Below, in pieces: positions 1 to 40,662 of a stretch of 40,662 nucleotides of DNA. Made by a program: the position numbers and the translations under genes. The DNA lies in contig JAQTVW010000003.1 in NCBI GenBank assembly GCA_028706655.1, positions 1 to 40,662 of the forward strand, in the 5' to 3' direction. The stretch's first letter is position 1. Each line of letters opens with the position of its first letter. The stretch comes from Dehalococcoidales bacterium. Its GTDB lineage: Bacteria > Chloroflexota > Dehalococcoidia > Dehalococcoidales > RBG-16-60-22. The notes under the pieces were generated by a model. The model ran no database searches. It was not told where the DNA came from and saw only the letters and a program-made list of their open reading frames with translations.

Positions 1-313
1 TCACTATGGCGTATGGTGTGTAGAGCAGGTGCATCACGCCGAGCGGCCCGTTGCGCCACAGCATAATCATCACGATAAGCCCGACGACCGCCGGCGGAGC
101 GCCCATGCCGGTGTTAATAAGGCTGACCAGGAAACGCCGCCCGAAGAAACGCGTCAGTCCGATGACCGTCCCCAGCGTCACACCGAGAAAGAGGCTGATG
201 ACGGTAGCCGTAAGGGAAACGACCAGAGACAGCGCGGCGACCTGCACAACTGCCGGGTCGCCGTGGATGAGTGCCTGGAATGCCTGGACGATACCTTCTA
301 GAATTAGGTCCAT
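1..313 (-). CDS. tupB: Tungstate ABC transporter permease (TupB-like), 3' part truncated by window edge
   Basis: Not in the supplied ORF track because it runs off the edge. Own minus-strand translation from ATG at 313: MDLILEGIVQAFQALIHGDPAVVQVAALSLVVSLTATVISLFLGVTLGTVIGLTRFFGRRFLVSLINTGMGAPPAVVGLIVMIMLWRNGPLG..., typical of BPD-type inner-membrane permeases; lies downstream of a TupA-like gene. Confidence 0.85.
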   Translation of the reverse strand, partial: MDLILEGIVQAFQALIHGDPAVVQVAALSLVVSLTATVISLFLGVTLGTVIGLTRFFGRRFLVSLINTGMGAPPAVVGLIVMIMLWRNGPLGVMHLLYTPYAIV

Positions 314-455
314 ATTATATAAAAATTATCTCCCGCTTGTGTTTGGCGAGGGAGGATGCGTGGGCGCAATTCTTTTTGAAAGTATACCATTATCATCTAA
401 AAGGAGCGAAGAGACTTTCTTCAGTCGCTCCGCTCCCTCAGAATGACAAATTCAG

Positions 456-1478
456 TTATATCTCCGGCTTGCCCGCATCGGGGTAGAACAGCGGCAAGCC
501 GTATAAATCGACGCCGAACTTGCCGATGAACTGCTGGATTTCCGGGTCGAGGATAAATTTGGCAAAAGCTTCCGCTCCGGCGGCATTTATCTTGTCCGAC
601 TTCTGCGGATTGACCTGGATAACATGATAGACGTTCAGCAGGACTTTATCACCTTCCACCAGGATATCGAGCGCGAGGTTCTTCCGGGACTTGAGATAAG
701 TGCCCCGGTCAGAGATAGTATAAGCCCTTTTCTCGGAGGCGATATTCAGCGTGGCGCCCATACCCTGACCGGTTTCCTGGTACCAGGGCTGCCCCTTGGG
801 CTCGATGACGCCAATCTTCCATAGTTTTTTCTCGAGGGCATCGGTGCCGGATTTATCGCCGCGGCTGATAAAAGTGGCTCTGGCGCCGGCGATATAGGTC
901 AGCGCTTCTACAGCAGACCTGGCGCCTTTGATAACAGCGGGGTCGGTCGAAGGTCCGATGATAATAAAGTCGTTGTGCATGACCAGCTGGCGATTGATGC
1001 CGTGCCCGTTCTGGATGAATAGAACCTCGGCGTCCGGCGAGTGTACCAGCAGGACATCGGCTTCGCCGCGTTCGCCCATGGTCATCGCCTGCCCGGAACC
1101 CACGGCGATGGGCTTCACTTTATAACCGGTCTTCTTTTCGAACATCGGCAGCAGGGCGTCCAGCAGCCCGGTATCCGCCGTGCTGGTCGTGGTGGCGAGG
1201 ATAATTTCAGGATTAGCCGGCTTGGGGACGGCGGCGGTTGGAGTGGGAGTTGCCGTGGGTGTCGTCGCGGTCGGTTTGGGAGTAGGCGTCGAAGTGGTTA
1301 CCGGCGCGGGTGTGGTCATCGTGGGTGCGATGGTAGTTGCCGGTGTTGTGGGCACAGGAGTGGTGGGAGTACTTGAGCTGGTGCAGCCGCCCAGCAGCAG
1401 GCTCATGATGACGAGGACGACCAGAGAGATGGCGCAGATTGAGGTAGTGAGGGATTTCCGGTTAGTGAAATTGAACAT
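456..1478 (-). CDS. tupA: Tungstate/anion ABC transporter substrate-binding lipoprotein (TupA-like)
   Basis: Lipobox-like LLLGGC, Thr/Pro-rich linker, then ILATTTSTADTGLLDALLPMFEKKTGYKVKPIAVGSGQAMTMGERGEADVLLVHSPDAE, characteristic of TupA-type PBPs. Confidence 0.9.
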   Translation of the reverse strand: MFNFTNRKSLTTSICAISLVVLVIMSLLLGGCTSSSTPTTPVPTTPATTIAPTMTTPAPVTTSTPTPKPTATTPTATPTPTAAVPKPANPEIILATTTSTADTGLLDALLPMFEKKTGYKVKPIAVGSGQAMTMGERGEADVLLVHSPDAEVLFIQNGHGINRQLVMHNDFIIIGPSTDPAVIKGARSAVEALTYIAGARATFISRGDKSGTDALEKKLWKIGVIEPKGQPWYQETGQGMGATLNIASEKRAYTISDRGTYLKSRKNLALDILVEGDKVLLNVYHVIQVNPQKSDKINAAGAEAFAKFILDPEIQQFIGKFGVDLYGLPLFYPDAGKPEI

Positions 1479-1493
1479 GATATCCTTTCCTTA

Positions 1494-2639
1494 CTATATT
1501 TTATTCGGTTTGACGGTAGTGATTTTACCGGTATCAGACAGGTCGTAGCCGGGCATGGCGAGCAGCATTTTCCGGTAACTCGATTTCATAATTGTATCGC
1601 GAAGATGTTTTATTTTCGGATGGGCAAAGGTATCTTCGAGGGCAATCAGGTCGTAGCGTTCCTGGAATAGCGGAATGAAGTCTACTCCGATGGCGTGTGC
1701 CGCTGATTCCGTGCCGAGCCCTATATCAGCCTGCCCCTGTGCAATCGCGGTTGCCACTGCGACATGGGTGGTTTCTTCATGTTCGTAGCCTTTGATTGCC
1801 GTTGCGGGTATGCCCAATTCCACAAGTTTCGCGTCCAGCCAGACCCGTGTCCCGGAGCCGTTTTGCCGGTTGACCAGGGTGACGCCGCGGCGTCTCAGGT
1901 CTGCCGGACTATGAATACCTTTCGGATTGCCTTTGGCGACAAGCAAACCTTGCACCCGCTGCATCAGGTTCATCAGGACGACATTCTCGTTGGGCAGGAG
2001 CCGTCTCACGAAGGGAATGTTGAATTCGCCGCTGCCCGTATCCATCAGGTGGGCGCCCGCGATATCCGCTTGCCGCAACGCCAGCGCCATCAGTCCGGCG
2101 AGACTGCCGACAAAAGAGGTAGTGAAACTGAGTTCGGGATGGGTGGTCTTCAGGTGACTTGCCAGCAGTTCGATAGCCAGGTCATGGCTGCCGAAGAAAT
2201 GGATGGTGTTAACACGGCGGGTAATCCCCGCGGGTTCTTTGCGGCTCGATTGGCTGCGGCGCTCCCGCCAGTCCGCCAGACGCAGCACGAACGCCGATTC
2301 GATGTCTTCAACCGGGAAGCCCTGCCCCAGCGCTTCAAGGATGGTGCGTTCGACCAGTGTGCCCAGCTGTTTCTGCTGCTGTTCCGCCAGGCGCTTCTCG
2401 TTGGCTCCGGCGGCGACGAAGCTGCCGCCGCCCCGGCGCGTGCTGATGACGCCTTCCCTTTCCAGCTCATAATAGGCGCGGGCGATTGTCCCCGGATTGA
2501 AGCCGAACTGCCGGGCAAGCTCGCGGATGGCGGGCAGCCGGTCGCCGGGATGCAGTTTCCCCAGCGCCACTTGCCGGCGGAAATGGTCGGCTATCTGGCT
2601 GAACAGGGCTTCATCAGGGCGGAATGCGATGTCAATCAT
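1494..2639 (-). CDS. GntR-family transcriptional regulator fused to a periplasmic-binding-protein-like domain (probable tungstate/molybdate-responsive regulator)
   Basis: N-terminal wHTH (IADHFRRQVALGKLHPGDRLPAIRELARQFGFNPGTIARAYYELEREGVISTRRGGGSFV) and C-terminal PBP-like domain (LVNRQNGSGTRVWLDAKL...GQADIGLGTESAAHAIGVDFIPL). Same strand as and upstream of tupA. Confidence 0.85.
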   Translation of the reverse strand: MIDIAFRPDEALFSQIADHFRRQVALGKLHPGDRLPAIRELARQFGFNPGTIARAYYELEREGVISTRRGGGSFVAAGANEKRLAEQQQKQLGTLVERTILEALGQGFPVEDIESAFVLRLADWRERRSQSSRKEPAGITRRVNTIHFFGSHDLAIELLASHLKTTHPELSFTTSFVGSLAGLMALALRQADIAGAHLMDTGSGEFNIPFVRRLLPNENVVLMNLMQRVQGLLVAKGNPKGIHSPADLRRRGVTLVNRQNGSGTRVWLDAKLVELGIPATAIKGYEHEETTHVAVATAIAQGQADIGLGTESAAHAIGVDFIPLFQERYDLIALEDTFAHPKIKHLRDTIMKSSYRKMLLAMPGYDLSDTGKITTVKPNKI

Positions 2640-2749
2640 ATTATTTGTATTAGTACTAACGATACATTATAGATATAAAATCAGAGGGTGTCAAACATGG
2701 TCATAAAACCAGGCTGAAAAAGATTTTGTATTAATAGTATCTTATTGCT

Positions 2750-2828
2750 GTCATTCTGAGCGCAAGCGAAGAATCCGTATTATGCGTGACAGGCACGGAT
2801 TCTTCGTCGTTCCACTCCTCAGAATGAC
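2750..2828. repeat. 79-bp palindromic (MITE/REP-like) element with nested perfect inverted repeats
   Basis: GTCATTCTGAG (2750-2760) pairs with CTCAGAATGAC (2818-2828); inner GAAGAATCCGT (2768-2778) pairs with ACGGATTCTTC (2795-2805). Confidence 0.8.
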
Positions 2829-2845
2829 ATTCGATGCAACTCCCC

Positions 2846-2875
2846 CAAAAAAGAGAGGGGGCTGAATGCCCCCTC
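2846..2875 (-). terminator. Rho-independent terminator of the oadB-side transcript
   Basis: GAGGGGGC (2855-2862) / GCCCCCTC (2868-2875) with 5-nt loop; reading on the minus strand the stem is followed by TCTTTTTT. Located just downstream of the oadB stop. Confidence 0.8.
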
Positions 2876-2899
2876 AAAATATCTTGTTGCGAATTAGCC

Positions 2900-4051
2900 T
2901 TACGGCAATGGCCCGATGCCCATGCCGGACATGATTGCCAGCATCACGGCAGCCGCCATGACCGAGCCTATCTGACCGCCGGTATTGGCACCGATGGCGT
3001 GGAACAGCAGGAAGTTGCGGGGATTGGCTTTCTGACCCACTTTTTGTACCACGCGGGCAGACATCGGGAATGCCGAGGTGCCCGCCGCTCCAAGCAGGGG
3101 ATTAATTTTACCCTTGGTGATAACATACATGAGCTTGCCCAGCAGGACGCCGGTTACGGTGTCCAGGGAAATAGCGACCAATCCGAGGAGCAGGATGAGG
3201 ATGGTGCGCCATTGCAGGAAGTTCCCGCCCAGCATCGAAGAGCCGATGCACAGCCCCAGGAAAAGGGTGACCAGGTTCGCCAGTGTGCTTTCAGAGACCT
3301 TGGTCAGTCTATCGACCACACCGGATTCCTTGAGGAAATTGCCCAGCATCAGCATGCCCATCAGCGGCGCGCCCATGGGGGCGATGAGGATGGTGAGGAC
3401 TCCCGCCACGACCGGGAACAGGATTTTGACTCTCTTGGAGACTGCCTTTTCAGCAGCCGGCATCACTGTGGCGCGCTCTTTCTTGGTGGTCAAAAAGCGC
3501 ATAATTGGCGGTTGCAGTACCGGCACAAGTGACATATATGAGTAAGCCGCGATAGAAACCGCCGGCAGCAAATCCTTGGCGAACTTGGACGTGACATAGA
3601 TGGCAGTGGGTCCGTCGCAGGCGCCGATAACCGCGATTGAGACGGCTTCCTGCTTGACAAAGCCCAGGGCGAGGGCGAGAAAAAGGGTAAGGAAGATGCC
3701 GAACTGCCCCGCGGCGCCGAAGATAAGCACCTTCGGGTTTGCCAGCATCGGCCCGAAATCGATCATCGCACCCAGTCCGATGAAGAGCAGGACCGGGAAA
3801 AGCTCGGTCAGGATGCCGGCATCATAAAGCAGTTTCATTACGCCGTGCTCGTCCTGTGCGGAAAGCCCGGCGAGCGGCAGGTTGCCCAGGATGACGCCGA
3901 AACCGATGGGTATCAGGAGCAGAGGCTCGATGCCGCGGGCGACCGCAAGGTAAAGGAGCAGACCGCCGAGCAGGAGCATGACAACTGCCTGCCAGGTCAG
4001 GTTCGCGAAGCCCTGCGTCAAGCTGGAGAGAGCTGCAACAAATACATCCAT
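2900..4051 (-). CDS. oadB: Sodium ion-translocating decarboxylase subunit beta (OadB/GcdB/MmdB family)
   Basis: Multi-TM protein with IEPLLLIPIGFGVILGNLPL, LLFIGLGAMIDFGPMLANP, GACDGPTAIYVTSKFA and NPLLGAAGTSAFPMSARVVQ, typical of the family. Confidence 0.92.
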   Translation of the reverse strand: MDVFVAALSSLTQGFANLTWQAVVMLLLGGLLLYLAVARGIEPLLLIPIGFGVILGNLPLAGLSAQDEHGVMKLLYDAGILTELFPVLLFIGLGAMIDFGPMLANPKVLIFGAAGQFGIFLTLFLALALGFVKQEAVSIAVIGACDGPTAIYVTSKFAKDLLPAVSIAAYSYMSLVPVLQPPIMRFLTTKKERATVMPAAEKAVSKRVKILFPVVAGVLTILIAPMGAPLMGMLMLGNFLKESGVVDRLTKVSESTLANLVTLFLGLCIGSSMLGGNFLQWRTILILLLGLVAISLDTVTGVLLGKLMYVITKGKINPLLGAAGTSAFPMSARVVQKVGQKANPRNFLLFHAIGANTGGQIGSVMAAAVMLAIMSGMGIGPLP

Positions 4052-4088
4052 TAGAAGACTCCTTTGCTACATGCAGAACCTGTCATAA

Positions 4089-4226
4089 TTATTCCTTGGT
4101 CTCCTCTTCCGCTTTGTGGGGGAAGAGCCGCGTCATCAGGGTGATGACCACTCCCAGCAGGTAGAGAGTAATCAGAGTGACTCCCATTCCCATCACCATC
4201 ATGGTTACACCAAAAGCCACATCCAT
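4089..4226 (-). CDS. Small single-TM protein, OadG-like (decarboxylase gamma subunit type)
   Basis: Own translation (below ORF track cutoff): MDVAFGVTMMVMGMGVTLITLYLLGVVITLMTRLFPHKAEEETKE*; one TM plus charged C-terminus, immediately upstream of oadB. Confidence 0.65.
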   Translation of the reverse strand: MDVAFGVTMMVMGMGVTLITLYLLGVVITLMTRLFPHKAEEETKE

Positions 4227-4236
4227 CTTTTTTCTC

Positions 4237-7005
4237 CTAAGCGGTCTTCGCTTTTTGCTTTTTACGATTGATCCGGAAAATCCATTTTATGATTTCCACG
4301 GTAATAAAACCGGAGAGGGAAATGGGTGCAATAAACAACCAGTCTTCCGCTGCCATCGGCACCACGCGGAAGGGTCCCTGGAAGAAGGGCACGTAGAGTA
4401 CCACCATCAGCAAGGCAAGGGAAGAGAGGTTCGCCAGAACCAGCCACCTGTTCTTGAAGAATCCAAGCTTGAAGACGCTGTGGATATCCGAGCGACAGGC
4501 AAAGGTGACGAACAGTTCGAACAGCACCAGTGTGCACAGCACCATCGTCTGGGCTTCGGGGATCAGCGGATTGTTCGGGTCGCGCCAGGAGCCGCCGAAC
4601 TCGGTCAGTTTCCAGATGAACATAGGAAGCATGGTGGCGAACATGACAACGCCGATGGCGATAATGACGGTCAGCACATTCCTCGAGAAAATGCTCGATT
4701 TGGGGTCACGCGGCGGCTGGTCCATGATATCCGGGTCAGCGGGGTCGACTGCCAGCGCCAGGGCGGGTAATCCATCGGTAGTCAGGTTCACCCAGAGCAG
4801 GTGAATGGCGACCAGCGGCAGGGGCATGGCAAAAAGCCCGGCAACGAACATGATGAGCACTTCGCCGACGTTCGCCGAGAGCAGGAACATCAGGTACTTC
4901 TTGATGTTCTGGAAGATGCCGCGCCCTTCTTCGACGGCGGCAACAATTGAAGCGAAGTTATCATCGGTGAGCACCATCGCCGCCGCTTCCTTGCTGACGT
5001 CGGTGCCGGTGATGCCCATCGCTACGCCGATATCGGCTTTCTTGAGAGCCGGGGCATCATTCACGCCGTCGCCGGTCATGGCGACGATATCGCCCTTCTT
5101 ACCGAAGGCATCGATGACACGCAGTTTATGCGCGGGCGAGACTCGGGCGTAAACATCGATCTCGCCGACCTTCTTCTCAAACTCCGCGTCAGGTACTTTG
5201 TCGAGCTCCGCACCGGTCAACGCCAGCCCGTCTTTTAAAATGCCCAATTCCCTGGCGACTGCCATAGCGGTAATTTTATGGTCGCCGGTAATCATCACTG
5301 ATTTTATGCCGGCTTTATTACAGAGCTTGATGGCATCTTTGACTTCCGGTCGCGGCGGGTCAATCATGCCCGCCAGCCCGGCGAAAACCATGCTTTTTTC
5401 AAGATCGTCTTTGCAGGACGGAATCGCGCTGACGGACTGGTATGCCAGACCCAGCACACGCAGGGCGTTCCCTGCCATCTGGCGGGCGGTTTCTAATACC
5501 TCATTCCGTTCCTTTTCCGTAATCGGTATCTCAGAGCCGTTGATCAGCATGCGGGAACATGACTCGAGGACGATTTCCGGAGCTCCCTTGGAGTAGGCGA
5601 CAATCCCCTGCGGGACACGGTGCATGGTGGTCATGCGCTTCCGTTCCGATGAGAAGGGTATTTCATCAACGCGGGGGAATTTGGTGTTGGCGTCTTCCTG
5701 CTGTACGCCCGCTTTGGCGCTGAGAACGACCAGCGCGCCTTCGGTGGGGTCGCCCTTGACGTCCCAGACGCCTTCTGTGTTAATCAACCTGGTATCATTG
5801 CAGAGAGCGCCGATTTTCATCAGAGTTTGTACTGAGGGATCATTAGCCGCGTCGAAAGCTTTGCCGCCCATGAGGAACTCGCCTTTCGGCTCGTAGCCGA
5901 CGCCCGTGACATCAATAAGCTTGCCGCCGGCGTAAATCTGGCGGACGGTCATTTCATCCTGGGTGAGCGTGCCGGTCTTATCCGAGCAGATGACGGTAAC
6001 ACTGCCGAGGGTTTCCACCGCGGAGAGCCGTCGTACCAGGGCATGGCGCTTCACCATTTTCTGTACGCCGATGGAGAGGGAGATGACGACTACCGCGGGG
6101 AGGGCTTCGGGGACTGCCGCTACTGCCAGGCTGACGCCCCAGATGAACATCTCAAGAATCTCGTGTCCGCGAAAGATGCCCAGCCCGGCGACAATCGCAA
6201 CTACCCCCAGTGAGGCGTAAGCGAGCATCTTGCCTACTTTATCCAGGTTCTTCTGAAGAGGTGTTTCTTCCTCTTCAACTTCCTGGAGCATGGCGGCAAT
6301 CTTGCCGAACTCGGTCTTCATGCCGGTGGCGACTACCACGCCTCTGCCTCTGCCGTATGCGACGCTGGTGCCGCTGAAAGCCATATTTTTACGGTCGCCG
6401 ATGGCGACATCAGCGCCCGGAACGGCGTTAAGGTTCTTCTCCACCGGAGTAGACTCCCCGGTGAGGGAAGCTTCTTCGGTGCTCATGTTGTAGACCTCAA
6501 TCAAGCGGACGTCGGCGGGCACCCGGTCGCCGGTGTTCAGCACTACGATATCGCCCGGTACGATTTCTCTTGCCGGTATTTCGATATCGGTACCGCCCCG
6601 GATGACCGTGGCGGTGAGGGCTGCCATCTTCTTGAGGGCTGCCATCGCCTTTTCCGACCGGTACTCTTCAATAAAACCGAGGAAGACACAGGCAATCACG
6701 ATGGCGAAGATGACGATGGCGTCAGTGATTTCTTCGGGCAGTCCGTGCCCCGGCTGGTAATTCAGCAGGCCGACAACTACGGAAAGGGCGACCGCCGCCA
6801 GCAGGATGATAATCAGGGCACTCTTGAATTGCTCGGCAAGGAGCGCCCAGGCGGAAGCTTTCTTCTCTTCCTTGAACTCATTGTAGCCGTACTGTTCAAG
6901 CCGTTTTTTGGCATCCTCGGCGTTCAATCCATGCGGACTGGAGCCAAGCGACTTGACCACCTCCCCCGCTTCCTGATTGAACCACTTTTGGTCTTCCATC
7001 TGCAC
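4237..7005 (-). CDS. Cation-translocating P-type ATPase (P2A, Ca2+-type PacL-like)
   Basis: [14 protein letters not shown] phosphorylation motif, [27 protein letters not shown]-type hinge, N-terminal cation ATPase domain, C-terminal TM bundle. Confidence 0.93.
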
Positions 7006-7211
7006 AACTCTCCTGCTCTGTTTGTGTATCTGCCGGCGTCATCGCGCCGGGCAGTTGTTAAAGACACAAGTCAACTGAGAAGGTGGAGACTTTCTATCTT
7101 CTCGGTATCCTGATTCATTTTGGTTTTAGGGAATATTGCGGGCAGGTGTGGTTTGGAAATGCGCACTCGGGCAATGGTCAGGTTGATGCTGCACACTATT
7201 GAATATGATAC

Positions 7212-7268
7212 GTTTTTTACCGTGCTTTCGTCAAGCGAAAACGAGCCTGAAATCATCCGGTAAAAAAC
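7212..7268. repeat. 57-bp inverted-repeat element
   Basis: GTTTTTTACCG (7212-7222) is the perfect reverse complement of CGGTAAAAAAC (7258-7268); inner short TTTCG/CGAAA dyad. Confidence 0.65.
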
Positions 7269-7283
7269 CACTTTTTAGCACCC

Positions 7284-7312
7284 TTGACATGGTGTAGTCC
7301 CGGTGATATAGT
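7284..7312 (+). promoter_or_regulatory. Sigma70-type promoter for the radical SAM gene
   Basis: TTGACA (7284-7289), 17-nt spacer, TATAGT (7307-7312), 26 nt upstream of the ATG at 7339. Confidence 0.75.
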
Positions 7313-7338
7313 ACATTTGTTCTTATCGGGGAAGAAAA

Positions 7339-8550
7339 ATGGAACTTGACGACAGGCTGGAGACCCTCTCTGCGGCGGCGCAATTTGATGTTTGCGGCGG
7401 TCGGGAAATGCGCCCGCTGCCCAGCCCTTCTTCGCTACGCTTCATCCACCGTGCCGCGCTGCCCGGCGGTGGCTGCGTTTCACTGTTCAAAGTCCTGCTG
7501 ACCAATAGCTGCGTCAACGACTGTGGCTATTGCGTCAACCAGGTTGGCAGAGACGTGCCGCGCTGCGGATTCCAGCCGGATGAACTCGCCCGCATGTTCA
7601 TGGATTTACAGCAGCGGCGGCTGGTCACCGGACTATTCCTCACTTCAGGAATCGGGCAGGACCCTTCCCGCACGATGGAAGCGATGATAAAGGTCGTCGA
7701 AATCCTGCGTTACCGCTACAAATTTCCCGGATATGTCCATCTCAAGATTCTCCCCGGGGCGAGGTTCGATTGTGTCGAAGCAGGCTGTAAGCTGGCGAAC
7801 CGCGTTTCGGTCAACATGGAAGCGCCTACCGTCCATCACCTCGCCCGGCTGAGCCGCAAGAAAAATCTCCATGAAGGCATCCTGGAACGGATGCGCTGGG
7901 TAAAACAGTTGATGGCGACCAATGACAAGCTGGTCCCTTCCGGTCAGACCACTCAATTTGTCGTCGGCGCCGCCGGCGAAGCCGACCGGGACATCCTGCG
8001 GGCGACCGGCGCATTATACCAGGAAATTGGTCTGCGGCGGGTCTATTACAGTGCGTTTCACCCGATAAGCCACTCGCGGTTGGAGAACGTCCCGCCCGCG
8101 CCGCCTCTGCGGGAGCATCGCCTCTACCAGTCCGACTGGCTGCTGCGCGTCTATGGATTCGCGCCCGGTGAGGTCGAACTGGCGCTTGGTGCGGAAGGCA
8201 ACCTGTCTTTGCGGAAAGACCCCAAGCTGGTCATCGCCCAGAAACAGCCCTGGCTTTTCCCGGTGGATATCAACCGGGCAAGTTATAACGACCTGCTGCG
8301 CGTGCCGGGCATCGGTCCCGAGTCCGCCAAGAAAATCATCGATGTCCGCGGGGAGCACAGCATCGATTCGCTCCAGCAGCTCCGCAAGATGCGGGTCGTC
8401 ACCAAAAGGGCGGCGTCTTACATCCGGTTCCACGGCATGCTAGAATACGAGAAACAGTCGTCGTTTTTACCTCTCCTCGAAGAGGAAGAAAAGCCGCTGA
8501 CATTGCAGGAAATCCTGCAAATCGAAGGCGAAGGCGCGCTCGTATGCTGA
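7339..8550 (+). CDS. Radical SAM protein with C-terminal helix-hairpin-helix (putative DNA modification/repair radical SAM family)
   Basis: CX3CX2C-type cluster in NSCVNDCGYCVNQ; C-terminal HhH VDINRASYNDLLRVPGIGPESAKKIIDVRGEHSIDSLQQLRKM. Confidence 0.88.
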   Translation: MELDDRLETLSAAAQFDVCGGREMRPLPSPSSLRFIHRAALPGGGCVSLFKVLLTNSCVNDCGYCVNQVGRDVPRCGFQPDELARMFMDLQQRRLVTGLFLTSGIGQDPSRTMEAMIKVVEILRYRYKFPGYVHLKILPGARFDCVEAGCKLANRVSVNMEAPTVHHLARLSRKKNLHEGILERMRWVKQLMATNDKLVPSGQTTQFVVGAAGEADRDILRATGALYQEIGLRRVYYSAFHPISHSRLENVPPAPPLREHRLYQSDWLLRVYGFAPGEVELALGAEGNLSLRKDPKLVIAQKQPWLFPVDINRASYNDLLRVPGIGPESAKKIIDVRGEHSIDSLQQLRKMRVVTKRAASYIRFHGMLEYEKQSSFLPLLEEEEKPLTLQEILQIEGEGALVC

Positions 8551-8695
8551 CTATCCGCGCGGAACTCCCGGAAATACTGTATCTCTTCCTGAATTCAACG
8601 AAGTCTAAAACTTACACTTACAAAAATTTCACTCCCAACACTCTTTATCGTATAATATTATTTTAGAAACCCGAATTTATTCGAGGAGATTACAA

Positions 8696-9772
8696 ATGTT
8701 AAAAGCCGCTGTTGTCGGCGCTACCGGTATCGTGGGTCAGCAATTTCTGGTCGCTTTACATAACCATCCGTGGATCAAGGTCGCCGCCCTGGCGGCTTCC
8801 GAGCGCTCGGCGGGGCGTGCCTATAAAGACGCGCTTACCGATGAAAAGACCGGCGCTTTCCGCTGGTTTTGCGATGAGCCGGCGCCCGCTCAGATGCTGA
8901 GCATCCCGGTGCAGAACGCCATCGAGATGGACCCCACCAAAGTAGATGTCATTTTCTCCGCCATCGAATCCGACCAGGCGAAGATTCTGGAGCCGAAATT
9001 TGCCGCCACCACGCCGGTCATCAGCACGGCTTCCGCCTTCCGGTATGAGAAAGATGTGCCGATACTGATTCCGGGCGTCAATTCGGCGCATGCCGCGTTG
9101 TTGAAAGAGCAGCAGAAAGCGCGCGGCTGGAAGGGCTTCATTACTCCCGACCCCAACTGCACCACCATCGGGATGGCGGTCACGTTGAAGCCGATTTTCG
9201 ATGCCTTCGGCATCCGCTCGGTAATCATGACCTCGATGCAGGCGATGTCCGGCGCGGGGCGCAGCCCCGGTGTGCTCGGACTCGATATCCTGGATAACGT
9301 CATTCCCTACATCGTGGGGGAAGAAGAAAAGGTGCAGAAAGAGACCCAGAAGATTCTGGGCGGTTTTTCCAGAGGCAGCATCCATCCGGCAAAGTTCCTG
9401 GTGAGCTGTACCTGCACCCGCGTCAACGTGCGGGAAGGGCATACCGAGGCGGTCTTCGTTTCCACCGAAAAATCCTGCGAACCTGCCGATATTGCCCGCG
9501 TGATGCAGGACTATAACGACCCGAAAGTAGCCGGATTGCCGTCCGCTCCGAAGCGCATGATTGTGGTCAACAGCGACCCGTTCCGCCCCCAGCCCCGCCT
9601 CGACCGTGACGCCGAGAACGGCATGGCGACCACCGTCGGCAGAATCCGCAAAGACACCGCTCTGGAGAACGGCATCAAGTACATGCTGGTCTCTCACAAT
9701 ACCAAGATGGGCGCTGCCAAAGGCGCCGTGCTGGTCGCCGAACTGCTCATTAAAGACGGATATATCGGTTAA
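8696..9772 (+). CDS. asd: Aspartate-semialdehyde dehydrogenase (archaeal/fungal-type)
   Basis: GATGIVGQQFLVAL N-terminus, PNCTTIGMAVTLKPI catalytic Cys motif, MQAMSGAGRSPGVLGLDILDNVIPYIVGEEEK. Confidence 0.93.
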   Translation: MLKAAVVGATGIVGQQFLVALHNHPWIKVAALAASERSAGRAYKDALTDEKTGAFRWFCDEPAPAQMLSIPVQNAIEMDPTKVDVIFSAIESDQAKILEPKFAATTPVISTASAFRYEKDVPILIPGVNSAHAALLKEQQKARGWKGFITPDPNCTTIGMAVTLKPIFDAFGIRSVIMTSMQAMSGAGRSPGVLGLDILDNVIPYIVGEEEKVQKETQKILGGFSRGSIHPAKFLVSCTCTRVNVREGHTEAVFVSTEKSCEPADIARVMQDYNDPKVAGLPSAPKRMIVVNSDPFRPQPRLDRDAENGMATTVGRIRKDTALENGIKYMLVSHNTKMGAAKGAVLVAELLIKDGYIG

Positions 9773-9777
9773 TTTTG

Positions 9778-10785
9778 TTACGTCTTTGCACTGAGCAATT
9801 TGGCTGACTTTAAGATAGACTCGCCGAGCTTGGCGACGGTTTCGGAACTATAATTTTCGATGTTCCCTTCGTCGCAGAGCCTGGCGAGAGCCGGGTCTAT
9901 CGGCAGTTGCCCCAGCAGCGGAGCACCGGCGGCATGCGCCATCTCTTCACCCCGGCTTTTACCGAAGATTTCAATCTTCTTATCTATCTCAGGCACATAC
10001 AGGTAGCTCATATTTTCCACGACACCGAGAATAGGCTTAGCCATCTGCCGCGCCATGTTCACCGCTTTTTTAACAATCATTGCGGTCAGGTCCTGGGGAG
10101 TGAAAACAATAATTATCCCTTTTACCGGCAGGGTTTGCAGGACCGTCAGGGGAGCATCCGCTGTGCCCGGCGGCAAATCAACTATCAGGTAATCCAGGTT
10201 CCCCCAGAGCACATCTTCCCAGAACTGCGTTATCGCTCTTCCGATGAGCGGTCCGCGCCAGATGACCGCCTCCTCCTCTCCGGGCAGCAGCAGGTTGATG
10301 GACATGAGTTCAATGCCCGTCTTTGAAGAGACGGGCAGAATGCCGGTATCGCTGCCGGACACTCCCGTATTGATGCCGAACATCTTGGGGATGCTGGGTC
10401 CGGTAATATCGGCATCGAGGATGCCGACTTCGAAACCATGCCGTCTCAAAGCGATGGCGCTTAGACCGGCGACGAGTGATTTGCCAACGCCGCCTTTGCC
10501 GCTCATAATTGCGATTACGTTTTTAACCCGGTTAATCTCCTTCGGAGTACCGCCAGCAAAGTTCACGCTTACTGTCTCAATGCCAATCTTTTTAACAGCA
10601 TCCTGGATTCTCTCTCTGAGCCATTGCTGGGCATTATCTGCCAGGGCAGCGGAGGCAAGAGAAATGTCTACTTTATGATCGGTAATCGTAATCTGTTTAA
10701 CCAGGTTCATCTTGACCAGGCTGCGCATGGTTCCCGGGACGGGCACTGCCTCAAGGCTTGCCCTGATTTGTTCTTGTGTCGGCAT
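9778..10785 (-). CDS. Mrp/NBP35-family P-loop ATPase (ApbC-like Fe-S carrier)
   Basis: N-terminal DUF59-like/MIP18 region, AIMSGKGGVGKSLVAGLSAIALRRHGFEVGILDADITGPSIPKMFG, YLIVDLPPGTADAPLTVLQ. Confidence 0.92.
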   Translation of the reverse strand: MPTQEQIRASLEAVPVPGTMRSLVKMNLVKQITITDHKVDISLASAALADNAQQWLRERIQDAVKKIGIETVSVNFAGGTPKEINRVKNVIAIMSGKGGVGKSLVAGLSAIALRRHGFEVGILDADITGPSIPKMFGINTGVSGSDTGILPVSSKTGIELMSINLLLPGEEEAVIWRGPLIGRAITQFWEDVLWGNLDYLIVDLPPGTADAPLTVLQTLPVKGIIIVFTPQDLTAMIVKKAVNMARQMAKPILGVVENMSYLYVPEIDKKIEIFGKSRGEEMAHAAGAPLLGQLPIDPALARLCDEGNIENYSSETVAKLGESILKSAKLLSAKT

Positions 10786-10818
10786 AATTCCTCCCGTTTA
10801 TTATTTTCGGGGCGTCTT

Positions 10819-11556
10819 CTAGTGAAGCCGTTCCATCCGGTTTGGCAGCTTGCCTTCCAGATAAAGCTTGAGCGCTTCATCGATGTCCGAAACATCGGTA
10901 ACGACAGGCTCGATATTGCGGCTTTTCAGTCCTTCATGAGCGCCCCACCCCATACCTCCGGCGATAAGTACCTGGCAATCAGTGATGTTTGCCATCATGC
11001 CGGCATGTGTGGCTTGAGCTCCCGCGTCAAAACCGTGCTTCTCGCCATGACACCCATGAGCTTCGTGATGATGTTCCCCCTGTGCGTGATGTCCGGCTTT
11101 ATCACGCTTTTCTTTGTTTACTACTTTGCCGTCTTCAATGGTGGCGACGACGTAATACGGCGCCCTGCCAAAGTGCTGGCTGATAGTCGTGCCGTCTTCG
11201 GTTACCAGTGCGATTTTCATGGTTCTTACTCCTGTATCCGTTGATAATTCTTCAGGTGACTTTATTGCAATTTCAAAAACTCCGCCTTCAATTCTAATCG
11301 CCTTGCCGTTGAGCAGGGCATCGGCTATCTTTTGCCGTGCCGAAGCCAGGATTCGCTGGAAGGTCGGACGGGAGATGTTCATCTTTTCCGCGCCCTGCTC
11401 CTGCTTCAGTCTCTCCAGGTCCTTGAGTCGTACCGCTTCGGCTTCTTCCACTGATAACCGCACCTCATCGAGCATCCGCAGCGGCACGCCGGCAGGTTTG
11501 AAATAGGTTACTCCCGGCATGAAGTTAACCCGGCGGCATTTCAACGGTCTGGGCAT
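10819..11556 (-). CDS. DUF134 HTH protein fused to a NifX/NifB-type dinitrogenase Fe-Mo cofactor biosynthesis domain, with His-rich insertion
   Basis: N-terminal [87 protein letters not shown] (DUF134); C-terminal [31 protein letters not shown] with [24 protein letters not shown]. Confidence 0.88.
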
Positions 11557-11728
11557 TTTTCTCCTGAAATGAGCATATGCTCATAATCATTCTAATCAAC
11601 TGGGCTAGTTCTGTCAAACAACTACGTGCATTCCCCTCTAAAATTAAGTATCTCTACTTATGGTAATTCCCCGCGAACGTTTTTAAACTGTAATTGAGAG
11701 CGTGACTTTTTGAATTTCAGGAGGGACC

Positions 11729-12421
11729 ATGAAAAAGTTTTTGGCGTGCGCCGGGACCAACGGCAGCGAGACGGCGTTGCAGCTAATGCTGGATACCGCA
11801 AAAAAACGCGAGCCGGATGCCATCCTTTTCGCCGGCGGTATTGGTAAAGCGGATGCCAATTACGCAGACAAAATGGCTTTCCTGACCAGATTCTTCATCG
11901 CGCTGGGTAAAAGCGGGCAGTCCACTGTCATCATCCCGGGACCCGGCGATGCCCCGCTGTGGGTGTTCCTGCGCGCCGCGCTCAACGCCGAAGTCGCTTC
12001 GCCGAATATCGCCGTCGTCCACGCGTCTCTCGTTTTAAGGGATGATGCCGCATTCAGCGGACTTGGCGGCATGATTACGGAAAATGAAGACACCGGTACT
12101 CCTTTGATTAAATACTCCCACGCGTCTGCGGAATACCATCTGAGGAACCTGCAACGGGCGGAAAAACCGGAAAAGGTTTTGCTCCTCTCCGAACCGCCCT
12201 CTGGCAATATCGGCAAGACCGGCGGCAGCAGCCGGGTACGGGAACTTATCAAAACGTCTCATCCCAATGTTTGCATCGTAGCAGGCAAGAGGGAGTTCCG
12301 CGGATTCGAGCAGGAAGCTCACGGCTTTGTGGTCAACCCGGGTGCGCTTTCCGAAGGTTCGGCAGCATGGATTGACCGGACTGCCGGAAAAGTGGAGATG
12401 CTCGACCTTTTGGAAATCTAA
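11729..12421 (+). CDS. Metallophosphoesterase-like protein
   Basis: LACAGTNGSETALQLMLDTAKKREPDAILFAGGIGKAD ... VIIPGPGDAPLWVFLRAALNAE; calcineurin-like phosphoesterase layout. Confidence 0.6.
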   Translation: MKKFLACAGTNGSETALQLMLDTAKKREPDAILFAGGIGKADANYADKMAFLTRFFIALGKSGQSTVIIPGPGDAPLWVFLRAALNAEVASPNIAVVHASLVLRDDAAFSGLGGMITENEDTGTPLIKYSHASAEYHLRNLQRAEKPEKVLLLSEPPSGNIGKTGGSSRVRELIKTSHPNVCIVAGKREFRGFEQEAHGFVVNPGALSEGSAAWIDRTAGKVEMLDLLEI

Positions 12422-12440
12422 ACCTCAGAGGAAATCAGCT

Positions 12441-13592
12441 TTGTATCGGACTGGTCTGGTTCCGGCTTTTATCGCCGTGGTGATGCTGGCGGGCTGCGCG
12501 GTGCCTTCTGTGGCAACGACAACGCCTGTCGTCCCTTCCCCAACAGTCACGGCTAATCCGTTGCCGCCTCCGCAGGGCACTCCTGTTATTAACGTGACGA
12601 CAGTTGTGGAAAATCTGGAAGTGCCATGGGCGATCGAATTCGCACCCGATGGGCGCATTTTCGTTACCGAGCGGCCGGGTGCCATCCGCATCATTAAAGA
12701 TAATAAGTTACAGCCGGAGCCCTGGCTGACGCTGGATGTAGCGCGGACCGGGGAAGGCGGTTTGCTGGGACTGGCGCTCGATCCTGCCTTTGCGCAAAAC
12801 CATTTTGTTTACGTATACCACACCTATCGCGCTGCCGATGGGCAGCTGCAAAACCGGCTTGTGCGGCTGCGCGAAAACACGGCGACCGGTAAAGGGACAG
12901 TAGACCGCGTTCTGCTCGATGGCATCAGGGGTGCCGGCAATCATGACGCCGGGCGATTGAAATTCGGTCCGGACGGCAAGTTGTACGTCACCACCGGCGA
13001 TGCCGCCATTCCCGACCTCGCCCAGGATACTCAGTCCTTAAATGGCAAAATCCTGCGGCTCAATACTGACGGGACGATACCGGGCGATAATCCTTTCCCC
13101 GGTTCGCCGGTCTATTCCTACGGACACCGCAACCCGGAGGGACTGGCTTGGCAGCCGGGGACGAACCGGCTCTACGCAACCGAACACGGTTCATCCGCTC
13201 ACGATGAGGTCAACTATATCGAACCGGGGCGGAACTACGGCTGGCCGGTCATCACCGGTGACGCTACCCGTGAAGGTATGGTCACGCCGGTCTTGCAAAG
13301 CGGCAATTCGACATGGGCGCCCGCCGGGGCGACCTTCATCCGCGGCGGACCCTGGGAGGGTTCACTGCTTTTCACCGGTCTGCGCGGCGTCAGCCTCTAC
13401 CGGATTGTGCCGGATAAAGCAAATCCCTATGGTGTGTTGAGCTTCGAACCGCTGTTTACCCGCACATTCGGCAGACTGCGGGATGTTGCTCAGTCACCCG
13501 ATGGCACGGTCTATCTCCTGACCAGTAACCGTGACGGGCGGGGCGTGCCCGCTGCCGGCGACGACCGCCTGCTCAAGCTGACGATTCAATAG
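12441..13592 (+). CDS. PQQ-dependent glucose/sorbosone dehydrogenase-type beta-propeller lipoprotein
   Basis: ORF track extends to 12327, but TTG at 12441 starts MYRTGLVPAFIAVVMLAGC, a lipoprotein signal. Body: VPWAIEFAPDGRIFVTERPGAIRIIKDNKLQPEPWLTLDVARTGEGGLLGLALDPAFAQNHFVYVYHT and YGHRNPEGLAWQPGTNRLYATEHGSSAHDEVNYIEPGRNYGWP. Confidence 0.88.
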   Translation: MYRTGLVPAFIAVVMLAGCAVPSVATTTPVVPSPTVTANPLPPPQGTPVINVTTVVENLEVPWAIEFAPDGRIFVTERPGAIRIIKDNKLQPEPWLTLDVARTGEGGLLGLALDPAFAQNHFVYVYHTYRAADGQLQNRLVRLRENTATGKGTVDRVLLDGIRGAGNHDAGRLKFGPDGKLYVTTGDAAIPDLAQDTQSLNGKILRLNTDGTIPGDNPFPGSPVYSYGHRNPEGLAWQPGTNRLYATEHGSSAHDEVNYIEPGRNYGWPVITGDATREGMVTPVLQSGNSTWAPAGATFIRGGPWEGSLLFTGLRGVSLYRIVPDKANPYGVLSFEPLFTRTFGRLRDVAQSPDGTVYLLTSNRDGRGVPAAGDDRLLKLTIQ

Positions 13593-13764
13593 CAGGTCGG
13601 TAGTCCCTGCCTGTACCGATTCATTCCTTTTGCACTGTGATCATCAATTTACGTATTTTCCCCCATGGTTCACTACGTACGTATACGGATTGCTAAGCCT
13701 TTGCGTTTGTCGGGATACTAAGAAGAGATAGTTATATTCCCGGACTAAACCAGGAGGGTAAGCT

Positions 13765-14709
13765 ATGATTAGCAAGATGTTTTTACGGTTTCTCTATATC
13801 GCCCCGATGATAATCGCGGCAATCCTGGTCGCGGTTGTTACGTTGACCAGCTGCGCCGCTCCTGCGGTGACGCCTACCCCGACCCCAACCCCCACTCCCA
13901 CTGTGTCGCCGACTCCAACACCGACACCCACGCCTAAACCGACTCCAACACCGACACCCTCGCCGACGGCGACCCCGACCCCCACCCCCGCGCCGAGCCC
14001 GGTGCCGCCTGCTTACCAGCCTGTGGGGACCGACATTACCTTCCCCGGCGCGGCAGTGCCCATCAAGGCTTACGAAGTCAGACCATCTACTGAAGGCACC
14101 TGGCCTGCCCTCATTGTCATTCATGAAAATCGCGGGCTTACCGAACATATCCGCGATGTCGCGCGGCGTTATTCGGCGCAGGGCTACGTCACCCTGGCAG
14201 TCGACCTGCTTTCCCGCGTCGGGGGCAAAGAGGCTTATCCCACGGATAACGCCAGTGTCGCCGCTATCGGCGGGCTTGCCCCGGAAGGCGTCATCCAGGA
14301 TTTGCAGGCGGCTTTCGATTATCTTGCCAACCGTCCGTACATCAAAGCTGACCATATCGGAGTCATCGGCTATTGCTGGGGCGGCGGCAATTCCCTGCGG
14401 GCAGCCACGCAACTGAGGGGGCTCCGTGCCGCAATCGTCTACTATGGACCCAATCCCGCCAACCTCGACGACATTGCGAATATCGAGTGCCCGGTGCTGG
14501 GTCTTTACGGAGAAGAAGACCCCCGTATTACGGTGAATGTTCCCGCGCTGGCGGATGCGATGAAGAAGCACAACAAGTCCTTCGAATATAAAATATATCC
14601 CGGCGCGCGCCATGCCTTCTTTAACGATACCGGTGCGAACTATAACGCCGCTGCCGCCGAGGATGCCTGGAAAATCACCGTGGATTTCCTGGCGAAGTAT
14701 CTGAAATAG
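13765..14709 (+). CDS. Exported dienelactone hydrolase-family lipoprotein with Thr/Pro repeat linker
   Basis: LTSCAA lipobox, TPTPTPTP linker, then ALIVIHENRGLTEHIRDVARRYSAQGYVTLAVDLLSR, GVIGYCWGGGNSL, GARHAFFND. Confidence 0.9.
   Translation: MISKMFLRFLYIAPMIIAAILVAVVTLTSCAAPAVTPTPTPTPTPTVSPTPTPTPTPKPTPTPTPSPTATPTPTPAPSPVPPAYQPVGTDITFPGAAVPIKAYEVRPSTEGTWPALIVIHENRGLTEHIRDVARRYSAQGYVTLAVDLLSRVGGKEAYPTDNASVAAIGGLAPEGVIQDLQAAFDYLANRPYIKADHIGVIGYCWGGGNSLRAATQLRGLRAAIVYYGPNPANLDDIANIECPVLGLYGEEDPRITVNVPALADAMKKHNKSFEYKIYPGARHAFFNDTGANYNAAAAEDAWKITVDFLAKYLK
13868..13998 (+). repeat. Coding minisatellite-like (Thr-Pro)n linker
   Basis: Imperfect repeats of ccgactccaacaccgacaccc, e.g. two copies around 13909-13967, encoding TPTPTPTPT/KPTPTPTPS. 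Confidence 0.75.
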
Positions 14710-14739
14710 CCCGAGGTTACGACAAATGAGAGGTCTGTC

Positions 14740-16701
14740 ATGAACAACAAATTCGTTGTGTATACAGTTTCCTTGCTCGCAATAATGGTGATGTTGTTAC
14801 CGTCATGCACCGTCAACCTGAAAGGTATCGGCATGCAGGCAGGAGCAGCACCGGTCATGCTTGACCCGCTGACAATTCCTAAATTTGTCGAGCCATTGTT
14901 TATTCCTCCCGCAATGCCTTCCGCCGGCAGGGATGACAAGGCTGTGACCTACCGCATTGCCGTAAAACAGTTTCCGCAGCAGGTACTGCCGAAAGGATAT
15001 CCCGCGACGACCGTGTGGGGCTATGGCTCGGCAAACGGTCCCGACCCCGGCAAGAGAGGCTCGACCTATAGCTGGCCGGCTTACACCATCGAGGCGGAAT
15101 CATATAAGAATGTGAGGGTCTACTGGATTAACGGCCTCGTCGATAAGAAAGGCAATTACCTGCCTCACCTGTTCCCGGTCGACCAGACTCTGCACTGGGC
15201 AAATCCGCCGGGACCCGCCGATAGTATGGGCATGAATCCTGCTCCTTACACCGGGCCGGTCCCCATCGTCACCCATTTGCATGGCTCGCATGTGCAGCCG
15301 GTCAGCGATGGCTATCCCGAAGCGTGGTATCTGCCCAACGCGAAAAACATTCCCGCCGGGTTCGCCACACAAGGCTCCAAATATGGTTCGGTGCTGCCCG
15401 CGCCGAAAGGCTCCGCCCTCTTCGAGTACGATAACAGCCAGCCCGCCACGACTCTCTGGTATCATGACCACAGCCTGGGGATGACCCGTACTAATGTCTA
15501 CGCGGGACTGGCAGGATTCTACCTCATCCGCGATGATATCGAGAAGCGCCTGAATCTGCCCGGACCCGCGCCGAAACAGGGCGATAAACCCGGCACGAAG
15601 TATTATGAAATTCCCCTCGTGATACAGGACCGCACCTTCAATACCGACGGCTCGCTGTTCTACCCCGCCAGCCGCGAGTTTTTTGATGGTTTCACCGGTC
15701 CCTATATCCCTGATAGCGATGTGCCGCCCATCTGGAACCCCGAGTTCTTCGGCAATGCCATGGTGGTCAACGGCAAGACCTGGCCCTACCTGGAAGTCGA
15801 ACCACGGCTGTACCGCTTCCGCGTGCTCAACGGGAGCAACTCCCGCTTCATGATACTGACATTCGATAAAGCCGGACTGAAAATCAATCAGATTGGCAGC
15901 GATGGCGGACTGCTGCCGGACAAACCGGTTGCCCTCGACCGGCTGCTCATGGCGAAGGCGGAGCGCGCCGATATCATCGTTGATTTCAGCAGCTTTGCGC
16001 CCGGCGAGGAAATCACCTTGCTCAACCTGGGTCCGGATGAACCGTTCGGCGGCGGTGAACCGGGAGTCGATTTCATCCCCGCCAATCCCGCCACCACCGG
16101 GCAAGTCATGAAGTTCAAGGTAGTGCCGCTGACCAACCGGGGCAACCGCGGGCAAATCCCGGCGAGCCTGCCCGCCATCGCGCGGCTGACCACCGATTTA
16201 CCACAGCGCGACCTGACTTTGAACGAGATGGTATCGAGCCTCGGGGACTTCCCGGTCATGGCGCTGCTGGGCACCGCAAAGGACGGCGCGCTGCACTGGG
16301 GCGATGCCATCACCGAAAACCCGGCGCTCAGCAGCACCGAAATCTGGCGTATCATCAACCTGACTGAAGACGCGCATCCCATCCATCCGCACCAGGTGCA
16401 GTTCCAGGTGGTTGACCGCACGCCTATCGATGCAATGGCTTATGCCGCTGCGCAGGAGGCTTATATCGCCGGAGGAAAAGCGGGCGCGCCGCCCGATCCG
16501 ATGACCTTTGCCACCGGTCCTGCCGTACCCCCCGAACCGTGGGAGACCGGCTGGAAAGATACAGTGACGGTCTTTCCGGAAGGGATGACCCGCATCATCG
16601 CCCGCTTCGATATTCCGGGGCTATATGTCTGGCATTGCCATATTCTGGAGCATGAGGACAACGAGATGATGCGCCCGTACTTCGTGGGGAAGATGCCATA
16701 A
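14740..16701 (+). CDS. Multicopper oxidase (CotA/bilirubin oxidase-like) with lipoprotein-type signal
   Basis: Copper-ligand motifs HLHGSH, WYHDHSLGMTRTNVYAGLAGFYLIRD, HPIHPHQVQF, YVWHCHILEHEDNEMMRPY; N-terminal LLPSC. Confidence 0.93.
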   Translation: MNNKFVVYTVSLLAIMVMLLPSCTVNLKGIGMQAGAAPVMLDPLTIPKFVEPLFIPPAMPSAGRDDKAVTYRIAVKQFPQQVLPKGYPATTVWGYGSANGPDPGKRGSTYSWPAYTIEAESYKNVRVYWINGLVDKKGNYLPHLFPVDQTLHWANPPGPADSMGMNPAPYTGPVPIVTHLHGSHVQPVSDGYPEAWYLPNAKNIPAGFATQGSKYGSVLPAPKGSALFEYDNSQPATTLWYHDHSLGMTRTNVYAGLAGFYLIRDDIEKRLNLPGPAPKQGDKPGTKYYEIPLVIQDRTFNTDGSLFYPASREFFDGFTGPYIPDSDVPPIWNPEFFGNAMVVNGKTWPYLEVEPRLYRFRVLNGSNSRFMILTFDKAGLKINQIGSDGGLLPDKPVALDRLLMAKAERADIIVDFSSFAPGEEITLLNLGPDEPFGGGEPGVDFIPANPATTGQVMKFKVVPLTNRGNRGQIPASLPAIARLTTDLPQRDLTLNEMVSSLGDFPVMALLGTAKDGALHWGDAITENPALSSTEIWRIINLTEDAHPIHPHQVQFQVVDRTPIDAMAYAAAQEAYIAGGKAGAPPDPMTFATGPAVPPEPWETGWKDTVTVFPEGMTRIIARFDIPGLYVWHCHILEHEDNEMMRPYFVGKMP

Positions 16702-16757
16702 GCTGTGCAGCAATATTCAAGTAGAAAAGGGGAGGGTCGGGTTTCCGGCTCTCCTCT

Positions 16758-17324
16758 TTATTTTGGCTGCAGATTGAGGCGCTTTACCAATACTTTATCG
16801 ATGCCCTTGTGCAGGTCGTCCAGCGTGCCATCGTTGGGCAGGGAATAATCGGCGAGCTTCGCGGCGTCGCTGAGGTGAAAGAGCTTCTCTTCGGCGGCTT
16901 CCTGCTTCTGGAATTGCGCATAATCGAGCGGGTCGCGGGCTTCGCCGCGGCTGCGCATCCGGAGATAACGCTGGTGCGGGTCGGTGACGTAGACATTCAC
17001 CAGTATAAAATCTTTGCCGAAGATTTCTTTCAGGGCGTTGATGTCTTCCACCGCGCGGATGCCGCTAATGCCGGCGACCTGCCAGCCGTTCTTTTTGATT
17101 TCTTCCGCCACGAGCTTTACAAAACAGCCCTTGCCGTGTTTGGCGAAATAGCTTTCCGAGACTTCCCGCAGGTTTTCCCGGCTCAGTTCTTTGCCCTCGC
17201 GGGCGGCAATCGCGCGCACCATATCACCGGTGGCGAGAAACGGCACGCCGTATTTGTCCCGGAGGTACTTGAGCACCTCGTCTTTGCCGGAGCCGTTCTG
17301 TCCCACCGCGCCGATGATTTTCAT
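16758..17324 (-). CDS. P-loop nucleotide kinase, UPF0200/dephospho-CoA kinase-like
   Basis: MKIIGAVGQNGSGKDEVLKYLRDKYGVPFLATGDMVRAIAAREGK and ISGIRAVEDINALKEIFG; resembles archaeal UPF0200 kinases. Confidence 0.75.
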   Translation of the reverse strand: MKIIGAVGQNGSGKDEVLKYLRDKYGVPFLATGDMVRAIAAREGKELSRENLREVSESYFAKHGKGCFVKLVAEEIKKNGWQVAGISGIRAVEDINALKEIFGKDFILVNVYVTDPHQRYLRMRSRGEARDPLDYAQFQKQEAAEEKLFHLSDAAKLADYSLPNDGTLDDLHKGIDKVLVKRLNLQPK

Positions 17325-17468
17325 GCCGGATTGATTTTAGCGCAATAAGATAGCTTGAGGCAAATATGAGATGGAGTTTGGTGGAGATGGGGTTAAAATA
17401 GGTAGACATTTCCACTTGAGTTCAGTTTGAAAGTTGATGCCTGCTCCAAACGCTAAGGGTTCGTTCTT

Positions 17469-18641
17469 TTATTTTTTCCTACCCGAGCGAGTGAAAGCAA
17501 CAATAACCAGTATAAGCACAATTGCCCCGCCACCTATGGCTACCGGTAAAATCGGGAAGGAAGCAAAAGCCCCGGCAGACGTACCGGCTTTTCGGGCAGG
17601 AGTGGCACTTTCTGCCTTTGCGCGTACAGCATCCCATGCTGCAGCCTCGGCGGCAACGTCAAACTGCGCTATTGCTCCGAAGCCGTAGCGGTTGGCGGTA
17701 ATTGTCTGCCCGCCTGAAAGCATGGCGACAGCCTTATAAGTTTTTTCAGTGACCTGTACGGCACCCTCGATAACTTTCACGGCGGAAGTACCGTCCGCGG
17801 TTTCCTCAATTACGATGGTCGTGCCTTTAATGCCGCATATACCCTGGTTCATCTCGATATCCATGGTGCCATCGGTTACCGTTTTTTTCAAATTAGCCCA
17901 GACGTTACCTTTGAAGGTCTTGACGCTTTTGGCATCCGGCTTTTCGGCGACGATAACCTCGGACTCCGGCTTGAGAACAAAGGTGGACATATCTCCGAAT
18001 GAAAGGACGCATGTACTGTCAATACCTGTTTTAATTCGTGTCCCCGGCGGAAGTTCCGAAGACAGGTCAGCGAAATCCCATTCCCTGGCTCCGGGCAGGA
18101 GAACCTCTACCTGCCCGTTGATTCCGGAGAATTTCGGGCGATAGGCATCGGGTTTCGCAGTTGGCTGTGTCGAAGCCGGTGCCGTGGCAGCGGGGGAAAC
18201 CGTCGTTTGAGCCGCAGGAGCCGGCGAGGGTTCGGTTTTTGTATAGGTAATTTTAAGCTCCAGGCTGCCGCCCGTGTAATGCACGGCGATACTATCCAGC
18301 CAGCCTTTAATCTGGAACTTCTGCGAGATATGGGTGGGATATGGCTCCACATCGCCGACCTTCATGGCATTCACCATAAGGTAGTCATTGTAGTAGTAGT
18401 TGTTAGAAGCATCTTTGTCTGTGTATATGAGACCTACATAAGCTAGTGTTAAATCGCCTGGGCGGATGTATGCCTTTTGGTCTTGTGGTGCAGTGTGTCC
18501 TATCCAGATATGGGTATTATCAGTGGATTTGTTGACGAGAGTGACGCCCTTTTGAACTGTGCCGGAAGCTGCCTGGACGGGGTTTACTATGAGTATTATG
18601 AGCAATAATGAACACAGAAATCCCGTAATAAACTTATTCAT
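17469..18641 (-). CDS. FecR-domain secreted/membrane-anchored protein
   Basis: N-terminal signal peptide, FecR-like LPPGTRIKTGIDSTCVLSFGDMSTFVLKPESEVIVAE..GNVWANL..GICGIKGTTIVIEE, C-terminal TM (PVAIGGGAIVLILVIVAFTRSGRKK). Confidence 0.8.
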   Translation of the reverse strand: MNKFITGFLCSLLLIILIVNPVQAASGTVQKGVTLVNKSTDNTHIWIGHTAPQDQKAYIRPGDLTLAYVGLIYTDKDASNNYYYNDYLMVNAMKVGDVEPYPTHISQKFQIKGWLDSIAVHYTGGSLELKITYTKTEPSPAPAAQTTVSPAATAPASTQPTAKPDAYRPKFSGINGQVEVLLPGAREWDFADLSSELPPGTRIKTGIDSTCVLSFGDMSTFVLKPESEVIVAEKPDAKSVKTFKGNVWANLKKTVTDGTMDIEMNQGICGIKGTTIVIEETADGTSAVKVIEGAVQVTEKTYKAVAMLSGGQTITANRYGFGAIAQFDVAAEAAAWDAVRAKAESATPARKAGTSAGAFASFPILPVAIGGGAIVLILVIVAFTRSGRKK

Positions 18642-18994
18642 TTGACTCCCCGTATAACAAACAAGGTGTTCTTAAAAACACAAAATACGAAAAGTAGGCT
18701 TTGAGAATAAGGACCTTCATGAGACAATTTTCTGCTATTATAAAGTATACTTAAGAATAAGTAAAATAAATCCGGCTGAGAACAGAGTAAAGTCGGCGAT
18801 ACAAATAAATCAAATCTGTATCCGCACCCTTTTATTCCGATTCTGAGAAATGGACACTACGATCCTGACGATGAGAAAGTTAGTAGATACTCCACCTGAA
18901 ACACTGAGCAATGCTCACAATGCTCAATACTCTGCTAAGACAGCACTTCGATAACTCGCATCGATTCACAATATTATGCTTACCGGAATAATAC

Positions 18995-20764
18995 CTAAGA
19001 ATCATGCTTTATGGGTAAAGTAAACGAAAAAGTACTGCCTTTGCTTTTATCACTTTCAACCCATATCTGTCCGCCATGGAGCTGTATGAGCATTTTACTT
19101 ATCGCCAGTCCAAGCCCAATCCCGCCTACCCTTCTTTTATCATCTGCCAGGCGAGCATATGGACTGAACAGGAGTTTTTGATCCTCTTCACTTATACCGA
19201 ATCCTGTATCCTGAACCGAAACAACGACGGCGTCGTTGTTAATTGATGCTTTTAAGGTGATACTTTCACCATCCCCGCTATATTTGGAAGCGTTATCAAT
19301 CAGGTTAAAAATAATTTGCGATAATCGGTCTTCATCAGCATAAACTTCTGGAAGTAAATCCGGTACTTCAATACGTAGGGTTTGCTTACGCTTAGCAATT
19401 ACTGGGGTCATATTCTTATTAATCTGGTCAAGCAAATCTGCCAGATTTATCATATCTGGTCTGATATGGAGCATTCCCATTTCTCCCTTTGACAAATCCA
19501 GAAGATCACTGATGCGATTTTTAAGAACCAGGGAACTCCACTGGACATTATTGATTAATTCCGTCAGAATTCCATCCGCGGATTTATCCAATAACAACTC
19601 GCTCGACGCAATTATTGCAGTCAACGGAGTCATTAGTTCATGGACAATGGCCCGTGTAAAATCTGTTCTTTTCTTAATTTCATCTTCCAGGTCTTGCCGC
19701 AGAGCTTTTTCCCGCTCATATAAATCCTGTAAATTCTGTTGTACTAATTTACGTTCAGTGATATCATGCAAAATAACCAGCCATCCTAACTGCCGGTTAT
19801 TATTATCAAGCATCGGAGCTGTATCCAATTCATAGGAACGCTTCTCTCCAGAAAGATTGAAGGTTAATTCAACATCATCAGACGGGGGTTGCGACAACAG
19901 AGTTAAAACAGGAGACAATGGAGATAAATCGTCCGCCCTCTTTCCAATTATGTTCTGGTTTACTCCGAATATTCTAAGCGCTGCTGCATTTGCCTCCAGT
20001 AAACGGTGGTGCATATCAAGGGCCAACACTCCTTCACTGAGTCGCTCGATTATAAGTTTACGGGCAAAAGGCACCGCTGCAAGCAATTTAAAACGCATGA
20101 CGCCCAAAATAACGACTGCCCCGGAAATCGACAACATTACGGGCGTAAAGTCTTTGCCCGGCAACGACCCCAGGTTGAAAATAAAAATCACATTCCATAT
20201 CACCGGCAACCCGATTGCAACTATCAATGAAATGGCTTGCCCCATGTATAATGGAACGCCTACAAACAGTCTCCTCATCAGGATTACAGCCCCGGCAAAT
20301 ATAAGAATGTACGCATAGGCGTACGCTATCCAGAAAAGAGTCTCATAAGTCCTGGCTGTTACTATAAACGGGCCGGACGTAACCAGGTGCTCGCCGGACC
20401 ACATGAGATGATGCCAATTGTTACTCCAAACCAGCACAATGGAAATCAGCGGAATAATAATAAGAAGGCTGAGTCTCCATGTTACCCGTCGGATGCCGGT
20501 CGTGTAATGTACAGCGAAAATGAGCCAGGCTACCGGCACGCTCCATACGCCGATGTAGCCGATGCTGTTGAAAAACAGTTGCTGCTCAAGTGTTCGTGTA
20601 TTCGTCTCAATATGGAAACCCAGTATCCAGATAAACGTTGCACCAGCCAATGCAACCATCGCTGCCGCCCCGGGGACCTGGCGGCGCTTCCATGCCAGTA
20701 ACATTACGAATATGGAGACCAGCATGGATAATGCCATTGCCCACTGGTAAAAATAATAGTACAT
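18995..20764 (-). CDS. Sensor histidine kinase with N-terminal 7TM region and PAS domain
   Basis: HisKA_7TM-like N-terminus, PAS (VLALDMHHRLLEANAAALRIFGVNQNIIGK), H-box FTRAIVHELMTPLTAIIASSE, N/G boxes LIDNASKYSGDG, VQDTGFGI, GGIGLGLAISKMLIQLHGG. Confidence 0.92.
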   Translation of the reverse strand: MYYYFYQWAMALSMLVSIFVMLLAWKRRQVPGAAAMVALAGATFIWILGFHIETNTRTLEQQLFFNSIGYIGVWSVPVAWLIFAVHYTTGIRRVTWRLSLLIIIPLISIVLVWSNNWHHLMWSGEHLVTSGPFIVTARTYETLFWIAYAYAYILIFAGAVILMRRLFVGVPLYMGQAISLIVAIGLPVIWNVIFIFNLGSLPGKDFTPVMLSISGAVVILGVMRFKLLAAVPFARKLIIERLSEGVLALDMHHRLLEANAAALRIFGVNQNIIGKRADDLSPLSPVLTLLSQPPSDDVELTFNLSGEKRSYELDTAPMLDNNNRQLGWLVILHDITERKLVQQNLQDLYEREKALRQDLEDEIKKRTDFTRAIVHELMTPLTAIIASSELLLDKSADGILTELINNVQWSSLVLKNRISDLLDLSKGEMGMLHIRPDMINLADLLDQINKNMTPVIAKRKQTLRIEVPDLLPEVYADEDRLSQIIFNLIDNASKYSGDGESITLKASINNDAVVVSVQDTGFGISEEDQKLLFSPYARLADDKRRVGGIGLGLAISKMLIQLHGGQIWVESDKSKGSTFSFTLPIKHDS

Positions 20765-21007
20765 TCTTGTTACTAAACCTTACTGTTTAGCATAAACAAT
20801 TATTGCAACAATATATTCGCACTATGCAGCGTAATAATCAAGAAGGGGTGTACCTTAGAATAGTAAATATCCAATGCCGAATTTGTTATTACCATGCAGG
20901 AATAATGGGAATAGCTGAAATGATAGCTTATCAGATGCTTTACATCTGCCGCTGTTCCTGCGTCCCTAGTCGGATGCAATTTGTACGTCTTCATTTCAGC
21001 AGCTTAG

Positions 21008-21217
21008 CCGCGCAAGCCGTCCTGGAAGAACGCTCGAACTGAATGGATTGAACATTCAACAGGTGACTATTCAGAGGTTGATACGGACAAGCGCGTCATA
21101 TACCAAACCAGTACCGGCGGGGAACCATGGGGCAGATATCCACAATTTATCATCAGAGGCGGTAATGATCTTACATACGCAAAGAAGCTCATCGAATATG
21201 CACGAAGGTCTCTGTGA
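21008..21217 (+). pseudogene. Apparent C-terminal remnant of an unidentified gene (open frame without start)
   Basis: Open frame between TAG (21005) and TGA (21215): PRKPSWKNARTEWIEHSTGDYSEVDTDKRVIYQTSTGGEPWGRYPQFIIRGGNDLTYAKKLIEYARRSL*; protein-like composition, no ATG/GTG/TTG initiator with RBS. Confidence 0.35.
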
Positions 21218-21300
21218 TGCGTAATTGAGAGTTCTCCCGAGGATAATGGGTCGGTGGTACTACCTGTTAATAACTTTGGTTGAATATTTGAAGCTAGAAG

Positions 21301-21373
21301 TGGACCTGAGGGGGTTCGAACCCCTTACCTCGCGGATGCAAACCGCGCGCTCTCCCAACTGAGCTACAGGCCC
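21301..21373 (-). tRNA. tRNA-Ala (anticodon TGC)
   Basis: Minus strand GGGCCTGTAGCTCAGTTGGGAGAGCGCGCGGTTTGCATCCGCGAGGTAAGGGGTTCGAACCCCCTCAGGTCCA; full cloverleaf with anticodon arm GCGGT TTGCATC CGC region. Confidence 0.95.
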
Positions 21374-21433
21374 AGGATACGCTCAAATTATAGCATAACT
21401 AATGCCGGTTTTGGTAACGTCGCCGCTGTCAGG

Positions 21434-22018
21434 CTAGAGCATGACGAAATGGCGCATGCGGCGCCGGAAGTAGTAGCCGGCAGCCAGCCCGAAGAGCAGA
21501 CCCCCGAGGTGCGCCTGCCACGCAACGTTGGGCAAGAACGAGACCAGCAAGAACCCGCCGATGACGGCAGCCCAGAGCGGTATCGGTATCGGCAGGGGGA
21601 AAATAAGCACTTTCAGTTGCGGAGTCAGCACCGCGAGCGCGCCACCCAGCGCAAAGATTGCCCCCGAAGCGCCCACCGCTACGGTGTAAGGAGCTCCCAG
21701 CCACAGGTAGAAAATGCTGCCCGCCAGTCCGCCCGCAAAATAGACAATCAGGAACTTTTTCTCGCCGATGAGCCGGGCGAGAAACGCGCCGAAGAAATAG
21801 AGAGTGAACATGTTGGTCAGCAGGTGCCACAATCCATCGTGCACGAAGATATTGGTCAGGATAGTCCACGGCTGCACCGGGAACAACAGCGGGGTCAGTC
21901 CCATATACCCGAAAATGAACCGCCGGGCGAAGAATGTGGCTATCAACACGATGAGGTTTATCGTGATGATTATCCATATCGATTCCGGGGTCGACCGCCG
22001 TTGGCCGTAGTTCATCAT
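21434..22018 (-). CDS. Rhomboid-family intramembrane serine protease
   Basis: FVHDGLWHLLTNMFTLYFFGAFLARLIGEKKFLIVYFAGGLAGSIFYLWLGAPYTVAVGASGAIFALGGAL: GASG catalytic serine motif and HLLTNM. Confidence 0.92.
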   Translation of the reverse strand: MMNYGQRRSTPESIWIIITINLIVLIATFFARRFIFGYMGLTPLLFPVQPWTILTNIFVHDGLWHLLTNMFTLYFFGAFLARLIGEKKFLIVYFAGGLAGSIFYLWLGAPYTVAVGASGAIFALGGALAVLTPQLKVLIFPLPIPIPLWAAVIGGFLLVSFLPNVAWQAHLGGLLFGLAAGYYFRRRMRHFVML

Positions 22019-22173
22019 TTTGATTTATTGCCTCAGCTTCTTGGGGATACACCCTATTAGCATGATAGCAAGTGAGCGAACCAAAGAGCAAATTCACGGC
22101 TGTCACCTGTTAGTCTCAACGAGCTTGACTTCTCCTTTAATAACAGTAATAATTATTAGCGGTTCGTGTTTTT

Positions 22174-22248
22174 TCCCCGATAGCTCAATGGTAGAGCGGG
22201 CGGCTGTTAACCGCTAGGTTCTAGGTTCGAATCCTAGTCGGGGAGCCA
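22174..22248 (+). tRNA. tRNA-Asn (anticodon GTT), CCA encoded
   Basis: TCCCCGATAGCTCAATGGTAGAGCGGGCGGCTGTTAACCGCTAGGTTCTAGGTTCGAATCCTAGTCGGGGAGCCA folds as a cloverleaf. Confidence 0.96.
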
Positions 22249-22306
22249 GATATCTTCACCCACGTTCCCCCGTGCCAAAACTCCTCGTTTCTTGCTATAA
22301 TTCATT

Positions 22307-23095
22307 ATGCCTGTAAAAATTGAAGCGCCTCTCCCCAATTCCATTACCTTTCTCGGTACTGCCGGCGCCCGTTTCATGGTCACCAAGCAGCTGGCGGCTT
22401 CGGGCGGCTGGTGGCTTAATGCCGATGGCGCGCAGGTGCTTGTCGACCCCGGTCCGGGCAGCATTGTGCAGGCGACGAAAAGGAAGCTCAAGCCGGAAAA
22501 ACTCAGTGCCGTCATCCTTTCCCACCGCCACCTCGATCATTCCGGTGATACCAATATCATGGTGGAAGCTATGACCGAGGGCGGCTTCAACCGGCACGGG
22601 CGGCTGTTCGCTCCCGCCGATGCCCTGGGGGACGAGCCTGTGATTTACTCCTACCTGCGGAGCTATCTCGATGGAGTTGAGACGCTGGGGGAAGGCAAGT
22701 CTTATTCCGTTGGTGGTATTTCTTTCAGTACGCCGCTGCGCCACATTCATCCGGTCGAGACTTACGGGTTTGTCTTTCGCGCCGCCGGGCACAGCTTTTC
22801 TTATATTGCGGATACCCGCTATTTTGATAAGCTGGTGCAGACCTATAACGGCGAGATGCTCATCATCAATACCCTGCTTATGGAGCCGCGCGAGACGGTC
22901 GACCACCTTGCCGTCGGCGATACGGAGCGCATCATCCGTGAGCTCAAGCCTAAGGTCGCCATTCTGACCCACTTCGGCACGCGGGTCTGGCAGGCGCACC
23001 CCTGGGAAATCGCGGAAAAACTTTCGCAATCGACCGGCGTCAGAGTCATTGCCGCGCGCGATGGCATGAAGTTTGTCTTATCTGAGCTGGACTGA
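22307..23095 (+). CDS. MBL-fold metallo-hydrolase
   Basis: VILSHRHLDHSGDTNIMVEAM metal-binding motif, DPGPGS, LTHFGTRVW. Confidence 0.88.
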   Translation: MPVKIEAPLPNSITFLGTAGARFMVTKQLAASGGWWLNADGAQVLVDPGPGSIVQATKRKLKPEKLSAVILSHRHLDHSGDTNIMVEAMTEGGFNRHGRLFAPADALGDEPVIYSYLRSYLDGVETLGEGKSYSVGGISFSTPLRHIHPVETYGFVFRAAGHSFSYIADTRYFDKLVQTYNGEMLIINTLLMEPRETVDHLAVGDTERIIRELKPKVAILTHFGTRVWQAHPWEIAEKLSQSTGVRVIAARDGMKFVLSELD

Positions 23096-23097
23096 TT

Positions 23098-23475
23098 ATG
23101 GAACGCGCCAGATTTGAACAACTGGTCGTCCAGGCGGTAGAGGCGCTCCCTGATGAGTTTGCGGAGCGGCTGGACAACATCGATGTGGTGGTGGCGGAAA
23201 AACCCAGTGCGCGACAGCTTCGTTATGAACGGATGCCTCGCGGCGAAACGCTGCTCGGTCTGTATGAGGGCGTGCCGCTCACGGAACGGAGCAGCCAGTA
23301 CGGACTGGTCCTGCCGGATAAAATCACCATCTTCCAGCTTCCGATTGAGCAGTACTGCCGCAGCGATTCTGAAATTGTGCGGGAAATAGGCAAGGTGGTG
23401 CGGCATGAAATCGCCCACCACTTCGGCATCAGCGATGAGCGGCTGGATGAACTGGAAGGCAGAGAAGAAGGGTAA
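23098..23475 (+). CDS. Zincin-like metallopeptidase family protein (DUF1025-like)
   Basis: VVRHEIAHHFGISDERLDEL (HEXXH-type motif), LLGLYEGVPLTERSSQYGLVLPDKITIFQ. Confidence 0.88.
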   Translation: MERARFEQLVVQAVEALPDEFAERLDNIDVVVAEKPSARQLRYERMPRGETLLGLYEGVPLTERSSQYGLVLPDKITIFQLPIEQYCRSDSEIVREIGKVVRHEIAHHFGISDERLDELEGREEG

Positions 23476-23505
23476 GCTTCTCCCTTTGAAAAATGGAGAG
23501 GGATT

Positions 23506-24873
23506 TTAGCTAAGTTTCTTTACCATGTATTCGCCTGTAGATTTATAGCCGGACTCGCGGTAGTATTCTTTAGCGCCCACGCCGCTCAGCACGAATATCT
23601 GCGTACTGCCGGACCCGGCGGCAATCCGTTCCGCTTCCGCAAGCAGCGCCTTGCCCAGTCCCTTGTGCTGTGCCGCCCCGGTTTTCTGCTCGCTCAAAGG
23701 CACTTCAGTACCGAAGACGTGTAGTTCCCGGATGACGGCGCATTTCCCGCCGGACATCTGCACTAAGGGAACATCCTGCAGGCGCAGCCGCAGCAAGCCG
23801 AACAGGGTTTCCTTTTCATCCTCGAAAGAGAGGAAGATTTCCCTGCCGCCGGAGGCTTCATATTCCATGCTGACCAGGCGCGGTTCTCCCGCTTGATAGC
23901 CGCGGCTCAGACGGTGCCCGTACTCCCGGCAGCGGATGCACCGGCACTCCGTCCCGTCCTGCTGCATGCGTTCCTTCACCGATACGCGTATCGAGTCCTT
24001 GCAGCCGGCGACAATGAATTTGGAGGGGATATCGCGCAGAACGCGGGCGATGCGCACATATTTCGGCACGGTAGCCTTGATGCGGGCGATCAGCCCTATC
24101 ATATCGGTATTATCGTAAGGCTGGTATTTACCCTCGCGCCACCACCGTTCCAGTTCGGTGCCCTCGACGACGACCGTCGGGTAGAGCTTCAGCCCGTCGG
24201 GGCGGAAACTCTCATCGGTAAATAGTCTCTGGAACAGCTCAAAATCACGTTCGGGAGTCAGTCCGGGCAGCCCCGGCATCCAGTGATAATAGACCTTGAA
24301 GCCGTGCTCTTTAAGTCGGCGGGTGGCGCCGGCGACATCGGCGATAGTGTGCCCGCGCCGCACCAGTTTATAAATGTCATCATCCAGTGTTTGCACGCCC
24401 AGCTCGACCCGCGTCGCACCGAACGCCAGCATCCGCTTGATTTCAGGCTCGCCGCACCAGTCGGGTCGCGTTTCGATGCACAGTCCGGTGCAGCGGTGCT
24501 GTGCCGTCTCGTTGTATTTTTTCGCTTCGTCCAGCGTGGGAGAATCGGTTCCGTTCAAGCCGTCGTAGCAGTCCTTGATGAACTGCCACTGGTAGTCTGC
24601 CGGGTAAGCCAGAAAAGTGCCGCCCATGACGATAAGCTCGATTTTATCGGTGGGATGCCCCATCTCGGTCAGTATCCGCAGGCGCGTCTGTACCTGCTTT
24701 TTGGCGTCATAATCGCACTGGCGGGCGCGCAGCACCGCCGGCGACTCCGGAGTGTAGCTCTGCGGCGTGACCGTAAAGGTGGGGCAGTAGAGGCACTTGC
24801 CCGGGCAGGGGAGGGGTGCGGTCATCACCGCTACGGGCGTCACGCCGGAGATTGTCCTGGCAAACTTTTTCAT
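23506..24873 (-). CDS. elp3: tRNA uridine(34) 5-carboxymethylaminomethyl modification enzyme Elp3 (radical SAM + GNAT)
   Basis: CPGKCLYCPTFTVTPQSYTPESPAVLRARQCDYDAKKQVQTRL, GGTFLAYPADYQWQFIKDCYDGLNG, C-terminal GNAT HKGLGKALLAEAERIA..YYRESGYKSTGEYMVKKL. Confidence 0.96.
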   Translation of the reverse strand: MKKFARTISGVTPVAVMTAPLPCPGKCLYCPTFTVTPQSYTPESPAVLRARQCDYDAKKQVQTRLRILTEMGHPTDKIELIVMGGTFLAYPADYQWQFIKDCYDGLNGTDSPTLDEAKKYNETAQHRCTGLCIETRPDWCGEPEIKRMLAFGATRVELGVQTLDDDIYKLVRRGHTIADVAGATRRLKEHGFKVYYHWMPGLPGLTPERDFELFQRLFTDESFRPDGLKLYPTVVVEGTELERWWREGKYQPYDNTDMIGLIARIKATVPKYVRIARVLRDIPSKFIVAGCKDSIRVSVKERMQQDGTECRCIRCREYGHRLSRGYQAGEPRLVSMEYEASGGREIFLSFEDEKETLFGLLRLRLQDVPLVQMSGGKCAVIRELHVFGTEVPLSEQKTGAAQHKGLGKALLAEAERIAAGSGSTQIFVLSGVGAKEYYRESGYKSTGEYMVKKLS

Positions 24874-24915
24874 GTTATGCTTCTAGTGGATTTCAATTCC
24901 AGTTTAACAGAGATT

Positions 24916-25566
24916 ATGGAAACAGTAAAAAACGCTTTTGACAGCATCGCGCCCGGCTGGTACAACTACCGCCATCACACTATCTTCCGCAAAGAACTGG
25001 AAGAACTATCACAGCGTTGGCAGAAGGGCAAGCTACTTAATTTAGGCTGCGGACACGGCGCCGATTTTCTGCCGTTCAAAGAGGGCTTCGAGCTCTATGG
25101 CGTCGATTTCTCCGGCGAGATGCTCAAGCACGCGCAGAAATATGCCGATAAATATCATCTCAAGGTCAACCTGACGCAGGCGGACGTCTGCCGGCTGCCT
25201 TTCCCGGACAATACGTTCGAATGGGCGATTGCGGTGGCGACCTACCACCATTTGAAGGGGCATACCGAGCAACTGCAAGCCCTGCGGGAGCTGCAACGTG
25301 TGCTGACACCCGGCGGCGAAGCTTTTTTAACCGTGTGGAACTGGCTGCAGCCGCGCTTCTGGGGTAAAAGCAAAGAGGTGATGGTGCCCTGGCGCACCGG
25401 AGGGCGCACGGTTAACCGCTATTATTATCTCTTCACCTACGGGGAACTGGAGAAGCTGGTCAGGCAGGCAGGATTCACGATTATCAAATCGTTCCCGGAG
25501 AGCCGCTACAGGTTTCCCGTGAAGTGGTTTTCCCGGAATATATGTTTACTGGTGCGGAAAGGTTAG
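24916..25566 (+). CDS. Class I SAM methyltransferase, Trm9/ALKBH8-like
   Basis: ORF track extends upstream over elp3, but ATG at 24916 gives METVKNAFDSIAPGWYNYRHHTIFRKELEEL..LLNLGCGHGADFLPF..DNTFEWAIAVATYHHLKGHTEQLQALRELQRVLTPGGEAFLTVWNWLQ..NRYYYLFTYGELEKLVRQAGF, similar in plan to Trm9. Confidence 0.8.
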   Translation: METVKNAFDSIAPGWYNYRHHTIFRKELEELSQRWQKGKLLNLGCGHGADFLPFKEGFELYGVDFSGEMLKHAQKYADKYHLKVNLTQADVCRLPFPDNTFEWAIAVATYHHLKGHTEQLQALRELQRVLTPGGEAFLTVWNWLQPRFWGKSKEVMVPWRTGGRTVNRYYYLFTYGELEKLVRQAGFTIIKSFPESRYRFPVKWFSRNICLLVRKG

Positions 25567-25677
25567 AACATAGTCATGATAAGACTGGGGTCTGTGGCTT
25601 AAGATATTCTCCTTTCTTGCCTTCCCTCTCCCAATGCGCTATATTGTCCTAAAAGCGTAATTTTAAGGAGGAAGTCA

Positions 25678-26013
25678 ATGGCAAATAAACCGGTATTACT
25701 GTTGCTCGGTATCGATTGCCCGGCGGCGATAGAAGCCAAGTACAACAAATGGTATGACGAAGTCCATATCCCCATGCTGACCAAATTCAAGGGGGTCAAG
25801 CGGGTGCGGCGGGGCAAAATGCCGAAAGAAGAACCGGGCATGGCGCCTTATCTCACGATGTATGAGTTCGATAGCATGGCGGATTATGAGGGATATATGA
25901 AGAGCCCGGAGCGCACCGCCGCCGTCAAGGATATGGAAGAGACCTTCAAAGACGTTAAATTTACCATTAAATGGCGCGTCATTTATGACGTGATAAAAGA
26001 CACTAAAAAATAG
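25678..26013 (+). CDS. Small EthD/dimeric alpha-beta barrel-like protein
   Basis: IDCPAAIEAKYNKWYDEVHIPMLTKFKGVKRVRRGKMP.. pattern; good SD (taaggagga) upstream. Confidence 0.6.
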   Translation: MANKPVLLLLGIDCPAAIEAKYNKWYDEVHIPMLTKFKGVKRVRRGKMPKEEPGMAPYLTMYEFDSMADYEGYMKSPERTAAVKDMEETFKDVKFTIKWRVIYDVIKDTKK

Positions 26014-26033
26014 TCGCGACACGAGGTGAAATT

Positions 26034-26216
26034 ATGCCGTTCATTACCGTCGATATGTATGAAGGACGTACCATCGAACAGAAAAGGCAGCTGGTGAAAG
26101 ACCTGACCGAGGCAACGATGAAGCTGGGCGTGCCCGCCAGCCACGTGCAGATACTTATCAGGGATATTCCCAAACACAACTGGGCGAACGCCGGCAAGCT
26201 GGCTTCAGAAACTTAG
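26034..26216 (+). CDS. 4-oxalocrotonate tautomerase family protein
   Basis: MPFITVDMYEGRTIEQKRQLVKDLTEATMKLGVPASHVQILIRDIPKHNWANAGKL: N-terminal Pro1 and family layout. Confidence 0.9.
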   Translation: MPFITVDMYEGRTIEQKRQLVKDLTEATMKLGVPASHVQILIRDIPKHNWANAGKLASET

Positions 26217-26242
26217 ATTAATATTTCTCCGGTAATACGAAA

Positions 26243-26270
26243 AGAGGGGCTTTTAAGCCCCTCTCTGTTT
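26243..26270. terminator. Bidirectional terminator between tautomerase (+) and LuxR regulator (-)
   Basis: AGAGGGGCTT (26243-26252) / AAGCCCCTCT (26255-26264) flanked by a T-rich tract on the right and A-rich on the left. Confidence 0.75.
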
Positions 26271-26294
26271 TTAACTGTTTAATAACTGCGATTT

Positions 26295-27038
26295 TCAGCG
26301 GCGGCTGCCGGCAGTTGCCAGCGCTTCTTCCCGGCGGCGGGGCTCACCCATGGTCTCCAGGTAGAGCCGGGCGGCGCTCACCCGCAGGTGCTTATCGTTG
26401 TATCCGGCGTCTGCCTTGAGTTTGCTGTACATGCTGTTCAGGTGGTGTTCCACCGTCTTAATATCGATGAATAATGTCTGGGCGATAGCGGCGTTGGTGT
26501 AGCCTTGCGCCAGAAGGCTGAGGATTTCCAGTTCGCGGGAGGTCAGTTGCTTTAAGAACGGGCATTCCGGTTTACCGGCGAACATGAAAGAGGCGAGTTG
26601 CGGGTCCAGGATGACCTGTCCCTGTCGCACCGCGAGGATTGTCCTTAGCAGCTGGTCGACCTGGTCGAGGGACTGCTTCAGGAAGAGCGCCATGCCGCCC
26701 TCGCCTTTGAGCGCGAGACGGCGCAGCATATCGATGTCCTGCGCGCTATAGTGCATCAGCACGAGGATAATCCCCACCCCGGGATTGTTGGTTCGCACTT
26801 GCTCCAGCGCCTCGACGGAACCGGCTTCGAGTCTCTTGGTGCTTAACAGCAATACATCCGGGGACAGTTCACTCACTGCTCTCTTCAGATTCACGATCTC
26901 GCTGCTGCTGGTTACCTCAAGGAGTTCCACGGCAGTCTTATTGGTCAGGACCGAGCGGTAGAGTTCACGGTAAAGCTCTTGCTCTTCAAGTACGTAAAGC
27001 CTGACTGAATCTGATTTTGTCGGTTTCATGAACTCCAC
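26295..27038 (-). CDS. LuxR-type transcriptional regulator with degenerate receiver-like N-terminus
   Basis: C-terminal HTH LTSRELEILSLLAQGYTNAAIAQTLFIDIKTVEHHLNSMYSKL; N-terminal REC-like fold VRLYVLEEQELYRELYRSVL...PDVLLLSTKRLE lacking the usual DD pair and phosphoacceptor Asp. Confidence 0.88.
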   Translation of the reverse strand: MEFMKPTKSDSVRLYVLEEQELYRELYRSVLTNKTAVELLEVTSSSEIVNLKRAVSELSPDVLLLSTKRLEAGSVEALEQVRTNNPGVGIILVLMHYSAQDIDMLRRLALKGEGGMALFLKQSLDQVDQLLRTILAVRQGQVILDPQLASFMFAGKPECPFLKQLTSRELEILSLLAQGYTNAAIAQTLFIDIKTVEHHLNSMYSKLKADAGYNDKHLRVSAARLYLETMGEPRRREEALATAGSRR

Positions 27039-27274
27039 TCTGCCTTTATTCTTTATTTAGTAACCTTATTGATTCTAGAACCCTCGTATAAAGATACGAA
27101 TAAAGAATCATAAACATTACATAAAATATTTATTAATATTTCATAAGTTCACAGCTAGTGCCGTTGCCACCGAACTTACTCCACCACTACGCCTTCCATA
27201 TTGTTGCCATTTGGCGAGTCCTTAGCCGAATAGTACCTGCTGGCATTACCTGACTTAGTACTTTTTCGCCATGC

Positions 27275-27298
27275 GGCACAAACTGGTTAGATTGTGCC
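27275..27298. promoter_or_regulatory. Hairpin/dyad in the long archaellum-regulator intergenic region
   Basis: GGCACAA (27275-27281) and TTGTGCC (27292-27298), perfect 7-bp dyad, 10-nt loop. Confidence 0.4.
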
Positions 27299-27488
27299 AC
27301 GGTTTGCCACCACTGACAATAGGTACTGCCCCCCAAACCATGACGGTGGATTCCTTACTTTAGTACTGGGTGCTGCGCCTGACCGCATTTGAGGAATAAG
27401 TTCGCCAAAGTTGGGGATGGTCTGGTAGCCCACTCGTGGAAGTCAGAGGTAGATTAGTAATGTCCATTTATAGTCAGGAGGGGCAGCG

Positions 27489-28061
27489 ATGCTTACGTGG
27501 TTTAAAAGGCTGCAAGCTAATCAGAGAGGTATCACCGGACTGGAAACAGCTATCATTCTAATCGCTTTCGTGATAGTGGCTTCGGTATTTGCCTATGTCG
27601 TACTTTCCGCGGGGTTATTCTCAGCACAGAAAGCGAAGGAAGCGGTCTATGCCGGCCTGGATGAGACCCGGAGCACCATCGAAATCAAGGGTGATGTCAT
27701 CGGCAAGATGGTAGGCGGCGAAATTACCGAACTATATATTACTGTAGGCGGGCGCCCGGGCAACGAACCGGTTGATTTCACAGATACCTCCGCCGGTACT
27801 AATAAGGTAGTCATCTCCTTCCAGGACGATACTCAAAAATTTTCTTCGGTGAACTGGACGCTCCAGAAACTGAATACCACAAACACGGATAACCTCCTCG
27901 ATCAGAACGAGCTTTTCCAGATTACTGTCGACCTTTCCGTTACGGATAACGTTACTGCCTACCACACTTTCACCATTGAACTGAAACCGCCGGTAGGCGC
28001 CGTAACACCCATCGAACGCACCGTCCCCGCGCGCATCAGCCAGTATGTAAACCTGCATTAA
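27489..28061 (+). CDS. arlB1: Archaellin (archaeal flagellin FlaB/ArlB homolog) 1
   Basis: Class III signal peptide [72 protein letters not shown], followed by a beta-rich domain. SD aggagg upstream. Confidence 0.9.
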   Translation: MLTWFKRLQANQRGITGLETAIILIAFVIVASVFAYVVLSAGLFSAQKAKEAVYAGLDETRSTIEIKGDVIGKMVGGEITELYITVGGRPGNEPVDFTDTSAGTNKVVISFQDDTQKFSSVNWTLQKLNTTNTDNLLDQNELFQITVDLSVTDNVTAYHTFTIELKPPVGAVTPIERTVPARISQYVNLH

Positions 28062-28203
28062 CGGGGGATATTTTAATAATCATTTGCCGCAAGTTGTTTT
28101 GTGAAGGCATAAAAGGAGGTGGTCGCCCGACATAATTAACGAATTAGAAATCACAGGAAATGACTTTTCTTGACGATAACCAGTAAGAATCCAAGGAGGT
28201 AGA

Positions 28204-28860
28204 ATGTTAAACAAATTAATTAAGACTCTCAGAAGGGACGAAAAAGGCATCACCGGTCTTGAGACCGCCATCATCCTGATTGCCTTTGTCGTCGTAGCGG
28301 CGGTATTCGCCTACACCGCATTGTCCGCCGGTCTCTTCTCGACCCAGAAGAGCTCCGAAGCGGTCTATGCCGGACTCCAGGAAGCCCAGAGCACGCTGGA
28401 ACTCAAGGGTTCCGTTGTTGCCACCGCGGGCACCACCGGAGCCAGCGGCACCATCAAGCAGTTAAGCTTCGTCGTTTCCAACGTTCTGCATGGCGAACCG
28501 ATTGACTTCACTCCGCCTTCCGCAGCCGCAGGTAACACCGGTCTGGCTGACGCAGCCAGCACCAACGTTGTCGTCCTCTCATATGTGGATGATGCGCAGC
28601 GGATAGACGACCTGTATTGGACGATTACCAAGCTGGGGAAAGAAGATGGCGATAACATTCTGGAAGACGGTGAGAAATTCCAGATCGTCGTCGGTAACGC
28701 AACCACTGCTGCCGGCGGCGGCAACATGATCGATGCCCTGACCACGGACCTTAGCCCGAACAAGAAATTCAGTCTTGAAGTCAAGCCCGCAGTCGGCGCT
28801 ATCCTGGTCATTGAGCGCACCACTCCGCCTTACTTCGATGCCATCATGAATCTGCGTTAA
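28204..28860 (+). CDS. arlB2: Archaellin (FlaB/ArlB homolog) 2
   Basis: [78 protein letters not shown] aaggagg at about 28193. Confidence 0.92.
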   Translation: MLNKLIKTLRRDEKGITGLETAIILIAFVVVAAVFAYTALSAGLFSTQKSSEAVYAGLQEAQSTLELKGSVVATAGTTGASGTIKQLSFVVSNVLHGEPIDFTPPSAAAGNTGLADAASTNVVVLSYVDDAQRIDDLYWTITKLGKEDGDNILEDGEKFQIVVGNATTAAGGGNMIDALTTDLSPNKKFSLEVKPAVGAILVIERTTPPYFDAIMNLR

Positions 28861-28927
28861 GCAGAAAACACGTAAACGGATTTGCACTAATCGCAACAAA
28901 ACAGAATTTTTGGAGGAATAAAATAAA

Positions 28928-29581
28928 ATGAATAAACTTTTTAGAATGCATCGCGGGCAGAAGGGTATCACCGGTCTTGAGACCGCCATCATCCTGATTG
29001 CCTTTGTCGTCGTAGCGGCAGTATTCGCCTATACCGCGTTATCCGCCGGTCTCTTCTCCACCCAGAAGAGCTCCGAAGCGGTCTATGCCGGACTTAAAGA
29101 AGCCCAGAGCACCCTGGAACTGCGCGGCTCAGTCATTGCCACTGCCAACGCCACCGGCGCCAGCGGCACTATCAAACAGATAACCTTCACCGTTTCCAAC
29201 GTTCTGCATGGCGAACCTCTTGACTTCACGGCTCCCACCGCCGCGGCTTCTGCCACCGGCGTCGCCAATGCTACCAGCAACAACGTCGTAGTCATTTCCT
29301 ACATCGATGCTTATCAGAGAGTAGACGACCTGTATTGGACTGTTACCAAACTGGGGAAAGATGACGGCGATGACATTCTCGAAGATACCGAGAAATTCCA
29401 GATCACCGTTGGCGGCGATACCGCCGGCGTTGCCCCGGGCAACCTGATTGATGCCCTTGCCAGCACCGACCTCGGCCCCAACACCAAGTTCTCCCTGGAA
29501 ATCAGACCGCCGAACGGCGCGGTGCTCGTCATCGAGCGCACCACTCCGCCCATCATCGATACTATCATGAACCTGCGCTAA
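28928..29581 (+). CDS. arlB3: Archaellin (FlaB/ArlB homolog) 3
   Basis: [77 protein letters not shown]; highly similar to archaellin 2. Confidence 0.92.
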
Positions 29582-29597
29582 TAACTGCCTGTTTATG

Positions 29598-29628
29598 AGG
29601 GTGGGGATGGCACTACTGTCCCCACCCT
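29598..29628 (+). promoter_or_regulatory. Intercistronic stem-loop after the archaellin genes (attenuator, stabiliser or weak terminator)
   Basis: AGGGTGGGGA (29598-29607) / TCCCCACCCT (29619-29628), 10-bp perfect stem, 11-nt loop, no U-tract following. Confidence 0.6.
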
Positions 29629-29741
29629 TACCCCGCCCGCCCGTGGGACATTGTAGGTCACCCGCTGTCCTGAAGCTGTGGGAAAAGACAAAGGTGGCAA
29701 GAGCCCCAGCGATAGACCACGAGGAGTAACGGAGGGCTTCT

Positions 29742-30218
29742 GTGGAAAAAGCCATAACTACAGCTTTACTCATCATAACGGGAGTGATTTGCATGATATT
29801 CGTTTTCAACAGCGTCTACCCCATGATCAATCGCTCCAGCCATGCTATGGTGAGCATGGCTGATACTATTGATGAGCGGATGAAGAGCCGCGTGAATATC
29901 GTGCACGCCACTAATTCCTCCGACCGCCGGACAATTTATATCTGGGTCAAGAACGTGGGTACGTCCCGCATCGTCGATGTCGAGAGCACCGATGTGTTCT
30001 TCGGCCTGGAAACCAACTTCGCCCGCATCCCGCACGAAAGTGATGCGGGGGGCGTTTATCCCCAGTGGGCGTACACCATTGAAAATGATACCGAATGGAA
30101 AGCCAGTGCGACGGTGAAAATCACGATTACTTATACGGTCGCCCCGAGCTCTGGCACCTATTATATTAAAGTCATCATACCGAACGGTATTGAAGACGAA
30201 TATTACTTCAGCATGTAG
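29742..30218 (+). CDS. Archaellum FlaG/FlaF-like stator/pseudopilin protein (a)
   Basis: GTG start; N-terminal TM MEKAITTALLIITGVICMIFVFNSVYPMINRSSHAM then beta-domain RVNIVHATNSSDRRTIYIWVKNVGTSRIVDVESTDVFFG, the layout of FlaF/FlaG soluble domains. Confidence 0.78.
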   Translation: MEKAITTALLIITGVICMIFVFNSVYPMINRSSHAMVSMADTIDERMKSRVNIVHATNSSDRRTIYIWVKNVGTSRIVDVESTDVFFGLETNFARIPHESDAGGVYPQWAYTIENDTEWKASATVKITITYTVAPSSGTYYIKVIIPNGIEDEYYFSM

Positions 30219-30229
30219 CGGGGGAAGTT

Positions 30230-30754
30230 ATGGAGACAGCGATAGTCTCGATAATTTGTTTAGCACTGGTAGTCTTCGGGGGCATGACGATGTCTCAGGG
30301 CTTTCTTACATCTGTGGACAGCACCACGGTGAGTCTCAAGGAAATCGGGCAGAGCAGCGAAGATATCATGCGCACCCAGATTTCGGTGGAGGATATCTAT
30401 ACCAGCCTTGGCGGCTTGTATTTATATGTGACTCTGGACAACGATGGACAAACGAAGTTATCCAATTTCAGTAAATGGGATGTCATCGTCCAGTACTACG
30501 ATGATGCCGGCATCCTCCATAATATCTGGATGCCGTATACTACCACCAATCCTCCGCCTTCCGGGCAGTGGACGGTGCAGTGGATTTATTACGGCGCAGA
30601 CCCGGAGACGTTCGAGCCGAATATCCTCAATCCCGGGGAACGTATGCGGATCCGGGCTCAATTTAGCCCGGATATCGGAAATGATACCGTCAACATGGTC
30701 ACTATTTCGACCTCTAACGGAGTGCCCATCTCCGCCCAGTTTGACGGTCCATAA
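30230..30754 (+). CDS. Archaellum FlaF/FlaG-like stator/pseudopilin protein (b)
   Basis: METAIVSIICLALVVFGGMTMSQGFLTSVDSTTVSLKEI then GGLYLYVTLDNDGQTKLSNFSKWDVIVQYYDDAG..ILNPGERMRIRAQF; N-terminal TM plus Ig-like beta domain. Confidence 0.75.
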   Translation: METAIVSIICLALVVFGGMTMSQGFLTSVDSTTVSLKEIGQSSEDIMRTQISVEDIYTSLGGLYLYVTLDNDGQTKLSNFSKWDVIVQYYDDAGILHNIWMPYTTTNPPPSGQWTVQWIYYGADPETFEPNILNPGERMRIRAQFSPDIGNDTVNMVTISTSNGVPISAQFDGP

Positions 30755-30788
30755 AATATAAATAATATCGGAGATACAGGATATATAA

Positions 30789-32291
30789 ATGTTTGAAAGC
30801 CTGACCAATAAACTGAAAGCCGTCTTCGAACCGCTGCGTAAGAACCAGCGCCGGAACATGATGAGCTTTGACCTGCTTTATCAGCTTTCTTACATGTCCG
30901 TCATCGCCGCCGGCGGCGTGCCGCGCGCCCAGATATTTGAACGCGCCGCCAAGCTGCCCTGCACCGCGGCGGACTATTTCAACCGCATCGAGCTTGCCTC
31001 CAAAAGATTGAAATATGACTACGCCCAGGCTTGCCGCCTCGTGGGGGAATCCGCCGAGGAAGAATCTATAAAAGCGCTGCTTTTACGGTTTTCCGCCTCG
31101 CTGATATCCGGCGAGCCGGAAGCGGAGTTCCTGGCGCGGGAAGCCGAGGCGCAGGCGGATAACTACGATAATGAATACGGACGCAACCTGGAAGCCATGA
31201 AAATGTGGACTGATGCCTACGTGTCGCTAATCCTTTCCGCGGTACTGGTCATTATCATCGGCATTGTGTCCACCATGATCTGGAAAATCGAGACGAGCCT
31301 GATTATTGCCATGGCATTCATCTCCATCATGACTACGGCGACAGGCGTCTGGCTGATATATGTCGTATCGCCTAAAGAAACAATGGTCTTGAGCTGGGCA
31401 GGCTCCCGTGAACAGCTTATGGCGCAAAGACTGCTCAAGTTTACCCTGCCGCTGGCGGTCATCGGGGGGCTCACCCTGTTGATATTGAAAGCAGACCTCG
31501 GCTGGGTGCTCATCGCCGCGGCGGTCCTGGTCCTTCCAATAGGTGTCGTCATGACCCGCGACGACCAGAAAGTGACCAGTCGCGATGGTGAAGTGGGCAC
31601 TTTCCTGCGGTCGCTGGGCGGCGTCTGCGCCGCACTGGGCACCACGGTCAATTCCGCGCTCAACCGGCTGGACCTGGACTCCATCAACAACCTGCGAAGC
31701 CCGGTCAAAGGACTGCGCACCAGGCTCGTCGCCGGTATCAAGTCCCGAATGTGCTGGAGCCGGTTTATCGACGAGACCGGCAGCGAGCTGACCAACCGCA
31801 GCGTCGGCATGTTTTACGATGCTATCGATATGGGTGGATCGGCAGGTCAAGCCGGCTACCAGGCGTCACTCTTTGCCAGTAAAATTGCGTTGCTTCGCGC
31901 CAGGCGCAAGACGGTTTCCGGTCCTTTCCGCTGGCTTTGCCTGGCGATGCACGGCTCGGTGGTGGTGCTTCTTGTTTTCGTCAGCGAAGTCATCATGTCT
32001 TTCGCGGGAATGGTCTCCCAGGCGCAGGAAGCCATGCCGCGCGTATCAGGCGCGCCGTCCGTGGCGGCTTTCACCAGCTTCAACCTCTCCGGTCTGGAGG
32101 TAATGCATTCTCTGGTGCTGCCCCTTGTTTTGATATTTACCATAGCCAATGCCATCGCGCCCATGCTGGCGGACGGGGGAAGCAAGAAAAAAATTCTCTT
32201 TAATCTGGGCATGACCGCCGCTATTTCCGGCTTTAGCCTGGTGGCGCTGCCCGGTCTGGCACAAGCATTGTTCCTATCGACAGATATGTGA
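30789..32291 (+). CDS. arlJ: Archaellum platform protein FlaJ/ArlJ (TadC/GspF-like)
   Basis: 500 aa with two GspF-like cytoplasmic/TM modules: DLLYQLSYMSVIAAGGVPRAQIFERAAKL..YFNRIELASKRLKYDYAQACRLVGE; C-terminal TMs; position among archaellum genes. Confidence 0.88.
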   Translation: MFESLTNKLKAVFEPLRKNQRRNMMSFDLLYQLSYMSVIAAGGVPRAQIFERAAKLPCTAADYFNRIELASKRLKYDYAQACRLVGESAEEESIKALLLRFSASLISGEPEAEFLAREAEAQADNYDNEYGRNLEAMKMWTDAYVSLILSAVLVIIIGIVSTMIWKIETSLIIAMAFISIMTTATGVWLIYVVSPKETMVLSWAGSREQLMAQRLLKFTLPLAVIGGLTLLILKADLGWVLIAAAVLVLPIGVVMTRDDQKVTSRDGEVGTFLRSLGGVCAALGTTVNSALNRLDLDSINNLRSPVKGLRTRLVAGIKSRMCWSRFIDETGSELTNRSVGMFYDAIDMGGSAGQAGYQASLFASKIALLRARRKTVSGPFRWLCLAMHGSVVVLLVFVSEVIMSFAGMVSQAQEAMPRVSGAPSVAAFTSFNLSGLEVMHSLVLPLVLIFTIANAIAPMLADGGSKKKILFNLGMTAAISGFSLVALPGLAQALFLSTDM

Positions 32292-32292
32292 G

Positions 32293-32493
32293 GTGAAAAT
32301 AATGACCAGCGAAGAACGAATCAAGGCACTTGAAGAGGAATTTCAGCAGGCGAAGGAAGAAATCAGGCAGATACTGATGGATATCCGCACTTACCTTATG
32401 GAGGCGCAGACTCCTATCCCGAACGACCTGGAGCGCGCGGAGATGAGGGCGGAATCTTCCCGACAGGTAGCGGACAGAGGAGGTAAAGCCTAA
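32293..32493 (+). CDS. Small coiled-coil protein, tandem paralog of the N-terminus of the next gene
   Basis: ERIKALEEEFQQAKEEIRQILMDIRTYLMEAQTPIPND; ATG at 32302 is a more likely start than GTG at 32293. Stop overlaps the next start (taATG). Confidence 0.65.
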   Translation: MKIMTSEERIKALEEEFQQAKEEIRQILMDIRTYLMEAQTPIPNDLERAEMRAESSRQVADRGGKA

Positions 32494-33473
32494 TGGAAAA
32501 TGATGCGAGAATCCAGACTCTGGAAGAAGAGTTTAAACTGATAAAAGGTGAATTGAAACAGACACTGACCAGTGTCCGCGAATATCTGATGGAAACCGGG
32601 CTGCCCGATTCCGAATACACTACCATTCTTGCCGCGATGGCTGGCGGCGCCGAGAGCCAGAAGATAGAAATGAAGGGCGACTTCGCCATGCCGAAGAAGC
32701 CGGAACCGGAAGAGGAAGAGGAAATCGTCGAGGAACTGGAAGAGACCCAGGATAATGAATCGAACGATTCGCAGGCTGAGGACTCCGAAGATTCCGGCGA
32801 CGATGTTGAAGAATCGGAAGAAGAGTTAGGAGAGTCCGGCGCATCGGACGATGCTGACGAATCAGACGGGTCTCCGGAAGCAGAAGCGTTAGAACAAGCA
32901 GAAGCTGCCGGAGAAGAAATGCTTGCTGAAAATGGCGGCGAACTGTCACAGGGGGAACAGATGGCTCAAGGACTCATGGAACCGCAGACTGCATACGCAA
33001 GGATGGGCAGGGTAATCGCCCAGGATACGCCGCGGGTCAACCTGCTGGCGAACCTCATCCGCTGGGTGGCTGCCGCCAGAAGAGAAATCGGCGTCGAGCA
33101 ACTGGCGACCTTCCTGGAAGTCTATGGCATCTGCGGGCACCTGACACCGGAGCTTAAAGAAGTGATTATCCGGCTTTCTGATGTGGCGCAGCCGCAATCT
33201 GAAGAAGCGGGTGCGGCTGATGTCTGGAGCCGGTTGCTGCTGGAACTGCATGGCATCCTCACCGGCGCAGACGCTCCGGCGCATGCGATGAAACCCATCT
33301 GGAACGATGGCAAAGCCGCCGTACCTGCCGTTAAAGAAAAGGTTGAGGAGCCCAAAGACGAGCCGATGCAGCTGAAGCTGGTTTTAAAGGATAGTAAAGG
33401 CAACGACCGCGAGTTCAATCTCAACCTCACTCCCGCGGCGGAAACCAAAAAACCACCGGCTAAGCGCAAATAG
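32493..33473 (+). CDS. FlaD/E-like archaellum accessory protein with coiled-coil N-terminus and acidic linker
   Basis: N-terminal RIQTLEEEFKLIKGELKQTLTSVREYLME; long Glu/Asp/Ser-rich linker; then VNLLANLIRWVAAARREIGVEQLATFLEVYGICGHLTPELKEVIIRLSDVA resembling the FlaD/E domain. Confidence 0.68.
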   Translation: MENDARIQTLEEEFKLIKGELKQTLTSVREYLMETGLPDSEYTTILAAMAGGAESQKIEMKGDFAMPKKPEPEEEEEIVEELEETQDNESNDSQAEDSEDSGDDVEESEEELGESGASDDADESDGSPEAEALEQAEAAGEEMLAENGGELSQGEQMAQGLMEPQTAYARMGRVIAQDTPRVNLLANLIRWVAAARREIGVEQLATFLEVYGICGHLTPELKEVIIRLSDVAQPQSEEAGAADVWSRLLLELHGILTGADAPAHAMKPIWNDGKAAVPAVKEKVEEPKDEPMQLKLVLKDSKGNDREFNLNLTPAAETKKPPAKRK

Positions 33474-33509
33474 TAAATTATATTCCTCAGGGAAAAGGGA
33501 AGTGATGTT

Positions 33510-34226
33510 ATGGCGGAACCGAAAGTAAAAAGAGAGGTAATCTGCACGGGGGTCGCGGAAGTGGACGAGCGGCTGGGCGGCGGCATACCCGTCGGTTCGC
33601 TGTGCTTGATTGAAGGGCACTCTGATTCCGGGAAGAGCGTGCTCTGCCAGCACCTGACCTACGGTACTCTCTCCAACGCCGAGTCATCGGTGGCTTACTA
33701 CACTACGGAGAACAGCATCCGCAGCCTGGTCACGCAGATGGATTCGCTCTCCATGTATACCATGGACCATTTTCTGGCAGACCATTTCCGCATTTATCCG
33801 CTGATATTCCGGAACAACACCCATGACGGCAAAAAACCGTTTATGGTGCTGACGCACCATTTTTCAAAACTGCCCAAGCAATTCAAGCTGGTGATTATCG
33901 ATTCGATTACGATTCTCGTGGCGCACAGTAACCCCGTCTCGATTATCGATTTCTTTTCCCAGTGCAAACAGCTGTGCGATGACGGACGCTCTATCATCGT
34001 CGTCTCCCACTCGTATGCCTTCGAAGAAGACATGTTGGCGCGTACCCGCTCGCTATGTGATGCCCGTTTCCGTCTCCGGCTGGAGCAGATCGGCGACCGT
34101 ATGGTCAAGCTGATGGAAGTACTCAAGGTGCGCGGCGCCGACCGTCCCACGGGAGATGTTGTGAGCTTTGATATTGAACCCAAAGTTGGGATGCGTATCA
34201 TCCCGCTGGCTAAGGCGAGGGTCTAG
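33510..34226 (+). CDS. arlH: Archaellum ATPase-like protein FlaH/ArlH (RecA/KaiC-like)
   Basis: ICTGVAEVDERLGGGIPVGSLCLIEGHSDSGKSVLCQHLTYG Walker A; FKLVIIDSITILVAHS Walker B; C-terminal FDIEPKVGMRIIPLAKARV. Confidence 0.93.
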   Translation: MAEPKVKREVICTGVAEVDERLGGGIPVGSLCLIEGHSDSGKSVLCQHLTYGTLSNAESSVAYYTTENSIRSLVTQMDSLSMYTMDHFLADHFRIYPLIFRNNTHDGKKPFMVLTHHFSKLPKQFKLVIIDSITILVAHSNPVSIIDFFSQCKQLCDDGRSIIVVSHSYAFEEDMLARTRSLCDARFRLRLEQIGDRMVKLMEVLKVRGADRPTGDVVSFDIEPKVGMRIIPLAKARV

Positions 34227-34234
34227 GAGGCTCC

Positions 34235-35986
34235 GTGCTCAAGCTGCCGTTTGAGTTCAAGTCTTGCACCCAGGAGTGCGGCAAAATCTGCGGCACGGAA
34301 GTCGAACACTGCTCGACGTATCAAAAACTGCCGCCGCCGATCCAGGAAGTATGCAAGAAGAGCCCGCACCTGCTGAATTACCTGCATGCCTTCCCGATAG
34401 ACAAACTGGGCATGCCGGAATATTTCGCCAAGGTGGGGCGCAGCTTGAAAGGGAAGAAGAACCCCAACCTGATTTACCCGGCAGGCAGTGATGTCTTCAT
34501 TCATATCCTGTCTAATCCTGAAGATGTCCGCGACCATTACGTTCCCATCGAACCCAGTCTCGCGGACGGGCAGGAAGACTTCCTTGATCAGATTGAGGCG
34601 CGGCTGGCGGACTATGTGGAAGACCTGGAAGGGATTACCGAAGCCGCCAAACGGCTGGAAGTCGTGATGCAAATCGTGGACAAGGTGGTCAATGTGAGGG
34701 CTGTGCTCCCGCCTAAAGCCGGCGCCGGGAAAAAGAGCGGCAGATTCGGGATGCTGACCGCCACAAAAGAAAAACTGGTCATCACGCCCGTGCAATATGC
34801 CAGTCTGCGCTACCTGCTGCGCCGCAAACTGGAAGGACTGGGGCTGCTGCAACCCCTGATTGACGACCCCAACATTGAAGATATTTCTTGCTCCGGACTG
34901 GGCAACATCTTCGTCGAACATAAGCTCTTCGGCGGACTGCGCACCAGCATCTGCTTTGAAGAACATACCGAGCTGGACAAATTTGTCATCCAGCTTGCCG
35001 AGGGTATCAGGCACCCGGTTACCTTCCGCGAACCCTGCGTCGACGCCACGCTGCCGGACGGCTCTCGTATCAACATCGTCTACGGCACGGATGTCTCCAA
35101 GAGAGGCAGCAACTTCACCATCCGAAAATTTTCGGATACCCCCATCAGCGTACTGGAACTGGTGGGATTCAACTCCATGAACTATGAAATGGCGGCGTAC
35201 CTTTCGATTATTCTCCAGGAAGGGATGAATGTCTGGGTGTCCGGAGAGACTGCTTCCGGTAAGACGACTCTGCTCAATGCGCTGACTACTTTCATTGCGC
35301 CCGAAGCTAAAATCGTCAGCATCGAAGATACCCCGGAAGTGCAGGTGCCGCACCATAACTGGATCCGCGGCGTAACCCGCGGCTCCGCCAAAAACTCGGA
35401 ATCTTCAGAGGTCTCCATGTTCGATCTGCTCAAGGCTGCCTTGCGGCAGAGACCCAACCTGATTATTGTCGGTGAAATCCGTGGTGCGGAAGGAGCAATC
35501 GCATTCCAGGCAATGCAGACCGGACATGCCTGCATGAGTACCTTCCATGCCGCCTCCGTCGCCAAGCTCATCCAGCGCGTCACCGGCAATCCCATCAACG
35601 TGCCCAAGACTTATGTCGATAACCTCAACGTGATTATCATTGCACAACAGGTGCGTCTGCCCAGCGGCTCGCTCGCCCGCCGCGTCACCAGCATCAATGA
35701 AATAGTCAGCTATGATTCAGTATCCGATTCATTTTCATTTATTGAAGTATTTAACTGGGACCCGCTGACCGATACCTTCAATTTTCGCGGCTTTCAGAAC
35801 TCCTATCTGCTGGAGTACAAGATTGCGCCGCGGCGCGGCTTGCCGCACGAAAAACGCCGCGAGGTATATAAGGTGCTTAAGCAGCGCGCCGATATTTTAA
35901 AAAGGATTGCCGACCAAAAAAAGACCAACTTTTATGAAGTATATGCTATTTTGTCCAAGGCAAAACGGGACGGGCTTTTCCGCTAA
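34235..35986 (+). CDS. arlI: Archaellum assembly/rotation ATPase FlaI/ArlI
   Basis: GTG start 9 nt after arlH stop; VWVSGETASGKTTLLNALTTFIAPEAKIVSIEDTPEVQVPHHNWI, RPNLIIVGEIRGAEGAIAFQAMQTGHACMSTFHAAS (Walker A, Asp box, Walker B, His box). Confidence 0.95.
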   Translation: MLKLPFEFKSCTQECGKICGTEVEHCSTYQKLPPPIQEVCKKSPHLLNYLHAFPIDKLGMPEYFAKVGRSLKGKKNPNLIYPAGSDVFIHILSNPEDVRDHYVPIEPSLADGQEDFLDQIEARLADYVEDLEGITEAAKRLEVVMQIVDKVVNVRAVLPPKAGAGKKSGRFGMLTATKEKLVITPVQYASLRYLLRRKLEGLGLLQPLIDDPNIEDISCSGLGNIFVEHKLFGGLRTSICFEEHTELDKFVIQLAEGIRHPVTFREPCVDATLPDGSRINIVYGTDVSKRGSNFTIRKFSDTPISVLELVGFNSMNYEMAAYLSIILQEGMNVWVSGETASGKTTLLNALTTFIAPEAKIVSIEDTPEVQVPHHNWIRGVTRGSAKNSESSEVSMFDLLKAALRQRPNLIIVGEIRGAEGAIAFQAMQTGHACMSTFHAASVAKLIQRVTGNPINVPKTYVDNLNVIIIAQQVRLPSGSLARRVTSINEIVSYDSVSDSFSFIEVFNWDPLTDTFNFRGFQNSYLLEYKIAPRRGLPHEKRREVYKVLKQRADILKRIADQKKTNFYEVYAILSKAKRDGLFR

Positions 35987-36021
35987 AATCCGGTCCGCAG
36001 CCGTAACGAAGGGGGTACGAA

Positions 36022-36552
36022 ATGTTTTTTAATGCGCGCCGCTCCAAAGATAAGGGTGTCCCGCCAGAGAAACCGGGCGAAGACAGCGCGGAACTCAAAG
36101 TACAGCAAATAGAAAGCCTCGAAGAACTGGTCGCCAGGCGGACCCAGGGACTAAAGGAAGCCCAGCAGCAATTGAGCCAGCTGACCACGGAAGCCGCTCC
36201 CAAAGAGGGGAAAGAAGACCCCAAGGTGGATGCACTCTTTACACAACCCGCTCCGCCGGTGGAAGCAGCGAAGCTGGAAGAGACCGTGCTCAAGACAGTA
36301 GACCTCAACTCTTTGCTTAAAACCGAGACGCCGCCGGTTGAAGTTAAAGCCGCTCCGGCGGTAGAGAAGGTAGTCGCCGAAAAGAAGCCGGAAGAAATCA
36401 TGAGTGATTCTTTGGCTGACCTCTTCAATCAGGAAGATGAAAAAGAAAATCCCCTCGCGGGGCTTATCCGCTCTTTACCGGTAGTCTCCGCAGGCGAACT
36501 CCTCAACGAAGCCAAAGAAGTGAGTACCATCATCAGGGAATGGCGGCGCTAA
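36022..36552 (+). CDS. Uncharacterised cytoplasmic coiled-coil protein in archaellum operon
   Basis: SD gaaggggg before ATG; N-terminal coiled coil VQQIESLEELVARRTQGLKEAQQQLSQL, Pro/Glu/Ala-rich middle, C-terminal PLAGLIRSLPVVSAGELLNEAKEVSTIIREWRR. Confidence 0.8.
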   Translation: MFFNARRSKDKGVPPEKPGEDSAELKVQQIESLEELVARRTQGLKEAQQQLSQLTTEAAPKEGKEDPKVDALFTQPAPPVEAAKLEETVLKTVDLNSLLKTETPPVEVKAAPAVEKVVAEKKPEEIMSDSLADLFNQEDEKENPLAGLIRSLPVVSAGELLNEAKEVSTIIREWRR

Positions 36553-36742
36553 ATGATTCATATCAGGCGTAAACAAAACGAGGTAAGGGTAGACTCCCAG
36601 AACAATAGGGGGTATCGTGGTTGTCGCCCGGGATGCGCAGGAGTAATTTGAAGCTATGGGTATAGTTTGGGGCGATTCGCGTAACTTCGACCGTTTTCCG
36701 GTACTGAAGGCAACCAGACTCCGCATCAAGGGGGTAACAGAC

Positions 36743-38242
36743 ATGGCAAACGGAACGAAGCGAATAAAAGTCAGTCCGTATTTATGGCATATCATGGCGA
36801 TTACGCTGGTGTGTGCTATCCTGTATTACCTGCCGGTAATTGCAGGTATGGCGGGCTGGACGGTCGCCCGGGACAACCTCGGCATCTTCCATGATTTTTA
36901 CGGCATCGATTTTTATGCCCTGGTCTTCTTTGCGCCGGTGGTCTATACCGCCTATATGCTTGGCGTACAGTGGGCAATAGTGGTCGCGATAATCTCTACC
37001 GTTCTGATTATCCCTTATGCCATCGCTTTCGACCCGTATCCCAACGTCATGTTCAAACCGGCTTCTTTCGGCATTATCCTGAGCGCGGTAGGCGCGGTGG
37101 TGGCGATGCTGCAACGGAGCGATGAACAGCGCCGCCAGAGCCTGAAAGAATTGAAATGCCTTTATGACATCGGGCGGGTAGCTGAAGAGAATGATTCCAT
37201 AGAACATTTTCTTATGGCGGCGGTGACGCTCATCCCGCAGGCAACGCGATATCCGGGCGAAGCAGAGGTCAGGATTACCCTGCGGGACAAGGTATTACAA
37301 AGCCCCGGTTTTGATGAAAAAGGCGGTAAACTACTCAAAGAAGACCTGATGCTCAGCGGCGAGGCGCTGGGGCGTATCGAGATATATTCAACGCACGGCT
37401 ATGCCTACCTGGCAAAGCAGCAGCCGTTTATCAACACCGTCGCGGACAGAATCGTGAGTGCGGTGCATGAGATAGAACTGGCGCTGTCGCTCCAAGGCTA
37501 TTACACACAATTGGAAGAGATGGTGGAGAAGCGGACCGCGGACCTGGAAGAAACCCGCGAAAAGCTCATCCGCTCGGAGCGGCTGGCTGCCGTGGGGGAA
37601 CTGGCTTCCGGAGTCGGACATGAGCTGCGCAATCCGCTCAACGTCATCCGCAACTGCGTTTACCTGCTCAAGATGGGTATGGACGAAAAGGCGGATGAAG
37701 AAACGCTCAATACCCTCAAACTGCTGGACCGGCAGATTGATATTTCCAACCGCATCGTCTCCGACCTGCTCGATTTTACCCGCATCCGCCCGCCCACCCG
37801 GAGTAAAGTCGATTTGAACGGGCTGATAAAAGAGAGCCTTTCCTGGGTGGCTGCGCCGGACAAGACAAAAGTAACTGCGGATTTCAACGGGAAATCGCCG
37901 CAGGTGAAGATAGACGCCGAACAAATCGGCCGCGCGTTCGCCAACATCATCAGCAACGCCTACCAGGCGATGAACGGTAAGGGCGGCGAACTCAAGGTCG
38001 CCATTGACGCCGATGACGCTTATGCCTGGGCGCAGTTCACGGACAACGGCTGCGGCATACCGGCAGAAAACTTGACCAGGATATTTGAGCCCCTGTTCAC
38101 CACCAAGCCCAAGGGCATCGGGCTTGGACTGGCAATTACCAGGCGATTGGTGGAGCAAAACAGCGGGGTTGTCAGCGTCGCCAGCAAGGTTGGCGAAGGG
38201 ACGACATTTACGGTAAAACTGCCGCTTAATGAAAGGAGCTAA
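36743..38242 (+). CDS. Membrane sensor histidine kinase
   Basis: ORF starts at 36656, but ATG at 36743 has a strong SD (aaggggg). N-terminal TM helices, GAF-like region, H-box GVGHELRNPLNVIRN, ATPase NIISNAYQAMNGKGG, DNGCGIPAENL, GIGLGLAITRRLVEQNSG. Confidence 0.92.
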   Translation: MANGTKRIKVSPYLWHIMAITLVCAILYYLPVIAGMAGWTVARDNLGIFHDFYGIDFYALVFFAPVVYTAYMLGVQWAIVVAIISTVLIIPYAIAFDPYPNVMFKPASFGIILSAVGAVVAMLQRSDEQRRQSLKELKCLYDIGRVAEENDSIEHFLMAAVTLIPQATRYPGEAEVRITLRDKVLQSPGFDEKGGKLLKEDLMLSGEALGRIEIYSTHGYAYLAKQQPFINTVADRIVSAVHEIELALSLQGYYTQLEEMVEKRTADLEETREKLIRSERLAAVGELASGVGHELRNPLNVIRNCVYLLKMGMDEKADEETLNTLKLLDRQIDISNRIVSDLLDFTRIRPPTRSKVDLNGLIKESLSWVAAPDKTKVTADFNGKSPQVKIDAEQIGRAFANIISNAYQAMNGKGGELKVAIDADDAYAWAQFTDNGCGIPAENLTRIFEPLFTTKPKGIGLGLAITRRLVEQNSGVVSVASKVGEGTTFTVKLPLNERS

Positions 38243-38244
38243 TC

Positions 38245-39021
38245 ATGGCAGAGCCGATTAACGTACTCGTGGTTGATGACAACGAGGACTTACTGGAGAC
38301 CCTGGCACTGATATTAAAAAGGCGCGGTTTCAATGTCGATACCGCAACTGACGGAGCTGCCGCGGTAGAAAAATACGCCGCGCGTGACTTCGACGTTGCT
38401 TTGATGGATATCGTCATGCCGAATATGAACGGCGTGGAAGCCTTCCGGAAAATCAGGGAGATGGACCCCGGCGCCGCCGTTATTCTGATGACGGCTTATT
38501 CCGAGGAGGCACTCATCCGCAGCGCCATCGATGGGGGCGCTCATCAGGTAGTGCATAAACCCATCAGCATCGACCAGATGATAGCGCTGCTTAAAGAGGC
38601 GGCAAAGAGCCAGGCGATTCTTATCGTTGACGACGACGAAGATATTCTCGGTACGATGAGCAAGGCATTTGAAATCGAAGGGTATCGCGTGCTTGCCGCC
38701 GGCAGCGGCGAAGAAGCGGTCAAACTGGCTAAAGAAAAGCAGTGCCAGATAGCCTTCGTTGATGTCAAGCTGCCGATGATGGACGGTTTGGAGACCTACC
38801 TCCATCTGAAAGAGATTAATCCCAATATCATGACGGTGATGATGACCGGCTTCCGCGATGAAGTCAAAGACGCCCTGGAAAAGGCGCAGGAAGCAAAAGC
38901 GATTGAGTGCCTTTTCAAGCCTTTCAGCCCGGTAAAAGCGCTGGAAATGGTCAGTCATCTCCGCAGCGCAGGTAAGGCGGGTTCCCGTAATGGAAAACAA
39001 AAAGAGCATTCTGGTTGTTGA
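38245..39021 (+). CDS. Tandem receiver-domain response regulator without output domain
   Basis: Two REC domains: INVLVVDDNEDLLETLA..VALMDIVMPNMNG..ILMTAY..VVHKPIS and AILIVDDDEDILGTMSKAF..IAFVDVKLPMMDG..VMMTGF..CLFKPFS. Confidence 0.93.
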   Translation: MAEPINVLVVDDNEDLLETLALILKRRGFNVDTATDGAAAVEKYAARDFDVALMDIVMPNMNGVEAFRKIREMDPGAAVILMTAYSEEALIRSAIDGGAHQVVHKPISIDQMIALLKEAAKSQAILIVDDDEDILGTMSKAFEIEGYRVLAAGSGEEAVKLAKEKQCQIAFVDVKLPMMDGLETYLHLKEINPNIMTVMMTGFRDEVKDALEKAQEAKAIECLFKPFSPVKALEMVSHLRSAGKAGSRNGKQKEHSGC

Positions 39022-40636
39022 TGATGAGCTTGATTTCCTCACGGTAATCAAGCGTATTTTACAGGTCAAAGGTTACGAAGTAACTACTGCGCCCACTGCA
39101 GGCGAAGCAGTGGCAAGGGCGCAGACGCACTTCTATAACGCGGCGATTCTGGATATCAGCCTCCCGGACATGGCGGGCACGGAACTTCTGAGCGTCCTTC
39201 TTGAAATGCACCCGGACACTATCGCTGTGATGCTTACCGGGCATTCCTCGGTGCAGAATGCGGTCGTTTCGCTCAACCGGGGCGCCTTTGCCTACCTGGA
39301 AAAGCCGCTCGACCCGGACCACCTGCTTTCGGTACTGGAGCAGGGTCTGGAAAAGCAGCGGCTGTCTCTGGAGAACCACCGTCTGGTTGCCGAACTGGAA
39401 GAGCGCAACCGCATTACCAACATCCTGTTGAATATATCGCAGGCGGCTGCCAAGACGCTGGACTTAAAACAAATTATCGAAACCGCCCTGGAGAAGGTCA
39501 CTGATTCGGTCACCGTTGAGGCGGATTTTCTTTATCTTTACGAAGAAAAACTGGTTCTCAAGGGACAGCACGGTTTGCCCGAATCGCTCGCCGGGCGGAT
39601 GGCGGAGCAGGTGGAGCAGGGGCTTATTGGCAGGGTCTATCAGCAGAACGAGCCTGTCGCGATTAATGATATTTCCGCCGAGCCGGATCTGGCATTCCTG
39701 GCAAAGGAAGGTTATTTGTCCGGGGCGTGCGTCCCGCTGGCGATTCTGGGCGAAAGCATCGGAGTATTGGGAGTGGTGACACGCGTTAAGCGGCACTTCA
39801 CCAATAGCGATATCGCGCTTTTAACCGCCATTGGTAAAGAGATTGGCATTGCCATCCAGAACTCGCGGCTTTATGAACAGGCATCGAGCGCGCGGGCGCT
39901 GCGGGAACTGGATGCTCTGCGCACGGAATTTCTGGCGAATGTCAGCCACGAACTGCGCACGCCGCTCGCCGTTATTAAAGGTTCTGCCAGCAGTCTGCTC
40001 CAGCCCGATGTTGATTTTGATGAAGAGACCCGCCGCGATTTTCTGCAGTCTATCGATAAAGACGCCGACCGGCTCAGCCGGCTGGTCAATGACCTGCTGA
40101 TGATGTCCCGTCTGGAAGCGGGCGCGCTGGAAGTCAAGCGGAAACCGCACCACCTGGCGGAAGTCATCGCCGGCGTGAAAGACCGACTGGACAGCATCAC
40201 CGTGAGACATCAACTGCTGATTGATATTCCACCGGCACTGCCGCCGGTCAAAGTTGACGATGGACGTATCGGTGAGGTATTGACCAACCTGGTGGAAAAT
40301 GCCACCAAGCATGCCGAGACGGGCACACGCATTACTATCAGCGCCCATCCTGAAAAGGGGTGCGAGTTAGTGGTCAGTGTGACCGATGAAGGCATCGGCA
40401 TTCCGCCGGAACTTCATCACAAGATATTTGGACGCTTTTATCAGGTGGAAAACAGTAAGCGGGGCAATCGCAAGGGCACCGGCCTGGGACTGGCAATCTG
40501 CAGGGGCATTATCGAAGCGCACAGCGGGCGAATCTGGGTGGAAAGCGCCAGCGGTAAAGGCTCCAAATTCAGCTTCAGCCTGCCAGTGGAAGAACCCGCC
40601 GGCAAAGGGAAGCCGGAACTGGTACGGACGGTTTAG
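38990..40636 (+). CDS. Hybrid sensor kinase REC-GAF-HisKA-HATPase
   Basis: REC SILVVDDELDFLTVIKRIL..AILDISLPDMAG..VMLTGHSS..YLEKPLD; GAF region; NVSHELRTPLAVIKG; NLVENATKHAE..VTDEGIGIPPE..GTGLGLAICRGIIEAHSG. Confidence 0.94.
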   Translation: MENKKSILVVDDELDFLTVIKRILQVKGYEVTTAPTAGEAVARAQTHFYNAAILDISLPDMAGTELLSVLLEMHPDTIAVMLTGHSSVQNAVVSLNRGAFAYLEKPLDPDHLLSVLEQGLEKQRLSLENHRLVAELEERNRITNILLNISQAAAKTLDLKQIIETALEKVTDSVTVEADFLYLYEEKLVLKGQHGLPESLAGRMAEQVEQGLIGRVYQQNEPVAINDISAEPDLAFLAKEGYLSGACVPLAILGESIGVLGVVTRVKRHFTNSDIALLTAIGKEIGIAIQNSRLYEQASSARALRELDALRTEFLANVSHELRTPLAVIKGSASSLLQPDVDFDEETRRDFLQSIDKDADRLSRLVNDLLMMSRLEAGALEVKRKPHHLAEVIAGVKDRLDSITVRHQLLIDIPPALPPVKVDDGRIGEVLTNLVENATKHAETGTRITISAHPEKGCELVVSVTDEGIGIPPELHHKIFGRFYQVENSKRGNRKGTGLGLAICRGIIEAHSGRIWVESASGKGSKFSFSLPVEEPAGKGKPELVRTV

Positions 40637-40662
40637 TTACCGGGAATAAGGGGGAAAATATG

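Follow-up and report, generated by a model that had tools for sequence, protein, structure and literature searches.

Bacterial archaellum locus in Dehalococcoidales

The stretch of DNA analyzed in this study (the window, 40,662 bases) is an entire contig of a draft MAG from the order Dehalococcoidales, and its sequence supports the presence of an archaellum locus with a complete-looking gene set in a bacterium, a relative of Dehalococcoides. We consider it very probable that the locus is a vertically inherited Chloroflexota archaellum that works as proposed below. The draft genome consists of 1.82 Mb in 151 contigs and is 94.6% complete and 6.6% contaminated. Ten co-directional, close-packed genes (arlB1 to Y176) occupy positions 27489-36552, and every gene of the archaellum cluster named by a first-pass annotation was found where it had been placed. 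The regulatory genes on both flanks, which that annotation missed, are part of the conserved unit. The features are as follows.

26295..27038, minus strand: LuxR-type regulator whose receiver-like domain lacks the aspartate (GerE PF00196, E 9e-15)
27290..27460, plus strand: non-coding leader upstream of arlB1 (~170 nt, with conservation across 10 loci)
27489..28061, plus strand: arlB1, predicted archaellin (PF01917, E 1.4e-29)
28204..28860, plus strand: arlB2, predicted archaellin (PF01917, E 4.7e-25)
28928..29581, plus strand: arlB3, predicted archaellin (PF01917, E 2.3e-26)
29742..30218, plus strand: arlG-like, putative stator protein (ArlG NF052591, E 1.1e-6, below cut-off)
30230..30754, plus strand: arlF-like, putative stator protein (PF01917, 29.9 bits, cut-off 29.5; FlaF_Ig-like, E 4e-6)
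30789..32291, plus strand: arlJ, predicted membrane platform (NF004703, E 4.3e-111)
32493..33473, plus strand: candidate arlCDE-like, acidic protein of 326 aa with a DE-like C-terminal domain (profile comparison and synteny)
33510..34226, plus strand: arlH, predicted KaiC-like ATPase (NF004723, 256 bits, cut-off 194)
34235..35986, plus strand: arlI, predicted motor ATPase (NF058587, 662 bits, cut-off 550)
36022..36552, plus strand: Y176, small acidic protein of 176 aa (conserved C-terminal helix-like motif)
36656..38242, plus strand: HK1, membrane histidine kinase (HisKA and HATPase)
38245..39021, plus strand: RR2, two receiver domains and no output domain (two PF00072 stretches; syntenic in own-type loci, defined below)
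38990..40636, plus strand: soluble REC-GAF-HisKA-HATPase hybrid kinase (Pfam architecture; syntenic in own-type loci)

Archaellins and motor proteins

Profile searches, which the first-pass annotation had suggested, gave family-model matches for the archaellins, ArlJ, ArlH and ArlI. All three proposed archaellins scored over the PF01917 cut-off. The best PDB match of ArlB1, and the nearest solved archaellin, was 9i5h (E 8e-41). Ile15 of ArlB1, the predicted processing site, aligns with the first residue of the mature 9i5h chain. We take 9i5h to be the archaellum of the swimming bacterium Litorilinea aerophila, since its chain begins at a mature-type Ile, as does the archaellin described in PMC12488501. 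The proteins annotated as FlaH and FlaI both exceeded their family cut-offs, ArlH scoring 190 bits against the stricter equivalog NF052589 (cut-off 215). Their PDB matches were FlaH 4yds (E 9e-29) and FlaI 4ii7 (E 6e-127), respectively, and the Walker A, Asp box, Walker B and His box motifs of ArlI are all intact. The annotated FlaJ has NF004703 as its best model, with 372 bits, under the strict equivalog cut-off of 570.

Archaella share GspE/TadA-type ATPase and TadC-type platform folds with Tad and type IV pilus systems, and a locus of the latter kind might be mistaken for an archaellum. We give this reading almost no credence. ArlI reached only 166 bits with the TadA model and 68 bits with PilB, far below its archaellum score; ArlH is present; and the archaellin domain is accompanied by a class III signal, as judged from PF01917 and the alignment to mature 9i5h. 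Neither model scores nor tree position suggest that ArlI belongs to a TadA or PilB clade. The concern that the motor homologs might fall into non-archaellar clades was thus examined, and the best family of ArlI is the archaellum motor, within a clade made up of Chloroflexota alone.

Bacterial context of the locus

An archaeal operon could also have been fused to a bacterial contig during assembly or binning, and the source is a draft MAG with the contamination given above. In a MAG of the same genus (L035/L107), Elp3, a methyltransferase, DUF4286, LuxR on the minus strand, arlB1-3 and the remaining genes follow one another unbroken and in the same order. Most of these genes match the window at 72-94%, the arlCDE-like gene at 66%. 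Because this order across the 27 kb junction is repeated there, the junction is not artificial; it recurs in several other MAGs as well, and a chimera at 27 kb, a concern of the first-pass annotation, is excluded. In addition, ArlI groups with Chloroflexota, its best archaeal match being 43%, and Shine-Dalgarno sites occur throughout (10 of 13 genes with at least a 5/6 match versus 5% of random positions), as the annotation had noted. An artefact is therefore exceedingly improbable. In the related loci L035-L045 and L069, whose record titles read Dehalococcoidales, Dehalococcoidia or Chloroflexi/Chloroflexota, ArlI matched at 61-88%.

The genomes nearest to that of the window are Dehalococcoidia. 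The flanks, described earlier as bacterial, do contain OadB, FecR, LuxR, kinases and Elp3. The reported tup genes have partial support, in that one gene encodes a solute-binding protein and another a GntR-PBP regulator; the reported sigma70-like promoter was not found on the coding strand directly upstream of arlB1.

Phylogeny, distribution and gene order

In an unrooted tree of 93 ArlI proteins, with an archaeal sample from one phylum, 66 Chloroflexota rows were split from 27 archaeal rows with a support of 100, and ArlI of the window fell in a 17-row clade with a support of 99, referred to here as the own type. SAR202 records lie in the same Chloroflexota ArlI clade. Plasmid archaeal ArlI (three partial matches, 40-42% identity) was left out. 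Owing to the missing root and the single archaeal phylum, the direction of transfer was taken from PMC12488501, in which a Methanotecta-derived transfer reached the ancestor of Dehalococcoidia and Anaerolineae. The inter-domain transfer proposed in the first-pass annotation is in accord with this published phylogeny. Using a threshold of E<=1e-100, ArlI was found in 26 of 156 genomes of the order, 13 of them in the family of the window.

Own-type loci have the order LuxR (minus strand), multiple arlB, G, F (often twice), J, CDE-like, H, I, Y176, HK1, RR2 and REC-GAF-HK, whereas the order in other clades is B, (CDE), G, F, H, I, J. In the window arlG precedes arlF, as in the Chloroflexota archaellum clade. 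Since PMC12488501 mentions arlF duplication and a varying arlHIJ order, the own-type arrangement is a variant that had already been glimpsed.

Putative stator and switch proteins

Two FlaF/G-like proteins had been annotated, and both were retained: ArlF is barely over the PF01917 cut-off, and ArlG was assigned from a weak match and its position. The arlG-like gene is conserved in position and length across loci, although ArlG/ArlF matches are weak (E 1e-6). For the annotated FlaD/E-like protein, neither Pfam nor NCBIfam searches returned a model. When the profile of its C-terminal domain was aligned by hhalign with that of ten PF04659 proteins from archaea, the probability was 58 and the E 1e-4 over 73 columns. 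Its homologs in SAR202 loci lie between arlB and arlG, the usual arlCDE slot. A PDB search with the predicted structure of this domain (pLDDT 69) gave no meaningful match. All three assignments (ArlCDE, ArlG and ArlF) are weak at the sequence level, and the 326-aa protein is treated as a candidate ArlCDE-like protein.

Regulatory genes flanking the archaellum genes

The LuxR gene divergently adjoins arlB in 10 own-type loci, and the phospho-acceptor position of its product is Ser or Gly, never Asp, in 10/10 aligned orthologs. Among 192 loci, the core motif of the arlB1 leader is confined to this leader. A riboswitch was considered and rejected: the leader had no Rfam match and no significant folding z-score, and offers a single weak six-pair helix. 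A small ORF was likewise rejected, since every frame has stops. Y176 matched no family in Pfam or NCBIfam but is recognizable between arlI and HK1 in most own-type loci.

HK1 orthologs are present in 14 of 31 family genomes, namely 14 of the 15 that bear an archaellum and none of the 16 others (Fisher p 8e-6, computed before correction for two truncated loci), and in those loci that were read HK1 directly follows ArlI or Y176 on the 3' side. Two genomes, G477 and G478, had appeared to carry HK1 without an archaellum; Y176 or a C-terminal ArlI fragment adjoins HK1 at their contig ends, and we therefore regard them as truncated archaellum loci. It is this co-inheritance that suggests that the adjacent module regulates the archaellum.

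Chemotaxis, cell wall and peptidase genes

No CheW-domain protein and no chemoreceptor (MCP) were found in the genome of the window (94.6% complete draft) or in the same-genus MAG. CheW is also absent from 23 of 33 other archaellated genomes, including the single-contig G030. Three archaellum-bearing family members, G481, G487 and G488, have both CheW and MCP, and since the latter two also carry the kinase module, the module is not simply a stand-in for chemotaxis. We offer only tentatively, and as a rather doubtful proposal, that the family archaellum is uncoupled from CheA/CheW and run by an HK1/RR2/REC-GAF-HK phosphorelay plus the aspartate-less LuxR, with RR2 or Y176 replacing CheY-CheF at the ArlCDE-like switch.

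Mur ligases were absent from the draft assembly (94.6% complete, 6.6% contaminated, which applies to all gene absences given here), and the same-genus MAG agrees; the sole Mur-ligase-type protein is FolC by sequence. Consequently, the host cell probably lacks peptidoglycan. At most one Mur-ligase-type match was found in 25/25 genomes of the order that were checked, and it was FolC in the one inspected. In contrast, each of six archaellated genomes from other parts of the class has six or seven Mur-ligase-type genes. By these counts, a single class includes archaellated members with a wall and others apparently without one. In an envelope paper from 2026 (PMC13319060), peptidoglycan genes are given for 235/244 archaellated Chloroflexota, a figure that deserves a recheck in view of the 25 order members. 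The genome contains one A24 prepilin peptidase, of the bacterial PilD type.

Proposed working of the archaellum

From homology and the precedent of L. aerophila we infer the following mechanism. PilD, encoded elsewhere, would trim the three archaellins, ArlB1 being cut before Ile15. A hexamer of ArlI seated on the platform protein ArlJ would, under modulation by ArlH, assemble and rotate the filament, and the cell would presumably swim. ArlF and ArlG may serve as stators that resist torque from an anchorage outside the membrane, and the ArlCDE-like protein may link the motor to signals. The LuxR protein together with HK1, RR2 and REC-GAF-HK may control expression or motor behavior. Given a cell that is probably without peptidoglycan, the filament would pass the membrane only, plus presumably an S-layer-like coat. 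We found no report in the literature of a Dehalococcoidales archaellum filament being observed.

The machine could instead be an adhesive or signaling pilus derived from an archaellum that has lost rotation and swimming. The absence of chemotaxis genes, the diverged ArlG and ArlCDE parts and the rearranged gene order, with arlJ ahead of the arlCDE-like gene and arlH, are in keeping with such a pilus. However, ArlF/G, ArlH and the ArlCDE-like protein, which distinguish archaella from archaeal pili, are kept, as is every catalytic motif of ArlI, and a related machine drives swimming of L. aerophila. We believe that a non-rotating pilus is quite unlikely and favor a rotating archaellum.

Comparison with known bacterial archaella

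Bacterial archaella are already known in kind. The first-pass annotation cautioned that Chloroflexota reports might precede it, and they do, from 2013, 2023 and 2025; most of the novelty is therefore gone. Hug et al. 2013 (PMC3971608) described an archaellum operon in Chloroflexi RBG-1351 with FlaHIJ, FlaF, FlaG and three archaellins, as in the window. That organism was reported to be without peptidoglycan, which resembles the lack of Mur ligases here. FlaCDE and FlaK were reported absent, whereas both loci contain a candidate ArlCDE-like gene and the genome of the window encodes a bacterial PilD. The locus compared, L039, from the record Chloroflexi bacterium RBG_13_51_52, has the layout of the window and the kinase module; it is probably from the RBG-1351 organism, as judged by the names, and L109 of G486, a member of the window's family, seems to represent the same contig.

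Lim et al. 2023 (PMC10444878) described an archaellum cluster in SAR202. Both it and the window's are Chloroflexota (Dehalococcoidia) clusters, but the SAR202 loci examined have the order B-(CDE)-G-F-H-I-J and the window has J-CDE-H-I. Some archaellum-bearing members of the class of SAR202 have 6-7 Mur-ligase-type genes, while the genome of the window has none but FolC.

Sivabalasarma et al. 2025 (PMC12488501) reported archaella in ~244 Chloroflexota genomes, including Dehalococcoidales, along with the swimming isolate L. aerophila, the filament structure of which was solved. Its archaellin, taken to be 9i5h, is the closest solved homolog. Both organisms have ArlB, ArlG before ArlF, ArlJ, ArlH and ArlI in one locus and a bacterial PilD elsewhere. 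L. aerophila is a peptidoglycan producer with a cheY homolog, and PilN and PilO-LysM are encoded close to its archaellum locus; in contrast, the window's genome is without Mur ligases, CheW or MCP, and its locus, ordered J-CDE-H-I, has a kinase module embedded in it.

The present locus adds an order of genes peculiar to the family, a divergent LuxR that is conserved and lacks the phospho-acceptor aspartate, and a kinase module inherited together with the archaellum. Further additions are the lack of genes for chemotaxis and a wall, and a candidate for ArlCDE, which was reported absent in 2013. It is a well-supported example, apparently wall-less and chemotaxis-less, in which anchoring and control must differ from those of cultured L. 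aerophila. The authors of PMC12488501 suggested that another link may have evolved in the stead of CheF, and the conserved kinase module provides concrete candidates for it.

Tandem ArlI genes in other genomes

In eight Dehalococcoidales genomes, two ArlI genes lie in tandem, flanked by arlH and arlJ. Identity between the copies is 56-64% for the seven pairs that were measured, and the ATPase motifs are intact in both copies. A fusion was considered in G066 and rejected, the copies being two separate ORFs. As the copies form two orthologous groups (supports of 91 and 96), they point to a single old duplication in Dehalococcoidales. A separate old ArlI duplication was observed in five archaeal genomes, with copies 61-66% identical. 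Tandem ArlI genes run counter to a published claim that every known archaellum has one ATPase encoded, and they may outrank the window itself in interest.

Tandem ArlI genes and peptidoglycan genes

Each copy of the motor ATPase ArlI in the tandem pairs has complete ATPase motifs. The pairs, in the order arlH-ArlI-ArlI-arlJ, were observed at Dehalococcoidales archaellum loci L114-L120 and L179 (genomes G437, G451, G066, G431, G433, G030, G429 and G430), and archaeal loci L070/L121, L146, L147, L148 and L150 also have a tandem ArlI pair between arlH and arlJ.

At most one Mur-ligase-type gene was found per archaellum-bearing genome of the order Dehalococcoidales (the window's own draft genome, G000, and 24 others). 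This count in 25 genomes is in tension with the peptidoglycan genes reported for 235 of 244 archaellated Chloroflexota (PMC13319060).

Surroundings of the archaellum genes

The first archaellin gene, arlB1, is preceded by a non-coding leader of ~170 nt (window 27290-27460) that is kept in ten loci, with the consensus core CAAGATTGGGGATGGTCTGGTGG. The leader matched no Rfam family, and no significant fold was obtained for it.

At L063 and L066, loci of a different class-level clade, HK1-like and REC genes (~30% identity) lie 3′ of the archaellum, accompanied by an additional archaellin-like gene. This kinase association is possibly an independent one. At one locus, a second protein with an ArlCDE-like domain (L043:17675-18382) is encoded downstream of the kinase module.

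The G+C content of the window falls from ~55% elsewhere to ~43% across one stretch, possibly a recent acquisition:
17000-21000, FecR-domain gene and 7TM-PAS histidine kinase gene, both spanned by the drop.
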